IMG/VR virus record: IMGVR_UViG_3300021957_003133
Span: 1 to 64,000 of that record
Direction: 5' to 3' (one strand)
Length of the DNA: 64,000 nt
Origin: a virus
The position numbers were made by a program, and so were the translations under genes. Positions 1 to 64,000 of the stretch are shown here, piece by piece. The notes below the pieces were generated by a model, which was given only the letters and a program-made list of their open reading frames with translations, was not told where the DNA came from and did no database searches. How positions within the stretch are numbered: position 1 is the stretch's first letter; every line of letters starts with the position of its first letter.

Positions 1-588
1 TGTTAAGGTTGTATCATCGACACTAAGATTACCTAAAGTACTTGCCGCACTGCTACCTACTCCAAATGTTCCTGTATATCTAGCACCTGATATATAAACT
101 GACTTACCTGTAAAGTTAACGCCATTAGGTAAATTAGTACTAATAAAGTGTAATACACCTGATTGATAATCAAAGAACCATTCGTCATCGTTACCTGAAC
201 CTGTAGCAAACACTTGGTCGCCACCTGTAGCACCTGCGGCATCACCTGCTGTATGTATATAAACTTTTACTTGATATGTTGATCCTATCTCTGGTGGTAT
301 CCAATCTGTTAGTCCTGTCTTCCAGGTTCTATTTGCTGTAGCTGTTCCATCGAGTGTTGTTTCGTCTGGTGCTGATGTAGGATATACTGTGACTACTCCT
401 GCTGAGGAACTCGGCATAACTGTTGGAATTTCGCCTGCTTGTTGCCATACTTTATCGCCACGCAGTATCAGTGGTGATGCTATAGCTTCGTTTGGTGCCT
501 TTTTGTTGGTATTAGTATCAGTTTTAGTAGCACCATAACCTAATTTTTTAAATAGGTAATCAACTTTTTGATTATCGGATATTGCCAT
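1..588 (-). CDS. Virion/tail-fibre-like protein, truncated by the window edge
   Basis: The reading frame is open for 196 codons from the ATG at 588 to base 1, so only the N-terminal part is present. It begins MAISDNQKVDYLFKKLGYG, followed by a polar segment (GATKTDTNTNKKAPNEAIA) and Gly/Thr/Ser-rich beta-type sequence ending in SAASTLGNLSVDDTTL. I recognise this N-terminus as the kind seen on structural proteins of marine T4-like phages; the exact role is not known to me. The start overlaps the stop of the upstream PKD-repeat gene by one base (TAATG), which suggests translational coupling and joint late expression. No catalytic motif is visible. Fibre or baseplate-attached virion protein is inference from composition and neighbours. 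Confidence 0.75.
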   Translation of the reverse strand, partial: MAISDNQKVDYLFKKLGYGATKTDTNTNKKAPNEAIASPLILRGDKVWQQAGEIPTVMPSSSAGVVTVYPTSAPDETTLDGTATANRTWKTGLTDWIPPEIGSTYQVKVYIHTAGDAAGATGGDQVFATGSGNDDEWFFDYQSGVLHFISTNLPNGVNFTGKSVYISGARYTGTFGVGSSAASTLGNLSVDDTTLT

Positions 589-3500
589 TAGCTAGCTACC
601 CCCACTGATAATGCTGTTACACTCTGCCCTGATGTTAGTGCTATACGAACTAGTACAACATTGCCTGTAGCATTTGTTCCGTTCTCACTACCCAGTGTCA
701 TTGTATAACCACCTGATAAACTTGTTGAAGTTGCTATTCTATCGCCTGACGTAAATGCACAGCCATCTGATCCGTTACCTCCAGCACCTGTGTTTGATCC
801 TGGTACACCTGAACCACCATATGTGGTATCTGCTCGTAACCAACCATTTAGCCCTGAAGCTGAATCAATACCAGTTCCTGGTGCCGCTATAAACAGTCCA
901 GCTATACCTGAGGATGTAATATTAATATCAAAGTTAGCCATTGTTGTTCTTCTGAATGCAAACGTAAAGTATTGTGTTCCTGTGTCTCCACTTCTGTCCG
1001 GACCTACTGGTAAGTATCCTGTTGAGTAATCAACAACATTATGTTCCAATACACCTAATCTAATAGTTGCTTCTTTTGTTCCTTCAACGCCTGGATCACT
1101 TGCTTCAGTATATGGCGAGCTTGTGTAAAAGTTTGTTGACCCTGTGTAACTTGGTGTGTCTGTAGTATCTCCACTAAAGTTAAATATTCTTAAGCCGTCA
1201 TCATCAAAGCCAGCACCTAAACTATCACTTACTGGTATTAGTATTTCTGATATGCCTGACTGTGCTGATTTGTGTACATTAATGTTTGTTGCGTTTTCTA
1301 CATAGCTACCAACACCATTACAGTTTCTAGCACGAACTCGAACTCTGTCTACTGTTCTCACTGAACTTGATGTAATTGGAACTGTTAAACTACCTAAGGT
1401 GTATGCACTTGCTACACCAACATCTACATTTGGAATGCTACCTGTCAGCATTGTTGATGAACCATCTATGTTGGCATAGGTGTAATCAGTATTTACAGTA
1501 CCTGCTGATGATGTACCTTCTTGATTAGTAGCTGTATCAACTTCTACTGGATTTGAAACATCTGAATATGCTTGTCCTGTTAAGTCATTGACTTGTACAC
1601 CTGTTAATACCACTGTTGGGCTACCTGAATTATAGTAAGGTATACCTGAAACGAATCGTTTAGTTCCTGCTGTACCTTCTGCCAGTGTACCTGCTCCACT
1701 TTCAATTGTTGGAGATACTGTGACGTCATCATAAACAACAGCTACGTAATTAGTATTTCCTGTTGTAGAATGTTCTAGTCTTTCGTCGTTGACACCCGCT
1801 GTGTAACTTGACAGTGCCTGTGTAATTTTAGCATCAAATGTTTGGAAGAATCCTGTTGGATATGTTGATCCTGATATACTGTCATTAGCATCAAGCTGTC
1901 CTGATACTACCAGACTTGTAAATGTTCCGTTCTCGCCTGTTGCGGTTGTAAATGTTTTATTACCTTTATCAACACCATTTACTTTAGCTGTTAACGTACC
2001 TGTAACGCCGTTGTACGCATTATTAACTACATTAGTGTCAATAGTACCAGATGTGTATCTACGTGCTGTTGTTGTTTGCAAACTTGCTCCAGCAACTAAC
2101 GGATTTGAGTCAGAATTATCAGTAAAGCCTGCTGTCAGTCGAGGACTAGTACCTTGGTAGCTGTCTGATAAACTTAATGTAAATCCTGACAAACTAGTAG
2201 GAGCACTTGGTACTGCATTTAATTGGAATGTTATTCCTGTGTCAACATCTGTTTGTGCTGTTAAGTCTGGTGTACCTGCGGCTGTAAATGTTAGGTTATA
2301 ATTACCTATTGATTCTCCAGTAAAGTCATGATCTAGAGTAGCACCTATTGATCCTGCTGAACTTCCATCTTCAGTAACTGCGTCATCTGAGCTAGTATCT
2401 GCCCAATCATATGTATAGCTATCTGCATTCTGTGAAGTATTTGTTACTCTTACCAATGCACGGTTAACATTGTTGTAATCTACTCCGTCATATAAATCAT
2501 AAATGTTATCACCACTTCTGTCTGATGTTGTAACTGCTGTTCCTGATATAATTGCTCTAACATCTGGCTCAACGTGTACTGTAAAGTTTGAACTTACAAA
2601 AGGTGAACTTGTGTGATTTGAGATTACTCTGATATTACCTACATAGTCCTGTGCGTTTCCGTTTGCTTGATCACCTGCACTTAGTGTAAATGTGTGATTT
2701 ATTGTTCCGCCAGTATCTCCACTACTTCCGCTACCTGTGTTTACCGTTGTTGAAGATGTTCCATCTCCCCATTGGTATTGATATTGTATTCCGTATGTTG
2801 CGTAACTACCAATTGTATTTTCTGTATTATTTGTAAACGTAACAACATGTCCTGAAGTTCCTTCTTCGTTGACCCCTGAGTTATCATCTAAAGATACTGT
2901 CGGAGTATGTGTATCATATATTTCAACTGCATCACTGCCGCTAGTTGGTGTTACTCCTGGTGTAGACGTTGAGTGACTGTCTAGTGTAACTTCAATTGTT
3001 CTTTGTTGTTCTTGTTCTGTTGATGCTGTAAATGTATGTGCAAGTCTTGCACCTGCTGTTCCACCAGCGGATGTGTCATCTGTAATTACATCATCACTTG
3101 ATCCATCACCCCAATCAACGGTAAACTGTATTGTGGCCGCACCAACGTTTGTTGTTGTGTTTTCTAGATAAACTGTAGCACCATCGTCCCAGAAGTTTAA
3201 AGCTGTGCCGCCAGTAGGCGCCGCATACATGTTAAATGATACCGCAGGATCTGCTGTAAAGATTGTGATGTAACTTGCTCTAGCAAATAGAGCCGATGAG
3301 CCCGTACCTGTACCTGCACTATGAAGTGCTGTTACTGTAATTTCAAACGGTGACCCTACGTTTGTAGTGTACGTGTGTGTTGGAGTTGTAGATGAAGTTT
3401 CTTCTACAGGTGATCCGTCGCCCCAATCAATTCTAAATGTGTTAGCATTACCTGTTGATGTGATTGTTAGTTGAACTGTAGTACCAGCGCCACCTTGTGT

Positions 3501-3962
3501 TACGTTAGATACAAAACTTACTTCTTTAACGTAAGTGTCATTTCTTACATTTTCAATAACTTCATTTAAGTCATCTATAGCGTCTGTTACTTTGGTTGTT
3601 GTTGACCAATTAATGTATGCTCCGTTTGATGTTAATGATCCATCAAGGGCCGATCCTAAAACTATTGTATTGCCTTTGAGTACTCCGCCGTCACCAATCT
3701 GTTGATCTACATATTGTTTACTGGCCGCATCGTTACCAACAGTTGGCATAGCAATGTTAGATAGTATAGCATTTCCAAAATCTGTAGTAGATAAAGTAGC
3801 CAAAGAGAAAGTTGCCGGTGGTGTGAAATCACCAATACCAAATCGTTTGTTCGCTACGTCCCAATATGTAATAGTTGGCCCGTTCGATGTTATCGAAATA
3901 TCAGTGCCTTTACGATCTAAATTGGATACTAGAGAATACCCGGGAACTCGACTTATTGCCAT
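588..3962 (-). CDS. Large tail-fibre/adhesin-like protein with PKD-type repeats
   Basis: This 1124-residue, Thr/Ser/Gly-rich protein has almost no cysteine. Four Ig-like PKD-type repeats are visible by their W-G-D-G signature and a following H-T-F/Y-T strand: DWGDG near residues 179-183 and 283-287, QWGDG near 397-401, and a degenerate YDWADTSSDD near 518-528. The N-terminal 140 residues carry a fibre-like segment with AASKQYVDQQI near 79-89, typical of phage fibre shafts. The C-terminal half is further beta-rich sequence without a recognised domain. PKD-type folds in phage virions usually serve as adhesive or spacer domains, so a role in host-surface binding is likely but inferred. A late promoter motif lies 23 nt upstream with a GGAAA ribosome site. 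The stop overlaps the next gene's ATG. Confidence 0.8.
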   Translation of the reverse strand: MAISRVPGYSLVSNLDRKGTDISITSNGPTITYWDVANKRFGIGDFTPPATFSLATLSTTDFGNAILSNIAMPTVGNDAASKQYVDQQIGDGGVLKGNTIVLGSALDGSLTSNGAYINWSTTTKVTDAIDDLNEVIENVRNDTYVKEVSFVSNVTQGGAGTTVQLTITSTGNANTFRIDWGDGSPVEETSSTTPTHTYTTNVGSPFEITVTALHSAGTGTGSSALFARASYITIFTADPAVSFNMYAAPTGGTALNFWDDGATVYLENTTTNVGAATIQFTVDWGDGSSDDVITDDTSAGGTAGARLAHTFTASTEQEQQRTIEVTLDSHSTSTPGVTPTSGSDAVEIYDTHTPTVSLDDNSGVNEEGTSGHVVTFTNNTENTIGSYATYGIQYQYQWGDGTSSTTVNTGSGSSGDTGGTINHTFTLSAGDQANGNAQDYVGNIRVISNHTSSPFVSSNFTVHVEPDVRAIISGTAVTTSDRSGDNIYDLYDGVDYNNVNRALVRVTNTSQNADSYTYDWADTSSDDAVTEDGSSAGSIGATLDHDFTGESIGNYNLTFTAAGTPDLTAQTDVDTGITFQLNAVPSAPTSLSGFTLSLSDSYQGTSPRLTAGFTDNSDSNPLVAGASLQTTTARRYTSGTIDTNVVNNAYNGVTGTLTAKVNGVDKGNKTFTTATGENGTFTSLVVSGQLDANDSISGSTYPTGFFQTFDAKITQALSSYTAGVNDERLEHSTTGNTNYVAVVYDDVTVSPTIESGAGTLAEGTAGTKRFVSGIPYYNSGSPTVVLTGVQVNDLTGQAYSDVSNPVEVDTATNQEGTSSAGTVNTDYTYANIDGSSTMLTGSIPNVDVGVASAYTLGSLTVPITSSSVRTVDRVRVRARNCNGVGSYVENATNINVHKSAQSGISEILIPVSDSLGAGFDDDGLRIFNFSGDTTDTPSYTGSTNFYTSSPYTEASDPGVEGTKEATIRLGVLEHNVVDYSTGYLPVGPDRSGDTGTQYFTFAFRRTTMANFDINITSSGIAGLFIAAPGTGIDSASGLNGWLRADTTYGGSGVPGSNTGAGGNGSDGCAFTSGDRIATSTSLSGGYTMTLGSENGTNATGNVVLVRIALTSGQSVTALSVGVAS

Positions 3963-3985
3963 TTATAATTTTCCAATCTTTCTAC

Positions 3986-3993
3986 TATTTATC
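3986..3993 (-). promoter_or_regulatory. Late promoter motif GATAAATA
   Basis: The minus strand reads GATAAATA, one mismatch from the T4 late consensus TATAAATA. It lies between the stop of the 4000-4467 gene and the ATG at 3962, leaving a leader of about 20 nt that contains GGAAA. Recognition by the gp55 encoded at 23159-24031 is inferred. Confidence 0.6.
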
Positions 3994-3999
3994 AGAAAA

Positions 4000-4467
4000 T
4001 TAAGAAGGCTCTGTAGAATTCAATCCGTGTATTACAGTAATTTGTGATGATGTTGTTGGGTTGGAATTAAAATGTATGTCAGTGCCTGTTACTGCATTGG
4101 CAACAAATTCATAATTAGTTCCTGGGATTTGATAAACAGTTCCAACATGAACTAAGATATTAGCCGCCCATAAGTCTGGATCTGTTACATTGTAATCGAA
4201 CGATAACGGCCCATAGTCTGCTACTGTGTTGTCTCCAGTGAAACTATCTTTAGTAACTAATGCTTTTGCACTACCAACAGTTGATACTGTTTGATAAGTG
4301 TTTGCTGTATGCCCGTAATACTCAAGTTTATCTGTTGACGTACTATAACGTAATGATGTTTGATTTGTAGTTCCGGCTACATTTGACCTAAAACTAGCTG
4401 ATGTGGCTTGAAGTCCTATAGCATAGTTGCCAGATGTAAATATAGTATTTTTTGCAAAGCGTCCCAT
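4000..4467 (-). CDS. Small virion structural protein, function unknown
   Basis: The 155-residue protein begins MGRFAKNTIFTSGNYAIGLQ and continues in beta-strand-like, Thr/Ser/Asn-rich sequence with YYGHTANTYQTVSTVG in the middle. I recognise the MGRFAK...SG.YAI.L start as typical of marine T4-like phage structural genes, but no function is established to my knowledge. The ATG follows directly after the stop of the upstream gene (TAA then ATG), with GGAAT as ribosome site, so it is co-translated with the 104-residue neighbour. It lies in a run of fibre-like genes downstream of the capsid cluster. A short fibre, collar or decoration role are all possible. Confidence 0.7.
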   Translation of the reverse strand: MGRFAKNTIFTSGNYAIGLQATSASFRSNVAGTTNQTSLRYSTSTDKLEYYGHTANTYQTVSTVGSAKALVTKDSFTGDNTVADYGPLSFDYNVTDPDLWAANILVHVGTVYQIPGTNYEFVANAVTGTDIHFNSNPTTSSQITVIHGLNSTEPS

Positions 4468-4782
4468 TTATATTCCTATATAGCTTATAGTCATTGAAAT
4501 AGCATCAGAAGCATCAGTATTAGCTTTTAGCATGTCACCATCCGACAATATTAGTTTTTCGCTATCAATAACGTAAGTGTCACCTGTTTGTAATTGTACA
4601 CCTGAGTATACTCTATGACTTAATGTAGTTAACGTATTTCCTGTTGGGCATACGTAAACATCAAATGTCCTTGCTGAACTGTCTGTATTACAGAGATACA
4701 TGGCTGTGATTGCACTTGCTCCACTGCTGACATATACGTTTGCCGCATCACCTGTCGTTATTAAAGAATTTGTTATCGCCAT
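4468..4782 (-). CDS. Small virion structural protein, function unknown
   Basis: This 104-residue protein starts MAITNSLITTGDAANVYVSSG and reads as a compact beta-sandwich-like domain: alternating hydrophobic residues, ITAMYLCNTDSSARTFDVYV in the middle, and ISMTISYIG at the end. It lacks a signal peptide and membrane segment. An AGGAA ribosome site precedes the ATG. The stop is immediately followed by the next start, so the pair is a translational unit. Small proteins of this kind recur beside fibre genes in marine myoviruses, where they may be fibre caps or decoration proteins; that assignment is inference. Confidence 0.7.
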   Translation of the reverse strand: MAITNSLITTGDAANVYVSSGASAITAMYLCNTDSSARTFDVYVCPTGNTLTTLSHRVYSGVQLQTGDTYVIDSEKLILSDGDMLKANTDASDAISMTISYIGI

Positions 4783-4791
4783 TTTCTATTC

Positions 4792-5349
4792 CTATAAAAT
4801 TATTGAAAACACTATGGCTTTCGATTTTGTTACTAATTCATCAGAGTCTGTATTACTATTTACTACAAACAATCCGCTACCTGCACTACCTACTGCGTCT
4901 GCGTATATTTTTGATTTATCAGCTGTTGCTGTTGGAATATCTGTAGTTTCGTCAAACTGCAAATGAAACCCATTGGTTTCTAAGTTTCCGCCCAACTGCG
5001 GAGTTGTGTCTTCTACAACATTAGATAGTCCACCGCCTCCTGCTGTTAAAATTGTGCTAAAACTTGCGCCGTCGGTAGTTAATTCCCATACGTCTGACGT
5101 TTCGTTCCATCTAATGCCAACGTTGGCTTGTAATCCTCTGTCAACTTGAAGTGACGCAGTTCCGGGCGATGCATTACCACCTACTCCCCATCCTGCTTCT
5201 CCTACATTTAACGTAATATCTTTATCTTGTACATCAGTGTTTGTTACTGTGGTAGTATCATAAACTCCAGCAACGTGTAAGTTACCGGTCAGGAAGACAT
5301 CTGGGGTATCTATAGTATAATTTGTATTAAGTCTTTTAAATGCGGCCAT
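4792..5349 (-). CDS. Short tail-fibre-like protein
   Basis: The protein has 185 residues and begins MAAFKRLNTNYTIDTPDVFL. It has a fibre-type layout: an N-terminal attachment segment, a region with ITLNVGEAGWGVGG and SLQVDRGL, a Trp-containing strand (IRWNETSDVWELTTDG) and a DTTPQLGGNLETNG motif. TPQLGG.L.TNG is a phrase common in phage fibre shafts. The gene has its own late promoter motif and a GGAAA ribosome site. It is much shorter than the PKD fibre and could be a partner subunit or a fibre cap. Confidence in a structural role is good; the specific role is unknown. Confidence 0.72.
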   Translation of the reverse strand: MAAFKRLNTNYTIDTPDVFLTGNLHVAGVYDTTTVTNTDVQDKDITLNVGEAGWGVGGNASPGTASLQVDRGLQANVGIRWNETSDVWELTTDGASFSTILTAGGGGLSNVVEDTTPQLGGNLETNGFHLQFDETTDIPTATADKSKIYADAVGSAGSGLFVVNSNTDSDELVTKSKAIVFSIIL

Positions 5350-5372
5350 ATTATTTTATTTCCAGTTTCTAT

Positions 5373-5380
5373 TATTTATC
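5373..5380 (-). promoter_or_regulatory. Late promoter motif GATAAATA
   Basis: The minus strand reads GATAAATA about 23 nt upstream of the ATG at 5349, directly after a terminator that ends the preceding unit. The leader contains GGAAA. The terminator followed at once by a late motif implies an independent late transcript for the fibre genes to its left. Confidence 0.6.
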
Positions 5381-5394
5381 CTCTAAATTAAAAC

Positions 5395-5421
5395 TCAAAA
5401 AAATAGCACCCGAAGGTGCTA
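5395..5421 (-). terminator. Rho-independent terminator with UUCG loop
   Basis: Read on the minus strand, a 7-bp perfect stem TAGCACC/GGTGCTA (5421-5415 with 5410-5404) closes a TTCG tetraloop and is followed by seven T residues. It lies 26 nt beyond the stop of the 5447-5881 gene. The C(UUCG)G loop is exceptionally stable. Confidence 0.88.
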
Positions 5422-5446
5422 CTTTTTCTAAAGCATTTAAACATAC

Positions 5447-5881
5447 TTACCCAGTTGCTACGTTAGCAAAACTTGCGTCTGCCGCTGTTTGTACTTTGTA
5501 AGGATATCTGTTGTCACTCCAATCCCAAACAAATTTACTAGAAATCCTTTGAGCAAGGAATTCATTAGTTGCATTTCCAAAACATGTTACCATACCTTCA
5601 TTTGCTGATAAGTTAGCTGAATTTCTTCCGTCTGGATTAGCTAAAGTAACTGTTGCTATGTTAGCACCAATATCTGCACTGTTGCCAACAAGGTATTGGT
5701 TTTGGCCTTTTTGGTTTTCAGCATAGCCACTAGCAATTAGTGTGCCGTCTGCTTCTTTATATGTAATAGCGATAGTATATACGCCAGATGAAGATTGTGG
5801 TTTACCAATTGTACCACCAAGTCCACTTGCATACCCACTATCGATTGTTGCTGATTCTGAGCGTTTAATAGGTCTTCCCAT
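5447..5881 (-). CDS. Small virion protein directly after the capsid gene; possible decoration protein
   Basis: This 144-residue protein begins MGRPIKRSESATIDSGYASG and is Gly/Ala/Ser-rich with beta-type sequence (VYTIAITYKEADG, IATVTLANPDG) and an aromatic patch FVWDWSDNRYPYKV near the C-terminus. It is framed by two strong terminators, has its own late promoter motif, and has a strong AAGGAG ribosome site behind a leader of about 80 nt that can fold (GCGA/TCGC hairpin). That organisation suggests a very abundant product made in its own late transcript. Position next to gp23 and small size fit a capsid decoration protein, but I do not recognise a named family, so this is inference. Confidence 0.7.
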   Translation of the reverse strand: MGRPIKRSESATIDSGYASGLGGTIGKPQSSSGVYTIAITYKEADGTLIASGYAENQKGQNQYLVGNSADIGANIATVTLANPDGRNSANLSANEGMVTCFGNATNEFLAQRISSKFVWDWSDNRYPYKVQTAADASFANVATG

Positions 5882-5963
5882 TAGTTATTCTCCTTTAAAT
5901 TTAAAGTCAAGGCGTTCTAGGCCCTACGCGATGGGTTCGCATAAATTCCAAAACGAACAGTAG

Positions 5964-5971
5964 TATTTATT
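5964..5971 (-). promoter_or_regulatory. Late promoter motif AATAAATA
   Basis: The minus strand reads AATAAATA between the gp23 terminator and the ATG at 5881. The predicted leader of about 80 nt contains short inverted repeats and ends in AAGGAG. Confidence 0.5.
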
Positions 5972-5977
5972 CCAGTC

Positions 5978-6007
5978 AAAAAAAAGCACCCCTAAAGGTG
6001 CTTTTTT
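5978..6007 (-). terminator. Rho-independent terminator after gp23
   Basis: On the minus strand an A-rich arm and GCACC (6001-5997 pairing with 5990-5986) form a stem around a six-base loop, followed by eight T residues. The A and T tracts make it nearly symmetrical, so it could also work on the plus strand. It lies 41 nt past the gp23 stop. Confidence 0.85.
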
Positions 6008-6047
6008 AATGTTACTAGGTTTGTAACCTATCTTACATAAGTTTAAC

Positions 6048-7223
6048 TTATGAGAATGATAAGTTTGAAACAGCTACTTCTTCTAAGTAGTCTGCCGCAT
6101 TACCAAGGGATGACGCTGTGTTTGATAATTCAACATAGCCATATCTTGTCATGAAGCCTACTACTGGTTCGAAAGTACTTGGATCTAATACAACACCTGA
6201 GCTCATTAGTGGAACGTATGGGCAATAGAACGCCGCCGCATCTGCTTCACTTGAACCTTTATAACCTACTAGTACTGCTGTAGTGTCTGAAGCATATGAA
6301 TCAACATAAATTTTCATTGCTGAGTTCAATGTACCTACAAACTTAGTGTTTGTTGGTGCTTCAAATGTACCTTCAGTTGTTCTTGCGAACGCTGAAGTAG
6401 TAGCAGATTGTAGTACTGTTAACGCCGCTGGTGATACAACTGCCCAGTTACCTGCGCCTCTACGTGTTCTTTGAGCGATTAAGTTTGCCGCACGGTTTAC
6501 TGTAACCGCTAATGCCGCATGTTCATCACCAACGAATGTAGCTGTACCAGATACAGTAGCTTGGTTGTATGCGAAAGTTGAACCTGATAAACTTCTTAAT
6601 GAAGCTAGAACTTCTTGATCAATTTCCACAGTAATCTCTTGAGCTAGTGCCGCCATGATTTCAGCTTCTACGTCTAGACCGTGCATTGCTTGAGCGTCTT
6701 GAGCCGCTTCAAAAGTCCAACGTGCTGATAACTTACGTGTTTTAGCTTCAACAGTTTGTTTTAAGATTTGAACGTTAATTCTACGACCTGCTTGGCCTTC
6801 TAGTGCTGATGTATTAGCCGCTAGTCCAGCAGTTCCGTCGCCAGAGTAAGCAACGCCTACTTTGAACGGTGATAATGCTTCATCACCAGCTGTTACGTCA
6901 TTTGCTGTACCTGTTGCATTGTTTGTATCAGCATAACGTACTCTTAGTGTATGAATTTGAGCAACTGGGCCAGTCATTGGTTGTACACCAACGATTTCGT
7001 TAGCAATAACAGTTGGCATTACTCGTCTAATTACAGGAAGAATAACTCTGTTTAATGTAGCAACGTTACTAGAACTTGTTGCGCCACTTGTAGCGTTTTC
7101 TTGCAAGTGTTTCTTTGTGTTTTCTAGAATTACGGACATAGTCGATCTACGTGCGCCTTGTAAGCCTTCTAACAGAGCGTCCTTAGTTTCGTTCCAACGT
7201 CCTTCTAATAGTTGGGTTGTCAT
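6048..7223 (-). CDS. gp23: Major capsid protein gp23
   Basis: The product is the T4-type major capsid protein that forms the hexamers of the prohead. It opens with MTTQLLEGRWNETKDALL and contains RVILPVIRRVMPTVIANEIV and VQPMTGPVAQIHTLRVRY, the segment that is strongly conserved in gp23 (NR(V)...MPxxIAxxIVGVQPM(T/S)GP). At 391 residues it is shorter than T4 gp23 (521) and also short for marine relatives. T4 prohead protease cleaves after (I/L)xE; three such triplets are visible near the N-terminus (LLE 5-7, LLE 17-19, ILE 32-34), so maturation by the gp21 of this window is expected. The gene follows gp22, has an AAAGGAAA ribosome site and ends in a strong terminator. No clear late box stands before it; CATAAATT in the gap is a poor match. 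Confidence 0.96.
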   Translation of the reverse strand: MTTQLLEGRWNETKDALLEGLQGARRSTMSVILENTKKHLQENATSGATSSSNVATLNRVILPVIRRVMPTVIANEIVGVQPMTGPVAQIHTLRVRYADTNNATGTANDVTAGDEALSPFKVGVAYSGDGTAGLAANTSALEGQAGRRINVQILKQTVEAKTRKLSARWTFEAAQDAQAMHGLDVEAEIMAALAQEITVEIDQEVLASLRSLSGSTFAYNQATVSGTATFVGDEHAALAVTVNRAANLIAQRTRRGAGNWAVVSPAALTVLQSATTSAFARTTEGTFEAPTNTKFVGTLNSAMKIYVDSYASDTTAVLVGYKGSSEADAAAFYCPYVPLMSSGVVLDPSTFEPVVGFMTRYGYVELSNTASSLGNAADYLEEVAVSNLSFS

Positions 7224-7256
7224 TTCTTTATTTCCTTTAAAAAAAAATTTATGCTA

Positions 7257-8348
7257 TTATAGCCCTGCTAAACGTCGAATTTCTACAACGTTGTTGAGAT
7301 TTTCTTCGCTGGCTTTAGCAGATTTATCACCAGATACTTCTACACGACTTTCAGCTAACGTGGGCTTGTCGGCCTTCGGTTTGCTTGTGTTGTTTAGAAC
7401 TGCTGGCAAATACTTTTCGTATGCATTCTGAAGTCTATCAGTTTGCACACTTTCGAGTAAGCTAGACATTACATCAGCTTTCTCTGTGTTTAGAGGTTTC
7501 AATAATTCGTCAAGTTTAGCCTTGCGACTTACACTTTCGTTAATCATTTTAACTTCATGTTTACTACTTTCAACTAGAGCTTCTTTTTCTTCGATTGCTT
7601 TTTGACTCTCAGCTATGATTGAATCTTTTTCATCAATTGTTGCTTGAAGTTTAGCAAGTTCAGTGTTCTCATTTAAATGAGTTACAGCAAACTCGTTTGC
7701 AAACGCTTCAAAGATACGACGTCCAAACATGTTCTCGCGAGCTGAGTGGATGTCTTCTTTTAGTTGAGCTAATTCTGAGCCTAGATTATTTGTTACTGAT
7801 TCCTTAACAAGTTTAGCTGATCGTTTAACAAAAGCTGATTGTAGTTCTGCTAGTTTTGACTTAGCTTCTGCTACTAATTTAACTTTAGTTTCAACAACTG
7901 CTTTCTTGTCTTGGTCAAACTCTTTAATTTCTTCAGCTAGTGCATGGATAACAAATTTCTCTAACTTAGCAATAGCTTCAGTTTGAGTTTTGCGATCTGT
8001 GCGTAGCTCGTTGATTTCTTCAGCAAGCTTATTAACCATAAAGTCATTAAACTTACCAGCATTTTCGACCATTTGTGTTTTAAACTTAACACGGTCTTCT
8101 GCAAGAGCTTGTTTCTCATCGGCGAACTCTTTAAGTTCAGCGGTAAGATTTTCAGTTACCATTTTGTCTAGAGCTTCAACCATTACGTTTTTGTCATGTT
8201 CGTAGCGACCAGCAAACTCTTCACGCAATTCAGCACGAATAGTTTCTCTGGCTTCATTAATTTGTGATTCCCAAGCTTCGTTTATAGTAGCTTGAGTTTC
8301 TTCATTAATGATGCCACTATCTAACAATGGTTTGATAGCGTCTAACAT
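7257..8348 (-). CDS. gp22: Prohead core scaffolding protein gp22
   Basis: The 363-residue protein is highly charged and almost wholly helical, with long heptad-like stretches (for example EEINELRTDRKTQTEAI and repeated LAEEIxE segments). It starts MLDAIKPLLDSGIINEETQ, the N-terminal pattern of T4-like gp22. This protein builds the internal core on which the capsid assembles and is later degraded by gp21. Order gp21-gp22-gp23 is the T4 order. Ribosome site TAGGAG precedes the ATG. The C-terminus (NNVVEIRRLAGL) is a short conserved tail typical of the family. Cleavage sites of (I/L)xE type are present, as in IINE/ETQ-like contexts, but their use is inferred. Confidence 0.93.
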   Translation of the reverse strand: MLDAIKPLLDSGIINEETQATINEAWESQINEARETIRAELREEFAGRYEHDKNVMVEALDKMVTENLTAELKEFADEKQALAEDRVKFKTQMVENAGKFNDFMVNKLAEEINELRTDRKTQTEAIAKLEKFVIHALAEEIKEFDQDKKAVVETKVKLVAEAKSKLAELQSAFVKRSAKLVKESVTNNLGSELAQLKEDIHSARENMFGRRIFEAFANEFAVTHLNENTELAKLQATIDEKDSIIAESQKAIEEKEALVESSKHEVKMINESVSRKAKLDELLKPLNTEKADVMSSLLESVQTDRLQNAYEKYLPAVLNNTSKPKADKPTLAESRVEVSGDKSAKASEENLNNVVEIRRLAGL

Positions 8349-8357
8349 TATGATCTC

Positions 8358-8999
8358 CTATTTAATTTTCAAATCTTTGATTAGTCTAGTTACAGACTGT
8401 TTCAAATATTTTTGTACTCTTTGATCTGCACTGGCCTCACGTGCCATTTCGAATACCTGTTGGCCACCTTTCATATTCATCAGTCCTTCGTAAATCGCTG
8501 TTGGATATGCATTAGGTGCACTAGGTTGTGCAACTACATCGACTGTGACTATTTCGAAGTCACTTACTTTGCCGTCTCCCTCGTTAACGTTTCCGCTACC
8601 ACGAGATGAAACACCAAGTTTAACCCCTGATCCCAACATGGTCTCAACTAACTGACCCATTGGAGTAGGGAGAATTTTTAATTTACCAAAGCCATTAGGT
8701 TCGTCCATCCACATATTTTCAATCATATGTGACACACGGTCTAAATTAATTTTCAAATCATCAGGGTGATCTACTTCGCCTAAGACGCTATAGCCACCCT
8801 TGATTTGTTCATTTAATGTAGAAACGGCTGTTTCAATCTCTGTTATAGGATATACACGTTCATTGTGATTTTTTACACCACCCTGAATGAATACTCCTTT
8901 CATATATAAGTCCTTACCACTACCGTCTTTCTTGTCTTCAGATAGGACTTCCATCCCAGCTTGGGTAAATGTTAAGTGCTCTTTAAGATATGTAGCCAT
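8358..8999 (-). CDS. gp21: Prohead core protease gp21
   Basis: This 213-residue protein is the serine protease that processes the prohead scaffold and capsid. The expected motifs are visible: GEVDHPD with His78 near residues 74-80, and GVSSRGSG with Ser131/132, followed by FEIVTVDVVAQPSAPNA, which is the conserved strand and loop of the HK97/T4 prohead protease fold. KNHNERVYP near 43-51 is a further family hallmark. Length equals T4 gp21. The start follows AGGAAA. The gene lies between the acidic core protein and gp22, as in T4-like genomes. Activity is expected to be limited to the assembling prohead, with self-cleavage near the end of maturation. Confidence 0.95.
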   Translation of the reverse strand: MATYLKEHLTFTQAGMEVLSEDKKDGSGKDLYMKGVFIQGGVKNHNERVYPITEIETAVSTLNEQIKGGYSVLGEVDHPDDLKINLDRVSHMIENMWMDEPNGFGKLKILPTPMGQLVETMLGSGVKLGVSSRGSGNVNEGDGKVSDFEIVTVDVVAQPSAPNAYPTAIYEGLMNMKGGQQVFEMAREASADQRVQKYLKQSVTRLIKDLKIK

Positions 9000-9012
9000 T
9001 GTTATTTCCTAA

Positions 9013-9864
9013 TTAACCGTCAATTGGTGAATCTGTATCTGTACCTGCCGCTTGCTTGTTATCTGCTTTTTCTTTCTTACTAAAAGCTTTACCTGCTTTA
9101 GCGCCTGGCTTGTTTAATGGATCTTTAACTAAATCGCCTTTTGGTTGAGGTGCTTTAGCTGGTTTAGTACCGTCTGGGTTACTTTCACCACCTAAGTCCA
9201 TGTTTACTGCTGTACCGCCCATGTCGTTTTTGCCTGCCACTGGTGATTTAGTATCTGCACCTTGGCCGTCAGTTACAGGAGCTGGAGCTTTTTCAACATA
9301 CTCTTTAACAACTTCTGCTTCTTCTTCAACAACTTCTTCAGCAACTTCTTCAGCATCTTCTTCAACAGTTTCTTCTTTAGCTTCTTCAACTGCTTCTTCT
9401 TCAGAATCTGTAGCTTCTGCCATTGCCATTTCTTCAGCATCAACTGCTACTTCAGCTTCAGGCTCAGCATCTTCACCTGCCATTAGTGCATCAAATTCTG
9501 CTTTTAATTCGTCAAGTGCATCTTCAAGATCTTCAACACGGTCTTCTACATCTTCTTCTTCAGTTGGTGCTTCATCAGCATCAACTTCCATGTCCATTTC
9601 TTCTTCAGCGTCATGATCTTCAGCGTCATGATCTTCTTCGTGTTCTTCTTCTGAAATACCTTCATCTTCTGTGCTGATTTCGTCTACTAAGTCGGCTACT
9701 TCTTCAGTAGATTCTTCAGTAGCTACTTCGTTTAGATCTGCATCGTCGATTAAGTTTTCATATATATCGCGTGATTTTTCAACAACGATATCGTGGAATA
9801 ATTCTCGAGCTTTTGCGTCTTCATCATTAATGATGTGCTCAATAAGTTGTTCATACTTGTTCAT
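9013..9864 (-). CDS. Acidic prohead core protein, gp67/gp68-like
   Basis: The 283-residue protein begins MNKYEQLIEHIINDEDAKARELFHDIV, resembling the short N-terminal helix of T4 internal core proteins (LIEAIxxxDxxxARxLF type). Residues about 50-190 are an extreme run of Glu/Asp (EEHEEDHDAEDHDAEEEMD and similar), and the C-terminal 80 residues are Pro/Lys/Gly-rich (VKDPLNKPGAKAGKAFSKKEK). T4 gp67 has the same plan of short helix plus acidic tail but is far shorter. It lies where T4 has genes 67/68, between gp20 and gp21, and probably fills the prohead core before proteolysis. AAGGAG precedes the ATG. The exact equivalence is inferred. Confidence 0.72.
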   Translation of the reverse strand: MNKYEQLIEHIINDEDAKARELFHDIVVEKSRDIYENLIDDADLNEVATEESTEEVADLVDEISTEDEGISEEEHEEDHDAEDHDAEEEMDMEVDADEAPTEEEDVEDRVEDLEDALDELKAEFDALMAGEDAEPEAEVAVDAEEMAMAEATDSEEEAVEEAKEETVEEDAEEVAEEVVEEEAEVVKEYVEKAPAPVTDGQGADTKSPVAGKNDMGGTAVNMDLGGESNPDGTKPAKAPQPKGDLVKDPLNKPGAKAGKAFSKKEKADNKQAAGTDTDSPIDG

Positions 9865-10002
9865 TACGGTGAACTCCTTTTAAAAATAAAAATTTAAATC
9901 TTTGAAATCAAAATGTCTCATTTGTTCGTTATGTAATGTATTTAACGATTTATTTGGTTTTATAGGTTAAATGCGTTGTTTTTGATTGTTTTTGAAGGAT
10001 AA

Positions 10003-10227
10003 TTACAGCGAGGTTGCGTCTGATACTGGTGCTTTGTACTGATTACGCACTGTGTCTAACTTTTGTTCGTGTTCTAGTTTACGTACATCATTCATTATAC
10101 GTAGTCGATTTAACTGTTTTAATGTTAATTTAGTTTTACGTAGGTCATGGAGTTTGGCCACGGAGTTGTCGTCTTTTTCCGTTTCATAACCATGTGGTGC
10201 TGTTTCAAAAAATTCTAGTATGTTCAT
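10003..10227 (-). CDS. Small charged protein between portal and core genes
   Basis: From the ATG at 10227 the product has 74 residues, starting MNILEFFETAPHGYETEKDD, followed by a basic helical segment (LRKTKLTLKQLNRLRIMNDVRKLEHEQKL). A TTG five codons upstream at 10242 would also be in frame and sits 3 nt after the portal stop; I prefer the ATG because the sequence before it (VNTL) is short and the MNILEFF start looks like the true N-terminus of such proteins in related phages. Its position beside gp20 and the acidic core gene suggests a prohead core role comparable to T4 gp67, but homology is not clear to me. Confidence 0.65.
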   Translation of the reverse strand: MNILEFFETAPHGYETEKDDNSVAKLHDLRKTKLTLKQLNRLRIMNDVRKLEHEQKLDTVRNQYKAPVSDATSL

Positions 10228-10244
10228 AAGTGTATTTACCAATC

Positions 10245-11957
10245 TTATAAATTTAGATCACCACCAGGTGCTTCTGGCCCACTGCCTGTTGTTTCAGGCC
10301 CGCCTAAATCTGTAGGTTCTCCTGTGGGTGCTTCTGTGGGTGCTAGATCATCTAAGTCTGATTGCAGTCCAGCAGTTGTTACACCTACTGATCGTAGTCC
10401 GGCTTCTGGTGCTGATGATGCTTCTCCACTTTCGTTTTCTTCATTCCACATTTCTTCATTCTCTTGCATTTCTTCTTCACTAAGATCTAGATAGCGTTTA
10501 AGTAGGAAACGTTTTGAAAGATACGGTGTTTGTTCTAACTGAGTAAATGCTTGTATGCGAACAGAATCAACTTCTGCTTGTCTATATTTGGCAAAGTTTT
10601 GTGGTTCATTGAAACGAAGCTCAAACACAGAACCGTCAATGTTAACTCCTCTCCATCTCATAAACATTTTAAATTCATGATCTAGTGTGCCTGCTATTAA
10701 ACTTTGTAAGCGTTTACAGTATTGGTTAAATCTCCATTCTTGGATTAATGCTGTAGTAGCACGACCGTCGTTGTATTGTGCGTTACTTTCATCAGGACCT
10801 GTTGGCAAATATGAACTAGGTACTCGAAGTCCACGTGCCAATTTGTTGTTAAAGTATCTAAGATCATCAATCTCTCCTAGATTCTGCCCACCTGGTAGTG
10901 TAGTAACATCACTGCCTCTACCGTCTGCTGTTACTGGGAAGAAGTAGTCTTCGTTTGTACTCAATGGGTTGTACGTAGCATCTTGCATGTTTTGCCCACC
11001 ACCCGTCTGCGTTGGTATGCGTCTTTGGTGTATTTCGTTTTTAATACGATCAACAAAAGCCATTGCCATATGACTTGGCATGTTACCTACGTCAATTTTG
11101 AACACTCTACGCTCTGGTGCACGCTGTATTCTGTATATAAGTATTGCGTCTTCTAACAGTTGTTTTTGTTTGAATATCTTAAACACTGACTCTAATATAC
11201 TGTTACCGAAAGGCCAATTAAGATCCAATCCTTCTGTTAAACTTAGATGTACCACATGCTCTGCATTAATAGGTGCTTCATTTTGTGCATGTGCGAATCT
11301 ACTACCACCTTCATATGGTGTGTTTGCTTGTGTGTAGGCTCCGTTTGGGCCTCCTACTTGGGGAGCGTTTAGATATGTATCACTAGATGCAACTGATGTA
11401 GCTGTTAGATTTTTAAAGTTAATGTTAAGATCTTTAATTAGATATTGTTCTGGTTCTTTGCCTTCGCTTTCGTTAACAATGACTTTAACTACTTTGTGCA
11501 TTTCTGTCCAATAAAGTTCAAATGTTTCTGGATCACGTAGAAATACCTGATCTCCATATTTTAAAACATTACGAACTAATTTAAATAGTCTCTTATTCAG
11601 CTTGTTAAGACTACACCATTGATTCAATTGATCTTTAAGGATTTTAATTTCGTTGTCTGTTGGCTTTTCTTTGAAGAATAAATCAAACCCAGTACCGTTT
11701 TCGATATTGTCCTGAGTCATGAATTCAGCTAGTATGTCTAAGGCCGCATTGATTTCTGAATCCTGATCCATTTGTTCGTATTGGTTGTATCTCTCTGTTC
11801 TGTTAGGATGTCCAATATAAACTTCTGGAAGTTTACTAGCAAAATTACGATACCCTGGATCAACGGAGTTACTACTGCTACCGCCACCACCTAATGGGCT
11901 CATTAGTCCGCCAGCTTCTGGATTTGCTGATTTGAAATACTTTTTCCAACCTGCCAT
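10245..11957 (-). CDS. gp20: Portal vertex protein gp20
   Basis: The protein (570 residues) forms the dodecameric portal through which DNA is packaged and to which the tail joins. Family hallmarks are clear: DLFFKEKPTDNEIKILK near residue 90, KLNKRLFKLVRNVLKYGDQV, APERRVFKIDVGNMP, and the long conserved block around STNEDYFFPVTADGRGSDV, TLPGGQNLGEIDDLRYF and LRVPSSYLP. This is the region used for gp20 surveys of marine myoviruses. The C-terminus is a Gly/Pro/Glu-rich tail. The N-terminus carries a glycine stretch (SPLGGGGSSS). A GATAAATA motif lies about 30 nt upstream, so it heads the portal-to-capsid late unit. Length is slightly greater than T4 gp20 (524). Confidence 0.97.
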   Translation of the reverse strand: MAGWKKYFKSANPEAGGLMSPLGGGGSSSNSVDPGYRNFASKLPEVYIGHPNRTERYNQYEQMDQDSEINAALDILAEFMTQDNIENGTGFDLFFKEKPTDNEIKILKDQLNQWCSLNKLNKRLFKLVRNVLKYGDQVFLRDPETFELYWTEMHKVVKVIVNESEGKEPEQYLIKDLNINFKNLTATSVASSDTYLNAPQVGGPNGAYTQANTPYEGGSRFAHAQNEAPINAEHVVHLSLTEGLDLNWPFGNSILESVFKIFKQKQLLEDAILIYRIQRAPERRVFKIDVGNMPSHMAMAFVDRIKNEIHQRRIPTQTGGGQNMQDATYNPLSTNEDYFFPVTADGRGSDVTTLPGGQNLGEIDDLRYFNNKLARGLRVPSSYLPTGPDESNAQYNDGRATTALIQEWRFNQYCKRLQSLIAGTLDHEFKMFMRWRGVNIDGSVFELRFNEPQNFAKYRQAEVDSVRIQAFTQLEQTPYLSKRFLLKRYLDLSEEEMQENEEMWNEENESGEASSAPEAGLRSVGVTTAGLQSDLDDLAPTEAPTGEPTDLGGPETTGSGPEAPGGDLNL

Positions 11958-11986
11958 AATATGTTCTCTTTAACTATAGTTTGCAG

Positions 11987-11994
11987 TATTTATC
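11987..11994 (-). promoter_or_regulatory. Late promoter motif GATAAATA before gp20
   Basis: The minus strand reads GATAAATA between the stop of the tape-measure gene (11998) and the gp20 ATG (11957). The leader is about 25 nt and holds AAGAGAA as a weak ribosome site. Confidence 0.6.
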
Positions 11995-11997
11995 AGG

Positions 11998-14007
11998 CTA
12001 GTAACTGTTCTGTGCTATTTGTGATGTTAGATTGTTGTTCTTCTGTAGAGTACGCAGTACTTCACTCATCACAGCTGTCTGTTGATTCAGTGATGCTGTG
12101 ATACTACTGCTATCTAGACTTACAGGAATTGTCTTGTTGTCGGGTAGTGGAACTACTGCTTCTGTACCGTGTAGTACTTCAGTATAGCCACTTACAGGTC
12201 CTGTACTGATGCCGCCTGTTTTCAATCCGAGCTGACCGTCGGTAACTCCTTGGGCTAACCCGGCTTGGCCGATGCTCGGTTGGAGTGGACCTGTAAAGCC
12301 GCCTGTACCTTGGATCTCAGCTCGGAAGTTTTTAACTACTTGGCTTGCGGCTTCAAGACCTATACCAGCAATAGTGGCATACATTTTTAGTAGTGGTGTT
12401 AGTAAGGCTTCAAAACTGATTGCTAATTCTTGAGCCGCGGATGTGGCCTTAACCATTCCTGTAGTTAATGGATCTGTTGTGTCTTTAAGTGCTTTTACAG
12501 AGTTCTTTGCTGTTTCGACAGCTTCTTTTGTAAATTTAATAGATTGGTTATAGGCATCTAACCCAGCCTGTGCTACAGTGTTCAATGATGAATCACCTGT
12601 TGCAAAGCCTGCAACAAACAATGCTTGGTTTTTCCTAAAAGCGTCAACCATTGCTTGTGAATACTGTGCATTAGCATCTGCCACTGCTGTAGCATCAAAT
12701 GTTTCAGAAAGAAACTTACCATAAAGCAATCTACCTTTTTCTGCGGCCGCGGCATTTGTTGCTTCGTATATTGCCGCATCCTTGTTTATTACAGCTCCAT
12801 TGAATATCACCCTATCTCTAAATGCTTTTTGCTCTATCGCAGTCATCTGAGCCATAGCGGCATCAATTTGAGCGGCTTGTTCTGGACCCATTTTGGCTAG
12901 TTCATTTTGGAATGCCGCGATCTGATTTTGTTCTTGCACCTGTTTAGTTTTGGCTTTAGCATCCTCACCTGTTAGTGCGGCCACTAGTCTCATATTTTCT
13001 GCAAGTTTTTGTGTTTCAGTAGCTAGCACAGCTGGGTTAACTGATTGTGCTGTTCTTCGTATATTGCCCATAACTGTAGCAGTTATTTCTGCTTGCTCTT
13101 CAAACCCATATCCTAGATTCAGTAGTTGTGTTCTTATTCTACCATTGTTTTGATCAAATATTCGTCCAGTGTCACCAACCATACGAGCACCTTCAGCTAC
13201 ACCCATTCCACTCAATGCAAGGTCTTGAGACTGTTGACTTATTACTTTAGAAAACTGTTGTAATGTTAACCCAGCACCCACACTAGCTTCACGCATGGCT
13301 GTTAGTCCACCTGCAAACACAGCACCGTTGCCAACAATGGTATTAAAGGCGTTATTTGTTTTTTCTAATTCTTTGCTGAGGATGTCGACCCCAAATTGCA
13401 TTAGTTTTTTAGCTTGATCAGCAGTATAAGTTATTCCTGCACCGATACCACTAGCAATTCCACCGATACCAGATACTAATGGATTTAAATTGTTTGATAG
13501 GGACTCGCCAAATTTTCCTACCATAGCACCAAACACACCAATTGCACCACCAGCAAAATTTATTGCAGTTTTTAACATAGTTGTTGACATAGTAACGCCA
13601 CCAGCACCACGTTGCATATCGTTTGTTAGGTCGCTGATTAATTTAGATGATCCAGTGAGTAGATTTTTAGTGAATAGCCTAGTTGCTTCTACGGTCCGTA
13701 TATTACTTGCTTCTTCAACTAGCTCCTTTCTTTTCTGTAGCAGTTGGTTTCTTTTAGCTTGGTCATTAGCAGTGTTGCCTAACTCGTCAAGAGCATCGTC
13801 AAGATTATCAATTGCACTAACCATTTGGTTGAAGCTAACATTGCCTTGTTTAATATCTTTATTAAACTGTTCTATCGATTTCTTGAAGTTGCCCGTACCT
13901 TTCTTGGCGGCACTAGTAAATACCTGAAGTTCAGAGGTTGCGGTACCAAATCCTTCTTCGAGCTTTTTCAGTCTTTCGATTATGTCCTGGAGATCTTCTT
14001 CGTTCAT
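11998..14007 (-). CDS. Tail tape-measure-like protein
   Basis: The protein has 669 residues. The N-terminus (MNEEDLQDIIERLKKLEEGF) and first 120 residues are coiled-coil-like. The middle holds Gly/Ala/Ile-rich hydrophobic stretches (AINFAGGAIGVFGAMVGKFG, SGIGGIASGIGAGITY near 140-195) typical of tape measures that later contact the host membrane. The C-terminus has GGISTGPVSGYTEVLHGTEAV followed by VPLPDNKTIPV, a segment I associate with the ends of tape-measure proteins (xGPxSGYxxxLHGxEAVVPL). T4's equivalent is gp29 (590 residues). A perfect minus-strand TATAAATA stands about 60 nt upstream. It is transcribed toward gp20, divergently from gp26. Assignment as tape measure is strong by architecture, not by close similarity to T4 gp29. 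Confidence 0.75.
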   Translation of the reverse strand: MNEEDLQDIIERLKKLEEGFGTATSELQVFTSAAKKGTGNFKKSIEQFNKDIKQGNVSFNQMVSAIDNLDDALDELGNTANDQAKRNQLLQKRKELVEEASNIRTVEATRLFTKNLLTGSSKLISDLTNDMQRGAGGVTMSTTMLKTAINFAGGAIGVFGAMVGKFGESLSNNLNPLVSGIGGIASGIGAGITYTADQAKKLMQFGVDILSKELEKTNNAFNTIVGNGAVFAGGLTAMREASVGAGLTLQQFSKVISQQSQDLALSGMGVAEGARMVGDTGRIFDQNNGRIRTQLLNLGYGFEEQAEITATVMGNIRRTAQSVNPAVLATETQKLAENMRLVAALTGEDAKAKTKQVQEQNQIAAFQNELAKMGPEQAAQIDAAMAQMTAIEQKAFRDRVIFNGAVINKDAAIYEATNAAAAEKGRLLYGKFLSETFDATAVADANAQYSQAMVDAFRKNQALFVAGFATGDSSLNTVAQAGLDAYNQSIKFTKEAVETAKNSVKALKDTTDPLTTGMVKATSAAQELAISFEALLTPLLKMYATIAGIGLEAASQVVKNFRAEIQGTGGFTGPLQPSIGQAGLAQGVTDGQLGLKTGGISTGPVSGYTEVLHGTEAVVPLPDNKTIPVSLDSSSITASLNQQTAVMSEVLRTLQKNNNLTSQIAQNSY

Positions 14008-14036
14008 ATATTTTTATTTGCCTGTGTTTTTGGTGC

Positions 14037-14044
14037 TATAAATA
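14037..14044 (+). promoter_or_regulatory. Perfect late promoter TATAAATA (rightward)
   Basis: The plus strand reads TATAAATA exactly, 45 nt upstream of the gp26 ATG at 14090. It forms a divergent pair with the leftward motif at 14070-14077. Confidence 0.75.
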
Positions 14045-14069
14045 GTGTTAAGGACTATTCAATTATATA

Positions 14070-14077
14070 TATTTATA
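14070..14077 (-). promoter_or_regulatory. Perfect late promoter TATAAATA (leftward)
   Basis: The plus strand has TATTTATA, giving TATAAATA on the minus strand, about 62 nt before the ATG of the tape-measure gene at 14007. Its transcript would cross the rightward motif, so the two late units overlap at their 5' ends. Confidence 0.7.
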
Positions 14078-14089
14078 GGATTTTCAACC

Positions 14090-14950
14090 ATGGAACAAAA
14101 CACTCCACAAGTTGCCTCAAGCAATCCGCTATCTAAGCATTTTAGACAGCCTGCGATTTATTTAAAGTTACCCAGTGATGGTAAGTACTGGACTAAAGAC
14201 TCTTTGTCTATACCACCATCTGGCGAAATTGGCATTATGCCAATGACTACCAAAGACGAAATAACTTTAAAAACTCCAGATGCACTGTTAAACGGGCAAG
14301 GAGTAGTTAATGTAATACAGAGCTGTTGCCCGGACATAAAAGATGCTTGGCAAATGCCTAGTATTGATGTTGATGCTACTCTTATCGCAATACGTATAGC
14401 TAGCTACGGTAATCAGATGGATTTCACTTCGCAGTGCCCACATTGTAAAACTGATCAGGATCATGCTATTGATTTAGGAGTTACCTTAGGAACTATTACT
14501 GCTCCTAATTACGAAGTTCCTTTAAAAGTTGACAGTCTAACCATACAATTACACCCACAGCCGTACTTTAGTCTTAATCAAACTAACATGATCGCATTTG
14601 AAGAACAGCAGATAGTTAGGAGTTTAGGTGAAGTAGAAGCTGATCCTATCGAGGCAAAAAAACGCTTTGACGAGCACCTTGCTAAAATAATCGATATGAA
14701 CATCAGCTTGCTAGGTAGTAGTACTAAATCTATCACAACCGAAGATGGTACTGTTGTCACTGATTCAGATCATATCAATGAGTTTTTTGCCAATGCTGAC
14801 ACTAAAGTTATTAAAAAAGTACAAGACTATCTCAAAGAACTCAGTGACATAGCCAACATTAAACCTGTTGGTGTTACATGTACCAACGAAGAATGCAGTA
14901 AAGAGTTTCCTATAAACATCACATTCGACTACGCAAGTTTTTTCGTATAA
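14090..14950 (+). CDS. gp26: Baseplate hub subunit, gp26-like
   Basis: I place the start at the ATG at 14090 (MEQNTPQVASSNPLSKHF), preceded by AGGA at a 9-nt spacing; an ATG at 14045 would add 15 residues but lies at the late promoter itself. The product has 286 residues. It contains FRQPAIYLKLPSDGKYW and MPMTTKDEITLKTPDALLNG, characteristic of the T4 gp26-type baseplate family in marine phages, and two cysteine pairs (CPHC near residue 120 and CTNEEC near 265) that could bind a metal. A helical segment with LGEVEADPIEAKKRFDEHL lies between them. gp26 acts in assembly of the central hub of the baseplate. The gp51-like gene follows after 5 nt, as in other marine T4-like genomes. Confidence 0.85.
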   Translation: MEQNTPQVASSNPLSKHFRQPAIYLKLPSDGKYWTKDSLSIPPSGEIGIMPMTTKDEITLKTPDALLNGQGVVNVIQSCCPDIKDAWQMPSIDVDATLIAIRIASYGNQMDFTSQCPHCKTDQDHAIDLGVTLGTITAPNYEVPLKVDSLTIQLHPQPYFSLNQTNMIAFEEQQIVRSLGEVEADPIEAKKRFDEHLAKIIDMNISLLGSSTKSITTEDGTVVTDSDHINEFFANADTKVIKKVQDYLKELSDIANIKPVGVTCTNEECSKEFPINITFDYASFFV

Positions 14951-14955
14951 GGCTC

Positions 14956-15174
14956 TTGTCTCTAGAACCTTCAGAAGTCGAAGAATTAATCAAAGGCTAT
15001 GAAGATGAGGTAAGAGCCTTAAAAGATGATTCATTAAGGTTAGCATGGTATATGCGAGGAGCTCTTAGCTACGATGAAGCCATGATGCTTGGCTTATCTG
15101 ATAAAGAAATACTGGCCAAGATAATCAAAGATAATATCAAAACAACAGAAGAAACCAAATTACCGTTCTTTTAG
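14956..15174 (+). CDS. gp51: Baseplate hub assembly factor, gp51-like
   Basis: A 72-residue, acidic and helical protein: SLEPSEVEELIKGYEDEV, then LRLAWYMRGALSYDEAM and a C-terminal KLPFF. I associate the W-Y-M-R-G and LPFF features with the small gene after gp26 that is annotated as the gp51 hub assembly catalyst in marine T4-like phages. The start is unusual: the only conventional start codon after the last in-frame stop is a TTG at 14956, 5 nt past the gp26 stop, with AAGG overlapping that stop at an unusually short distance. Translational coupling to gp26 probably compensates. The gene closes this late unit. Confidence 0.62.
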   Translation: MSLEPSEVEELIKGYEDEVRALKDDSLRLAWYMRGALSYDEAMMLGLSDKEILAKIIKDNIKTTEETKLPFF

Positions 15175-15212
15175 AATGTGGCTTTTTCACAACAGGATAT
15201 ATAGTTATGCCA

Positions 15213-15241
15213 TTGACGAATCACTTAAATGGTGTTATTAT
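15213..15241 (+). promoter_or_regulatory. Host-type sigma-70 promoter
   Basis: TTGACG (15213-15218) and TATTAT (15236-15241) are separated by 17 bp; each hexamer is one base off the bacterial consensus. It points to the 76-residue membrane protein gene and would start transcription near 15248. Confidence 0.6.
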
Positions 15242-15266
15242 ATAACAGTAAGACTACCTAAATAGT

Positions 15267-15310
15267 AAGCAGGATTAATTATATGCTTTAACTATTAGTC
15301 TTGCTTTTTT
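15267..15310 (+). terminator. Terminator-like hairpin (possible attenuator) in a gene leader
   Basis: AAGCAGGA (15267-15274) pairs with TCTTGCTT (15299-15306) to give an 8-bp stem with one G-U, a 24-nt loop and a run of six T. It lies between the promoter at 15213 and the gene at 15341, and 92 nt after the gp51-like stop. It could end the gp26-gp51 transcript or attenuate the downstream gene. A second small hairpin, GGGA/TCCC, lies just before the ribosome site. Confidence 0.45.
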
Positions 15311-15340
15311 AATAGGGACAAAATCCCAGGAGGAAGTAAA

Positions 15341-15571
15341 ATGGAAGTATTAAAAAACATTCAGAAATGGAGTTCATCTATAGCTGACGTAGCTGTATCA
15401 CTAATGGCGATGTTTATCGTATTAGAACTACTTGGCGTAGGTAACATACCGTTTTTTCCAGAAGTTAACGTAATTGGTAACGTAACTGGAGTAGTTAAAT
15501 CTTTAGGAGCTGAAGGCTTAGTTGGTTTAATTGCAGTGTGGGTTTTATACACAATTTGGAATAAGAAGTAA
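15341..15571 (+). CDS. Small membrane protein with two transmembrane segments
   Basis: This 76-residue protein has two hydrophobic segments: about residues 13-34 (SIADVAVSLMAMFIVLELLG) and 56-72 (LVGLIAVWVLYTIW), ending in a basic NKK. The linker holds VGNIPFFPEVNVIGNV. The ribosome site is the strongest in the window (AGGAGG at a 7-nt spacing). It has its own sigma-70-type promoter, a structured leader and its own terminator, so it looks like an independently and strongly expressed unit. Two-helix proteins of this size include class II holins, but no lysis gene adjoins it and the family is not known to me, so function is open. A host-membrane role during early infection is equally possible. 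Confidence 0.75.
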   Translation: MEVLKNIQKWSSSIADVAVSLMAMFIVLELLGVGNIPFFPEVNVIGNVTGVVKSLGAEGLVGLIAVWVLYTIWNKK

Positions 15572-15607
15572 GAGAATATCCTTACACCATTTCCACAGAA
15601 TAAGAAG

Positions 15608-15634
15608 AAAGCACCTCAAGGGGTGCTTTTTTTT
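15608..15634 (+). terminator. Rho-independent terminator
   Basis: AAAGCACC (15608-15615) pairs with GGTGCTTT (15622-15629), with a six-base loop and eight T in a row (15627-15634), 37 nt past the stop of the membrane protein gene. Confidence 0.9.
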
Positions 15635-15639
15635 GGATT

Positions 15640-16162
15640 CACGTTCAGTGATAACCTAACAGATAGTCAAGTCATAGTTACTGCTAATAAAACAATTAAT
15701 CCATAGTTCTTTGGGCTTATTAAAGATGTCTACGACATCTAACTTCTTCGTTAACACTCGAAGTTCTTTTCTTAAGACTTAATTAATTTACTTTACTTTG
15801 ATATACTGTATGTTCTTACTTGCTTTATCTAGATCTTTCAGCCATACTTCACCTATACAAGGCAAAGTATGAAAGACACTTTATCTGAGTCTTACGCACA
15901 TACTAATTAAAAGAGATTGTTTTCATTAACACGGAGGCGGTCAGCCTGTACCCCCTACTCTAGCTTCATCTGGCGGATGCAATGATAGCCGTAATTAGCC
16001 AACTATCAAAGTCACGTAGGTTGCTTTTTCTCAGAGCCTACATCTTTTGGGGTTTAACCCTTTTGAATGCCATGTGTCGTCCTGTGTGTAGTCCTCTCTA
16101 CACGTTCCACGTGGTTACCCACGATCGCCTCAGGACACAGAATACATCTGCATCATTGACTG
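15640..16162. other. Gene-free region rich in stem-loops
   Basis: About 520 bases carry no convincing gene on either strand. Several clear inverted repeats are visible: AGATGTC/GACATCT with a 3-nt loop (15724-15740), AACTTC/GAAGTT (15741-15765), an extended hairpin CATACTT/AAGTATG with an inner CCT/AGG (15843-15871), GTAGG/CCTAC (16016-16041), and the three-way junction listed separately. The area from about 15930 on is visibly richer in G+C than the flanking genes. It separates the rightward late unit from the leftward replication operon. On the minus strand it would be the 3' end of the operon's transcript. No tRNA was recognised. Confidence 0.6.
16073..16139 (-). ncRNA. Candidate three-way-junction RNA element
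   Basis: TGTGTC (16073-16078) pairs with GACACA (16134-16139) and CTG (16082-16084) with CAG (16131-16133), enclosing two perfect hairpins: GTGTAG/CTACAC (16086-16103) and CGTGG/CCACG with a 4-nt loop (16110-16123). The pairing works on both strands; minus is chosen because it lies 24 nt beyond the stop of the leftward operon. Whether it is transcribed is unknown. Confidence 0.3.
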
Positions 16163-16612
16163 TTATATTTTGTTTAAATCTTCTACGAGAATGTTCTTTA
16201 CGGAACCAATGCCTAGTCTGACATTAATGATCCCATTGTAGTTATCATTTCTAAGTAAAACATGTTCATTGATCTGATAATACACTTCCATGTAGTTAGT
16301 TTCACCACGTGTTTTACACAAATAAAGTATTTCACGTGTGAACTTTTCTGAGCCTAGTTTTTCGATATCTTTTACGAGCCTATCGGATGAGCCATAATAT
16401 TTTTTCCAGTCAGTTTCGACTGTACTTCGTCTTTTATTTTTCTTGCCTTTTAGAGGTGGTCTCTTCTTGATTGTCCAGAAAAATTTACGACCTACGTAGT
16501 CGTGTCCATTCTCTGTGTTTGTGATCCTATATACAAAGCCATAGTTATCACCGATATCCTCAGACTCAAAAGGTTTGTTATTGTAAGTCCAAGGATTATC
16601 GTATGTTGCCAT
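16163..16612 (-). CDS. GIY-YIG-like nuclease family protein
   Basis: The protein has 149 residues. YGFVYRITNTENGHDYVGRKFF near residues 24-45 matches the GIY...YIG layout in degenerate form (GFV and YVG), followed by the expected downstream block DWKKYYGSSDRLVKDIEKLG and FTREILYLC. Similar genes in marine T4-like phages are called putative endonucleases. The catalytic Arg/Glu set is plausible (R42 in VGRK; the C-terminal E in NYMEVYYQINEH), but activity is not shown. The start ATG immediately follows the stop of the Hc1-like gene. It is the last gene of the leftward replication operon and borders the structured gene-free region. It could be a free-standing homing or repair nuclease. Confidence 0.65.
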   Translation of the reverse strand: MATYDNPWTYNNKPFESEDIGDNYGFVYRITNTENGHDYVGRKFFWTIKKRPPLKGKKNKRRSTVETDWKKYYGSSDRLVKDIEKLGSEKFTREILYLCKTRGETNYMEVYYQINEHVLLRNDNYNGIINVRLGIGSVKNILVEDLNKI

Positions 16613-16789
16613 TTACATTGAGTTCTTTTTGTCTTGAATTTCTGCACGTCTAGCCTTGGTAAGTTTACCTAAGTCACCTAGTGCTTTACGAGCTCTAGCG
16701 GCCGCGGCTTTTACACCCTTACCGTCAAATGTTTGTGATTCTGCTACGTATGTTTCTACTGCCGCTAAAATATCTTCATGAATTGACAT
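16613..16789 (-). CDS. Small histone-H1-like (Hc1-type) basic protein
   Basis: A 58-residue protein, MSIHEDILAAVETYVAESQ, followed by a lysine/arginine/alanine-rich helix: FDGKGVKAAAARARKAL, then KLTKARRAEIQDKKNSM. The pattern G-x-K-A-A-A-x-R-x-R-K-x-L...A-K-x-x-R-x-E-x-x-x-x-K resembles the N-terminal domain of the chlamydial histone H1-like protein Hc1 and of Hc1-like proteins I associate with marine phages. DNA binding is therefore likely but inferred. AAGGA lies upstream of the ATG. The next gene's ATG starts right at its stop, so the two are coupled. Confidence 0.75.
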   Translation of the reverse strand: MSIHEDILAAVETYVAESQTFDGKGVKAAAARARKALGDLGKLTKARRAEIQDKKNSM

Positions 16790-16810
16790 GTTAATTTTCC
16801 TTATTGATTG

Positions 16811-17005
16811 TTATACTGATTCAGGGAACCGTCTAGCTATTTCTGTACGATACCTTGCTTTCTCTTTGTTACGAGAAGCTTTTTCTATTGCTTCTTCTAG
16901 TCTTGCTCGTGACCAGCCTTTGATACGAGGCTTTTCATTTTTTGTTGCATCTGGATTTGCTTTACGTTTACCTGGATGTACTCTTGTTGATCCTCTGCCT
17001 GCCAT
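16811..17005 (-). CDS. Small strongly basic protein, function unknown
   Basis: This protein has 64 residues and starts MAGRGSTRVHPGKRKANPDA. It has a disordered, basic N-terminal half and a charged helix (WSRARLEEAIEKASRNKEKARYRTEIARRF). A strong AAGGAG ribosome site precedes the ATG, and the spacing to its neighbours is short, so I accept it as real. The composition suggests nucleic-acid binding. It lies upstream of the Hc1-like gene in the replication operon. No family was recognised. Confidence 0.68.
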   Translation of the reverse strand: MAGRGSTRVHPGKRKANPDATKNEKPRIKGWSRARLEEAIEKASRNKEKARYRTEIARRFPESV

Positions 17006-17068
17006 TTTAGTTCTCCTTTATGCTACTACTTATAATCTATTGTTTAACCGGCCTGTAATACTGATTTT

Positions 17069-18172
17069 TTAGTTGGTTTCGTAACCAACAGCGTAATCGT
17101 GATCAACTATATCGCTACTACATTTGTATTGGCATTCTGTCCAACTAGTATTTTTGTTGTCTAGGTTATTAAAGAATGATTCCCAAATTGGATCATTTAA
17201 TACTTGTTCTAATGTTCTTTCAGTTAGATCTAATCGTGACTGATTTACAGTGAAGAAATCATCTTCAAAACTTATATGTTCAGCATTTGATGTTAGACTA
17301 CTGTAAGGTAATCCTTTCCAACTACAAGGGTATAATATTCCATTGGCATTAACATACATTCCCTGCGTGCCTATCAGACACAACGGAGTTATTGCACGAT
17401 TGTACTTATCCTGAACCTTATTAAAATGTATTTCTTTGGTTTTTATGTAGTCCGAATTGTCTAACTGCCTTGAAGTTATAGGAATCATTATCCTTTCATA
17501 CCTATTAGATGAGCTAACGAACTCTGCTCTGGGCTCTAAAGGATCAGTAGCACCACCATAAGTTTCATCATACTTGCTACCAAATTTAGTACTTTTAGTT
17601 AGCTGTACAGCATCACATCCCCTCTGTTTAGCTTCGTCGACGATGGCGTTGATTTTATCTTGATTGTATTTAAAAATAATAGTAGCCCAATGAACAAAAG
17701 CTGTTGACTCTTTGCTCATTATTTCCATACCTAACATTATGCTGGACCACGAACTGTTAATCCTATATATGTTGTTTGACTCTTCATCAAATCCGTCTAT
17801 GCTAAAATTTACAGTATCTCTGTCATTACTGATACTAGCAAACCGTTTCCACCACGCTTCATCCTTATAACTGCCGTTGGTTATAGTAAACAGATGTATG
17901 TCAGGGTTTGAAGTTTTAATGTATTCAACTATGTCTAGATACTCTTTGTTGTATATAGGATCCCCTAAATCACCACACATAGTAATACGTTTGACGGTGT
18001 TCTTTAACAGTTCGGGTGACAGTATTTTTTGGAACTCTGCTAGTGTTATATCACGGTTTAGTTTTAATTGATCCTTGTATTCTGTTCGAGGACAGCGAGG
18101 GCACTTCAAAGTACATTTGCTAGTGATACCAAAGTGCCAATGGTACAGTTGCCAAGGATATACTAAATTCAT
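17069..18172 (-). CDS. Radical SAM protein with C-terminal SPASM-like cysteines
   Basis: The 367-residue protein has the radical SAM CX3CX2C cluster motif at C20, C24 and C27 (KCTLKCPRCPRTEY), which holds the 4Fe-4S cluster that cleaves S-adenosylmethionine. MCGDLGDPI near residue 85 replaces the usual GGEP motif. Near the C-terminus PLCLIGTQGMYVNANGILYPC and WTECQYKC look like a SPASM/twitch auxiliary-cluster domain in the usual order, core first. Its start overlaps the stop of the SDR gene by 4 nt. Enzymes of this class modify peptides, sugars or other small molecules; the substrate cannot be told. It differs clearly from the other six radical SAM proteins of the window, where the auxiliary module comes first. 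Confidence 0.88.
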   Translation of the reverse strand: MNLVYPWQLYHWHFGITSKCTLKCPRCPRTEYKDQLKLNRDITLAEFQKILSPELLKNTVKRITMCGDLGDPIYNKEYLDIVEYIKTSNPDIHLFTITNGSYKDEAWWKRFASISNDRDTVNFSIDGFDEESNNIYRINSSWSSIMLGMEIMSKESTAFVHWATIIFKYNQDKINAIVDEAKQRGCDAVQLTKSTKFGSKYDETYGGATDPLEPRAEFVSSSNRYERIMIPITSRQLDNSDYIKTKEIHFNKVQDKYNRAITPLCLIGTQGMYVNANGILYPCSWKGLPYSSLTSNAEHISFEDDFFTVNQSRLDLTERTLEQVLNDPIWESFFNNLDNKNTSWTECQYKCSSDIVDHDYAVGYETN

Positions 18173-18798
18173 CGTGTTAAACTTATCTTAGTGATAAGAT
18201 TTTTTTTGTCATGTAGTATTTGATCAAACACAGGGATTAGGTCTTCAGTTTGCATATGAGACATTTGATCGTACAAGTCGTTGACTTTATCTTCCGGTAC
18301 ATTACCTCGATTACGATTAAAGTTTGTTTTAGTTAGTCCAGGATGCATTATTGTAAATCCTATGTTTTTATCTCGTAATTCGTATGATATAGTACTCATA
18401 AATGCGTCTAAACCGTGTTTACTTGTTCCATATACGCCGTATCCAGGATGGTACCCATCAACCACTTGACTACCTAATACAATGACTTTACTCCAAGGTT
18501 TAAACATACGTTGCTGTATATACTTGTGTATTAAAATAATATTGCTAGTAAGATTTACTGTCACAGTGTTGATAAAATCTGCAGATTTCATTGTAACAAA
18601 AGGAGCTCTTCCATTGGTATCTACACCAGCACATAATATTAAGTAGTCATAGGATTTAAAATCTACTGTGCTAATGTCCAAGTTTGCGAGATCTAATTCT
18701 TGTCGTGTTGGAGCAGTAACTTGGTAAGCATTACTTTCTAAGTGTTGTTTGAACTGTTTGCCAATGCCTGAACTACCACCTGTCAAAAATACATTCAT
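18169..18798 (-). CDS. Short-chain dehydrogenase/reductase (SDR)
   Basis: The 209-residue protein has the classical SDR features: TGGSSGIG near residues 6-13 for nucleotide binding, LILCAGV (NAG position, with C-A-G), a serine in VIVLGSQ, and the catalytic YGTSK (YxxxK), followed by HPGLTKTNF (PG motif). It is slightly short for the family (about 250). It should oxidise or reduce a hydroxyl or keto group with NAD(P). It begins at the last base of the gp46 stop and overlaps the next radical SAM gene by 4 nt, so it is embedded in the recombination operon. Joint action with the adjacent radical SAM enzyme on a sugar or nucleotide is a reasonable inference only. Confidence 0.9.
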   Translation of the reverse strand: MNVFLTGGSSGIGKQFKQHLESNAYQVTAPTRQELDLANLDISTVDFKSYDYLILCAGVDTNGRAPFVTMKSADFINTVTVNLTSNIILIHKYIQQRMFKPWSKVIVLGSQVVDGYHPGYGVYGTSKHGLDAFMSTISYELRDKNIGFTIMHPGLTKTNFNRNRGNVPEDKVNDLYDQMSHMQTEDLIPVFDQILHDKKNLITKISLTR

Positions 18799-20567
18799 TA
18801 GGCTAGCTCTACATCAGTGTCATACATAGTAAATCCGTTTTCTTTGACTACTGTCATAATGTTATTTACACGACCTGCCAATTCGTCTCTATGCGATACT
18901 AACCAAATCGATTTGTTATTCTCTCGAGCCATTTTCTTAAGTATACTCATAGCACTTTCGACACCACTAGCATCCATGCCTGAGTCAACTAATTCATCAA
19001 TGAACAACAAGTTGATTGGCTGATATAAACTTTCCCACACATCACGGAATGCCCAACTTAAACTTAATATCAATCTATTACGTTCGCCCCTTGACAGATT
19101 GTCAAAGTCTAAATCTCTACCTAGTTCGGTAATCTCAACAGTTAGATCATTCAGGAAGGTAACTGAATGGGGGAGACCTATACGATCAAGATACTGTCCT
19201 AGGCGAGCATTTAGATAACTCAAGTTCTGATCAATGATTCTCTTACGTACAAAACTATCTTTGTTTGTCAACAGTTTATACAAGAAGTCCTGATGCTCTT
19301 GCATACGTTGATATTCATTGATTTTATCATAATTAATTTCTTCTGCAGTCATATCTTCCATTTCTGCAATCTGTTCAACATAAGGATCTTCCTCTTTGGC
19401 TTTGCTAGTTAGCTGTGTTTCTAAGTTGGCCACGGAACTTCTATGATGGATAGCATCTTCGTGCTTAGGATAAAATGTTTTAGGTTTCTCTCCTAACTCA
19501 CCTAACTCAACCAACGCAGTTTCTAATTCCTCAAGTTCACCTTGATGTTTTTTATGCAGTGTGTCAGCTTCAGTGAAGCTATCTTGTTTACCTTGTAATA
19601 CTTCTTCGTGTTTTTCATCATGTAGTTCTTGCCCACATGCATAACATTTGTGTTCTCGTAACTGATCTATTTCACTTTGTAGTTTTTGCAGATTATTGTC
19701 TTCTCTCGCAACATCTTTCTTAATACGTACTGTTAAATTTGCAATTTCTGCAATTTCTGTTTCTTTTTTTGCATATTCTGCAAGATCTTTGTGTTGTTCA
19801 ATTTCACTATCAATATCAATTTTTAATAGTTCATCTAGTGCAGACTGTAACTCCTCTATTCCTTCCTGATGTTTTTTCTGCCATAACTGCTGTCTACGTT
19901 TTAGACTGTCAACTTGGCTTTGCATTTTGCTATTTGTTTCTTGTATACCTTTGATTTTATATTCTTCTTCTTTGATTAAATCACGTATACGTTTTTGTTC
20001 TTCTTTAAGACTTTCTGCTTTTTCACTCAGTACAGTGATACCTAATAATTGTTCGATTATAGCACGCTGATCGTTGGGTTTCAGTGAAAGGAAAGGCTCA
20101 GTATATGTGTTTAGTGCAACAACATGCTTGAACATTTCATGTTTCATGTTAAGCAGACGCTCAATCTCTGCTTGTGTTTCACGACTATCGCCTTGAGCAC
20201 TATCCTCTTGTTCTTGTTCTTCACCGCCTACATAAAACTTTAACACATTCTTTTTACGTCCACGTTCAATCTTATAGTCAACGCCATTGTGTTCAAAATC
20301 AACAGTGACTAACATAGCTTTGCCATTTGTTTTATTAACTAGGTTATCGCGTCTGATATTAGTTAATGCTACACCATAGAAAGCATATGAAAGGGCATTA
20401 ATGATAGTGGTCTTACCAGTTCCGTTACGGGCGCCACTATCATCGCCTCCGAGGTCTATATTCTTTCCTAATACCAATGTGAGGTCATCGCGGTCAAACG
20501 CCACTGCTTGTGTTGAATTACCAACACTCATAAAGTTTTTAACTGTTAAGTTCTTTATTTTAAACAT
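18798..20567 (-). CDS. gp46: Recombination endonuclease subunit gp46 (Rad50-like)
   Basis: The 589-residue protein is an SMC/Rad50-type ATPase. It has Walker A GARNGTGKTT at residues 45-54, long coiled-coil arms on each side of a central zinc-hook CxxC (HKCYACGQE, near residue 310), the ABC signature LSRGERNRLILSLSWAF, and Walker B plus D-loop INLLFIDELVDSGMD. With gp47 it processes DNA ends for recombination-dependent replication and degrades host DNA. Length is close to T4 gp46 (560). Its start overlaps the end of the preceding radical SAM gene by 8 nt. The separation of gp46 from gp47 by a radical SAM gene is unusual. Confidence 0.96.
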   Translation of the reverse strand: MFKIKNLTVKNFMSVGNSTQAVAFDRDDLTLVLGKNIDLGGDDSGARNGTGKTTIINALSYAFYGVALTNIRRDNLVNKTNGKAMLVTVDFEHNGVDYKIERGRKKNVLKFYVGGEEQEQEDSAQGDSRETQAEIERLLNMKHEMFKHVVALNTYTEPFLSLKPNDQRAIIEQLLGITVLSEKAESLKEEQKRIRDLIKEEEYKIKGIQETNSKMQSQVDSLKRRQQLWQKKHQEGIEELQSALDELLKIDIDSEIEQHKDLAEYAKKETEIAEIANLTVRIKKDVAREDNNLQKLQSEIDQLREHKCYACGQELHDEKHEEVLQGKQDSFTEADTLHKKHQGELEELETALVELGELGEKPKTFYPKHEDAIHHRSSVANLETQLTSKAKEEDPYVEQIAEMEDMTAEEINYDKINEYQRMQEHQDFLYKLLTNKDSFVRKRIIDQNLSYLNARLGQYLDRIGLPHSVTFLNDLTVEITELGRDLDFDNLSRGERNRLILSLSWAFRDVWESLYQPINLLFIDELVDSGMDASGVESAMSILKKMARENNKSIWLVSHRDELAGRVNNIMTVVKENGFTMYDTDVELA

Positions 20568-22092
20568 ATGATCTTAATTCTTTAAACTCAGGAAACATTT
20601 CAACAAAATTCTCGTTACGATACTGATCTTTCTCATCATTTAACCTAAAGAACTCTTTAAGCAAATGGCTTTGATTACTGCTGTTCATATATTGTAACAC
20701 ATCTTGCCACTGGGTTACAAGTTTTTCACTACCAGAAATACTTGTTAACCAATTAATGTGATCTGTTATTGTTTTGGTTGCTTGCTGTTTAAATACGTCA
20801 GGTAAGACTCTTAGATCAAAGTTGCTAGGACTAACGAGTGTGTTAATGATTAGCCTTGATGGGTCTAGTTTTTTATCTAGTATCCACTGTTTTTGTAGTT
20901 GCGGTAAATTAAAAATGTTTAACATATGAACAGTACTAAGAATACTAAAATCAACGATATTTTTTATTTTTTCGTAGTTTTGTTCTATCTCTTGGTATAC
21001 GGATCCACCACGAACGTATCCAGCCTGTGCTCCTATTAGATCTATACTAGCCCAAACCTCAACGTTAGAAAATTGTTTCCAGTAGTCTATCACATTGTGA
21101 TTTTTATACGTTACCTTGGTTAAATTTGTTGAATAAAGTAACTTAATATCTGTTCTGTTCCGTGACAATAATAAATCTAGTATTTGATAGTGTTCTCTCA
21201 TCAACAAAGGCTCGCCACCAGCAAAATATATTTGATCTAAATAATCTAGGTTGTCTCTAACATAATCAATAGTCTTAGAAATCTCTGCTGAGTTTAGTTT
21301 TAGTTCAACGTATCTGTCGTCATTATATATTTTCTTTTCTTCCTGTGCTATTTTACTGCTATACTTTCCGCTACACATCCTACACATTAGATTACATACA
21401 TTTGACGCACGAAAGTCTAGGTATCTAAACTTAAAATCCTCAAATGTTCCGTCCTCAAGTGTTTGCTCAACCAAGGGCAAGTATTTTTCAAAGACCTCGT
21501 TTGATCGTTGACGTTGAGATTTTATTTTTGAATCTTCTTTATGCCAACAGATTGAACAGGCATCGGGTCTTTCACCTTGTAGCATCTGCTGTCTGATCAG
21601 TTTCATTGGCTTACTGTTTGCAATGTCTGATAAATTGTCATTCTTGATTGAGCCAATATGGTATGCTTCGTCTGATGCACAACAAAGTCCTACACTACCT
21701 TGAGAATTAATATACATATGTACCCAAGGCAAAACACACACAGTGTCTTTGTTGACTGCGGTGTAGGTCTTTTCAAAGTTGCCCTCAATAATGAGATATG
21801 ACAATGCTTTATCGTGTGGGCAATACAAGTCTTTAATTTTTTCTAGCACTGTTTTTATTTCTTTATCTGTAGTTTCAACTGTTACAAAAAAATTAGGAAT
21901 ATCCAATGACGACAAAATCTCTTGTAGTTTTAAAACTGCTATTCCTGGTGATGTTGCTGTGTTAAATTGATCTGAGGTATATTGAATAGTTAATTTAAAG
22001 TCACTAGGCATTGGTTCTTTCTTCAAATCTTTTATTTGGTTGTATAACCAGACTTCACCCTTTGAGAAGTAATCGTCGAGATTAATGATCAT
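20560..22092 (-). CDS. Radical SAM protein with N-terminal SPASM-like module, between gp47 and gp46
   Basis: The protein has 510 residues. An N-terminal region of about 110 residues without recognised domain (MIINLDDYFSKGEVWLYN...) is followed by a SPASM-like cysteine module: C119 in CVLPWVHM, C137/C138 in GLCCAS, C179 and C182 in CSICW. The radical SAM core comes next, with C233, C237 and C240 (CNLMCRMC) and FAGGEPL. The C-terminus (FVEMFPEFKELRSYV) and several core phrases are nearly those of the protein at 59671-60990, so the two are paralogues. It overlaps gp47 by 4 nt and gp46 by 8 nt, and must be expressed with them. The substrate is unknown. Confidence 0.9.
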   Translation of the reverse strand: MIINLDDYFSKGEVWLYNQIKDLKKEPMPSDFKLTIQYTSDQFNTATSPGIAVLKLQEILSSLDIPNFFVTVETTDKEIKTVLEKIKDLYCPHDKALSYLIIEGNFEKTYTAVNKDTVCVLPWVHMYINSQGSVGLCCASDEAYHIGSIKNDNLSDIANSKPMKLIRQQMLQGERPDACSICWHKEDSKIKSQRQRSNEVFEKYLPLVEQTLEDGTFEDFKFRYLDFRASNVCNLMCRMCSGKYSSKIAQEEKKIYNDDRYVELKLNSAEISKTIDYVRDNLDYLDQIYFAGGEPLLMREHYQILDLLLSRNRTDIKLLYSTNLTKVTYKNHNVIDYWKQFSNVEVWASIDLIGAQAGYVRGGSVYQEIEQNYEKIKNIVDFSILSTVHMLNIFNLPQLQKQWILDKKLDPSRLIINTLVSPSNFDLRVLPDVFKQQATKTITDHINWLTSISGSEKLVTQWQDVLQYMNSSNQSHLLKEFFRLNDEKDQYRNENFVEMFPEFKELRSYV

Positions 22093-23105
22093 AAATTCCT
22101 ATAGATGTCTAACAATAGATTAGGATCATATGTATCGCTTTCTATGCTGGTTAATTGATTTGTTACGATAGTGTCTATAGACTCAAATGCTATGTTACCA
22201 AGCTGGATATCTTCGCCCATAGTAACTTCTTTGACTGGTAATAAACTTAGCTCTCTTAATTTGTACGTGTTAACAAATGTTTCTTTAATAAATGTTGCTT
22301 CTTCATATGAAATATCAATATCTAATTTAACACGACAATGCATACCTGGCTGTAGTAAATCTTCTGGCTTTTTAAGTACAGCACTTAGATCATAAACTCT
22401 ATATCTAGGTTGATCCGGCCATGCATGATGTACTGGTTTCTCTCCCCAAGCTAACACAGCCATACCTCTGTCATCATCTCCAGCATCTGCATAATTATGA
22501 GGAAAGCAGTTACCAACATAGGTAATGTTTTTGTTAGTTTGACGTTTGTGGAAATGCCCACTAAACATGTGCCCAACACCTTTGAAATGATCTCTTGATA
22601 TCTCCCCTACATCAGGCATTTGCACCATAGCATTCATATAAAAGCTAGGAAGTTCAAAGTGCCCAAACATATATTCAGCATCAATCTTTTGTACTTTCTT
22701 ATGATCATCGCCTACTAACCAAGGAACAAATGATACTCCACCTTCCTTGTAAAAGTCGTTGACTATTTCAATGTTCGGAATATGTCTCGCCCACTCTGCT
22801 GACTGTATGTCACGTTTATCTCTGTAGTACAAGTCATGATTACCAGGAATAAAGAACACACGATCAAATGCTTTACCTAACAGTTCAAGTGCCTGTAAGC
22901 TATAGTTTAATGTAACGATATTGATTGCGGCTCTGTTGTTGTGCCAGTCGCCCAGCATCAGACAAGTTTCACAACCTTCTTCTTTAGCTTTGGTAATAAA
23001 CCATTTTACAAAGTTCAAACAATCTTCGTTATGAGTCGTTGAGTTAGACTTTAACCCAAAGTGAATGTCTGTTAGAATTGCCGCTTTTTTAAATAGATTT
23101 GCCAT
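22089..23105 (-). CDS. gp47: Recombination endonuclease subunit gp47 (Mre11-like)
   Basis: The protein (338 residues) is a calcineurin-type phosphoesterase, partner of gp46. All metal-binding motifs are present: DIH (D13, H15), GDWHN (D53, H55, N56), GNHD (N89, H90, D91), GHFE (H149) and SGHFHKR (GHFH near 183-186). Length equals T4 gp47 (339). Its product provides the nuclease of the Mre11-Rad50-type complex. The start at 23105 lies only 6 nt after a TATAAT box, so either translation starts on a leaderless message or transcription comes from further upstream through gp55. AAGG lies 12 nt before the ATG. Confidence 0.96.
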   Translation of the reverse strand: MANLFKKAAILTDIHFGLKSNSTTHNEDCLNFVKWFITKAKEEGCETCLMLGDWHNNRAAINIVTLNYSLQALELLGKAFDRVFFIPGNHDLYYRDKRDIQSAEWARHIPNIEIVNDFYKEGGVSFVPWLVGDDHKKVQKIDAEYMFGHFELPSFYMNAMVQMPDVGEISRDHFKGVGHMFSGHFHKRQTNKNITYVGNCFPHNYADAGDDDRGMAVLAWGEKPVHHAWPDQPRYRVYDLSAVLKKPEDLLQPGMHCRVKLDIDISYEEATFIKETFVNTYKLRELSLLPVKEVTMGEDIQLGNIAFESIDTIVTNQLTSIESDTYDPNLLLDIYRNL

Positions 23106-23111
23106 ACATAT

Positions 23112-23140
23112 ATTATACCTTATTATTGACTAAGTGTCTA
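23112..23140 (-). promoter_or_regulatory. Host-type promoter before gp47
   Basis: On the minus strand TAGACA (23140-23135), 17 bp, then TATAAT (23117-23112). The box ends 6 nt before the gp47 ATG, so initiation would fall about at the start codon. The -10 is perfect and the -35 has one mismatch to TTGACA. Confidence 0.45.
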
Positions 23141-23158
23141 GCTGTTTGGTAATATATG

Positions 23159-24031
23159 TTATTCTTCGGCTCCGCCACCACCCCAGTTGTTTAGTCTGGT
23201 ATAACTAGGAGTAAAGTCGTTCATTTCTAATATGTCATCACGGATATTTTGATTTCGTTTTTCTATGTTAAGCACACGAGTAAACGAGTTAGTAATGGCC
23301 GCTGTGTAATAGGCAAACGGATTCTGACTTTTTGATTCGTCGAACTGTAAGCCAATTTGGCTTAACTGCAACAAAGCTTGACTACGCATCTCGTCGTTGT
23401 AGGTATAACCACGCCAGTTTGATCTAGTAGCATAACGCTCGCACAGTTTAATAAACATGTGTGCTAGTTTAGGTGTCATTGCTCCATGTTCTTTGTTAAA
23501 CTTACCTTTTTCTATAGTGCCTTTCCAATGACTTTTACCTGTGATATAAGGTTCCGAATCTTCATTGACACAGTAATGAAAGAAAGGAGGAAAGTTTACC
23601 TTGACATACTTGGTTGCTCCTTTGGCTTTTGACGGGTCATCATCATATTCTGTTGTTATAGCATCATCCTCAGCTTCGTCTATTGCTTTTTGATCTGCTT
23701 TAGCCTGTTTAACATCGTCAATTGGAATGTGCTCAAAAGTCATAACTCGAAACACGATGTCAGTTATTGGGATATCTTTAGTGGGTGTTAGTACTTCATC
23801 CATTTTCTTTTTGACACCCTCTAGTGCAAACTTTTCTATTTCTAATTTAGCCAACCTTTCTGCACGCATTTTCCTTGCTTCAGCAATGGTTTTCTTAGTA
23901 ATAGCATTTACATCCAACAGTATCATGTCATAGCTAGTAACTTCGGGCTTTACAAAGCTACAGTATGTGAGCTTACTCTTGTGAATTTCTTTTAGTATAT
24001 CTTTATTATTTAGATAATTAACTTTTCTCAT
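23159..24031 (-). CDS. gp55: Late-transcription sigma factor gp55
   Basis: This 290-residue protein carries the diagnostic C-terminal block of marine gp55: LLQLSQIGLQFDESKSQ then NPFAYYTAAITNSFTRVLN near residues 237-255 and EKRNQNIRDD. NPFAY.T....F.R is the sigma-region-2-like core-binding and promoter-melting segment also found in T4 gp55. It is longer than T4 gp55 (185); the N-terminal extension with MRKVNYLNNKDILKEIHKSK and FRVMTFEHIP is standard for marine homologues. gp55 directs host RNA polymerase to TATAAATA-type late promoters, and many such boxes occur in this window. It heads the leftward replication operon, divergent from gp48, with AAGGA before the ATG. Confidence 0.92.
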   Translation of the reverse strand: MRKVNYLNNKDILKEIHKSKLTYCSFVKPEVTSYDMILLDVNAITKKTIAEARKMRAERLAKLEIEKFALEGVKKKMDEVLTPTKDIPITDIVFRVMTFEHIPIDDVKQAKADQKAIDEAEDDAITTEYDDDPSKAKGATKYVKVNFPPFFHYCVNEDSEPYITGKSHWKGTIEKGKFNKEHGAMTPKLAHMFIKLCERYATRSNWRGYTYNDEMRSQALLQLSQIGLQFDESKSQNPFAYYTAAITNSFTRVLNIEKRNQNIRDDILEMNDFTPSYTRLNNWGGGGAEE

Positions 24032-24059
24032 TTATTAAGGTTCCTTTTAAACTACTACT

Positions 24060-24088
24060 ATTATAATGTCAATAAATACATAAAACAA
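24060..24088 (-). promoter_or_regulatory. Host-type promoter candidate before gp55
   Basis: On the minus strand TTGTTT (24088-24083), 17 bp, then a perfect TATAAT (24065-24060), 28 nt before the gp55 ATG. The -35 is weak (TTG only). Its spacer overlaps the rightward late box at 24071-24078. Confidence 0.4.
24071..24078 (+). promoter_or_regulatory. Late promoter motif AATAAATA before gp48
   Basis: AATAAATA differs from the T4 consensus by one base and lies 25 nt before the gp48 ATG; AGAGG serves as ribosome site. It would start the long rightward baseplate-tail unit. Confidence 0.55.
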
Positions 24089-24103
24089 GAGGTATTTTAT
24101 ATT

Positions 24104-25117
24104 ATGGCATTACCAGACTTTTCTAAAATTAATAAATCCGGAACTGCGTTCGGAGTTAACCAAGCTCCTACACCGTACCAAGAAGGATCAGGTACAGCGT
24201 TCGATATATTAGATCCTGCCAATGCTCGACGAGCTATTTCAGGATTACTACCTGACGGATTAAATGGTTTGTCGAAACTAATTCCTAACATAGGATTTAC
24301 TGGTGGTGATCCAGGTGGCAGTGCCGCGGCCGCAGGTGAAGATGATTGGCGTGTTCGACTAAGTCTAGCTGACAATGCTAACATATTTTATAAAGCCTCA
24401 AATCAAAATTCAATAATGGCTCCTTTAATTGAAACTAATGGAGTTATATGGCCGTATACACCAACCATCCAAGTAAGTCACACAGCCAACTATTCAACAT
24501 CCGTGCTTACACATAGTAATTATTCCGCACACTTCTACAACAACTCAGATGTGAGTGACATCTCAGTGACAGGAGACTTTACTGTACAGAGTGTGGACGA
24601 AGGACAGTATTTAATGGCCGCGATATATTTCCTAAGATCAGCAACCAAAATGTTCTTTGGTCAGGGTGCCAACGTTGGTAATCCACCGCCGGTGCTATAC
24701 TTAGATGGATATGGTAGTCATTATTTCCCACACGTACCTTGTGTGATAACAAACTTTACACATAACCTTGCCAACGACGTTGACTATATACAAGTTCCAA
24801 TAACGCAGACCACGTTAGAAGATATAGGAACAACAACAGCGGCTGATAATCCAAATAGTGGTGTTAACTATCTTGACAATGAAGGTATGAAATATGTTCC
24901 TGACTTAGGTCGTGGTACCAGCAACAAAGGAGCAAGACAGTCGCAGAAATTTAACAGTATAACATCAACTACTAGAGTGCCAACAGCTAGTACGGTAACA
25001 GTAACATTGAGACCAGTATACAGCAGAGCTAACCTACATAACAACTTTAATCTTAATGATTTTTCACAAGGATTATTGGTTGGTAATAAGAAGAAAGGGT
25101 TTGGAGGATTCTTATAA
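24104..25117 (+). CDS. gp48: Baseplate tail-tube cap protein, gp48-like
   Basis: The protein has 337 residues, MALPDFSKINKSGTAFGVNQ. The first 85 residues are flexible and Gly/Pro-rich. The body has IWPYTPTIQVSHTANYST, GDFTVQSVDEGQYLMAAIYF and LRSATKMFFGQ, followed by GNPPPVLYLDGYG, phrases I recognise from the protein annotated as gp48 in marine T4-like phages. gp48 sits on the baseplate hub and initiates the tail tube with gp54. It starts the run gp48-gp53-hub-gp5-gp25-gp6, and overlaps gp53 by one base (TAATG). No gp54 gene was recognised in the window; this protein may cover both functions. Confidence 0.82.
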   Translation: MALPDFSKINKSGTAFGVNQAPTPYQEGSGTAFDILDPANARRAISGLLPDGLNGLSKLIPNIGFTGGDPGGSAAAAGEDDWRVRLSLADNANIFYKASNQNSIMAPLIETNGVIWPYTPTIQVSHTANYSTSVLTHSNYSAHFYNNSDVSDISVTGDFTVQSVDEGQYLMAAIYFLRSATKMFFGQGANVGNPPPVLYLDGYGSHYFPHVPCVITNFTHNLANDVDYIQVPITQTTLEDIGTTTAADNPNSGVNYLDNEGMKYVPDLGRGTSNKGARQSQKFNSITSTTRVPTASTVTVTLRPVYSRANLHNNFNLNDFSQGLLVGNKKKGFGGFL

Positions 25118-25422
25118 TGCCTGCGGCAAATTACAAAAAAACTAGCCCATATACGGATACTGAAGTTTACTCATTCTTTTTAGATGTAGCAAACATTCCT
25201 GATATACCTAAAGACCCTAGTGATGTACAATACGAAATTGATAATATCTATCAACATAGACCCGACTTACTGGCCTATGACTTGTATGGTGATAGTTCTC
25301 TTTGGTGGACTTTTTCTATTAGAAATCCTAACATATTACAAGATCCAATATATGACTTCTTGCCAGGAGCAAAGATATACATTCCAAAAAAGGAAACTCT
25401 GACTACAGCGTTAGGGTTATAA
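25117..25422 (+). CDS. gp53: Baseplate wedge subunit gp53
   Basis: A 101-residue protein with the gp53 hallmarks HRPDLLAYDLYGDSSLWW and FSIRNPNILQDPIYDF, ending in GAKIYIPK. The last part resembles a LysM-like motif, as reported for T4 gp53. It is shorter than T4 gp53 (196) because the N-terminal part is reduced, as in other marine relatives. GGAGG lies upstream, and the ATG overlaps the gp48 stop. gp53 joins the wedges to the central hub. Confidence 0.9.
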   Translation: MPAANYKKTSPYTDTEVYSFFLDVANIPDIPKDPSDVQYEIDNIYQHRPDLLAYDLYGDSSLWWTFSIRNPNILQDPIYDFLPGAKIYIPKKETLTTALGL

Positions 25423-25425
25423 AAA

Positions 25426-27957
25426 ATGGCATTTAGAACAGCCGACGAAAATTTAAAAAATAATATTTCTCCACTGCTAACAACGGAAGAGAAACTAGAC
25501 TTCACCGACGAAGACAATCTAAATAGAGAAACAGGTCCCGATCAAGGTGTGGAGCCGGCTGTTTCGACTGCTGTTGAACCAGAACCTGAAATTGTAAGTA
25601 ATCCTTTAGGCACTATCAAGCTTGACTCAATTGACGTTAAGGAAAATTACGCCTCAGAGAATCCAGATGTAGACATATCAAAACCAATACCAAATCCCTT
25701 GCATGAATTTGCTAGCTATACCTATGGGCTAAGCCTAGCATTAATGACAGCAGAAGAATACAACAATCTCGTAAAAAATGGATTTAACGCCAATTACACT
25801 CCTAATAGAGTATTGATAGCAAGTGCTGGTAGACACAACAACGAAGTAGGAACAGATAGAGAATTTATACGTGCACCATATTTTGAAGATGATTTTTATT
25901 TTGATGGATTTGATTTAGAAACTGTTATAGGATTAAATGCACAAAGTAGAAACAGTAATGCTGTACATTATAATTTTACACTGATAGAACCATACGGATT
26001 TACATTGATAGATAGAATTGTCAGTCTGACAGATGACCTCGGTGTTGCAAACTATTTAGATATGCCTTATATGTTGCAGATTGATTTCTTTGGTATAGAC
26101 GATACTGGCAAGATTACTGGATTAATACCCGACACAACTAAAAGAGTACCTATTAGATTAAACAAGATGGATGTGGGTATCACACAAAAAGGAGCAGAGT
26201 ATAAGATAGAGGGAGTTCCTTACTGCCATTCAGCATACGATCTTAGTACTGTTACTACTCCTGCAAATTTTGAAGTCAAAGCAAAAACTGTAGCAGAGTT
26301 TTTCAGCAGTAATACCCCTTCTTCAGAAACTAAAACAGCACAAACCGAAAGACAAACAACACCCGATGGCCAATTTTTTAATACTGATAATGTACCTAAC
26401 AGTCTTTTGGGTACACAAAGTAAAATAGATTTTGGATTAGTTAACAGCTACGGTACAGCATTAAACAGTTGGCAGAAAGCGGCGGCTGATGCAGGGAAAA
26501 TTGGCAAAAAAGATGTATATCTTTTTAATTTCTTAGACGATGAAATAGCTAACAGTCTGTTCACGGATCAAGATATATCAAGCCCAAAAGATACAGGTAT
26601 GTCTCAGATAGGGTCAGTAAAAAATTCTATTTACAAATCAAACACTGGACAAAACACAAGTGATTATGATGCTAATTTTAGAATATTCCAAGTAAACGCA
26701 GGAACCTACATAGATAGAGTTATAGCTTGGGTAATACGTAATTCAAAATGGATGACCAATCAGATCGTGATTCCGGATGGTAAGGATGCAAAAACTTATC
26801 TAGAACAGCAAGCAAAGCTAAAAAATCAAACATTCTATTGGTTTAAGATTACTACAAGTATCAAATTACTTGAGTTTGACCAAACAAGAAAGATTTGGTC
26901 TAGAGAAATAACATATAACATACAAAAATACGAAATAAAAAACGCCAAGTCAGATCAGGTAGGGCAAGCTCAAGTAAAAAATCCAGTAAAGGCTTATAAT
27001 TATATCTATACTGGAAAAAATGATGATATCTTAGACATCGATATAAAATTTAATGCTCTCTACTACAATGCACTTACGATTTATAAAACCCATTTGTCTA
27101 GCGTAGTTCGCCCGGCAGATATCAACGAAACAAAGGCTAAAGATAATCCAAGCAACTATAAAGGGCAAAATCAAGATCCTAATGCTATAATGCCAATGGT
27201 AATGAAACCAACGACTTATAACTCGGGCTCAACAAACAGCTCTGGATCAACAACAGCTGAACAGTTAGCCAAAGCCGATATTGAAGAAAGCTTAATGACC
27301 ATGGCCCAAGCTGATATGTTGAACATTGAGTTAGACATCATTGGAGATCCTACCTTTATTAAACAAGACGAAATATTCTGGACTCCAGCTATAGCAAGTG
27401 AATATGCTAACGAAGACCCTAGATTAACATATGACGGCAGTTTAAAAATGGACAAAGGCGAAGTATATGTTAGCCTTATATTCCGTACTCCTACTGACAG
27501 AGATGATGAAACAGGACTAATGAAATTCGACAGCAAATACCAAAGGAGTTTGTTCTCTGGAATATATCGTGTATTAACAGTAACAAACAAATTTAGATCA
27601 GGACAATTTACACAAACCCTTAGTTTGGTTAGAGTACCTAAACAACTAAATTTTGATTACGCTGATAATAAAAAATCAACAAGCAACGAAAGAGAAAGTA
27701 CAGTACCAGGTGAACAAGCTATAGTTGAAGATTATAATCTGTCTCCATACAACATTCCCCAAACAACAACAGGGAATCTTGCACAAGCGGTAGATGAAGG
27801 ACCAGCGGCACAGAGTCGTAATCTTTCACCATTGGAACCAGCATTGCTAGGTCCAGATCAACAGGCATTACGGGGAGTAAATGAAACGGCTACTACAGAA
27901 CCAATGACTGACCAAAACGAACCAGCAACAGTTAACCCATTTAGGGGAGTGCAGTAA
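25426..27957 (+). CDS. Large baseplate protein between gp53 and gp5; hub candidate
   Basis: The 843-residue protein begins with a disordered acidic segment, then at about residues 90-260 has LIASAGRHNNEVG, FDGFDLETVIGLNAQSRNS, YNFTLIEPYGFTLIDRIV and YMLQIDFFG, a folded domain conserved in marine T4-like phages at this locus. A second beta-rich domain spans about 400-760, including QVNAGTYIDRVIAWVIRNS and MLNIELDIIGDPTFI. LNIELDIxGDPxxI is common in hub proteins of the gp27/VgrG type. The C-terminus is flexible. Position between gp53 and gp5 makes it the best candidate for a gp27-type hub with extra domains; direct similarity to T4 gp27 is not evident by eye. Confidence 0.68.
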   Translation: MAFRTADENLKNNISPLLTTEEKLDFTDEDNLNRETGPDQGVEPAVSTAVEPEPEIVSNPLGTIKLDSIDVKENYASENPDVDISKPIPNPLHEFASYTYGLSLALMTAEEYNNLVKNGFNANYTPNRVLIASAGRHNNEVGTDREFIRAPYFEDDFYFDGFDLETVIGLNAQSRNSNAVHYNFTLIEPYGFTLIDRIVSLTDDLGVANYLDMPYMLQIDFFGIDDTGKITGLIPDTTKRVPIRLNKMDVGITQKGAEYKIEGVPYCHSAYDLSTVTTPANFEVKAKTVAEFFSSNTPSSETKTAQTERQTTPDGQFFNTDNVPNSLLGTQSKIDFGLVNSYGTALNSWQKAAADAGKIGKKDVYLFNFLDDEIANSLFTDQDISSPKDTGMSQIGSVKNSIYKSNTGQNTSDYDANFRIFQVNAGTYIDRVIAWVIRNSKWMTNQIVIPDGKDAKTYLEQQAKLKNQTFYWFKITTSIKLLEFDQTRKIWSREITYNIQKYEIKNAKSDQVGQAQVKNPVKAYNYIYTGKNDDILDIDIKFNALYYNALTIYKTHLSSVVRPADINETKAKDNPSNYKGQNQDPNAIMPMVMKPTTYNSGSTNSSGSTTAEQLAKADIEESLMTMAQADMLNIELDIIGDPTFIKQDEIFWTPAIASEYANEDPRLTYDGSLKMDKGEVYVSLIFRTPTDRDDETGLMKFDSKYQRSLFSGIYRVLTVTNKFRSGQFTQTLSLVRVPKQLNFDYADNKKSTSNERESTVPGEQAIVEDYNLSPYNIPQTTTGNLAQAVDEGPAAQSRNLSPLEPALLGPDQQALRGVNETATTEPMTDQNEPATVNPFRGVQ

Positions 27958-27960
27958 TCA

Positions 27961-30015
27961 ATGGCTATAGATCAAAGATCAGGTACTAAGGTAATAAGAA
28001 ACTTACGCAAGGAGGATACTCCTGCTACCCGTGTTGATCCGCATCCATATATCGGAATAGTTAAAAATAATCTAGACCCTACACGTAGTGGACGTGTGCA
28101 AGTATGGATCCCAGATTTAGGTGGCGTCGAAGATGAAAAACAAAACTGGCGGACTGTAGGATATGCCAGCCCATATATGGGATATACAACAAATCCTAAC
28201 CTAAGCGATCAAAGCGACACTTTTACCAGTGTAACTAATACGTATGGCATGTGGATGGTGCCACCAGACATTGGGGTACACGTTATAGTAATATTCATAG
28301 CTGGAGATCCTCTAAGAGGGTATTGGACATCCTGTGTTAATCCTAATCTAAGTCATCACATGCTACCAGGACTGGCCGGCAGTACTAATGTACATCTAGG
28401 ACCAAACCAATTTACCAGTAACGTTAATATTCCTGTTGCAGAATTCAATGAAAATAAAACTGATAACGTAACTAACAGTGCGTTTTATAATCTAGCTAAA
28501 CCAATACACACTCCACAATACGATATATTAAAACAACAAGGATTAGATCTTGACAGTCTCCGCGGTGCGATATCTAGTAGCAGTCAAAGAGAAACTCCTA
28601 GTGCTGTATTTGGAATCAGTACTCCTGGACGACCGTTAAACGACCCTGCAGAAGATCCAGATTATCTAACAAAATTAAACAACGACTCATTAGGTAGTGA
28701 GTTTCATAAAGTTAAAACACGTAAAGGTGGACATACTTTTGTACTAGATGACGGAACAACACTAGGTGCAGATCAGCTAGTAAGATTAAGAACTGCCACG
28801 GGACATCAGATAATGTTCCACGACACAAATGAGATGATATATCTATCACATGCCAATGGAGACAGTTGGATAGAAATGGATAAAAATGGCACCATATCAA
28901 TGTATGCAAAAGGTGGCTATAATATAAGAAGTGAGCAAACTATAAACTTCCATAGCGACAAAAATATTAATTTTGATTCGGGTGGGTCTATTAAATTACG
29001 TGCCGAGAACAAGCTAGAACTAGAAAGTCAAGAAACATCACTACTACAAAATAAGTTTTCATTGACAACGACAGGAACTACACAGTTCAAAGCAGGCGGG
29101 CAATTTAAAGTACAAGCTGATGCTAAGATATCAATCAATGCAGGCGGCATATTAGCCCTAGAAGGAACACAGATACTACAAAATAGTGGTGGTACCGAAA
29201 CTGTTGATCCTGTGAAAGTTATGAAAGAAAATAAACTAAAAGATACTACACTACAAAATGGTTTCTGGAGAGTAGGATCACAGACTCTAAACACTATTTG
29301 TACAACTGCACCAACACACGAACCATATCCAAGAGATCAACAAGCACAATTTTATAATCCTAACAACTCAAACAGCAAGCTTCTAGGACAACCAACATAC
29401 GGTCCAGGCTTTGATGCTACAAAATCTACAGTAGGAACTGAAGTTACAGAACCTGCAGGAACGAAAGATCTTAGGAATCAACCAGAACCTGTAGGTAAAG
29501 TAGGAAATCTGTCAAAAGACCAATTGACATCATATATGGCACAGATAGGCAAGAGTGAAAGTAGTGGTAACTACTCTGCAGTCAATGAACTAGGCTATTT
29601 AGGAAAATATCAATTTGGATACCAAGCATTGATAGATGAAGGGTATATCAAATCATCTGTTACTAGTAACGGCCAAATGTCTAATGCTAATTCTTGGACT
29701 GGAAAAGACGGTATCACTAGCAAGGAAAGTTTCTTGGCTAACAAAACTATACAAGAAAGTACCATGGTTGGATATACTAAAAAGAATTATACTCAATTAT
29801 TAAGCAACGGGACAGTAACACAAGATACCACAGTGGACGAAGTAGGTGGATTGTTAGCTGTTAGTCATCTATTAGGTGCAGGAGGTGCTAAAACTTGGAG
29901 AAATACCGGCGGCGGTGCTGATGCAAACGGAACAACTGGCGATACCTATTTCCAAAAAGGTAAATTTGCAGTTGCAGTTTTATCTCCACAATTACCAGCT
30001 GTGCAAGCAGGATAA
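27961..30015 (+). CDS. gp5: Baseplate hub spike with lysozyme-like domain, gp5-like
   Basis: The 684-residue protein has a gp5-type OB fold near residues 29-130 (HPYIGIVKNNLDPTRSGRVQ, PPDIGVHVIVIFIAGDP), a linker, and then a repetitive beta-helix at about 255-420 (GHQIMFHDTNEMIYLSH, GTISMYAKGGYNIRS, INFHSDKNINFDSGGS) matching the needle of T4 gp5/VgrG. Unlike T4, the muramidase-like part is C-terminal: about residues 520-680 with QIGKSESSGNYSAVNELGYLG and KYQFGYQALIDEG, of lytic transglycosylase/goose-lysozyme type, probably with the Glu of KSESSG as catalytic acid. The spike pierces the outer membrane and digests peptidoglycan. Its stop codon lies inside the late box before gp25. Confidence 0.87.
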   Translation: MAIDQRSGTKVIRNLRKEDTPATRVDPHPYIGIVKNNLDPTRSGRVQVWIPDLGGVEDEKQNWRTVGYASPYMGYTTNPNLSDQSDTFTSVTNTYGMWMVPPDIGVHVIVIFIAGDPLRGYWTSCVNPNLSHHMLPGLAGSTNVHLGPNQFTSNVNIPVAEFNENKTDNVTNSAFYNLAKPIHTPQYDILKQQGLDLDSLRGAISSSSQRETPSAVFGISTPGRPLNDPAEDPDYLTKLNNDSLGSEFHKVKTRKGGHTFVLDDGTTLGADQLVRLRTATGHQIMFHDTNEMIYLSHANGDSWIEMDKNGTISMYAKGGYNIRSEQTINFHSDKNINFDSGGSIKLRAENKLELESQETSLLQNKFSLTTTGTTQFKAGGQFKVQADAKISINAGGILALEGTQILQNSGGTETVDPVKVMKENKLKDTTLQNGFWRVGSQTLNTICTTAPTHEPYPRDQQAQFYNPNNSNSKLLGQPTYGPGFDATKSTVGTEVTEPAGTKDLRNQPEPVGKVGNLSKDQLTSYMAQIGKSESSGNYSAVNELGYLGKYQFGYQALIDEGYIKSSVTSNGQMSNANSWTGKDGITSKESFLANKTIQESTMVGYTKKNYTQLLSNGTVTQDTTVDEVGGLLAVSHLLGAGGAKTWRNTGGGADANGTTGDTYFQKGKFAVAVLSPQLPAVQAG

Positions 30016-30018
30016 ATA
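30011..30018 (+). promoter_or_regulatory. Late promoter motif GATAAATA, 5 nt before the gp25 ATG
   Basis: GATAAATA overlaps the gp5 stop and ends at 30018; the ATG is at 30024. With T4 late-promoter geometry, transcription would start at the A of the ATG. AGGA at 30009-30012 can serve readthrough mRNA. Confidence 0.45.
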
Positions 30019-30023
30019 TTAAT

Positions 30024-30401
30024 ATGGCTATTATGTACAGAGGATTTTCAACAGTAGGGCGTACTCGCAAATTCCGTCTCACGGATTTTGAATTAGTAAA
30101 ACAGGACCTAATTAATAATTTTTATATCCGTAAAGGTGAAAAATTAATGAATCCTGATTTTGGTACAATTATTTGGAACGTAGTACACGAACCTCTTACA
30201 GAAGATCTAAAGAGTGTAATAGTTACAGATATCAAAACAATCGCTGGGTATGATCCTAGACTCAGTATTGACAATGTGATAGTAACAGAATACGATCAAG
30301 GAATACAAGTTGAACTACAATTACGTTACGTATTAACAGATCAAACTAATGTTATGAACTTACAGTTCGACAATCAAACTCAAACAATTACAGCTATATA
30401 A
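30024..30401 (+). CDS. gp25: Baseplate wedge subunit gp25
   Basis: The 125-residue protein matches the GPW/gp25 family: YRGFSTVGRTRKFRLTDFEL, then GEKLMNPDFGTIIWNVVHEP with the conserved E-P-x-T/L-E block, and VELQLRYVLTDQTNVM at the C-terminus. Length is close to T4 gp25 (132). gp25 is part of the wedge core together with gp6 and gp53 and is involved in triggering sheath assembly. MAIMYRG offers two ATGs three codons apart; the first is used here. The late box lies 5 nt upstream of it. Confidence 0.94.
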   Translation: MAIMYRGFSTVGRTRKFRLTDFELVKQDLINNFYIRKGEKLMNPDFGTIIWNVVHEPLTEDLKSVIVTDIKTIAGYDPRLSIDNVIVTEYDQGIQVELQLRYVLTDQTNVMNLQFDNQTQTITAI

Positions 30402-30425
30402 TAAACATAGTACTTTATTAACCCT

Positions 30426-30433
30426 GATAAATA
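30426..30433 (+). promoter_or_regulatory. Late promoter motif GATAAATA before gp6
   Basis: GATAAATA lies 21 nt before the gp6 ATG. It is framed by an inverted repeat CCCTG (30422-30426) and CAGGG (30441-30445). AGGGA acts as ribosome site. Confidence 0.6.
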
Positions 30434-30454
30434 CATTATACAGGGAAAAATTAT

Positions 30455-33400
30455 ATGGCAATTACCACAAGACAAAGCAGTTTACTAGTCGCAGAAGACT
30501 GGACTAAACTATATCAAACTTTCCGCAATGCTGACTTTCAAAGCTATGACTATGAGACTCTGAGAAAAAGCATGGTAGACTATCTCCGCTTATATTATCC
30601 GGAGGACTTTAATGACTTTATTGAATCAAGTGAATTTATCGCATTAATTGATCTATTAAGTTTCTTAGGGCAAAGTCTTGCATTCAGAGGTGACTTAAAT
30701 GCTCGTGAAAATTTCATTGACACTGCACAGAGGCGCGACTCAGTATTAAAGTTAGCACGCCTAATATCATACAATCCTAAACGTAATATTCCAGCCAGTG
30801 GATTCCTTAAAGTAGATTCAGTGTCGACTACAGAAACTGTATTTGATTCAAACGGACTTAATCTTGCAGGGTTAGTGATTAATTGGACAGACAGTGCAAA
30901 TGACAATTGGCAAGAACAATTTAATGCTGTTGTTAATGCTAGTCTTAATACCACACAGTCAGTGGGTAAACCAAGTAACAGCCAAACAATTAATAATATA
31001 TTAAACGAAGAATATCAGATCAATCAAGTACCAAGTTTAACAGCAGTGTATCCATTTAGTACTGCTATTGAAGGATCACAAACATCTTTTGAAATGATAT
31101 CTCCAACATCAGCTGGAAAAACTTTTATATATGAAGTTGCACCACAACCTAACAGCAGTTTTAACTTATTATATAGGAATGATAATTTAGGAAACGGTAG
31201 TAACAATACTGGATACTTCACGTACTTTAAGCAAGGTGATTTACAAAGCATAGACATCACATTCTCTGAAAGTGTTCCTAATAGAGTGTATAGTCTGAAT
31301 GTTGACAATATTAATAATTCAGATGTTTGGTTATATAAACTAGATGCAAATGGTAACTTTGATCAGTTATGGACAGCAGTACCTAGTGTTGGTGCTACAA
31401 ATATCATTTACAATACTAGTACTGATAAAAACATTTATCAAGTAAACACACGTGCTGGCGATCAAGTTGATTTAATATTTGGCGACGGAAGTTTTGCAAC
31501 AATGCCACAAGGTAGATTTAGATTGTACTATAGAACTAGCAACGGTTTAAATTACAAAGTGTCACCGGACGAAATGCGTGGAATAGTTATACCCATAAAC
31601 TATGTTTCAAAAGATGGAAGAACAGAAACAATTAATATACGTGCTAGTCTACAATACACAGTAACTAATGCAACAGCCAGAGAAACTGTTGAAGAAGTAA
31701 GACAAAAAGCACCACAACAGTACTACACACAAGATCGTATGGTAACAGGCGAAGACTATAATATACTACCGTACACATTGTTTAGTTCAGTGTTAAAAGT
31801 TAAAGCAGTTAATAGAACATCTAGTGGCATTTCAAGATACTTAGACGTGATTGACAGCACTGGAAAATATTCTAGCACAAACATATTCTGTCAGGATGGT
31901 ATTCTTTATAAAGATGAAACCCTTGACACATTTAGTTTTAGTTATGTTACTACCAATGATATCTACAATGTAATTACTAATCAACTTACACCGATACTTA
32001 CTAAAAAAGATACGCTACAGTTCTTCTATAGTAACTATGCACAAATTAATGTTTCAGATACTTTCTGGAATAAGTCATTGGATGATGCAGGGATCACAGG
32101 ATATTTTTATGATGCGGCTGGAAATATATTACAGGTAGGACATTATGTCAGTGATGGCAAGAAATATATTAAACAAAGTGCTATTGTTAAATTCTCTGCA
32201 GGTAGTGGAAAGTACTTTGACGCACAAAACACAATACAAACAGGAACACCAAGTCAGTCTGGAGACAAGTATTTTATCTATGCTGAAATTATCGAAGTAC
32301 TAGCAGACGGGACCAATGCTGGCGAAGGCAATTTAGAGAATGGATCAGGACCAATAACATTAAATCAGATAGTTCCAACAGGTGCTGAAGCTGTAAGAGT
32401 ATTTCCAGTGTTTAATAACACGTTAACAACTGCTGTAACTACTAGCATGGTTGAATACATAGAAGCATTTAAAGACTTTGGATTACGATATGATGTGCTT
32501 ACATCAGAATGGACTATAATTACTCCTGAAAACATGAACACTGGAGACTTTAGCCTAGCAAACGCAGGTAGTACCAGTAGTTTAGGACTTGATAGTTCGT
32601 GGATAATTAGATTCCAAACAGTAGGGCAAACATATTCAGTTTATTATAGAGGACTGCAATATGTTTTTGAAAGTGTTAAAGAAACTAACTTTTATTTTGA
32701 TGACCAAGTTAAGATATTTGATACACGTACAGGTTTTGTTATACGGGATCAAATTAATGTATTAAAAATGAATTCAAACCCAGATGATGCTAGTGCATTG
32801 GCATTAGATTATCAATGGCACATATATGATAATGTTGTCGAAACAGATGGATATAGTAATCCTAACAAAGTATTAGTTACATATCCTGATGCCAACGACG
32901 ATGGTGTTCCAGATAATCCAGAACTATTTGAAACGCTGGTAAGTCCTACTACACTAACAAATCAAAAATATGTCTATTTCCAAAATACTTTTGGCTATGA
33001 TAATTTTGTTATACAGACGCCAGTAAGCAATGGCTTGGTGGTTAGTACATATGATAGCCTTGTTGCTCTTGAAACTGCAAAAACTCTTTTCCAAACTGGA
33101 CAACTGTTTTATGTTCCGAGTACTAACACATTCTATCAACTAACTATAACAGGAGCAGTTTATACACTGTCTGTAGTTACTGGTTACACTGCTAAAGTAG
33201 GACGTCAGGACATATATTTCCAGTACAGACATAGCTCACCAAACAATAGACGTATTGATCCGAGCCCAAATAACATTGTGGATTTGTATATACTAACTAA
33301 GTCATATGCCACAGAGTACCTTGCTTGGTTACAAGACACAACAGACACTGTGACAGAGCCTGTAGCACCTACACCAGAAGTGTTAGGTACAGATTATAGT

Positions 33401-33835
33401 ACTTTAGAAAATTATAAAACAGTGTCAGACACAGTGATATACAATCCTGCTAAGTTCAAACCAATCTTTGGCAGTAAAGCAGAAGAATCATTACAAGCAA
33501 CATTTAAAGTAGTAAAAAGTTACGGTGTGGTTGTCAGCGACAATGATGTAAAGACCAGTGTGATCGCGGCTATCAATACTTACTTTGATTTGAATAATTG
33601 GGACTTTGGAGAAACATTTTACTTTAGTGAACTGAGTGCGTATCTACATTCAGTACTAGCACCAAACATAGCTAGTGTAAGTATAGTTCCGAATAGTTCC
33701 ACAGAAACATTTGGTAGTCTACTACAGATAAATGCAGAGTACAACGAAATAATTGTTAGTGCCGCAACAGTAGACAATGTACAAATTATTACAGCTATTA
33801 CAGCCGCACAACTTAACCAAACTGTAACAGCTTAA
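30455..33835 (+). CDS. gp6: Baseplate wedge subunit gp6
   Basis: The 1126-residue protein starts MAITTRQSSLLVAEDWTKLY and contains YYPEDFNDFIESSEFIALID, FLGQSLAFRGDLNARENFID and RDSVLKLARLISYNP, the conserved N-terminal block of gp6 in marine T4-like phages, followed by VRQKAPQQYYTQDRMVTGED (gp6/baseplate-J-type) near residue 410. T4 gp6 has 660 residues; the marine form is larger owing to inserted beta-rich domains in the second half. gp6 forms the inner ring that ties the wedges together around the hub. Confidence 0.93.
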   Translation: MAITTRQSSLLVAEDWTKLYQTFRNADFQSYDYETLRKSMVDYLRLYYPEDFNDFIESSEFIALIDLLSFLGQSLAFRGDLNARENFIDTAQRRDSVLKLARLISYNPKRNIPASGFLKVDSVSTTETVFDSNGLNLAGLVINWTDSANDNWQEQFNAVVNASLNTTQSVGKPSNSQTINNILNEEYQINQVPSLTAVYPFSTAIEGSQTSFEMISPTSAGKTFIYEVAPQPNSSFNLLYRNDNLGNGSNNTGYFTYFKQGDLQSIDITFSESVPNRVYSLNVDNINNSDVWLYKLDANGNFDQLWTAVPSVGATNIIYNTSTDKNIYQVNTRAGDQVDLIFGDGSFATMPQGRFRLYYRTSNGLNYKVSPDEMRGIVIPINYVSKDGRTETINIRASLQYTVTNATARETVEEVRQKAPQQYYTQDRMVTGEDYNILPYTLFSSVLKVKAVNRTSSGISRYLDVIDSTGKYSSTNIFCQDGILYKDETLDTFSFSYVTTNDIYNVITNQLTPILTKKDTLQFFYSNYAQINVSDTFWNKSLDDAGITGYFYDAAGNILQVGHYVSDGKKYIKQSAIVKFSAGSGKYFDAQNTIQTGTPSQSGDKYFIYAEIIEVLADGTNAGEGNLENGSGPITLNQIVPTGAEAVRVFPVFNNTLTTAVTTSMVEYIEAFKDFGLRYDVLTSEWTIITPENMNTGDFSLANAGSTSSLGLDSSWIIRFQTVGQTYSVYYRGLQYVFESVKETNFYFDDQVKIFDTRTGFVIRDQINVLKMNSNPDDASALALDYQWHIYDNVVETDGYSNPNKVLVTYPDANDDGVPDNPELFETLVSPTTLTNQKYVYFQNTFGYDNFVIQTPVSNGLVVSTYDSLVALETAKTLFQTGQLFYVPSTNTFYQLTITGAVYTLSVVTGYTAKVGRQDIYFQYRHSSPNNRRIDPSPNNIVDLYILTKSYATEYLAWLQDTTDTVTEPVAPTPEVLGTDYSTLENYKTVSDTVIYNPAKFKPIFGSKAEESLQATFKVVKSYGVVVSDNDVKTSVIAAINTYFDLNNWDFGETFYFSELSAYLHSVLAPNIASVSIVPNSSTETFGSLLQINAEYNEIIVSAATVDNVQIITAITAAQLNQTVTA

Positions 33836-33864
33836 TTGAATAATATCAAAAAGATGAGAACATA

Positions 33865-36800
33865 ATGGCCGCAAGAAAAAGTATAAATTTACTACCTGGA
33901 GTATTTAGGACTGACGTTAACGAGAAGTTCCTGAATGCCACAGTGGACCAATTAGTCAGTGAGCCGAGCCTCACAGACCTTTATGGTTATATTGGTAGAC
34001 AATTTGCACCAACTTTTAAGAAAGGCGATAGCTACATCACAGAAGAAACAACATTACGCCAAGACTATCAGTTAGAACCAACTACAGTAATAAAAGATAA
34101 CGAAGGTAATACAACATTCTTTGCTAGTTATTTAGATTTTCTTAATAAGGTCAAATACTACGGCGGATATACTGAAGACCAAAGTAGATTGTTTGCTAGT
34201 GAATACTATAGTTTTGACCCACAAGTGTCACTTGACAAGTTTGTAAACTTTGGTCAGTATTACTGGTTACCCAATGGCCCGAGTACGGTACAAGTAAACA
34301 CAACTGGTGTTGAATTAATTAAAGATTATACAGTTAGTCGTAACGATAACCAAAATCAATATGATTTTACTTCATCTGGAGAACAAAATAATACATTGGT
34401 ATTAGCCAGAGGAGGTACATATACGTTCGCAGTAGATCAATCAGCTGGTTTTTGGATACAAACAGAACTAGGTATAGACGGACTAGTTAATGTTACACCA
34501 ACTATCTCTAGTAGAGCTGTATTAGGCGTAGAAAATAATGGTGCTACCAATGGTACCGTGACATTTACTGTGCCGCAATCAGACGCACAAGATAGATTCC
34601 TTTCACAAAATACGATAGCAACAGTTGACTATGCACTACCGTTACCATTCAGTAAAGTACAAAATAGATTACTAAGTGATTTCTTGGTAGAGTATCCACA
34701 GTTTGCTGGACTAGCTGGGCAATTAGATGGTAAGACAGCAGTGTTTGTAGAACAAGACACACTAACTAATGTAGAGAATGCTTGGACAGTAGCATACGAA
34801 AACAGCGGCGAGTCAGTTGAGTTTGATTTTGGTGAAACAGTTCCTCAAGGTAGTAGATATGGAGTATGGCAGATTCAATTGATTACTAGCGGGTCTGACA
34901 AACTTATTAATATATTCCCAACAACAGTTATTCCGTTCGACAATAAAGTTTACATTAAGTCTGGTATAAATTTTGTAAACAAAGAATTTTATAAAGAGTT
35001 CACTGAGTTTCTTGAACCAGTTCCGGTTATCAGCAGTATACTAGATACGTTATACATACAGGATGGTGATAGGGCAGATATCTACGCTAAAATTAAAATT
35101 GTAGACTTTAATAATTTTACCATTGATGTCAACGCAGATATTTTAGGAGAGAATACATATACTAGTCCCAACGGAGTAGAATTTACTTCAGGATTAAAAA
35201 TTAAATTCGACAGTGACGTTACTCCTACAACGTATCAGGAAAAAACATACTATGTAGAAAATGTTGGTGAAGGAATCAGACTTGTCGATGAAACACTATT
35301 AGTAACTCCTGAAACATACAACGACGAAGTAGCTACTAATTATCCAATACAAAGAATAATGCTTACTAAAGCAACAACTGCAGAAATTACTGCAGGTACT
35401 GTAATCACAGTTGGTGATAATTCCATCGAAGTAAACACTGATATAGCTATTGGTGCAACAAAAATAACAACACTTGATTCGATATCCGCAGTTGAAAAAG
35501 GTCAGGTAGTTACAGGTGCTGGAATACAATCAGCCACAGTGGTATATGATGCATTTGCAGATACTATATTCCCAGATTACATCACTATAAAAAGAGACGC
35601 ACTTGATTTAAATGCATGGTCACGTAGTAATCGCTGGGTACACAGTGCAATCATCGAAGCTTCAGCAACTTATAACAACGAGGTATTAGTTCTTTCACAA
35701 GACTTACGTGCTCAGCGTCCGATAGTACAGTTTGAAGGCGACTTGCAGTTATTTAATCACGGTCGTATTGGCAAAAGGCATGTCGACATAGTAGATACTC
35801 AAATCACAGACGCTTTTATAGAACTAGAAGGAAAAGTACTAACAACTGCTTTTGGAGTTACATTGTTTGACGGCATGAGAGTTTTATTTGCTAATGATAA
35901 TGATCCTTTAGTAAGAAATAAAATATATAATCTTAACCTAGTTCAATATGAAGTTGATGCAGAAGGATTTCCAGAAGGCACATTTCATATCAAATTAACA
36001 AAAGCTGATGATGGTGATGGTCAAGAATGGGATTCAGTTGTAGTTGGGCTAGGTGCGTCTAAAGGACATTCTTACTGGTATAACGGAACTGAATGGAAAC
36101 TAGCACAACAAAAAACAGGCACACAACAAGATCCTTTGTTTGATGTTTATGATACTGCAGGCAAAAGTTTAAGTAATCTTGATTACTACCCACGTAGTAG
36201 TTTTGTAGGAACAAAACTATTTGGGTACGACAGGGGAACTACAGGGGTCAATGACAAGATATTAGGATTCCCATTAAACTACAGAAGTTTTAGTAGTCAA
36301 GGCGACATACTCTTTGCTAATTATTTCAACACTGATATATTTAATTATGTGGTTGGATTAGAAACTAAAAAAATTAATGTAAACACCGGTTATCTGCAGA
36401 GCATACAAACTGACAGAACAACCAAACCTAAAAATACCTGGCAAACAGTCAATGAATCTAGTAGACAGTATCAGGTATTCGAGTTCGAATATACGGCCAC
36501 TACTGATAATCCTTTTGCATTAGACATCACTCCTAAACAACAAGATACTCATGGATTTACAGACACTGTACCCTACGTTAAAGTTTATCAAAATCAAAAG
36601 ATATTAAAACAAACACATTGGTCCATTAGTGCTACAAATAGAATAACTGTGTCAGCCACATTGGCTGTAGGTGATATTATAAATGTATTAGTGTACAGTG
36701 AACAGGTCAGTGAACAAGCATACTATCAAGTTCCTTTGAATTTAGATCTAAATGCACAGAACACAGACATAACAACATTAACTCTTGGGCAGGTTAGAAA

Positions 36801-39800
36801 CCATGTTGTGGCCCTGGGACAAAATAGTACAGCCTTAGTAGGTGATATACTTGGAAAATCAAATCTAAGAGATCTTGCAATTAAAGGCCAAGGCGGTAGT
36901 ATACTTCAACACAGTGCACCAATACCTTATGCTGAACTATTCTTAATTGACGAAAAAGCAAACTTCATCGATTCTATACAATTCGCACAAAGAGAGTATG
37001 CAAAATTTAAAAACAAGTTCCTGGAGCTAGCAATATCACTACCTGGGGTTGACTCGGCTGATGCTGTTGCTAGTGTCGACACAATCATAGCACAAATAAA
37101 TCTTAATAAAAATGTTTCAACTCCATGGCATTATAGTGATATGGTTCCAACTGGAACGTTGCGAGAAACTATAACATATAAAGTGTTTGATCCATTGGTA
37201 CTAAGTTACGAAATTACTAGCATATTTTCAAGCACAACATTAAGTAATCAAGCAGTACTAGTATATCTGAACGGAACACAACTAATACTAGGAAGAGACT
37301 ATTCGTTTGATACTACAAGGCCAGCAGTAGATTTTGATTCGAACTATGTGACATTCGCAGTCGATGATATTATTACAATAGTTGAATATGCAAACACCGA
37401 CGGATGTTATATTCCAGAAACTCCGAGTAAAGTAGGAACGTATCCAAAGTTTGAACCTGAACTAATCTTAGATGATACCTATAAAAGTGCAATAACAGTA
37501 ATTAGAGGGCATGATGGCAGTATTACTCCAGCATTTGATGACTATAGAGATAATCTTCTTCTTGAATTAGAAAAACGTATATACAACAATATTAAAATAC
37601 CTGATACAAACACGTACCAGACTGAATTACTAACAGCTTTACCTGGTAAGTTTAGAGATAGCGGTTACACATATTCTGAGGTATGGAACGCAGTGGCAAC
37701 GGGCTTCATGACATGGGTAGGAAAGAACAGAGTTGATTTCTCAACCAACAATACATTTTTAAGTAATGATCCGTTTTCGTGGAACTACTCAAGATTTGTT
37801 GATCGACTAGATCGAGAATACTTACCTGGTAGCTGGCGTGCAATTTATCAGTACTATTATGACACGATATACCCGCATCAGCGTCCATGGGAAATGTTAG
37901 GATTTTCATCGCAACCTGATTGGTGGGAGGACCGTTATGGTGTAGGCCCATATACAGGTGGAAACAAACTGTTATGGGATGATCTAGAAGCTGGTAAAAT
38001 ATATGGCGGACCGCGGTCATTGGTTGACATGGGATCAGGTGTTGGTATAGACACAAATTATGTGCGTCCAGGACTAAGCCAAATTATTCCAGTAGACCAA
38101 AACGGATACTTATTAAGCCCAGAAAAAGTAGTAGCTCTAGCATCAAACTCAACTGATGCCGCAACTAGTTGGTCAATAGGGCAACTAGGACCTACTGAAT
38201 GGGCGTGGAGAAGTAGTAGTGATTATCCGTATGTATTACAGCAAGCTATGGCAGTATTGAAGCCAGCAGTTTACTTTGGTAGATTCATTGATACTTACAA
38301 TATTCGTTACAATACTGATATCAAACAGTACTTAACACTAACTGACAAACATCATGTACAACAGGATGAGATTGTATACAATGGATACATAAACCCATTG
38401 ATCCCAACTGTTATTAATAGAGGTGCTGGTTATCTGAACTGGATAGCTGACTATTTAAGAAGTCACGGAGTAACACCATCAGTTAAAATTAATCCAATGC
38501 TAGAAAACTATAATGTGAAATTAGCATACAAGATGGCAGGTTTCAGTGACAAGAAGTATTTACAGGTCTTAGCAGAACAGAGCTCACCGTCGAGTACAAG
38601 TACTAGTATCATGATTCCAGATGAAAATTATGATCTACTATTGAATAAGTCAGCACCAACTGACAAAATAACGTACTCAGCTGTTATAGTTGAAAAAGCA
38701 ACAAATGGATTTACTGTCAGAGGATATGATTTACATATTCCTTATTTTACTATTATTCCAAGTGTCAGCAACAATAATTCGTATAGTATCAGCGTGCAAG
38801 ATGAGTCAGGAACGATATTCAATGATTATCAAAATGTAAAGCTAACTGTTCCATACGGATATGAATTTAAAACACAACAGCAAGTAGTCGACTTCCTAAT
38901 AGGGTATGAAAGATATCTAAAAGCACAAGGATTTACATTTAATGACAGAGATGGTGATCTCGCAGAAACACGCGACTGGAAATTAAGTGTTAAAGAATTT
39001 TTATTCTGGGCCCAACAAGGATGGAGAGAAGGTAGCATATTAGTTTTAAGTCCTGTTACAAATAGTATAAAAGTAGTTACAGAAAATAACATAGTTGACG
39101 GGATTGAGGATAGCCAATACGGAAGTAAGGTTGTAGATCAAAACTTTAACATAGTAAAAAATACTGGCTATCAGATTACTCGTACTAGCAATAACTTTAG
39201 TGTTACTCTGCAAGATGACAATATGCTAGCATTGGTTCAACTAAGTTTGGTACAGTACGAACATGTACTAGTATTTGATAATACTACAGTATTCAATGAT
39301 GTAATATATCGACCTGAACTAGGTAATAGACAATTTAGATTAAAGTTGATTGGCCAGAAAACTAATCTTTGGGACGGTAGTTTGTATGCTCCAGGATTTG
39401 TTTATAACGACGAACTAGTGCCAGAATGGCAAGTTGGTGTTGATTATCTTAAGGGACAACTAATAGAATTTAAAGATCAATACTACGTAGCTCTAACAAA
39501 TGTTCCAGGAGCAACAGAGTTTAATTTTACAACATGGAAACAAATATCCAAATCAGAAATTAAGTCAGGACTACTTAGTAACTTTTCAACCACCGCGGTT
39601 GAATCACAAAGTTACTACGACAGCTATGGCGAGATCAAAGATAAAGATCAAATGGCATACAGTCACGGATTGATTGGGTATAAACCAAGACAGTATCTAG
39701 ACGACCTAGGATTAACTGAAACAACACAGATTGAATTTTATAAAGGTTATATCGGACAAAAAGGCACAAAGAATGCAATTGATGCATTGTCTAAAGCAGA

Positions 39801-42800
39801 TTTTGATACACTGAGTAGTAAAATTAGTTATTATGAAGAGTGGGCTATACGTACAGGAGAATACGGAGCGATAGCAAGTAATCCTTTTGTTGAAATAGCT
39901 CTTGATGAAAAAGCAATATCAGTTAATCCTGCAACTATAAAATTTGTTGGTACTAATGATGCAAACGACGGAAACGGAGAAACAGTATTTAATCAAAGTC
40001 AACTTTATAAATTCTTGGACGGAGAAGGTGCTAAATTCAACGGCAACATTGCATTAAACAGAGACAGTGCAAGTAATTACGATAACGATATATTAACTGC
40101 TGGTTACGTTAATATAGATGATATAGATGCGACGGTATATGATATTAGTGATTACTCAACACTAAACGTATTAGCTGATGATATAGGAACAGGATATTCA
40201 ATATGGACTGCTAAAGACTTCAATGGTAACTGGAATGTCTATAGAGTATCTGAATCAGATAATCAAGTAACAACATTAACTAATGCTTTGGATGGATATG
40301 TTACTTGGACGTCAAGCGAACAGCACGGTCTCATTAAAGACAACATATTTTTAATACGTGGCTTTGATGATAAATTTGATGGCTTCTATCAAGTATATAG
40401 TGTACCTGATCTTAAGAGAGTTACATGCCAGTATCTTGGCAACAGTGAAAATTTAGATACCTTAAACACAGCCAATGGTCTTGGAATACTGTTTGTGTTA
40501 GATAGTCTAAGATTCCGATTTATGGAAGATGCAAGAATCTTTGGATTAACCAACCCTAAGCAAGGGTGGCGCACAGGTGATAAGATATGGATTGATGAAG
40601 ATGCCGCAACCACAGTAGAACAAGGACAACCGTATGATGTAGCTAGTGGCGGATGGAAAGTATACGAAAAAACTAATCCTTGGAATTACAAAGAAACATT
40701 ATTAAAGTCTAGTTCAGAATATAAAGCTGATGATGGCTTTGGTACAGCAGTTAAACTCAGCTATGACGGATTATTAGCAACAGTAGGAAGTCCTTTTGCA
40801 AACACTACACCTTACTATAGCGGTGGTGTTGAAGAAGTAACCGGAAAAGTTAATGTCTTTAATAAAGACTATGCAGGTAATTTACTGGTAGCCACTTCTT
40901 TAATACCTAAATCTGGTAACGCACAAGTGACTACAAGAGAATATGGTAGCTGTGTTGACCAAGCAGTTGAAAAAGTTGTTGTTGGTGCTCCGGGCAGTTA
41001 CGGGAACATAGGACTAGTTTATCTTTACAATAGACCAGCCGGAACTACAGAGTTTGAAGAGCCACAAATAATATGGAGTAAAGATGTTACGGCTACCGGA
41101 GATAGGTTTGGATCTAGTGTATCACTTAGTGAATATGGTGATTGGCTATATGTAGGTGCTCCAGGCAATGACAGAGTATATGTTTACGGATTAAACACAC
41201 ACGTATCGAAAGAAAAAGATACTGTAGCAATCAACAATCGCAACACTTTAAGACTCAGTGGAAACACAGCAGTGTTCCCAGGAGATTTCATTACATATCC
41301 TGTAACAGGTGCAAACGCCAACGTTATCTCGTCTGGTAACACATTTGTTGGGTCAAGCTGGGGTTCAAATATCGTAGTCAATACTGGAGTTGGATTTGAC
41401 ACCGGAAATGCCAATGCAAATGTAAGTATTAATTCAGTTGACTCGACTCTATATGCGACCAATCTTTACAGTGTATCAAATATTAGTAATATTAGAACAT
41501 CATTTACCCCAACAGTGTCCGGACAAGCTGATTCATTATTGGTTAGGAATTCAAACAGAACGTTTATCCCAGAACTAGATTATACACTTAGTGGAAATGT
41601 AATTACGTTCACTGGTAACTTAGCAGAGGATACTTATGTAATAACACAAGCACCTTACTATGTATTATCGAATACTATTCAAGGTGAAACAGGTAGTTCC
41701 TTTGGTTCTTCTATGGACTCAAGTCTCGATGGTGCCCAACTTGGTGTTGGTGCTCCTAATGCTAACGTTTTTGTAAGCGGCCAATGGATCCAAGGTGCTG
41801 GTGCTGTTTATGTATATGATAGAGTCATTGAAGCATTTAAGACTACAGGATCAATAACGTATACAACAACAGGAACTATTGATTTGGTACACAAAGTACA
41901 AATTGACGGAGTCACTGTTGAAGACTATGTTCCACCTACCATTGGCGGAACCACATTAACATTTATTAATCCTCCTCCTATAGGCAAAGTTGTTTACATT
42001 GAAACAAACGAATTTAATTTACTAGAAGAGTTAACTGGTATTGACAGCTTAGAAGGTGGAAATACAGCAATACAACAAGGTGCGGCATTTGGTACTGACT
42101 TAACTATTTGTTCAAACAACTGTGCGATTTATGTAGGTGCTCCGTATTATGATAACGGAACAGCATACAACACAGGAGCAGTTTGGAAATTCCACAACAG
42201 AGGTAGACTGTACGGAACTAACACAGGTGATATAAAAAATCCAACATTTACACCAGGCGACACTATACGCTTAGATAACTTTGAAATAACAGTTACAGGA
42301 ACAACACTAGACAGTTTAGTTAACGATATTAATTCAGCCGCGATTGTTGGGCTAGTAGCTAGTAACGAAAATGGATATCTTAAATTAGATACAGATTCGA
42401 CTGTAGCCAAAAACTTATTAAGGATACTGTCAGGAAGTGATAACGGTGTGTTACTGGATGCTGGTATTAAAGTATTTGCATTTATGCAAATCATAGTAAG
42501 TCCATATAATACCCAAGGTGAATACTTTGGTAACAAAGTAGTGCTGGCACAAAATGCTTACATGTTAGTGATTGGTAGTGAACGTGGTACTACTAAGAGT
42601 CCACTTACAATAGATACTGATACATTAACATTAGATGATGATAGTACAATCTTTACAGATGATATCGTTGGTAGTGGTAGTACTTACGTTTATGAATTAT
42701 ATGATGATCCTAGAGACGAAGTAGAAAATCCAGGGAGATATGCATTTGCTCAGCAATTGATAGTTCCAGATCTAGATGGTAATGTGCAAACTCCATCAGA

Positions 42801-45800
42801 TAGATTAAATTCGGGTGATAGATTTGGTGCCGCCATAGATGTTATGGGCGGAGAGATTATAGTGTCTGCTCCAGGAGACGACACACAAGGACTAGATACA
42901 GGCAGTGTTTACATATTCTCTGATCCAGAAATGACAAGAGGCTGGAATTTAATTAGATATCAACAACCTAGAGTTGATGTTGACACCGTTAATAGAATAT
43001 TCTTATACAGTAAACTAACTGATACTATATTAACTAATTTAGAATTTATTGATCCAGCAAAAGGTAAAATATTAGGTGTAGCAGATCAAGAAATTAGCTT
43101 TAAGACAGAATATGACCCTGCTGTTTATAATCGCGGAGAAAATGCTAACTCGGCCTTTAATTGGAACGAAGCACAAGTAAATCAAGTTTGGTGGAACTTA
43201 GAACAAGTACGCTTTATTGATTATGAACAAGGAAGTTTAGAATATCGTAGTATTAACTGGGGTAGATTATTCCCAGGAAGTATAGTAGAAATATGCGAGT
43301 GGGTAGAGAGTCCAGTATTACCTAGTGCATATGTTACTGCTGGTTATGATGGTGTACCTAAATATGCTGACGATAGTAACTATGTTGAGATATCTAAAGT
43401 TAACCCTACAACAAACATTATCGAAAGTGTCTATTACTTCTGGGTCACTGGTAAAACTAGTATAACAGGTATCGACGAAACTAGAAATTTAAGTATACAA
43501 ACAATATCAGATTACATAACAAATCCTAAATCACAAGGCATTGGTTATTCAGCAATTATACAAAACAATAGTATTATAGTTTATAATGTGTCTGAATATC
43601 TGTCAGCTTCAAATACTATATTACATCTTGATTATGACATACTAAAGAATTCAAGTCTTATACATTCTGAATACGAATTGATACAAGAAGGGAATCCAGT
43701 TGATTTAATACCAAACAAAATTGTTAATAAAATGATAGACAGTCTTGCAGGTATAGATGCTGATGGAAGATCAGTACCTGATCCTACACTAAGCCCAGCT
43801 GATAGATACGGTATTGATGTTCGCCCAAGACAAACAATATTCATTGATAGATTAAAAGCAATGAGTGATTTAATTACTCATGTTAATGCTATACTAATTT
43901 CCAAACCTATAGCAAGACAGTATGATTTAACTAATATGCTTAGTCAAGAGGCCGAACCTAATATTAAATTAAATGAATATGATCTTGCTATCGAAACTGA
44001 AATAGAGTTACCATATATAAACACAGATATCTTATCAACCGGGTATAAAGTTTTAGTAAAACAAAATACAGCAGAGGATAACTTATGGACTTTATACGAG
44101 CTTACAAGTAATAAGTCTTGGAAATTACTGAGAATACAAAGTTATAAAACTAGTCTGTATTGGTCGTATGTTGATTGGTATGCTGAAGGTTATGACAGTA
44201 ATGAAGTCATTGAGTATGTGGTTGATACTTTGCCTGATGCACTAAAATTATCAGCAAGCGTTGGTGACGAAATTAAGGTTAAAGTAACAACAAGCACAGG
44301 TGGCGGTTGGAACCTGCTTACTGTAACTAGTACAGGTAGTTATGAAGTTGTTGGTATTGAAAACGGAACAATACAATTAAATGAAAGTTTAGGTGACTTT
44401 GCTGATAATGAAATTGGTTACAGTAACCAAGGATATGATGATGGACGACTTGACCAAAGTCCAAATATTGAAACAAGATATATTATAAATGCATTAAGGA
44501 ATGATATATTCATTGGAGAGTTACAAGGACAATTTAATGAACTATTCTTTGTAATGGTTAACTACCTATTCACTGAACAACTAAGTGTAGATTGGATATT
44601 CAAATCTAGTTTCATTAGTGTAACACAATATCTTCGAACACTAGGACAACCAGCTAACTACGTTAAAGATAATTTAACTTATTATGAAAATTATATAGAA
44701 GAAGTAAAACCATATAGAACTAAAATACGAGAATATTTAACAAACTATACTAGCGATGATCCGTTTGGTGGTGACATAACTGATTTTGATCTTGCACCTT
44801 ATTATGATCAAGATCTAGAAACTTTCCGATCACCAAACGGAGAGCACATTACCAAAGATACTCAATTATGGAGTACAGGCTATCTTCCTAACAATGGCGG
44901 GCTAGTTAATATTGATTATCCAAACTGGTATAATAATAGAACATTTGTTGTTGATAGTATAATCGTAAGCAATGTGGGCAGTGGATACACTAGTGCACCT
45001 ACAGTAACCGTATCAGGCGGCGGAAGTAATATACAAGCAACTGCTACAGCGACTATAAATGGAGATACTGGTAGTGTAACTGCAATAACTGTAGTGACTG
45101 AAGGGCAAGACTACACGTCAACTCCGACAGTAACAATTAACGGAACAACTGTTAGTAATGTTACTGTGATTGGTGGTAATGCAAATATACAATCAAATAC
45201 ATATACTGTTAATTCAACTGTTGGATTGTTTGTTGGCATGGCCGCTAATGTAGCGTTTGCCGCAAATACTATTATAGAAAATATTGATCGTGGTAATTTA
45301 GAAATTACTATGACTACAGCTAATACTAGTGCATTTACTAACACAGCAATTAGCTTTGGATTTACTACGTCAACAGAGCAAGGAATACTAGCAACAGCTT
45401 ATCCTGTATTAAAAAATAATAAAATAAGAACTTTTGACAGTACATTAAAGTTTGATAGAATCACATATAGTACAGAAGTTCAACCATGGCAAGCAAACAC
45501 ATTCTTCCAAGCTAATACTATTGTTAGTTTTGGAAATGTTGGCTACCAGGTAACAGCAAATGTAACCACTGGTAATACATTTGTGCTTGACAACTATACA
45601 GTTTATCCAGCGGCTGATTTTAAAAATGCTAACGATCGTATCATGGCATACTATAGTCCACAGTCGGATATGGAGGCAAAAGATCTAAATCAACTTATCC
45701 CAGGAATTGAATATCCTGGAGTGCAAGTACAAGGATTAAACTTTAACCAACAACCAGGTATAGGTGGAGACATTGTAGCTAACATTACGTTTAGTGGTAG

Positions 45801-47442
45801 TCACGGTTTAGTATCTGGTCATACAGGTAATATAATCATACAGCCTGAAGCTGACGTACTAGTAAACTTTGTAGCTAGCCATCCGTTTACTGTAGAAGGT
45901 GACGTAGCTATATATCCATACTATAATGTGTTCACAGCTAACATTGGAGATCATATTACCCAACCAAGCACTGGTGCAAATGCCATAGTGTACGGTAATG
46001 CTCTCGGAACAATACAAGGTAATATAGATAGTTCTGCATCGGGTTACTTTATTAAGAACAACGATTTTACTTTTAATGACACAGGAAATTTGTTTATCAA
46101 TGGTGATACGCTTCTAAGCAGTAATGTGTTTGCGGCGAATACCAGTACATGGTCTAATGTTAGTATTTTACCATTGTCAAGTACTATAGCATTGACTACA
46201 CAAGTTGAACACCCTGTGCTAGATGCTAATTTATCTGTAACCAAAGTATGGTCAGCAGTTAAAGTACAAGGTACTATAAAATCAACAGCAGACTTTGTGT
46301 TAAGTGACACATCAATTACTAACGGTAATATCAGAGTCGACGGAGTGTGGAAATCAGTATATCCAACAGCCGTTGACTTTATAAGTTCTTTAAGCAATCC
46401 ATATGACTCAACAGTGTTTGACGCTGTAGACTACGATGAAGATGGTAACGAAATTCTTAGTCAATATGCTGTTGATACTATCATACGCAGTACTTACACA
46501 GATACTGCATTAGGAAGTAGACCGGAAGATATTAATGTAGACGGTGGGGAGTATGTTGATCGTTGGTCGAGCCATGCTCCTGAAGAGCTAGTCCCAGGAA
46601 TAGTATTTGATACATTGAATATGAAAATATTTACAGCAAATATTGATACGTATGCAAACGCTAACCTTACAGTCGGCTATAGAATACAGACTTATGCAGA
46701 TGGTACAACAGATTTCTTAAGGATTGCTGACAACTATAGTACAACAACTGCTAAACAAGTTGCTAGAGACGATACTGAAATTTTTGTAAATGATGCTAGT
46801 GTATTATCTACTCCTAATCGAGCACTCAATGATCCAGGTGTGGTATACATCAATGGAGAAAGAATACACTTCTGGAGAAACTATAGTGCAGAAGTAGTTA
46901 ATTGGACAGCAAATACTGCCTACGGTAATACTGCTGTTATTAGATATGACAGCAATGTTTATGTAACTACAGCAAACGTCAGTGCTAATGCAGTATTTGA
47001 CACTGCTAATGTTAGAGCTATATTCTCTGCTAATGCAATAGGTCAGATAAGACGGGGAACTTGGCAAACAGCGATAACAAATGTGATTGCAAATGGAACT
47101 AGTGTTGTTGACGGTAGTGACAAAACACAGAAAGTACCAAACAGTGGGTTTGGAAATGTTACTTTAGCTAGTAACCTAACAGTCGGAAATGCTTATGTAA
47201 GAACTATTCTAGCAGGAACAACTCTTGTTACATCAAACACTTGGCAAAATCCAGGAACAGTAACAGCCGCTGACGGAACAGGATTCAATGGCGGAGTCAC
47301 AGAACAAATACTGTTCTTGAAAGAACAGGCCGCTGATCGTGAAGCAGAAATAGCTGAACTACCTGGCGAAACAATGACAACAGAACTCGGAACTGATGCT
47401 CTCATAACTGAGGATTTAGCCGACGTAATTACAACGGAATAA
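33865..47442 (+). CDS. Giant baseplate/virion protein with FG-GAP propeller
   Basis: One uninterrupted frame of 4525 codons. The N-terminus (MAARKSINLLPGVFRTDVNE, KYYGGYTEDQSRLF) and a central block with RPWEMLGFSSQPDWWEDRYG are conserved in very large structural proteins of marine T4-like phages located after gp6. Seven FG-GAP-type repeats can be followed from about residue 2289 to 3010, starting at DGFGTAVKLSYDG, REYGSCV, DRFGSSVSLSEYG, SSFGSSMDSSLDG, AAFGTDL, EYFGNKV and DRFGAAID, each followed by a V-G-A-P or similar strand; seven suit one integrin-type beta-propeller. Near residue 3700 GSGYTSAPTVTVSGGG and a second similar unit occur. The end is acidic. It probably builds the periphery of the baseplate where T4 has gp7/gp8/gp10, but clear homology to those was not seen. 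Confidence 0.85.
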   Translation: MAARKSINLLPGVFRTDVNEKFLNATVDQLVSEPSLTDLYGYIGRQFAPTFKKGDSYITEETTLRQDYQLEPTTVIKDNEGNTTFFASYLDFLNKVKYYGGYTEDQSRLFASEYYSFDPQVSLDKFVNFGQYYWLPNGPSTVQVNTTGVELIKDYTVSRNDNQNQYDFTSSGEQNNTLVLARGGTYTFAVDQSAGFWIQTELGIDGLVNVTPTISSRAVLGVENNGATNGTVTFTVPQSDAQDRFLSQNTIATVDYALPLPFSKVQNRLLSDFLVEYPQFAGLAGQLDGKTAVFVEQDTLTNVENAWTVAYENSGESVEFDFGETVPQGSRYGVWQIQLITSGSDKLINIFPTTVIPFDNKVYIKSGINFVNKEFYKEFTEFLEPVPVISSILDTLYIQDGDRADIYAKIKIVDFNNFTIDVNADILGENTYTSPNGVEFTSGLKIKFDSDVTPTTYQEKTYYVENVGEGIRLVDETLLVTPETYNDEVATNYPIQRIMLTKATTAEITAGTVITVGDNSIEVNTDIAIGATKITTLDSISAVEKGQVVTGAGIQSATVVYDAFADTIFPDYITIKRDALDLNAWSRSNRWVHSAIIEASATYNNEVLVLSQDLRAQRPIVQFEGDLQLFNHGRIGKRHVDIVDTQITDAFIELEGKVLTTAFGVTLFDGMRVLFANDNDPLVRNKIYNLNLVQYEVDAEGFPEGTFHIKLTKADDGDGQEWDSVVVGLGASKGHSYWYNGTEWKLAQQKTGTQQDPLFDVYDTAGKSLSNLDYYPRSSFVGTKLFGYDRGTTGVNDKILGFPLNYRSFSSQGDILFANYFNTDIFNYVVGLETKKINVNTGYLQSIQTDRTTKPKNTWQTVNESSRQYQVFEFEYTATTDNPFALDITPKQQDTHGFTDTVPYVKVYQNQKILKQTHWSISATNRITVSATLAVGDIINVLVYSEQVSEQAYYQVPLNLDLNAQNTDITTLTLGQVRNHVVALGQNSTALVGDILGKSNLRDLAIKGQGGSILQHSAPIPYAELFLIDEKANFIDSIQFAQREYAKFKNKFLELAISLPGVDSADAVASVDTIIAQINLNKNVSTPWHYSDMVPTGTLRETITYKVFDPLVLSYEITSIFSSTTLSNQAVLVYLNGTQLILGRDYSFDTTRPAVDFDSNYVTFAVDDIITIVEYANTDGCYIPETPSKVGTYPKFEPELILDDTYKSAITVIRGHDGSITPAFDDYRDNLLLELEKRIYNNIKIPDTNTYQTELLTALPGKFRDSGYTYSEVWNAVATGFMTWVGKNRVDFSTNNTFLSNDPFSWNYSRFVDRLDREYLPGSWRAIYQYYYDTIYPHQRPWEMLGFSSQPDWWEDRYGVGPYTGGNKLLWDDLEAGKIYGGPRSLVDMGSGVGIDTNYVRPGLSQIIPVDQNGYLLSPEKVVALASNSTDAATSWSIGQLGPTEWAWRSSSDYPYVLQQAMAVLKPAVYFGRFIDTYNIRYNTDIKQYLTLTDKHHVQQDEIVYNGYINPLIPTVINRGAGYLNWIADYLRSHGVTPSVKINPMLENYNVKLAYKMAGFSDKKYLQVLAEQSSPSSTSTSIMIPDENYDLLLNKSAPTDKITYSAVIVEKATNGFTVRGYDLHIPYFTIIPSVSNNNSYSISVQDESGTIFNDYQNVKLTVPYGYEFKTQQQVVDFLIGYERYLKAQGFTFNDRDGDLAETRDWKLSVKEFLFWAQQGWREGSILVLSPVTNSIKVVTENNIVDGIEDSQYGSKVVDQNFNIVKNTGYQITRTSNNFSVTLQDDNMLALVQLSLVQYEHVLVFDNTTVFNDVIYRPELGNRQFRLKLIGQKTNLWDGSLYAPGFVYNDELVPEWQVGVDYLKGQLIEFKDQYYVALTNVPGATEFNFTTWKQISKSEIKSGLLSNFSTTAVESQSYYDSYGEIKDKDQMAYSHGLIGYKPRQYLDDLGLTETTQIEFYKGYIGQKGTKNAIDALSKADFDTLSSKISYYEEWAIRTGEYGAIASNPFVEIALDEKAISVNPATIKFVGTNDANDGNGETVFNQSQLYKFLDGEGAKFNGNIALNRDSASNYDNDILTAGYVNIDDIDATVYDISDYSTLNVLADDIGTGYSIWTAKDFNGNWNVYRVSESDNQVTTLTNALDGYVTWTSSEQHGLIKDNIFLIRGFDDKFDGFYQVYSVPDLKRVTCQYLGNSENLDTLNTANGLGILFVLDSLRFRFMEDARIFGLTNPKQGWRTGDKIWIDEDAATTVEQGQPYDVASGGWKVYEKTNPWNYKETLLKSSSEYKADDGFGTAVKLSYDGLLATVGSPFANTTPYYSGGVEEVTGKVNVFNKDYAGNLLVATSLIPKSGNAQVTTREYGSCVDQAVEKVVVGAPGSYGNIGLVYLYNRPAGTTEFEEPQIIWSKDVTATGDRFGSSVSLSEYGDWLYVGAPGNDRVYVYGLNTHVSKEKDTVAINNRNTLRLSGNTAVFPGDFITYPVTGANANVISSGNTFVGSSWGSNIVVNTGVGFDTGNANANVSINSVDSTLYATNLYSVSNISNIRTSFTPTVSGQADSLLVRNSNRTFIPELDYTLSGNVITFTGNLAEDTYVITQAPYYVLSNTIQGETGSSFGSSMDSSLDGAQLGVGAPNANVFVSGQWIQGAGAVYVYDRVIEAFKTTGSITYTTTGTIDLVHKVQIDGVTVEDYVPPTIGGTTLTFINPPPIGKVVYIETNEFNLLEELTGIDSLEGGNTAIQQGAAFGTDLTICSNNCAIYVGAPYYDNGTAYNTGAVWKFHNRGRLYGTNTGDIKNPTFTPGDTIRLDNFEITVTGTTLDSLVNDINSAAIVGLVASNENGYLKLDTDSTVAKNLLRILSGSDNGVLLDAGIKVFAFMQIIVSPYNTQGEYFGNKVVLAQNAYMLVIGSERGTTKSPLTIDTDTLTLDDDSTIFTDDIVGSGSTYVYELYDDPRDEVENPGRYAFAQQLIVPDLDGNVQTPSDRLNSGDRFGAAIDVMGGEIIVSAPGDDTQGLDTGSVYIFSDPEMTRGWNLIRYQQPRVDVDTVNRIFLYSKLTDTILTNLEFIDPAKGKILGVADQEISFKTEYDPAVYNRGENANSAFNWNEAQVNQVWWNLEQVRFIDYEQGSLEYRSINWGRLFPGSIVEICEWVESPVLPSAYVTAGYDGVPKYADDSNYVEISKVNPTTNIIESVYYFWVTGKTSITGIDETRNLSIQTISDYITNPKSQGIGYSAIIQNNSIIVYNVSEYLSASNTILHLDYDILKNSSLIHSEYELIQEGNPVDLIPNKIVNKMIDSLAGIDADGRSVPDPTLSPADRYGIDVRPRQTIFIDRLKAMSDLITHVNAILISKPIARQYDLTNMLSQEAEPNIKLNEYDLAIETEIELPYINTDILSTGYKVLVKQNTAEDNLWTLYELTSNKSWKLLRIQSYKTSLYWSYVDWYAEGYDSNEVIEYVVDTLPDALKLSASVGDEIKVKVTTSTGGGWNLLTVTSTGSYEVVGIENGTIQLNESLGDFADNEIGYSNQGYDDGRLDQSPNIETRYIINALRNDIFIGELQGQFNELFFVMVNYLFTEQLSVDWIFKSSFISVTQYLRTLGQPANYVKDNLTYYENYIEEVKPYRTKIREYLTNYTSDDPFGGDITDFDLAPYYDQDLETFRSPNGEHITKDTQLWSTGYLPNNGGLVNIDYPNWYNNRTFVVDSIIVSNVGSGYTSAPTVTVSGGGSNIQATATATINGDTGSVTAITVVTEGQDYTSTPTVTINGTTVSNVTVIGGNANIQSNTYTVNSTVGLFVGMAANVAFAANTIIENIDRGNLEITMTTANTSAFTNTAISFGFTTSTEQGILATAYPVLKNNKIRTFDSTLKFDRITYSTEVQPWQANTFFQANTIVSFGNVGYQVTANVTTGNTFVLDNYTVYPAADFKNANDRIMAYYSPQSDMEAKDLNQLIPGIEYPGVQVQGLNFNQQPGIGGDIVANITFSGSHGLVSGHTGNIIIQPEADVLVNFVASHPFTVEGDVAIYPYYNVFTANIGDHITQPSTGANAIVYGNALGTIQGNIDSSASGYFIKNNDFTFNDTGNLFINGDTLLSSNVFAANTSTWSNVSILPLSSTIALTTQVEHPVLDANLSVTKVWSAVKVQGTIKSTADFVLSDTSITNGNIRVDGVWKSVYPTAVDFISSLSNPYDSTVFDAVDYDEDGNEILSQYAVDTIIRSTYTDTALGSRPEDINVDGGEYVDRWSSHAPEELVPGIVFDTLNMKIFTANIDTYANANLTVGYRIQTYADGTTDFLRIADNYSTTTAKQVARDDTEIFVNDASVLSTPNRALNDPGVVYINGERIHFWRNYSAEVVNWTANTAYGNTAVIRYDSNVYVTTANVSANAVFDTANVRAIFSANAIGQIRRGTWQTAITNVIANGTSVVDGSDKTQKVPNSGFGNVTLASNLTVGNAYVRTILAGTTLVTSNTWQNPGTVTAADGTGFNGGVTEQILFLKEQAADREAEIAELPGETMTTELGTDALITEDLADVITTE

Positions 47443-47445
47443 ATA
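47438..47445 (+). promoter_or_regulatory. Late promoter motif AATAAATA
   Basis: The motif overlaps the stop of the giant gene and lies 21 nt before the ATG at 47467; AGGA follows in the leader. It gives the fibre genes their own late start after a 13.6-kb gene. Confidence 0.5.
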
Positions 47446-47466
47446 GTGTACATAGGATAAGAAATT

Positions 47467-49098
47467 ATGGCAATTAAAATAAGTGAACTAGCAAATTTAA
47501 CAGCGTATACAGACTCTGTCTTTATCCCTGTTGTTGAAACTGCTGGTAACACATTTTCAACAGTAAAGTCAACGTCGAGTGAGTTAAAAACTTACGTGCT
47601 TGGTACTATACCATCTGAGATCAGTGATTTAACAGCAAACACAACAGCACAAGCGACTGCAATATATAATGCTGAGGTAGCTATAGTTACAGCTAACATT
47701 GGACAGATAGGTTATACTGACAACAAGGTACTAACTGCTAACATTGGACAGATAGGTTACACTGACAACAAAGTTACAACAGCTAACATTGGTCAGATAG
47801 GTTACACTGATAACAAAGTTTCAACAGCCAACGTTGCCATGAAAGGATATGTTGATTTTGCTAATACCACAATGACATCTTATGTCAATGATGTAGCAAC
47901 AAGAACGTCATATGGTAATGCTAATGTAACAGCATTTCTACCAACATACAATGGTACTATTGCAACAGTAACTAATGCTAACATTGGTCAGATAGGTTAT
48001 ACTGACAACAAGGTTACAACAGCTAACATTGGACAGATAGGTTATACCCTTAACCAAATTAACATATCTAACATTGGTACTATTGGATATATAGCACAAC
48101 AAATTAATATATCAAACGTTGGGCAAATAGGATATACAGATAACAAAGTATCAGTAGCAAATATCGGACAAATTGGTTATACCAACGATAGAGTTACAAC
48201 AGCTAATATTGGGCAAATTGGTTATACAGACAACGAAGTACTAACTGCTAACATCGGGCAAATTGGATACACCGATAATAAAGTTACAACTGCTAACATT
48301 GGACAGATAGGATTTACAAATGAAACAGTAACACAAGCCAATGTTGGAATGAAAGGTTATGTTGATCAAGAAGTGATCGCGGCTGGTGGTTATAGTAATG
48401 TTAACACAACAGCATTCTTAGTGGCGGCAAGTGTACCTATTAATACATCAGCTAATGTTAGTGGTGCTATAGTAAATGCGGGTGCCGCAACAGTAACTGG
48501 CACTATTGCAGGAGCGATAGGAACATTTACTGGAAATGTAATAGGTGGGCAGGCACAATTCTCAGCATTAAATTCAACTCCGGTCGGAAATGCAGTAGCA
48601 AGTACTGGAACATTTACTACACTTACTGTTCCGAGTGTTACCAAAAATGGTACAGATGGAGTAGGTGATATCGGACAAACAGGCAATAGATTTGCAGTGA
48701 TATATGGTCAATCTACTTCAGCAGAATACGCTGATTTGGCAGAAAAATATGTGTCAGATACCGACTACGACTCAGGAACAGTATTAGAGTTTGGCGGCGA
48801 ACATGAAGTCACACTAGCGTCAAATGAAACTGTTAGAGTAGCAGGAATAGTTTCAACACAACCAGCATTTAAAATGAATGATGATCTTGTAGCAGACCAT
48901 GTAGTAATGATAGCATTACAAGGAAGAGTTCCGTGTAAGGTTGAAGGAACAATACAAAAAGGAGACATGCTAGTTTCAGCAGGTAACGGTAAAGCTAAAG
49001 CAACAAATAATCCACAATTTGGCACTGTTATTGGAAAAGCATTGCAAGAACATCAAGGAGCCGACGGCATTATAGAAGTAGTTGTTGGACGATTATAG
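47467..49098 (+). CDS. Tail fibre with 15-residue repeats and YADLAE C-terminal domain
   Basis: The 543-residue protein has an N-terminal attachment part (MAIKISELANLTAYTDSVF), then eleven 15-residue repeats of type TANIGQIGYTDNKVx between about residues 75 and 289, broken once by a spacer starting ANVAMKGYVDF. Such register suggests a trimeric beta or coiled shaft. After a Gly/Ala/Thr-rich part follows a C-terminal domain beginning SAEYADLAEKY, with GTVLEFGGEHEVT, ALQGRVPCKVEGTIQKGD and VSAGNGKAK, a domain found at the ends of phage fibres and related to self-processing or chaperone-type tips (peptidase G2-like, by memory). The same tip occurs on the fibre at 51192-52640. The function is host recognition, inferred. 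Confidence 0.85.
   Translation: MAIKISELANLTAYTDSVFIPVVETAGNTFSTVKSTSSELKTYVLGTIPSEISDLTANTTAQATAIYNAEVAIVTANIGQIGYTDNKVLTANIGQIGYTDNKVTTANIGQIGYTDNKVSTANVAMKGYVDFANTTMTSYVNDVATRTSYGNANVTAFLPTYNGTIATVTNANIGQIGYTDNKVTTANIGQIGYTLNQINISNIGTIGYIAQQINISNVGQIGYTDNKVSVANIGQIGYTNDRVTTANIGQIGYTDNEVLTANIGQIGYTDNKVTTANIGQIGFTNETVTQANVGMKGYVDQEVIAAGGYSNVNTTAFLVAASVPINTSANVSGAIVNAGAATVTGTIAGAIGTFTGNVIGGQAQFSALNSTPVGNAVASTGTFTTLTVPSVTKNGTDGVGDIGQTGNRFAVIYGQSTSAEYADLAEKYVSDTDYDSGTVLEFGGEHEVTLASNETVRVAGIVSTQPAFKMNDDLVADHVVMIALQGRVPCKVEGTIQKGDMLVSAGNGKAKATNNPQFGTVIGKALQEHQGADGIIEVVVGRL
47689..48333 (+). repeat. 45-bp coding tandem repeats (15-residue fibre repeats)
   Basis: Eleven in-frame units of 45 bp encode TANIGQIGYTDNKVx with small changes; synonymous differences between units show that the repeats are old or under protein-level selection rather than freshly copied. 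They lie inside a fibre gene and have no spacer structure, so they are not a CRISPR. Confidence 0.9.
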
Positions 49099-49100
49099 GC

Positions 49101-49108
49101 GATAAATA
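49101..49108 (+). promoter_or_regulatory. Late promoter motif GATAAATA, 5 nt before an ATG
   Basis: GATAAATA ends at 49108 and the ATG is at 49114. If transcription starts about 5 nt beyond the box, the message is leaderless from 49114, or the second in-frame ATG at 49141 is used. Confidence 0.5.
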
Positions 49109-49113
49109 AGCAT

Positions 49114-49770
49114 ATGGACAATAAGAAGCAAGAAGATTCTATGGATAATCAAACAAAAAACAAGCAACCTGATGAAAAAAGTGGAATACTTCTACAAGGG
49201 CATATTAAAATATTTGACCCTGATTCAGATGAAGTTTATGTAGATAAACGCAATGCTATTCACTATGAAAATATGAGTGAAGCATTGGCACTTAATGTAG
49301 GTAACAAAGACAGTCAATTCATCACTGAGATGCATTTTGGCAACGGTGGTACCACTGTTGACCCAACTGGTGTTATTACATATCTACCTACAAATACTAA
49401 TGTGCAAAATGCAGATTTATACAGTCCACAGTACTACAAGATAGTAGATAATACAAATTCAGCAAATGCTGATCCTACTAGAAACAAGATAGAGGTTATT
49501 CATACTCCAGGGTTAATTTATACTGATATCGTGATTAGCTGTTTATTAGATTACGGTGAGCCCAGTGGGCAAGCTGTTTTTGATAATAGTCAAACACTGA
49601 ACGGTGATTTTGTATTTGATGAGCTAGGACTTAAAGGCTACAGTTCAAGTGGAGTAGGACTTGGAAAATTATTAACACATGTGATTTTTAGTCCAGTGCA
49701 AAAATCATTGAACAGGTTGATACAGATTGATTACACTGTAAGAATACAGACATTAACAAATTTAACATAG
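49114..49770 (+). CDS. Virion structural protein, function unknown
   Basis: From the ATG at 49114 the protein has 218 residues; the first ten (MDNKKQEDS, then M) are dispensable-looking and the ATG at 49141 (MDNQTKNKQPDEKSG) may be the real start, given the late box 5 nt before the first one. The folded part begins ILLQGHIKIFDPDSDEVYVD, followed by KRNAIHYENMSEALALNVG and EMHFGNGGTTVDPTG. I know this GHIKIFDP...KRNAIHYENMS pattern from structural proteins of marine T4-like phages beside fibre genes. The C-terminus is beta-rich. A connector between baseplate and fibres is plausible but not demonstrated. Confidence 0.78.
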   Translation: MDNKKQEDSMDNQTKNKQPDEKSGILLQGHIKIFDPDSDEVYVDKRNAIHYENMSEALALNVGNKDSQFITEMHFGNGGTTVDPTGVITYLPTNTNVQNADLYSPQYYKIVDNTNSANADPTRNKIEVIHTPGLIYTDIVISCLLDYGEPSGQAVFDNSQTLNGDFVFDELGLKGYSSSGVGLGKLLTHVIFSPVQKSLNRLIQIDYTVRIQTLTNLT

Positions 49771-49792
49771 ATACATAATTTAGGAAAAGGAA

Positions 49793-51151
49793 ATGGCTTA
49801 CACCATAACTAAAACAGACGGAACTTCGCTAGGTACTATAACAGACGGAACTATTAATACCAGTTTTACTAGCTTAACATTGATTGGACGTAATTACAGT
49901 AATTATGGACAATTTATTGCTAACGACCTAGTTGCTCTAGTAGAGAATTTTGCATATTCGTCAAGTCCAAGTAATCCTCTAGCAGGACAGCTATGGTGGG
50001 ACACCGGTACTAGTAGACTAAACGTTTATACCGGAACAGCATTTAAAGTTATATCTAATGCAACAGCTTCAAGCTCAGCACCAGCTAATAGTATAGCAGG
50101 TGATTTATGGTTTGATACTGCTAACAGTCAACTTTATGTATATGACGGGACTAGTTGGGTCTTAGTTGGACCTCAGAGAAACGGTAGTGGTGCTGTGTGG
50201 GAACAGATTACTGACAATGTGTCAGCTACACACGATGTACTAAGTGTAAAATTAAATAATGCAAGAACAGAAATTATCAGTTTAGATGCAGAGTTTACTC
50301 CAAATGTTGCTATCAGTGGATTCGCGACAATTAAAACAGGTATCAATGCTAATACTAATGTAGCTAGTGGTACATTCTGGGGTTTAGCAAACAACTCATC
50401 ATACCTAGGTGGAGCACCGTCGACAAGTTACTTACGTAGTGATGCAAACGATACTGCTACAGGAGCAATAACTTTAGCTAATTTAACTGTCGGGTTAGAT
50501 AGCAACATTACAGTAGCTACAGATTCAACAGGCAATGCAACTATTAGAAATACAAAATTAAATGGCGACATTAACTTTTATGCAAATGTTGGCGGAACAG
50601 ATACAAGTGTATTAAGTATCGATGCCGCGGCTGGCTTGTCAAGATTTGTCGGAGTAACAACATCAACTACAGCGGCAATCGGAACTGATGCCACAGTTGG
50701 TGGTACTTTAGCAGTTACAGGAACTGGTGCATTTACTGGTAATCTAACTGCTCCTACGCAAGCTGTTGGTGTTGCAGATACTACAGTTGCTACTACCCAA
50801 TGGGTTAAAAATAATTCAGGTGTTTATGAATATAAGATTTATTCAGGAACATCACATAGTTGGGTTGGTGCAACTTCGGCTAATCTAGTTGTTGGCGGAT
50901 ATACTACATACACAGCAGGCACAAGTGGAATAAATTTACAAAACGGTGCTACCGCAATAACACAACCAGACACATACAATGGTACTGGTAATGCAAGAGT
51001 AGCAACAACACAGTTTGTTAAAACAGCAACAACTTGGTGGGGCAATAGCTCACATAGAAGTGCTAAATGGGTAAGCACGGCGGCTCCGAATGCTGGAGTT
51101 AATGATGTAGGCTCAAATGATGGCGATATTTGGTTCCAACGCGAAGCATAA
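49793..51151 (+). CDS. Tail fibre protein of the MAYTIT family
   Basis: The protein (452 residues) has an N-terminal domain shared with the next fibre: MAYTITKTDGTSLGTITDG, SLTLIGRNYSNYGQFI and PLAGQLWWDTGTSRLNVYTG, with a second copy of the small strand motif (GDLWFDTANSQLYVYDGTSW). G-x-LW-x-D-x....L.VY.G is a repeat found in marine phage fibres. The middle is Thr/Ala-rich; the end carries a unique Trp-rich tip (KTATTWWGNSSHRSAKWVST and DGDIWFQREA). The YADLAE tip of its paralogue is missing. A strong AGGAAAAGGA ribosome site precedes the ATG. Receptor binding is inferred. Confidence 0.85.
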   Translation: MAYTITKTDGTSLGTITDGTINTSFTSLTLIGRNYSNYGQFIANDLVALVENFAYSSSPSNPLAGQLWWDTGTSRLNVYTGTAFKVISNATASSSAPANSIAGDLWFDTANSQLYVYDGTSWVLVGPQRNGSGAVWEQITDNVSATHDVLSVKLNNARTEIISLDAEFTPNVAISGFATIKTGINANTNVASGTFWGLANNSSYLGGAPSTSYLRSDANDTATGAITLANLTVGLDSNITVATDSTGNATIRNTKLNGDINFYANVGGTDTSVLSIDAAAGLSRFVGVTTSTTAAIGTDATVGGTLAVTGTGAFTGNLTAPTQAVGVADTTVATTQWVKNNSGVYEYKIYSGTSHSWVGATSANLVVGGYTTYTAGTSGINLQNGATAITQPDTYNGTGNARVATTQFVKTATTWWGNSSHRSAKWVSTAAPNAGVNDVGSNDGDIWFQREA

Positions 51152-51158
51152 GATTAAA

Positions 51159-51166
51159 GATAAATA
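51159..51166 (+). promoter_or_regulatory. Late promoter motif GATAAATA
   Basis: GATAAATA lies between two fibre genes, 25 nt before the ATG at 51192, with TAGG in the leader. Confidence 0.55.
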
Positions 51167-51191
51167 ACATTATATAATTAGGTACTAACAA

Positions 51192-52640
51192 ATGGCATAT
51201 ACAATTACTACAACAGCTGGATCAACGTTAGCTTCGGTTACAGATGGAACCGTCAATAGCTCAGCAACTAGTTTAACCTTAATTGGTAAAAACTATGCTG
51301 GTTATGGTATTTTCTTAAATGAAAACTACGTTAAACTATTAGAAAATTTTAATAATTCATCAGCACCTACCAAACCGTTAGCAGGACAACTTTGGTATGA
51401 CAGTACAGCTTCTGTATTAAAAGTTTATACTGGCAGTCTGTGGAAACCTGTTTCGAGTTCAGCAAGCGGCACTACACAACCAGCAAGCCCAATTACTGGT
51501 GACTTATGGTATGACTCAGCTAATGCACAGTTAAAGGTGTGGAGCGGAAGTACTTTTATAACAGTTGGACCTAGCTATACAACATCATCAGGTACATCAG
51601 GTGCAGTTGTTGAAACAATATTAGACAGCGGATCAGCAAGTCATGTAGTTGTTAAGTTTTTTATTAGTAACACAGTCACAGCGATATTAAGTAAAGATGC
51701 AACATTTACTCCAGCTGTTGGAATTTCAGGATTTACTACAGTAGTTCCGGGCTTTAATTTAAGCTCATCAATATCGGGAGCGGTATTTACTGGTACAGTA
51801 ACTAATGCATCAAGTTTGTCGGGTATTACAGCTAGTCAGTTTTTACGTAGCGATCAAGCGGCAAGTACTTCATATGCATTAACTGTTGGACAGTTGTTGG
51901 TCGGAAGTGATTTAACAATCTCTTCAAGCAGTGGCGATATTAACGCCGTTAACGGTACAAGTAATAAAGATTTAAATTTATATGTTAATAAAGGTGGTGT
52001 AAGTACCAAAGCACTCGGTATTACAGGATCAACAGCTAAAGTTACAACATCAAATGATTTCCAAGTTACAGGAGCAACCACATTAAGTGGTGCGACTACA
52101 TGTAGTTCAACACTACAATTAAATGGAGTAACAACGATAGCGGCACAGGCTATCCCAACAGCTGGTAACACTATTGAACTTGGCTCTAGTACTAACAATT
52201 TTGCCAACGTGTTTGCAACAACATTCCGTGGTACTGCTATTACTGCAGAATATGCGGATTTGGCTGAGCGTTTTGAAGCAGATGATTCTTACTCACCAGG
52301 AACAGTTGTTGAACTTGGCGGAGTAAAAGAAATAACAGCGGCTATGAAAGATTTAAGTGATAAAGTATTTGGTGTAATTAGTACACGTGCTGGATTCTTA
52401 ATGAATGGGGCAGCCGGTAATGATCAAACACATCCACCGATAGCAATGGGCGGACGAGTACCTGTCAGAGTAATTGGTACAGTAGAAAAAGGTGATAGAT
52501 TAGTTTCAGCTGGTAACGGCTTAGCTAGATCAGCCACTAGAGATGAAGTTACAGCATTCAATGTTATTGGTAGAGCACTAGGCAATAAAGACACAGAAGC
52601 AGAAGGTACAGTAGAAGCTATCGTTAAGATAAGCAGTTAA
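51192..52640 (+). CDS. Tail fibre protein: MAYTIT head joined to YADLAE tip
   Basis: The protein has 482 residues. Residues 1-135 parallel the preceding fibre (MAYTITTTAGSTLASVTDG, SLTLIGKNYAGYGIFL, PLAGQLWYDSTASVLKVYTG, GDLWYDSANAQLKVWSG). The C-terminal 125 residues parallel the fibre at 47467-49098 (ITAEYADLAERFEADDSYSP, GTVVELGGVKEIT, MGGRVPVRVIGTVEKGDR, VSAGNGLAR). So the gene combines modules of two neighbours, and the chimera is visible directly. The middle region, about 140-345, is Ser/Thr-rich without close match. Likely a host-binding fibre subunit. Confidence 0.86.
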   Translation: MAYTITTTAGSTLASVTDGTVNSSATSLTLIGKNYAGYGIFLNENYVKLLENFNNSSAPTKPLAGQLWYDSTASVLKVYTGSLWKPVSSSASGTTQPASPITGDLWYDSANAQLKVWSGSTFITVGPSYTTSSGTSGAVVETILDSGSASHVVVKFFISNTVTAILSKDATFTPAVGISGFTTVVPGFNLSSSISGAVFTGTVTNASSLSGITASQFLRSDQAASTSYALTVGQLLVGSDLTISSSSGDINAVNGTSNKDLNLYVNKGGVSTKALGITGSTAKVTTSNDFQVTGATTLSGATTCSSTLQLNGVTTIAAQAIPTAGNTIELGSSTNNFANVFATTFRGTAITAEYADLAERFEADDSYSPGTVVELGGVKEITAAMKDLSDKVFGVISTRAGFLMNGAAGNDQTHPPIAMGGRVPVRVIGTVEKGDRLVSAGNGLARSATRDEVTAFNVIGRALGNKDTEAEGTVEAIVKISS

Positions 52641-52666
52641 TTAAATTCATTTAGGAATATAGAAAC

Positions 52667-53617
52667 ATGGCATACACATCCGGAGGAACTATACAGGCCC
52701 AGGACTACAACTGGCTGACATGGGGAGGTAACACCAGTGGTACTTACACTGAATCAGTTAATAACCTCGCTATAATTTGGGGTCAGGGTACAGGCCAAAA
52801 AGGATACGGGCAGGATGTTAGTGCATTCAGTACAGTTTCAGCAACCAATGAAGTAACAGCGGCACAGTGGAGTGGCTTTATCTATCACCTAAATAAATCA
52901 TTAGGACACCAGTCCCAGACACAATTAGCAAATGGATCAAACATTGGTATCGTTGCTGGAGCAACTGTTGAAGCGTTTGCTAACGTACAAACAGCAGTTA
53001 ACCAAATTAACAGTACTTATTTGACACATCACGCTGTGGGTACAAAAACAACAGGTAGTAACTTAGACGAAACACTAAGTTCAACTACTGGACTAAGTAT
53101 CGGAACAAACTATGACGTAACAGTGACATTTTCTTCAACAGACGCGGCCAGATACTTCTTTAACGCAGGTGGAGAACTACAATATAGATGTAGTACATAC
53201 AATAGTGGCGGTAGTGGTAGTGAAAACTCAGTGACACGTATAGTTAACGGCATTGGTGGTGTTAACTTTAGAACTACAGACAACGGTGGACGTACTGGTT
53301 CAGGTATTACACTAAACACCAATACTACATCGATTGGTTATTACGATCTTACTACCAGTGAACAAACGTTAATTAAAGTAACTGATACTACTGCGGCATA
53401 CACTGCCAGCAATGCTAATTTGAATGTATACTACGTAGGAGCCACAACCAGAGGTGCTAAAGGAAATGTAGTTAGATTTAGATTAAATCTAGCAGTTTCC
53501 AACAAAACTTGGAACGACACTATCTCAATGGGCTTACGTCACAGAGTGGATATACAGTATCCTTCAACAACTTATTTGGCTAATGCCGCAGGCACACCGA
53601 CACCTGCGTTAGCATAA
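52667..53617 (+). CDS. Fibre/virion structural protein
   Basis: The 316-residue protein starts MAYTSGGTIQAQDYNWLTWG and contains VNNLAIIWGQGTGQKGYGQ and AQWSGFIYHLNKSLGHQ, a pattern of conserved marine-phage structural proteins, followed by a beta-rich, Thr/Asn-rich domain with FNAGGELQYRC and VNFRTTDNGGRTG. AGGA precedes the ATG. It ends the fibre unit and is followed by a strong terminator. The role is likely fibre or receptor contact, by position. Confidence 0.78.
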   Translation: MAYTSGGTIQAQDYNWLTWGGNTSGTYTESVNNLAIIWGQGTGQKGYGQDVSAFSTVSATNEVTAAQWSGFIYHLNKSLGHQSQTQLANGSNIGIVAGATVEAFANVQTAVNQINSTYLTHHAVGTKTTGSNLDETLSSTTGLSIGTNYDVTVTFSSTDAARYFFNAGGELQYRCSTYNSGGSGSENSVTRIVNGIGGVNFRTTDNGGRTGSGITLNTNTTSIGYYDLTTSEQTLIKVTDTTAAYTASNANLNVYYVGATTRGAKGNVVRFRLNLAVSNKTWNDTISMGLRHRVDIQYPSTTYLANAAGTPTPALA

Positions 53618-53630
53618 TAAAACGTATACT

Positions 53631-53658
53631 AAAAGCACCTTAAGGGGTGCTTTTTTTT
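53631..53658 (+). terminator. Rho-independent terminator
   Basis: AAAAGCACC (53631-53639) pairs with GGTGCTTTT (53646-53654), loop TTAAGG, then eight T in all (53651-53658). It separates the fibre unit from the glycosyltransferase/radical SAM operon. Confidence 0.92.
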
Positions 53659-53675
53659 GACTCAAACTAATGGCC

Positions 53676-53683
53676 GATAAATA
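53676..53683 (+). promoter_or_regulatory. Late promoter motif GATAAATA, 5 nt before an ATG
   Basis: GATAAATA ends 5 nt before the ATG at 53689. It is the only promoter-like signal seen for the whole overlapping operon to the right edge, so these genes should be late. No ribosome site lies between box and ATG, in keeping with a leaderless start. Confidence 0.55.
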
Positions 53684-53688
53684 GTAGT

Positions 53689-54003
53689 ATGAGCGAAATC
53701 AATGAACTAGTAGAACAAATCAAGCAGGCAACAGATTTTCAGACTAATAAACAAATTTTACGTGAAAAGATTAAGACAGACTTACACGTAGCACACAACG
53801 GTGGTTTATTTTTAGTTTCTGTTGAACTGATAGCATTCCTTTCAACATGGAATGACGAAGAACTATTTGTAGAAGATACATACAACAATCCAATCCCCGT
53901 CAATAGACAAGAGTTTCTAACTAAATGCCAAGAACATTATCACTCAGTGATGAATACGTGGCATATTGAGTATGCAGAACTTAAACGACAACGCAAAGTC
54001 TAG
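53689..54003 (+). CDS. Conserved small protein, function unknown
   Basis: A 104-residue protein, MSEINELVEQIKQATDFQTN. It has a charged helix, then LREKIKTDLHVAHNGGLFLV and AFLSTWNDEELFVEDTYNNP, and ends in a charged helical tail. I recognise it as a small conserved protein of marine T4-like phages after the fibre genes, without known function. It is first in the late operon and its 3' end is overlapped by the glycosyltransferase-like gene by about 32 nt. Confidence 0.75.
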   Translation: MSEINELVEQIKQATDFQTNKQILREKIKTDLHVAHNGGLFLVSVELIAFLSTWNDEELFVEDTYNNPIPVNRQEFLTKCQEHYHSVMNTWHIEYAELKRQRKV

Positions 54004-54739
54004 AGGCGTTTTATTATTTGCCTACAACACTGACAGTGTTGACTACGTTAAAATCGCAGAACGTGCCGCACGATTGATTGAACACAATTTAAAATTACCT
54101 GTTACCATTATAACTGATATGCAGAGTCCTCAAACCAATGAGAGGATAGGGTATAAAAACGGTAGCCAATGGTTTAATGGTGATAGATATCGTGCTTATG
54201 AACTCAGTCCTTATGATGAAACTTTATTGTTAGACAGTGACTATTTGATATTTGATAACAGCTTGATTAAGATCTTAGACACAGTTGACGATTATAAAAT
54301 AATGTCAAACAACCAATCACCAACACATAGCCAAGACGGAGATATGGGTGCATTGAGTTTAGCATTTGTCTGGGCAACTGCGGTAGTATTTAAAAAAACT
54401 CAAAAAGCCAAACAGTTATTTGATTTAGTTGGTAGGATACAAAGGAACTACGAATACTACGTAAAGTTATACCACTTAAGAGAAAATAACTTCCGTAATG
54501 ATTATGCTTTTGCTATAGCCGATAACATTCTTTCAGGATATCACGCCAGTTCAGGCATACCTTGGTGTATGTTAACCATCGACCATGCAGTTAAAAAGAT
54601 TGAAACACAAAACAACAAACTGATAGTGAGAGAAGATAGCAAGGCATACATAATAACAAGACAGAATTTACACATCATGGATAAAGATTATCTATTAGGC
54701 GATAGCCATCAAAAACTGTTGGATGAAATATGTCTATAG
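53972..54739 (+). CDS. Glycosyltransferase-like protein (GT-A type)
   Basis: I choose the ATG at 53972 (MQNLNDNAKSRGVLLFAYN); a TTG two codons before it is also in frame. The product has 255 residues. GVLLFAYNTDSVDYVKIAER, PVTIITDMQSP and particularly ETLLLDSDYLIFDNS (DxD-type metal/nucleotide-sugar motif) fit the GT-A fold, and similar genes in marine phages carry this label. No membrane segment is present. The acceptor is unknown; virion or host-envelope glycans are possible. It overlaps both neighbours, so it belongs to one coupled operon. Confidence 0.68.
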   Translation: MQNLNDNAKSRGVLLFAYNTDSVDYVKIAERAARLIEHNLKLPVTIITDMQSPQTNERIGYKNGSQWFNGDRYRAYELSPYDETLLLDSDYLIFDNSLIKILDTVDDYKIMSNNQSPTHSQDGDMGALSLAFVWATAVVFKKTQKAKQLFDLVGRIQRNYEYYVKLYHLRENNFRNDYAFAIADNILSGYHASSGIPWCMLTIDHAVKKIETQNNKLIVREDSKAYIITRQNLHIMDKDYLLGDSHQKLLDEICL

Positions 54740-55581
54740 ATAGGGGATTTTTAACTATAGCACAGAACACAGACGGAGTAGACTATCTACGACTAGCATA
54801 CGCACAGGCCATGAGTATTAAGTTAACTATGCCTGGTAGTCAATATTGTGTTATTGTTGATCAAGACACTAACAAACAAATCACAGACGAGCAAAGACTA
54901 GTGTTTGATCATGTTCGAGTTCTAGACAAGGACTATGCCAAACAAGATCAGTGGAAGTTAGCTAACGAATGGCAAGTGTTTAATCTAAGTCCTTACAAAG
55001 AAACAATAAAAGTAGAAAGCGATATCTTGTTTACACGCAGTATAGAACATTGGTGGCACGCATTTAGGCTACGCGACATAGTGTTAAGTCTAGGTACACG
55101 AAATTTTAAAGGCAAACAAGCCAAGTCGAGAGTGTATAGAAAAATATTTGATGCCAATCAATTGCCGGACGTTTACAACGGATTGATGTACTTTCGTTAT
55201 AGCGAAACTGCTAGTGAATTTTTTGAGATAGCAGAACAAGTATTTAAACAATGGGAAACAGTTAAAGGAAATATATTAAAAGGGTTTAGTTATGAAGAAG
55301 CATCAACCGACGTAGTTTATGCCATCGCGGCAAAGACACTAGGAGTTGAACTATGTACATTGCCTGATTGTGATTTTATCAACTTTACTCATATGAAAAA
55401 TGCAATCAATGACTGGCCTGATGATAAATCTTGGACTGAAATGATAATGACAGAAGTAGATCTTCCAATGATACGTATTAACAATGTTAATCAATATCAT
55501 CCTGTACACTATCAAGATAAAAACTGGCTCACCGATGAAATAATTGAAAGGTATAAAGAATGTTTACACAACAAGAATTAG
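54730..55581 (+). CDS. Glycosyltransferase-like protein, paralogue of the preceding gene
   Basis: The protein has 283 residues and starts MSIDRGFLTIAQNTDGVDYL. The layout follows that of the preceding gene (NTDxVDYxxxA, then VIVDQDTN, then KETIKVESDILFTRSIEHWW), with VESDILF at the DxD position, so the first acidic residue is a Glu. The C-terminal half has DVYNGLMYFRYSETASEFF and YHPVHYQDKNW. It is probably a second GT-A enzyme or a related protein; altered DxD leaves activity uncertain. It overlaps the genes on both sides by 10 and 22 nt. Confidence 0.65.
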   Translation: MSIDRGFLTIAQNTDGVDYLRLAYAQAMSIKLTMPGSQYCVIVDQDTNKQITDEQRLVFDHVRVLDKDYAKQDQWKLANEWQVFNLSPYKETIKVESDILFTRSIEHWWHAFRLRDIVLSLGTRNFKGKQAKSRVYRKIFDANQLPDVYNGLMYFRYSETASEFFEIAEQVFKQWETVKGNILKGFSYEEASTDVVYAIAAKTLGVELCTLPDCDFINFTHMKNAINDWPDDKSWTEMIMTEVDLPMIRINNVNQYHPVHYQDKNWLTDEIIERYKECLHNKN

Positions 55582-55907
55582 ATCAAGCTATGAAACAATG
55601 GCCAGAGATCAATGAAGAGACCGTTGAATATAGATTACACTATGACCATACTGGTTTTATCTACATGCAGACGCTACAAAATCATCCAGAGAATACCCAG
55701 TATATTGTAGTAGACGAAACTGTTTATTTTGATACCCGAGACTATAAAATAGTTGACGGTAAGCCCAAAATCATTGACTTACCAACCGGATATCGTGTAC
55801 AATTAAAGAGTAGCAATAAAGGATATCAAGTGGTCAAAAATCATGCAGGTATCTTGTTGGAAAAAGAAACATACAACAATGTGGAATACTATGAAGAAAA
55901 TAGTTGA
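55560..55907 (+). CDS. Conserved small protein, function unknown
   Basis: The protein (115 residues) is acidic and begins MFTQQELDQAMKQWPEIN. HYDHTGFIYMQTLQNHPENT and YIVVDETVYFDTRDYKIVDG suggest a small beta-rich domain. There is no cysteine, membrane segment or signal peptide. An AAGG ribosome site precedes the ATG. It overlaps its neighbours on both sides, and lies between glycosyltransferase-like genes. No family recognised. Confidence 0.7.
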   Translation: MFTQQELDQAMKQWPEINEETVEYRLHYDHTGFIYMQTLQNHPENTQYIVVDETVYFDTRDYKIVDGKPKIIDLPTGYRVQLKSSNKGYQVVKNHAGILLEKETYNNVEYYEENS

Positions 55908-56784
55908 TATAGCTGATTTAGATTGTGTTTACCTCAGCTACGACGAACCTAAAAAAGAAGAGTTTTGGATTAAAATTTCCAATATGGTTCCTTGGGCAAC
56001 TCGTGTCGACGGAGTTAAAGGCAGTGATGCCGCACATAAAGCCGCGGCTGATTCTAGCACTACAGATAGATTTATTCTAATAGACGGTGATAACTTACCC
56101 GACACAGAGTTCTTTAATCAACAGTTGGTATTAGATGACAACAATCAAGATTGTGTATTCCGTTGGAAAGCCAAGAATAACATAAACGGATTACAGTACG
56201 GCAACGGTGGATTAAGTTGTTGGACAAAAGAGTTTATTTACAATATGAAAACTCACGAGAATACAGATGGTGATGAAGCCAATGATATAGAGTTTTGCTT
56301 TTATGAAAACTATTGGGCAATGCACGACTGCTATTCAACTACATATCCAAATGCTACACCTTTTCAGGCTTGGCGAGCAGGATTCCGTGAAGGTGTTAAG
56401 ATGTGTTTAGATAGAGGAACAAAACCTAGTCCAGCAGACTTTAAACAAAAAGCACATGACAGAAATTTGGATCACCTCAGCGTATGGCATAATGTAGGTC
56501 GAGATGTTGAAAATGGTATATGGGCTATGGCAGGTGCAAGACAAGGCACAGTAATGACTATGTTGTCAGACTGGGATCATCGAGAAGTACAATGGTTTGA
56601 CAACTTAGAAAAGATATGGAATGAAGTAGAGTCACAGGATGCTGAAACTATAGCACATGAGAACGGTACAGAACTCAGAAAATTAGAGTTACCTGCACTT
56701 AAATATGATAGCGAACAAAGTAAGTTTTTCAAACATCATTACAAAAGCGGATTTAACAATAAAGGAATAATGGAACGTGAGTAA
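55891..56784 (+). CDS. Glycosyltransferase-like protein (GT2/GT-A type)
   Basis: The preferred start is the ATG at 55891 (MKKIVDIADLDCVYLSYDEP); in-frame ATGs at 55843 and 55879 lie within the preceding gene and would add residues of unlikely composition. The product has 297 residues. VYLSYDEP, PWATRVDGVKGSDAAHKAAA and DRFILIDGDNLPDTEFF (DxD) follow GT-A order. The conserved PFQAWRAGFREGVKM and LDHLSVWHNVGRDVENG segments follow, which I recall from glycosyltransferase-like genes of marine phages. It overlaps the first radical SAM gene by 8 nt. Confidence 0.72.
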   Translation: MKKIVDIADLDCVYLSYDEPKKEEFWIKISNMVPWATRVDGVKGSDAAHKAAADSSTTDRFILIDGDNLPDTEFFNQQLVLDDNNQDCVFRWKAKNNINGLQYGNGGLSCWTKEFIYNMKTHENTDGDEANDIEFCFYENYWAMHDCYSTTYPNATPFQAWRAGFREGVKMCLDRGTKPSPADFKQKAHDRNLDHLSVWHNVGRDVENGIWAMAGARQGTVMTMLSDWDHREVQWFDNLEKIWNEVESQDAETIAHENGTELRKLELPALKYDSEQSKFFKHHYKSGFNNKGIMERE

Positions 56785-58171
56785 AAGTAAATTTATGAGC
56801 TCTGCAGAAGAGATGAAGGAAAAATTAGGGCCTAGTCTCTGCCTGGCAAAATGGCAACAGGTTAGTTTACATTTACCTACTGGACTCAATAATAGCTGTT
56901 ATCATCCACCGTTGCATGAAATTGATGTAAAACCGCTAGAGTTCCATCCCAGTGCTTTGCATAATACTGTTCATAAGAAAGAGCAACGGAAAAAAATGCT
57001 AGAGGGTGAGAAACCTAAAGAGTGTAACTACTGTTGGACTATGGAAGATGCTGGACATCTGAGCGATAGACACTATCGTAGTGGTGAGCCCTGGGCCGCA
57101 GAACATTATGATAATATTGTTAACCAACCATGGGACAAAGATGTTACTCCAAGTTACGTGGAAGTAAATTTTAGTCACGGATGCAACCTTGCTTGTAGTT
57201 ATTGTAGTCCACAGTTTTCAACTGAATGGAATAAAGACATAGAACGCTGGGGTGCTTACCCGACAAAAAGTCCACATAATGACCCTATGCATTTTAAAGG
57301 ACGTCGACAACCTATACCAGTTAGAGAAAACAATCCTTATGTAGAAGCATTTTGGCAGTGGTGGCCCGAGCTATACCCTGAACTTAAACACTTCCGCATG
57401 ACAGGTGGTGAGCCTCTCATGGACAAAAACACACATAGAGTATTTGACTACATATTAAGTAGTCCTAAACCAGACTTACACGTTGATGTTACTAGTAATT
57501 TTTCAGTAGAGCCAAAACTATTTAATCGCTATATTGACAAGGTGCAACAACTTTGTACTGGAGAACGAATAGAACATTTTATGCAATATGTAAGTGTTGA
57601 CACTGGAATAGCTGAACACGCTGAATATATAAGACATGGGTTAAACTTTAAAAGATTAGAAAACAATGTGTATAGATATCTTGAAGAAGTGCCACATAGA
57701 AATAGTTTAACATTTATCTTAACCATGAACAATCTTAGCTTATTAGGACTACAAAGACAACTAGAATGGATCCTAGAACTAAGACGAGTATATAATACAG
57801 ACGGTTATCAAAAAATATGGTTTGATACACCGGTGTTAAGAACTCCGAGTTGGCAAAGTCTACAGATACTTCCAGAAAGCTATGTAGGTATATTAGAGAA
57901 TGTTATCAAATGGATGAAACTGCACAAGCTAGATGAAAACAGTGATAGATTTGACGGGTTCAAAGATTACGAAATACAGAGAATGGAACGTGATTGTGCT
58001 TGGATGAAGAAAGGTAAAAAACTAAATGAAAAATATTTACACGAAACCCGTGCAGACTTTTATAATTTTTTCAATGAATATGATAAGCGTAGGAAGATTG
58101 ACTTTTTGACAGTGTTTCCACAGATGAAAGAGTTCTGGCAGGAGTGCAAATGGCATGCCGAAAATAGCTAA
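56777..58171 (+). CDS. Radical SAM protein, SPASM-first, CxH subgroup
   Basis: GTG at 56777 is chosen because AAAGGA lies 10 nt before it; the ATG at 56795 has no such site. The protein has 464 residues. The N-terminal module has C22 (CLAKWQQ), C41 in CYHPPLHEID and the pair C83/C86 (CNYCW). The core has C136, C140 and C143 (CNLACSYC) and FRMTGGEPLM. The usual double cysteine of the N-terminal module is C-Y-H here. A helical C-terminus ends in FPQMKEFWQECKWH. It is a visible paralogue of the next gene (shared LHNT..KK..R..M..GE.P..C.YCW). The substrate is unknown. Confidence 0.9.
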   Translation: MSKSKFMSSAEEMKEKLGPSLCLAKWQQVSLHLPTGLNNSCYHPPLHEIDVKPLEFHPSALHNTVHKKEQRKKMLEGEKPKECNYCWTMEDAGHLSDRHYRSGEPWAAEHYDNIVNQPWDKDVTPSYVEVNFSHGCNLACSYCSPQFSTEWNKDIERWGAYPTKSPHNDPMHFKGRRQPIPVRENNPYVEAFWQWWPELYPELKHFRMTGGEPLMDKNTHRVFDYILSSPKPDLHVDVTSNFSVEPKLFNRYIDKVQQLCTGERIEHFMQYVSVDTGIAEHAEYIRHGLNFKRLENNVYRYLEEVPHRNSLTFILTMNNLSLLGLQRQLEWILELRRVYNTDGYQKIWFDTPVLRTPSWQSLQILPESYVGILENVIKWMKLHKLDENSDRFDGFKDYEIQRMERDCAWMKKGKKLNEKYLHETRADFYNFFNEYDKRRKIDFLTVFPQMKEFWQECKWHAENS

Positions 58172-59510
58172 GGAAACAGACTTAGAGTATAAGCATAGAG
58201 TAATTGACATTAAAAGTGAAAGTTTCTGTGCGGCTAAATGGTATAACGCTACTATATGGTTGGGAAGTGGTATGACTACTAGTTGCCATCATCCGTTGCC
58301 ACACCCTATTGACATAGAAGCTATTAAAACTAATCCAAGTGCTTTACATAACACTGACAAGAAAAAACAAGAACGAGAACAGATGCAGAAAGGTGAACGC
58401 CCTAGTGGATGTGAGTACTGCTGGAAAGTAGAAGACATGGGAACTGATGCTATATCAGATAGGGTTTATAAAACAGTTATATATGAGGACAAAGAAAATG
58501 ATGAAGCTTTTAACACACCTTGTCAAGAAGATGTTAATCTTAAAACATTAGAGATTGCTTTTGATAGAACTTGTCAACTTGCTTGTAGTTATTGTAACCC
58601 TGCGTTTAGTAGTACTTGGGTTAAAGATGTTAAACGTAACGGAGCATATATTGATTTAGTTTCAGATGGTAGGAATCATTTTACTCACACGCACGACAGT
58701 AGTCAGTTGTATACTTTTAGTGAAACTAATCCTTACATTGAAGCATTCTTCAAGTGGTGGGAAACAGACTTACACAAAACATTAAATGAATTACGTATCA
58801 CTGGTGGCGAACCTCTTATGAGTGGACACACGTGGAAGTTGATTGAATGGTTTAAAACTAATCAAGGGAGATCAAAAACTAAATTAGCGATTAACAGTAA
58901 CTTGGCTATCTCTCAAGAAAAGCTCGCAGAGTTTATAGACAGTATACAATCACTTCCACACTTAGAAGTGTATACCAGTAATGAAAGTGTTGGAGCACAG
59001 TCAGAGTATATAAGAGATGGTATAAATTATCTCGAATGGTGTCAAAATATCGAAACCTTAATGGATTGTAGTTCTGTAAAAATACTACATGTGATGTTCA
59101 CTATTAACAGTCTTTGTTTAGACAGCATAACTGATCTATTAGACTATCTTATGAAACTAAAACACCGGCATGGTAAGTTCAGTCTGAGTTTTAGCTTAAA
59201 TATATTAAGATTCCCTAGTTTTCAAAGTGCTACAGTACTACCTGATGACATTAGAAATCAGTATAAAGAAAAATTACAGTCTTGGTTAGATCTAAATAAA
59301 GATGATCTAACATTACACGAGTACGAAGTAAATCATGTAGAAAGATTAGTTGATTATTTAGACATAGTTAAAACTCCGCATGCAGGTGCTGATGAAATAA
59401 CAACTCTACAGAACGATTTTAAACAGTTTTACAAACAATATGATGAACGTAGAGGAAAGAACTTTACAGAAACATTTCCTAGATTAACAGAATGGTATAA
59501 TACATTATGA
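58155..59510 (+). CDS. Radical SAM protein, SPASM-first, CxH subgroup
   Basis: The 451-residue protein carries C25 (FCAAKWYNATIW), C44 in SCHHPLPHPID and the pair C86/C89 (CEYCW) before the core cysteines C140, C144 and C147 (CQLACSYC) and RITGGEPLMSG. The arrangement copies that of the preceding protein, with CHH in place of CC. The C-terminus (NFTETFPRLTEWYNTL) also corresponds. AGGAG precedes the ATG; the gene overlaps the previous one by 17 nt. Two such similar enzymes in tandem suggest related substrates or a heteromeric complex; both are inferences. Confidence 0.9.
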   Translation: MPKIAKETDLEYKHRVIDIKSESFCAAKWYNATIWLGSGMTTSCHHPLPHPIDIEAIKTNPSALHNTDKKKQEREQMQKGERPSGCEYCWKVEDMGTDAISDRVYKTVIYEDKENDEAFNTPCQEDVNLKTLEIAFDRTCQLACSYCNPAFSSTWVKDVKRNGAYIDLVSDGRNHFTHTHDSSQLYTFSETNPYIEAFFKWWETDLHKTLNELRITGGEPLMSGHTWKLIEWFKTNQGRSKTKLAINSNLAISQEKLAEFIDSIQSLPHLEVYTSNESVGAQSEYIRDGINYLEWCQNIETLMDCSSVKILHVMFTINSLCLDSITDLLDYLMKLKHRHGKFSLSFSLNILRFPSFQSATVLPDDIRNQYKEKLQSWLDLNKDDLTLHEYEVNHVERLVDYLDIVKTPHAGADEITTLQNDFKQFYKQYDERRGKNFTETFPRLTEWYNTL

Positions 59511-59674
59511 GTGAAGAAATAAGCACACAACGTATTGCAATAAGTACAGACGGCGTTGAAATAGACAGCAGTCAAGGTGACTTATTGTCAGAAGCAGTCC
59601 TACTTGGCACCATTGTTATAGTAGTAGCTGTATTATACATAGGTAAGAAATGGATAGACAGGAAGTTTAAATGA
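59507..59674 (+). CDS. Small single-pass membrane protein between radical SAM genes
   Basis: The ATG at 59507 overlaps the previous stop (ATGA) and its own stop overlaps the next ATG (ATGA). The frame encodes 55 residues: a polar N-terminus (MSEEISTQRIAISTDGVEID), one hydrophobic segment of about 17 residues (AVLLGTIVIVVAVLYIG) and a basic end KKWIDRKFK. That is a typical N-out/C-in single-pass layout by the positive-inside rule. Perfect double coupling shows that it is real. It could anchor the radical SAM enzymes to the membrane, or be their substrate; neither is shown. Confidence 0.8.
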   Translation: MSEEISTQRIAISTDGVEIDSSQGDLLSEAVLLGTIVIVVAVLYIGKKWIDRKFK

Positions 59675-60990
59675 GTGACAAAGAAACAGACGACTACTAT
59701 AAAAATCACGAGTATCACGATCGTAAACCTGTGTACATTGATGAAAAAGATTTAAGGACAGATCAATTAGATAGACTTACAAAGAGTGAAACATTCTGTA
59801 TGATCCCTTGGATACACATGCATGCATTCCCCAATGGGCAAGCATTTCCTTGCTGTCTTGCTGACAGTGATCATCCTATAGGCGACTTACATAAGAATAC
59901 TATTCGAGAAGTATGGAATGACACAGCATACAAAACAATGCGTAAGAATATGCTTGAAGAAAAGAGCTGTAAAGAATGTACTAAATGTTATGAACAAGAA
60001 GATATGGGTTTTGTTAGTATGCGTAATTCATCAAACAAATCTTTTGGACATAATATTGGAATAGTGGATGACACCAAACCAGATGGTACCTTTGATGATT
60101 TCAAACTACGTTACTATGATATTAGATTTAGTAACTTATGCAATATGAGTTGTCGTACCTGTGGTGGTTGGTTTTCTAGTTCGTGGCATGACGAAGAAAC
60201 AGCATTATATGGTAAGCGTGAGTATCCTAAATTTATGTTTGCTGGCAAAGACAAAGAAGATATGTGGAATCAATTACAAGAACACATTCCTTATCTAGAA
60301 CAAGTATACTTTGCTGGTGGTGAACCTTTGATAATGGAAGAACACTATCGCTTGTTAGATGAACTAGAAAGACAAGAGTTATTCAATGTTAGACTACAGT
60401 ATAATACTAACTTTAGTAAGCTAAAACTAAAAACAAAACATGTGTTTGACTATTGGCAGAGATTTAAAAATGTGTCAGTGGGTGCTAGTTTAGATGCCAT
60501 GGGAGCTAGAGCAGAATACATGCGTAAAGGCACAGTGTGGGCAGAAACTGTTAGTAATAGAGAACGGATGTTACAAGAATGTCCTAACACAGACTTTTAT
60601 GTTAGTAGTACCGTTAGCATTTACAACGCACTACATGTCATGGACTTCCATCGTGACTGGGTTGAACGTGGATTAATCAAAGCACAAGACTGGAACATCA
60701 ATATATTACAGGGTCCTAACAGAGACAGGATTGATGTGCTACCAAAGATTTATAAAGAACAAGTAAAAGAAAAGATACTAGAACATATTGAATGGTTACG
60801 CCCACAGGATCATTTAAATCGTGCTGTTGTTGGTTATGAAAGCATATTGACATTTATGGAAAATCAAGACCAACAAAACTTGTTACAAGAGTTCTTAGAA
60901 GTAAATGATAGACACGACGACTATAGAAAAGAACAGTTTGAAACGGTGTTTCCTGAATACAAGGAGTTAAGAACATATGTCTCTACCTAA
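59671..60990 (+). CDS. Radical SAM protein, SPASM-first, CC subgroup
   Basis: The 439-residue protein has an N-terminal module that reads like a complete SPASM domain: C43 in FCMIPWIHMHAFPNG, C61/C62 in FPCCLADSDHPIGDL, VWNDTAYKTMRKNM, then C100, C103 and C106 (CKECTKC). The radical SAM core follows with C157, C161 and C164 (CNMSCRTC), AGGEPL at 215-220 and a helical C-terminus ending VFPEYKELRTYVST. In standard SPASM enzymes this module is C-terminal. Its closest relative in the window is the protein between gp46 and gp47. It has AGGAAG as ribosome site and overlaps both neighbours. Confidence 0.92.
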   Translation: MSDKETDDYYKNHEYHDRKPVYIDEKDLRTDQLDRLTKSETFCMIPWIHMHAFPNGQAFPCCLADSDHPIGDLHKNTIREVWNDTAYKTMRKNMLEEKSCKECTKCYEQEDMGFVSMRNSSNKSFGHNIGIVDDTKPDGTFDDFKLRYYDIRFSNLCNMSCRTCGGWFSSSWHDEETALYGKREYPKFMFAGKDKEDMWNQLQEHIPYLEQVYFAGGEPLIMEEHYRLLDELERQELFNVRLQYNTNFSKLKLKTKHVFDYWQRFKNVSVGASLDAMGARAEYMRKGTVWAETVSNRERMLQECPNTDFYVSSTVSIYNALHVMDFHRDWVERGLIKAQDWNINILQGPNRDRIDVLPKIYKEQVKEKILEHIEWLRPQDHLNRAVVGYESILTFMENQDQQNLLQEFLEVNDRHDDYRKEQFETVFPEYKELRTYVST

Positions 60991-62194
60991 GAAAATATGT
61001 ATGCTACCCTGGATCAGTATCGAAACATCACCTACTGGTACAGCACGTCCTTGCTGTCTGGCTAAGGATGAAATAACAAAACCTAACGGTGAAAAATATA
61101 AGTTAAAAGAAAATACATTAGAAGAAATTTATCATTCAGACTATATGCAAAATCTAAGACAGGAGTTTTTAGATGGAAATAAACCAGAGACTTGTCAACG
61201 CTGTTGGGATGAAGAAGCCGCAGGGCGTACCAGCAAACGTGTTAACAGTCAACTACGTCTAGGACAACACTACAAGAAGATTGATTTTCATAATACTGAT
61301 CCTGATCAACTTTGGTTTTTAGATCTTAAACTAGGAAACATATGTAATTTAAAATGTCGTATATGCGGAAGTTGGTCAAGTTCAAAGTGGGCAAAAGAAG
61401 AAGTAGCATACGTTGACAAGATATGGAAAGGCGATCCTAACTATAGAAGGAAAGAACACCTAGCATTTACATATCTCAAAGACGGTGCTTGGCCTCGCGA
61501 AAGTATTGACTTTTGGGACAACTTAAAAACACTACTACCTAATATCAAATACTTTGAATTTACTGGCGGAGAACCTTTCTTGATCAAACAACATTTTGAT
61601 CTACTAGAATATGCTGTTGAAAAAGGCTATAGTAAAAACATTGAAATACATTACAATACCAATGGCACACAGTTTCCTGAGTCTGCAGAGTTGTGGGACA
61701 ATTTCAAACATGTAGAAATAGCATTCAGTATTGATAATACAAATGAACGTTTTGAGTATGAACGTTATGGTGCCAATTGGCTAGAAGTACAAGAGAATAT
61801 TAAAAAGTTTACAGCTATGCGTAGTAGTAAGATATCAACACAGCTCTGTACTACAATGAATATACAGAACGTCTACTATCTGCCAGAGCTGTGTGAATGG
61901 ATCAATACACAGCAATTTGATTTCTTGTTCTTTAATATGTTGCACGATCCTTGGCACATGTGCGTCAGTAAGATGACCCCGCAAGCACAGAAATTAGTTA
62001 TAGATAGATTGACTAATCATAACTTTGATCCTAGACACAAGATAGAAGTTATGCGTATAGTTAAGTTCATTGAACAAGGTGAAGGCAGTGACGGTATAGA
62101 GTTTTTAAGACAGATGCAGAGGACCGATGATTATAGAGAACAAAGTTTCATTGACACACATCAAGAGATAGCTAAGGCAATGGGCTATGAGTAA
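60977..62194 (+). CDS. Radical SAM protein, SPASM-first, CC subgroup
   Basis: The protein has 405 residues. C8 (ICMLPWISIETSPTG), C26/C27 (RPCCLAKDE), EEIYHSDYMQNLRQEF and C73/C76 (CQRCW) form the N-terminal module; the core has C123, C127 and C130 (CNLKCRIC) and FTGGEPFLI. The N-terminal tail before the module is only a few residues, so this is the most compact member. AAGGAG lies 10 nt before the ATG, inside the end of the previous gene (14-nt overlap). Confidence 0.92.
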   Translation: MSLPKKICMLPWISIETSPTGTARPCCLAKDEITKPNGEKYKLKENTLEEIYHSDYMQNLRQEFLDGNKPETCQRCWDEEAAGRTSKRVNSQLRLGQHYKKIDFHNTDPDQLWFLDLKLGNICNLKCRICGSWSSSKWAKEEVAYVDKIWKGDPNYRRKEHLAFTYLKDGAWPRESIDFWDNLKTLLPNIKYFEFTGGEPFLIKQHFDLLEYAVEKGYSKNIEIHYNTNGTQFPESAELWDNFKHVEIAFSIDNTNERFEYERYGANWLEVQENIKKFTAMRSSKISTQLCTTMNIQNVYYLPELCEWINTQQFDFLFFNMLHDPWHMCVSKMTPQAQKLVIDRLTNHNFDPRHKIEVMRIVKFIEQGEGSDGIEFLRQMQRTDDYREQSFIDTHQEIAKAMGYE

Positions 62195-62678
62195 TATAGC
62201 ATTAGGATGTAGCCATACCTACGGTGTAGGAGTAGAAAAAGATGAAGCTTGGCCTAATCTACTTGGGCTAGTAAATTATGGAGTTCCTGGGTGTAGTACT
62301 GATTTAATTTGTCGCACCCTGCCTAAGATTTTAGAGAAAGAACAACCAGACATTGTGTATATACTTTGGCCTGATTGGACAAGATTTGAATATCGTAAAG
62401 ATGGAGAATGGATTCAATCACATCCAACAGACAGAAACAGAATTGAATTTATGGAAAGCCACCCAGAAGAATGGCTACGAGAAAATTTTAAACAGCAGGT
62501 AGCACGAGTAAACGAATTGTGTAAAGGTATAAAAGTTAACGCAATGACATTAGATGATTTGATCCCTTTCATTGACAATGCTGATATGTGGCCGCTCAGT
62601 AAATTAGGGCACCACTATGCTCCTGAATGGCACCATTGGGTGGCAGAGATATTTGAGAAACTGAATGAAGCAACCTAA
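62187..62678 (+). CDS. SGNH/GDSL-hydrolase-like protein
   Basis: The 163-residue protein has a block-I-like GCSHTYG with Ser9, NYGVPGCSTDLI (block II Gly), YILWPDWTRFEY at the block-III position, and a C-terminal histidine-rich end (LGHHYAPEWHHWVAEIF) that could supply the catalytic His, with Asp133 upstream. The usual block-III Asn is not evident. SGNH proteins remove or transfer acyl groups, often on glycans. It is short for the family. Sited between two radical SAM genes with overlaps of 8 and 14 nt, it may act on the same product. Confidence 0.65.
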   Translation: MSNIALGCSHTYGVGVEKDEAWPNLLGLVNYGVPGCSTDLICRTLPKILEKEQPDIVYILWPDWTRFEYRKDGEWIQSHPTDRNRIEFMESHPEEWLRENFKQQVARVNELCKGIKVNAMTLDDLIPFIDNADMWPLSKLGHHYAPEWHHWVAEIFEKLNEAT

Positions 62679-63969
62679 GAATAGACCAGAAACGCTGTGT
62701 ATGGCTCCGTGGACTCATACTTACCTATCGCCACAGACTGAACGTAGAATGTGCTGTGCTAGTCGTGAGGATGCACAATCATTTGAGCAGTATATAGATA
62801 CCAAAGCTGGCACAGGCAAATACCAACCAATCACTTTAGAAAAACACTGGAATTCAGACCATATGAAATCAGTGCGTAAACGCATGATGGCTGGAGAAAC
62901 CTTAAAGGAATGTGCCGTATGTAACGATAAGCTGTTGAATACTGATGTTTACCGTAGTTATTTCAACCGAATGTTTAGCGATAAGTATGATAGTATATGG
63001 GACACTACAGATGATACGGGCTACACCACAACAAAGCCTGTAAGCTGGGATTATAGATTCAGCAATCTCTGTAACTTTAAGTGTCGCACGTGCGGTGACA
63101 TGTTGTCAAGTGCATGGGAGTCAGAGCAAAGACAGCATAACACTATCAATTGGGATAATCCTAGAAACAATTGGATGAAACCCGACATTAGGAAACAGAT
63201 ATCTGAGTTTCAGGACAATCAAATTGAGAAAGAGTTCGCAGATGCTGTAGAATCTCATCAAATTGAGGAAGTATATTGGGTTGGTGGTGAGCCATTGATG
63301 TACGATCAACACTGGAGATACATGAAACGTATCGTTGATTTAGGAGATGGGAAAAATGTTTACGCTAGATACAACACAAATCTTAGTCGCATCAATTATC
63401 GCGGTATCAACCTCTATACTGATATTCTATCTAGGCTACAGGATTGGCAAATATGTGCAAGCCTTGATGGTACAGGAAGAATTGGAGAATATATCAGGAC
63501 AGGTCTCAACTATCAAACGTGGGTTGAAAACTTTAAGGAAGGTCTTAAGGGAGTTACTAACGATCGTCAAATGAGAATAGACTTTACACTTACCTTACCG
63601 GGTATGTTTGAGGTTAAAGAGATGGACAAGCTAGCTTATAATTTAGATAGTGAGATATTGGCCAAAGTAATATTCAGTTTCACACCAGACATCATTATGA
63701 GTCCGTTAGCACTGCCAAGGAAACTATTAGAAGAGTGGATTGATGATATATTAGAATCCAAGCTATGTAAACCTGTACTGATAGATATGCTTACCCAACT
63801 AAAAACAAGACCTACGTTCGAAGAACAATGGCCTGATACCTATCAAGAAAGTCTTGCAAAAGGCAAGCGTCGTGTGTTACAATTAGAGAGTATACGTAAA
63901 GATGAATTTACTTTAGCGGATATTTTAAAATCAAGGAAAGAAGTATATGAGTGGTATCAATCAATCTAA
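62665..63969 (+). CDS. Radical SAM protein, SPASM-first, CC subgroup
   Basis: This 434-residue protein has C12 (LCMAPWTHTYLSP), C30/C31 (RMCCASRED), HWNSDHMKSVRKRM and C83/C86 (CAVCN) as the N-terminal module, and C136, C140, C143 (CNFKCRTC) with WVGGEPLMYD as the core. The C-terminus is longer and more charged than in its relatives and lacks the FPE.KELR ending. It overlaps the SGNH-like gene by 14 nt and the next gene by 23 nt. A second open frame of 72 codons with an AGGAG site lies inside it (see findings). Confidence 0.91.
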   Translation: MKQPKNRPETLCMAPWTHTYLSPQTERRMCCASREDAQSFEQYIDTKAGTGKYQPITLEKHWNSDHMKSVRKRMMAGETLKECAVCNDKLLNTDVYRSYFNRMFSDKYDSIWDTTDDTGYTTTKPVSWDYRFSNLCNFKCRTCGDMLSSAWESEQRQHNTINWDNPRNNWMKPDIRKQISEFQDNQIEKEFADAVESHQIEEVYWVGGEPLMYDQHWRYMKRIVDLGDGKNVYARYNTNLSRINYRGINLYTDILSRLQDWQICASLDGTGRIGEYIRTGLNYQTWVENFKEGLKGVTNDRQMRIDFTLTLPGMFEVKEMDKLAYNLDSEILAKVIFSFTPDIIMSPLALPRKLLEEWIDDILESKLCKPVLIDMLTQLKTRPTFEEQWPDTYQESLAKGKRRVLQLESIRKDEFTLADILKSRKEVYEWYQSI

Positions 63970-64000
63970 GGTTTCAGTAACACTAAGAAATCCTTTAGTT
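63947..64000 (+). CDS. Start of a further gene, cut by the window edge
   Basis: An ATG at 63947 opens a frame that runs to the last base: MSGINQSKVSVTLRNPLV (18 codons). AAGGA lies at a suitable distance before it, and the 23-nt overlap with the preceding gene matches the style of this operon. Too little is present to name a function. Confidence 0.55.
   Translation, partial: MSGINQSKVSVTLRNPLV

Follow-up and report, generated by a model that had tools for sequence, protein, structure and literature searches.

A conserved structured RNA beside the baseplate hub gene of very large phages

Why should a compact phage genome keep more than 500 bases free of genes? The question is raised by a tract within the 64,000-nucleotide stretch of virus DNA analysed here (positions 1 to 64,000 of IMG/VR record IMGVR_UViG_3300021957_003133; hereafter the window). 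The original prediction placed the tract at 15640–16162, described it as rich in inverted repeats, and offered three explanations: an untranslated RNA, a replication origin, or a processed 3′ end of the leftward operon.

The gap and the RNA within it

The gap is real, although its proposed start at 15640 was arbitrary; it runs from 15572 to 16162, between a plus-strand gene that ends at 15571 and a minus-strand gene that ends at 16163. No ORF of at least 40 aa lies wholly inside 15660–15981, and a 79-aa plus-strand ORF (15982–16221) overlaps the conserved RNA described below. All other gaps had been put at less than about 170 bases; one of them, 9865–10244, measures 380 nt unless a 79-aa TTG ORF (10003–10242) is a gene. 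Both inverted repeats that had been singled out are present, the 7-bp stem with a 3-nt loop at 15724–15740 and the extended hairpin (given as 15843–15871) at 15842–15872, but the supposed difference in composition did not hold up, with a GC content of 0.392 in the tract and 0.373 in the window. A comparison with shuffled sequence had also been proposed; by single-sequence folding the tract is better than its shuffles only marginally on either strand (minus strand, z −1.90 with 3/100 shuffles as good; plus strand, z −1.86 with 6/100), so that this test alone would not settle the structure. Covariation does.

With the neighbouring GIY-YIG protein as query, IMG/VR yielded 27 loci, and in the closest of them the gap is conserved, with 76–100% identity over ~450 nt where the sequence is long enough. 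A 21-base degenerate pattern of the core matched at least 119 viral stretches; four bacterial contigs that also matched are chance hits in unrelated context and were dropped. Sequences that extended less than 300 nt to either side were removed, as were duplicate and near-identical members (132 to 104 to 76 to 66); the full element was aligned in the remaining 66 non-redundant IMG/VR homologues of 407–499 nt (alignment A3).

The RNAalifold consensus has 68 pairs, and 43 of these show one or more compensatory double changes. Before pairs were counted, helix 11–13/608–610 and two pairs of a helix (306–328 and 315–322) were dropped or replaced, while two pseudoknots, recognised by eye, were inserted, and the structure tested is therefore partly derived from the same alignment; with this proviso, its 74 pairs are paired in 95.8% of cells across the 66 sequences, and 50 of the 74 have changed on both sides, in 653 cells, as compared with shuffle means of 30.5 and 187. 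None of 500 shuffles reached the observed covariation values, and pairing falls to 33–41% when the partner is slid by 1–3 columns. The second pseudoknot has 7 pairs, with 99.1% of cells paired and 6 pairs changed on both sides; the weak spot is a pair of helix Pa, columns 285/320, which is C-A in 53/66 window-clade sequences. Several G-U pairs are conserved, for example in 61, 64 and 66 of the 66 sequences at three pairs; these would be C-A mismatches on the opposite strand, which identifies the minus strand as the RNA. We conclude that the tract almost certainly holds a conserved, functional structured RNA, in strong support of the first of the three explanations, and the observation is larger than was supposed.

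The RNA has its 5′ end at 16162 and its 3′ hairpin near 15724, and it would end the leftward operon. Its parts, from 5′ to 3′, and a neighbouring hairpin are:

15722–16162, minus strand: structured RNA of ~440 nt (alignment A3 and pair counts)
16079–16136, minus strand: 5′ three-way domain (helices 1–3)
16132–16136 with 16079–16083, minus strand: closing stem of the three-way domain
16110–16123 and 16086–16103, minus strand: hairpins of the three-way domain
16015–16042, minus strand: long hairpin (helices 4 and 5) with conserved internal loop CTCTGAGAAAAAGC
15984–16007, minus strand: hairpin (helix 6) whose loop is one side of the second pseudoknot
15903–15998, minus strand: second pseudoknot, loop 15992–15998 with 15903–15909
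15932–15977, minus strand: core H-type pseudoknot, invariant and common to the jumbo-phage relatives
15970–15974 with 15940–15944, minus strand: core helix Pa
15951–15955 with 15933–15937, minus strand: core helix Pb
15879–15891, minus strand: 13-nt motif copy 1, GACTCAGATAAAG, which changes in step with copy 2
15842–15872, minus strand: 13-bp hairpin (helix 12)
15823–15835, minus strand: 13-nt motif copy 2, GATCTAGATAAAG, whose 5′ part also pairs with 15959–15963
15724–15740, minus strand: 3′ hairpin AGATGTC-GTA-GACATCT (helix 13)
15604–15636, strand not given: hairpin with a T run, for the rightward operon, read from the sequence

Within the last of these a scan placed a weaker minus-strand terminator-like site.

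The two 13-nt motifs flank the 13-bp hairpin (helix 12) and, across the 66 phages, carry the same letter in both copies at their variable positions: columns 425/491 are AA in 34 and GG in 32, columns 429/495 AA in 38 and GG in 26, columns 431/497 AA in 34 and TT in 29, and columns 420/486 GG in 26, TT in 19, CC in 11 and AA in 4. The 8-mers of the motifs are identical in 37/66 sequences, against a mean of 11.8 and a maximum of 20 in a shuffle that ignores relatedness, and in a scan of all offsets the motif pair ranks first (2.09, with the next separate pair at 0.86). Part of copy 2 is paired with columns 297–301, which may constrain that copy. Direct repeats that change in step suggest one shared partner.

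Genomic slot and relatives in jumbo phages

Context was scored in 118 loci of the pattern scan among the matches listed, and the denominators given here are the loci with enough sequence. The genes concerned are, in the window:

14045–14950, plus strand: baseplate hub gene (phrog_150), convergent with the RNA
16163–16612, minus strand: SegE-type GIY-YIG endonuclease ORF (Pfam PF19835, E 4.9e-40), abutting the 5′ end of the RNA
18798–20567, minus strand: SbcC-like (gp46-like) gene (phrog_77) of the leftward operon, upstream of the RNA
22089–23105, minus strand: SbcD-like (gp47-like) gene (phrog_100)
23159–24031, minus strand: late sigma factor (gp55-like) gene (phrog_12791)

Among the matches listed, all 78 scoreable loci have the hub gene past the RNA and on the other strand, with the RNA transcribed toward it, the SbcC-like gene is upstream of the RNA in 34/34, and a 669-aa structural gene is in place in 51/59. 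The GIY-YIG gene is present in 94 of 103 of these listed loci and absent from 9, and in one locus (L013) an 810-nt gene stands between it and the RNA; the RNA is thus an element of its own and the endonuclease is optional.

Several other features of the neighbourhood were noted. The label 'NAD synthetase' that PHROG family 447 and several cyanophage records give to the SegE GIY-YIG protein (16163–16612) is probably mistaken. Interspersed with the recombination genes and the RNA are radical SAM proteins (17069–18172 and 20560–22092) and a short-chain dehydrogenase (18169–18798), and 16613–16789 encodes a 58-aa protein with a Pfam Hc1 (histone H1-like) match. Farther away, 33865–47442 is one open frame of 4525 aa.

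With the RNA as query, blastn against INPHARED returned one 32-nt match, to a microvirus, and none for the homologous locus L040, and isolates were therefore reached through the hub and portal proteins, which point to the jumbo phages PA5oct, Phosso, Atu_ph07, 121Q and RaK2. In 121Q, Munch, GAP32, CBB, BF and Hallingskeid the order is portal or structural protein, hub, gap, endonuclease VII, followed beyond the gap by gp46 and, in several records, gp47 and a sigma factor, an arrangement that resembles the window. The hub-slot gap of these RaK2-group phages holds an unannotated element of ~430 nt with the same pseudoknot core; in Hallingskeid small hypothetical proteins have been called inside it. 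Blastn with the 121Q gap gave matches in 41 phage records, in most of them at several places, and RaK2 has no copy at the hub and three elsewhere.

The core common to both clades reads CCG-[Pa]-...-[Pb]-...-[Pa′]-CCGC-[Pb′]. In a joint alignment that was fitted to the Pb helix (A6, 51 distinct rows) it is 96.5% paired, 9 of 10 pairs have changed on both sides, no shuffle of 500 matches it for pairing or covariation, and slid controls reach 29–59%; in the jumbo copies alone, pairing is 98.6%. The jumbo-phage set comprises 33 copies, 30 of them in alignment A4 and 23 in A5. Just 3′ of the RNA, most of the jumbo copies aligned carry a conserved C-rich/G-rich hairpin that is followed by GATGAAA and CGTCA motifs.

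Profile searches differed in their reach. A DNA profile of the window's clade missed the jumbo gaps when these were searched as whole loci, and against the 33 extracted copies it matched two (L162, E 8e-4; L202, E 0.022). A covariance model of jumbo copies only, run on 30 window-clade loci, found the exact core only in L050 (0.0031), L052 (0.13) and L080 (0.6), of which the first is significant, and did not find the element of the window itself. We then built a covariance model, R2, from the jumbo copies and these three divergent relatives, and its test is therefore independent only for the other 28 sources; in all 28 it found the core (E 8.6e-6 to 0.0041). R2 recognised the core in the window at E 5.2e-5, which places it in the family of the jumbo-phage hub-slot RNAs, and gave no other match up to E 1 in 385 kb. 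Among 44 further loci from a 17-base pattern, which is short and expected to give many chance hits, the full core was present in 5, and 4 matched in part (E 0.0067).

R2 gave no match at the hub slots of PA5oct, Atu_ph07, Phosso and RaK2. Weak hits in PA5oct and Atu_ph07 both lie inside coding genes and were rejected, and none was found in Phosso. Long gaps without annotated genes occupy the same hub slot in Phosso (L157:3760–4773) and PA5oct (L155:10518–11180); they do not match the RNA model and possibly hold other RNAs.

Taken together, comparison among relatives shows the minus-strand identity of the RNA, its two-pseudoknot fold, its conserved slot between the hub gene and the recombination genes, and its homology to the multi-copy RNAs of the RaK2 group.

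Transcription, copy number and possible functions

Our preferred reading, to which we give a probability of about 60% as a whole, is that the tract is a ~440-nt minus-strand noncoding RNA gene of a jumbo-myovirus family, whose product would act in trans as an RNA or a ribonucleoprotein.

How the RNA is made appears to differ between clades. TATAAT is found upstream of all 33 jumbo copies, and TGnTATAAT upstream of 32/33, as compared with 1.9% of shuffled stretches. In the window's clade only 3/66 members have TATAAT within 150 nt upstream of the RNA, and in 57/66 the stop codon of an open frame, 60 codons or longer, falls within a few nt of where the RNA begins (one at −20). The RNA would be a stand-alone gene in the RaK2 group; in the window's clade it would form the 3′ end of the leftward operon transcript, from which it may be cut free. 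The suggestion of a processed 3′ end fits the position of the RNA in the window's clade in this respect, but not the promoter-like boxes of the jumbo-phage relatives. Were the element simply the 3′-end structure of the operon mRNA, protecting it from decay or ending transcription, the adjacent frame ends, the 3′ hairpins and the convergent genes would all be accounted for. However, the elaboration and conservation of the RNA go far beyond what a terminator requires, its 3′ hairpin is mostly without a T run after it in relatives, and the RaK2-group copies, with their own box, stand in several gene neighbourhoods; we consider this reading quite improbable.

The copies themselves are unusual in number and arrangement. 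The covariance model found five in 12 of 13 jumbo records (three of which are probably the CBB, GAP32 and BF genomes) and four in the remaining one, and there are four in 121Q and three in RaK2; within each record every copy is on one strand. Neighbouring copies are 44–86 kb apart (GAP32, CBB, BF, XbC2, Munch, Hallingskeid and the IMG/VR jumbo records). The coefficient of variation of the spacing is 0.08–0.21 in the 12 five-copy genomes (P 0.0001–0.0042 each against random points on a circle, where the genomes are related, their ends uncertain and the test chosen after the positions were seen), 0.02–0.03 in four-copy genomes and 0.23 in RaK2. In a tree the copies mostly group by genome position (support 1.0 for position 2 and 0.998 for position 1), so most have been kept separately; the exceptions (121Q 247k grouped with the hub copy, and CBB position 1 with position 5) resemble the outcome of within-genome conversion.

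Multiple copies and the extended −10 box of the RaK2 group would suit the high dosage of an RNA that serves as a decoy or regulator, titrating either a host factor or some component of defence, and the 13-nt motifs do differ between related phages. The core is nevertheless conserved far beyond a decoy's need, and the local flanks yielded neither a partner nor a target for the motifs, with 60 complementary sites against 54–67 for mismatched motifs and hence no enrichment; we regard a decoy as highly improbable.

A replication origin was also among the explanations proposed. R-loop origins of T4 and ColE1 RNA II are precedents for an origin RNA, whose transcript would here prime or mark replication in cis, the spaced copies being several origins per genome; iterons, which are direct repeats, offer a likeness for the co-changing motifs. 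What keeps this reading alive is the regular spacing of the copies that relatives carry, together with the retention of copies by position, the recombination genes adjoining the hub slot, and the TGAAACG/TATA promoter that by eye, uncounted, precedes some copies and that the available text of the CBB paper links to DNA-synthesis genes. Nonetheless, the window's clade has one credible copy in each of five records of 88–250 kb, some of which may be fragments (the second match in the window, at 56908, has an E value of 0.42), and such extensive covariation points to a folded RNA that is more than a primer. An origin RNA is in our judgement doubtful.

Even spacing is, all the same, not what a purely trans-acting RNA needs, and it counts against one. 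The marginal single-sequence folding, the lack of a motif partner in the local flanks and the failure to find a homologue in PA5oct, Atu_ph07 or Phosso also weigh against our preferred reading. A further reading, which we think unlikely, is that the copies are evenly spaced RNA stations on jumbo-phage genomes, each recognised through the in-step repeats by a phage-specific partner and serving in cis in replication or genome organisation. Under the trans-acting reading that we prefer, the RNA would work, with some uncertainty, as a folded RNA or a ribonucleoprotein scaffold; the invariant pseudoknot core would be its working part, the two 13-nt motifs would dock a phage-specific partner, and the extra copies in the largest genomes would either increase the amount of the RNA or distribute it around the genome.

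Comparison with known RNAs

No Rfam 15 family reached its gathering score in the window, and relaxed E-values gave only chance-level matches. Models of GOLLD and ROOL gave none up to E 10 for 15560–16800 and none up to E 1 in L155, L157–L159 or 18 jumbo-phage loci, and ARAGORN and Rfam found no tRNA-like domain (tRNA or tmRNA) in the window. Among RNAs that adjoin an endonuclease gene, HEARO/IscB omega RNA was rejected, as the neighbour here is a SegE GIY-YIG protein that is absent from 9/103 of the loci listed and there is no Rfam match. Group I and II introns are large folded RNAs that can lie near homing endonucleases; these too were rejected, with no Rfam match, no split exons seen and a complete upstream ORF.

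In the literature searched, which lay outside bioRxiv and was in part available as partial text, we found no published description of the RNA; the available text of the CBB paper describes the TGAAACG/TATA promoter class and leaves the RNA out. ICP1 makes an abundant noncoding transcript of ~800 nt from an ORF-less gap (PMC7567579). Both RNAs are large and occupy such a gap, and they are set apart by size, position and phage as far as the accessible description goes.

Closest in kind are GOLLD and ROOL, large structured noncoding RNAs borne by phages, with functions unknown and, in ROOL, several pseudoknots (PMC12286853, available text). The present RNA is like them in being a large structured phage RNA with pseudoknots, and is smaller: the same text gives 659 nt for one ROOL and more than 800 for many GOLLD, as compared with ~440 nt here. 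It also differs in adjoining the hub gene and in its 3–5 copies per genome in relatives; GOLLD and ROOL are often, hence not strictly by definition, near tRNA genes, and the window has no tRNA.

The list of known large structured phage RNAs is short, and what they do is an open question. The RNA described here, which has no Rfam entry, is a new family within this loose kind; its covariation is strong, and it occurs both in unclassified phages from the environment and in cultured enterobacterial jumbo phages. One of the latter, Sharanji, is recorded on E. coli K-12 MG1655, so that laboratory tests of the RNA's function are feasible. It is unusual to find five evenly spaced copies per genome as well as in-step repeats, and these features yield direct predictions. 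Judged from comparative data, this is a folded RNA that very large phages have long retained, some of them in five evenly spaced copies.

Follow-up and report, generated by a model that had tools for sequence, protein, structure and literature searches.

Why an enzyme gene should stand between the two genes of the gp46/gp47 nuclease is the question raised by the DNA analysed here (the window: 64,000 nt, positions 1 to 64,000 of IMG/VR record IMGVR_UViG_3300021957_003133, which is 115,466 bp long). The first-pass annotation had placed a radical SAM gene, hereafter rE, between gp47 and gp46 with overlaps of 4 and 8 nt, respectively, and both the open reading frames and the profile matches bear this out (Table 1). 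The gene is intact, running from an ATG start without frameshift to a TAA stop that lies within the gp46 start ATGTTTAA. Downstream of gp46 come an SDR gene, which overlaps it, and a second radical SAM gene, which overlaps the SDR gene, so that three metabolic genes are interleaved with gp47/gp46. The stretch 17069–18798 (minus strand) resembles a second cargo position, and radical SAM genes lie downstream of gp46 in six other records as well (L058, L059, L073, L079, L083, L179). Taken as a whole, the analysis makes it probable that rE is a cargo enzyme gene in a recurrent gp47/gp46 insertion slot, with a homing-type mode of entry, early or middle transcription and a role in surface decoration.

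Table 1. Features of the rE locus and of the radical SAM cluster, in window coordinates.
Feature	Position	Strand	Remarks
Second radical SAM protein, C-terminal SPASM-like	17069..18172	-	PF04055 E 3.9e-10; overlaps SDR gene
SDR-family oxidoreductase	18169..18798	-	PF00106 E 1.1e-21; overlaps gp46 end
gp46, SbcC-like ATPase subunit	18798..20567	-	phrog_77 E 1e-98
rE, N-terminal-twitch radical SAM protein, 510 aa	20560..22092	-	NF033640, PF13186, PF04055
GGEP SAM-binding motif, residues 292-295	21208..21219	-	invariant in A1; G292-E294 invariant in A3
Radical SAM CX3CX2C motif, C233, C237, C240	21373..21396	-	invariant in A1 and A3
N-terminal twitch/SPASM domain, four cysteine ligands C119, C137/138, C179, C182	21532..21747	-	conserved in 47 homologues
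Type-I N-terminal domain, residues 1-112, alpha/beta	21757..22092	-	common to slot-resident GT-B-like family F
gp47, SbcD-like nuclease subunit	22089..23105	-	phrog_100 E 1.8e-60
Sigma-70-like promoter, TAGACA-N17-TATAAT	23112..23140	-	6 nt before gp47 ATG; best match of the region, 11/12
gp55-like late sigma factor	23159..24031	-	phrog_12791 E 2.6e-78; upstream of gp47
Intrinsic terminator	53631..53654	+	stem-loop dividing tail genes from radical SAM cluster block
GATAAATA, late-promoter-like motif	53676..53683	+	5 nt before 53689, first gene of radical SAM cluster block
Five NF033640 genes (56777, 58155, 59671, 60977, 62665) and SGNH-like gene (62187)	56777..63969	+	NF033640 E 9e-87 to 3e-121
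rL3, closest paralogue of rE, within radical SAM cluster	59671..60990	+	36% identity; sister clades

The family to which rE belongs is well defined. The NF033640 model (N_Twi_rSAM) covers residues 116–506 in a full-length match (E 4.2e-113, 378.4 bits, above the curated whole-protein cut-off of 170 bits), and Pfam assigns a SPASM domain (PF13186) to residues 119–183 and the Radical_SAM domain (PF04055) to residues 230–352, placing the twitch/SPASM domain N-terminal to the core; with rE, the window holds six genes of this type. The peptides FAGGEPL, CNLMCRMC and FPEFKELRSYV, singled out by the first-pass annotation, are all found in rE, conservation extends to all seven of the expected cysteines and to the GGE motif, and the sequence has the at least four cysteines called for by one auxiliary [4Fe-4S] cluster. 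This architecture is neither a chance product nor an assembly error, because it recurs in independent IMG/VR records and is under purifying selection. An orthologue in L276 and L277 is 56% identical over its full length and keeps both the 4- and the 8-nt overlap, a partial orthologue in L278 has an identical 8-nt overlap with gp46, and dN/dS among rE-type genes is near 0.1 (dN 0.14 and dS 1.50 for L137 versus L278). Three more records, forming one phage cluster, carry only the C-terminal 94 residues of an rE-type gene at the same junction, a decayed copy with a methyltransferase gene alongside. A peptide-pattern search with rE alone retrieved no relatives, and an alignment of the six paralogues was too diverse to serve as a query; the relatives were reached via the 59671–60990 and gp46 proteins, in records that carry many NF033640 genes.

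Compared across phages, the gp47/gp46 junction is a recurrent cargo slot in a group of T4-like and jumbo aquatic phages. When 93 junctions were reduced to 68 phage clusters at 95% flank identity, the slot proved empty in 36, filled in 31 and in both states in one, in records that are fragments and may share a sampling bias; with no gene in between in those 36 clusters, the occupant lacks the constant presence of a gp46/gp47 subunit. Empty junctions have a gap of −8 to 15 nt, whereas filled ones span 632–3337 bp and hold from one to four unrelated genes, which invariably lie after the gp47 stop and before the gp46 start. The contents include NF033640 and other radical SAM genes, SGNH-like, methyltransferase, DegT aminotransferase and epimerase genes, the GT-B-like family F and an HNH-like ORF, and intact NF033640 genes occupy the slot in eight clusters. 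The fit is close at both ends: the first slot gene usually has its start in or at the stop codon of gp47, and the last gene, as in the case of rE, sometimes ends on the TAA of the gp46 start.

Related phages also preserve traces of how the cargo arrives. L078 and L080 form a near-identical empty/filled pair (97% flank identity), in which the left boundary falls exactly at the gp47 stop and gp46 has diverged over its first ~120 nt; copying of the gp46 start along with the cargo would produce this pattern. In L169 and L079 a truncated gp46 5′ end of 23 codons has been left behind, and L079 retains a gp47 3′ remnant as well; at 7500–10000 of L079 two slot cassettes stand in tandem, joined via the gp46 5′ and gp47 3′ remnants. 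In L071 and L179 the first ten gp46 codons are followed by an HNH-like ORF, called from a match to PHROG 1271 (5e-5) and a DH...N...N pattern that is HNH-like by eye; a PDB sequence search and Pfam gave no match for this ORF. A SegE GIY-YIG homing endonuclease follows gp46 in L276, a phage with an rE orthologue. The gp46/gp47 remnants and the HNH inserts in the gp46 5′ end point to homing-type recombination. Neither the slot of the window nor the genes directly beside it include a homing endonuclease, and the rE junction itself shows no scar, so that such an entry route for rE is inferred from these relatives.

The promoter motifs flanking the two sets of radical SAM genes differ in type. A −10 element lies 6–8 nt before the gp47 start in most relatives, and gp47 appears nearly leaderless, both in the window (23105–23140) and in most of them. 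At the other end of the window, stem-loops like the terminator at 53631–53654 recur in several relatives. In its exact form the T4 late consensus, TATAAATA, is depleted from the window and uninformative, but its variant GATAAATA is informative: of nine sites in the genome, four lie no more than 20 nt from an ORF start, against 0.1 expected, and two of these four are in the tail-gene region. The variant is conserved in six relatives (L010, L014, L012, L016, L020, L024), and the arrangement GATAAATA-N5-ATG at 53676, 49101 and 30011 (plus strand) is probably the late promoter of this phage, almost devoid of a leader. The tail region also contains an ORF of 4525 codons (33865–47442, plus strand). 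Some relatives have a sigma-70-like promoter before the radical SAM cluster block. The motifs in the window suggest a split in timing, with rE early or middle and the cluster late.

The roughly 110 extra N-terminal residues reported earlier for rE amount to about 112, the NF033640 HMM beginning at residue 116, and are predicted to fold as an alpha/beta domain (pLDDT mostly 62–84). Profile comparison shows this domain to be shared with family F, which fills the same slot in other phages: hhalign gives 96.6% and 5e-10 (ten null families scored 0.06 or worse), and HMM matches to family F reach 7.7e-13, with a reciprocal match at 1.3e-6. The domain makes up the N-terminal half of family F and is also found in other radical SAM proteins at or adjoining gp47/gp46; of 17 distinct matches 15 are at the gp47/gp46 locus, as counted over loci gathered around gp46 and around the cluster rather than genome-wide. 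Family F itself matches GT-B glycosyltransferases weakly (E 6e-4, TM 0.35). On the simplest reading, an acceptor-type domain resident in the slot would have been acquired by incoming radical SAM genes, or would have passed the other way. A second type of N-terminal extension, found in L114, L175, L029, L035, L176 and L193, proved on testing to be unrelated to the rE domain.

How rE relates to the radical SAM cluster bears directly on its origin. The first-pass annotation had taken rE and rL3 (59671–60990) for paralogues, one of them duplicated into this phage's early operon. The paralogy stands: the two proteins share 35–36% identity over rE residues 113–510, against 26–28% for the other four NF033640 proteins of the cluster, and in an IQ-TREE phylogeny of 66 rows rE and its slot orthologue (100/100) fall not in a distant clade but as sister to the entire 59671 clade (97/91). 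The duplication is not supported, since the split predates the radiation of that clade, whose members are 42–89% identical to the 59671–60990 protein; the tree shows rE as an old sister lineage of this conserved cluster gene. A recent copying of 59671–60990 within the genome into the recombination operon, retained for the sake of early expression, would agree with the sister clades and with the difference in promoter type. It is nevertheless highly improbable, given an identity of only 35%, a branching that precedes all sampled 59671 orthologues, a phage (G006) that carries orthologues of both genes, and remnants and orthologues that place rE-type genes in the slot of several phages. The junction has, moreover, independently received other radical SAM genes, which the tree places in other clades near different cluster genes, and a single clade for all slot radical SAM genes is rejected (AU test, p=1.4e-9). 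By this phylogeny, radical SAM genes of several lineages entered the slot separately. The cluster region itself (53966–69700 of the record) has a surface-decoration-like composition, with GT-A-like DxD proteins recognised by eye, the five NF033640 genes, several SGNH-like genes, a NodU-type carbamoyltransferase and an epimerase. Outside the window, G000 89428–91308 (minus strand) encodes a probable B12-binding radical SAM protein, as judged by sequence motif.

The same comparisons bear on what rE does. The tight coupling of its translation to that of gp47/gp46, with orthologues keeping the overlaps of 4 and 8 nt, could be taken to mean that rE works with the gp46/gp47 nuclease, for instance on DNA ends or as a regulator of the complex, and owes its position to co-assembly. 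This is very unlikely: elsewhere the slot is empty or holds SGNH, methyltransferase, aminotransferase, epimerase or GT-like genes while gp46/gp47 are equally conserved, and the rE paralogues are clustered with glycosyltransferase-like, SGNH and carbamoyltransferase genes. A complex of rE with gp46/gp47 appears unlikely as well, because half of the related phages have no gene at this position and others have unrelated ones. The early-type promoter could instead suit an early anti-defence or host-takeover enzyme, viperin-like or modifying tRNA or nucleotides, with the slot as an accessory island for such genes. A weak profile similarity to viperin-family models (E 5e-6) lends this some support, although the score falls far below the cut-off (25.9 bits against 180 for NF038283), the best fold matches are peptide-modifying RS-SPASM enzymes and not viperin, and the slot companions are genes of sugar and surface type, so that an anti-defence role is improbable. 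For a cargo enzyme acting in surface decoration, the cluster paralogues adjoin glycosyltransferase-like, SGNH, carbamoyltransferase and epimerase genes; among 96 neighbours of NF033640 genes in bacteria, a tally of Pfam families yielded no functional theme. Against a sugar role, the core of rE is modelled with confidence and its nearest solved folds suggest peptide modification. The substrate class is named tentatively, at somewhat less than even chances, as glycans, glycolipids or peptides of a surface-decoration pathway.

A sequence of events can be proposed for rE as cargo. A break in the gp46 5′ end, made in some cases by a homing endonuclease, would be repaired from another phage, and the repair would copy in the cargo and, with it, a new 5′ end for gp46; the chimaeric rE would have formed at the gp47/gp46 locus. 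The gene would then be transcribed and translated with gp47/gp46 from the sigma-70-like promoter, early or middle in infection. In the last and weakest steps, the product would hold the radical-SAM [4Fe-4S] cluster and one auxiliary cluster, and would modify a glycan, glycolipid or peptide to which its N-terminal domain brings it. A bolder version, nearly as likely true as false, has the junction as a dedicated cargo-exchange site, where breaks in the gp46 5′ end import decoration enzymes along with a replacement gp46 start, and where a GT-derived slot-resident domain is passed between unrelated enzymes to give chimaeras like rE. The gene broken in this version, gp46, itself belongs to the break-repair machinery. 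With rE as slot cargo, one odd gene order would become a testable rule for the acquisition of accessory enzymes by large phages: they enter the operon of a core repair complex at a precise, coupled slot, and empty/filled pairs and scars show the route. The expansion of twitch radical SAM genes in aquatic phages, so far unexplained, would be tied to mobile, surface-type cargo, and the rE family would carry a transferable acceptor-type domain.

Already known are the NF033640 family, phage hot spots, and the expansion of radical SAM genes in T4-like and giant phages of aquatic habitats; the open-access literature searched contained no description of the gp47/gp46 cargo slot, of its scars or of the shared N-terminal domain. 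With its N-terminal twitch, CX3CX2C and GGEP motifs rE resembles other NF033640 proteins, but adds the type-I domain of ~112 residues and sits between gp47 and gp46. The MoaA/NifB/PqqE family protein of KVP40 has the same fold (22% identity to rE), but is shorter (329 aa in the model library) and lacks this domain. Many radical SAM genes per phage are likewise known from a T4-like environmental genome with 12 (PMC5332604) and from giant phage 332-Vera with eight (PMC12390700); the available portions of these two papers do not describe a gp47/gp46 slot. The free-standing homing endonucleases of T4 (seg/mob), as covered in part of PMC2988022, insert with co-conversion of flanks, and exchange near essential genes bounded by homing endonuclease genes is also known (PMC10448857). 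The slot shares with these the insertion between core genes, the replaced flanks and an HNH or GIY-YIG enzyme at some junctions; it differs in that its cargo consists mostly of metabolic enzymes and that the window's slot is without an endonuclease, and the part of the T4 list consulted in PMC2988022 includes no gp47/gp46 site. Marine T4-like phages have a host recognition cluster with radical SAM cassettes (PMC7029224) and hot spots, one of them between gp46 and gp25 (PMC3037559). These islands likewise carry radical SAM and glycosyltransferase cassettes in variable regions, but they are located elsewhere, whereas here the slot is the gp47/gp46 junction itself.
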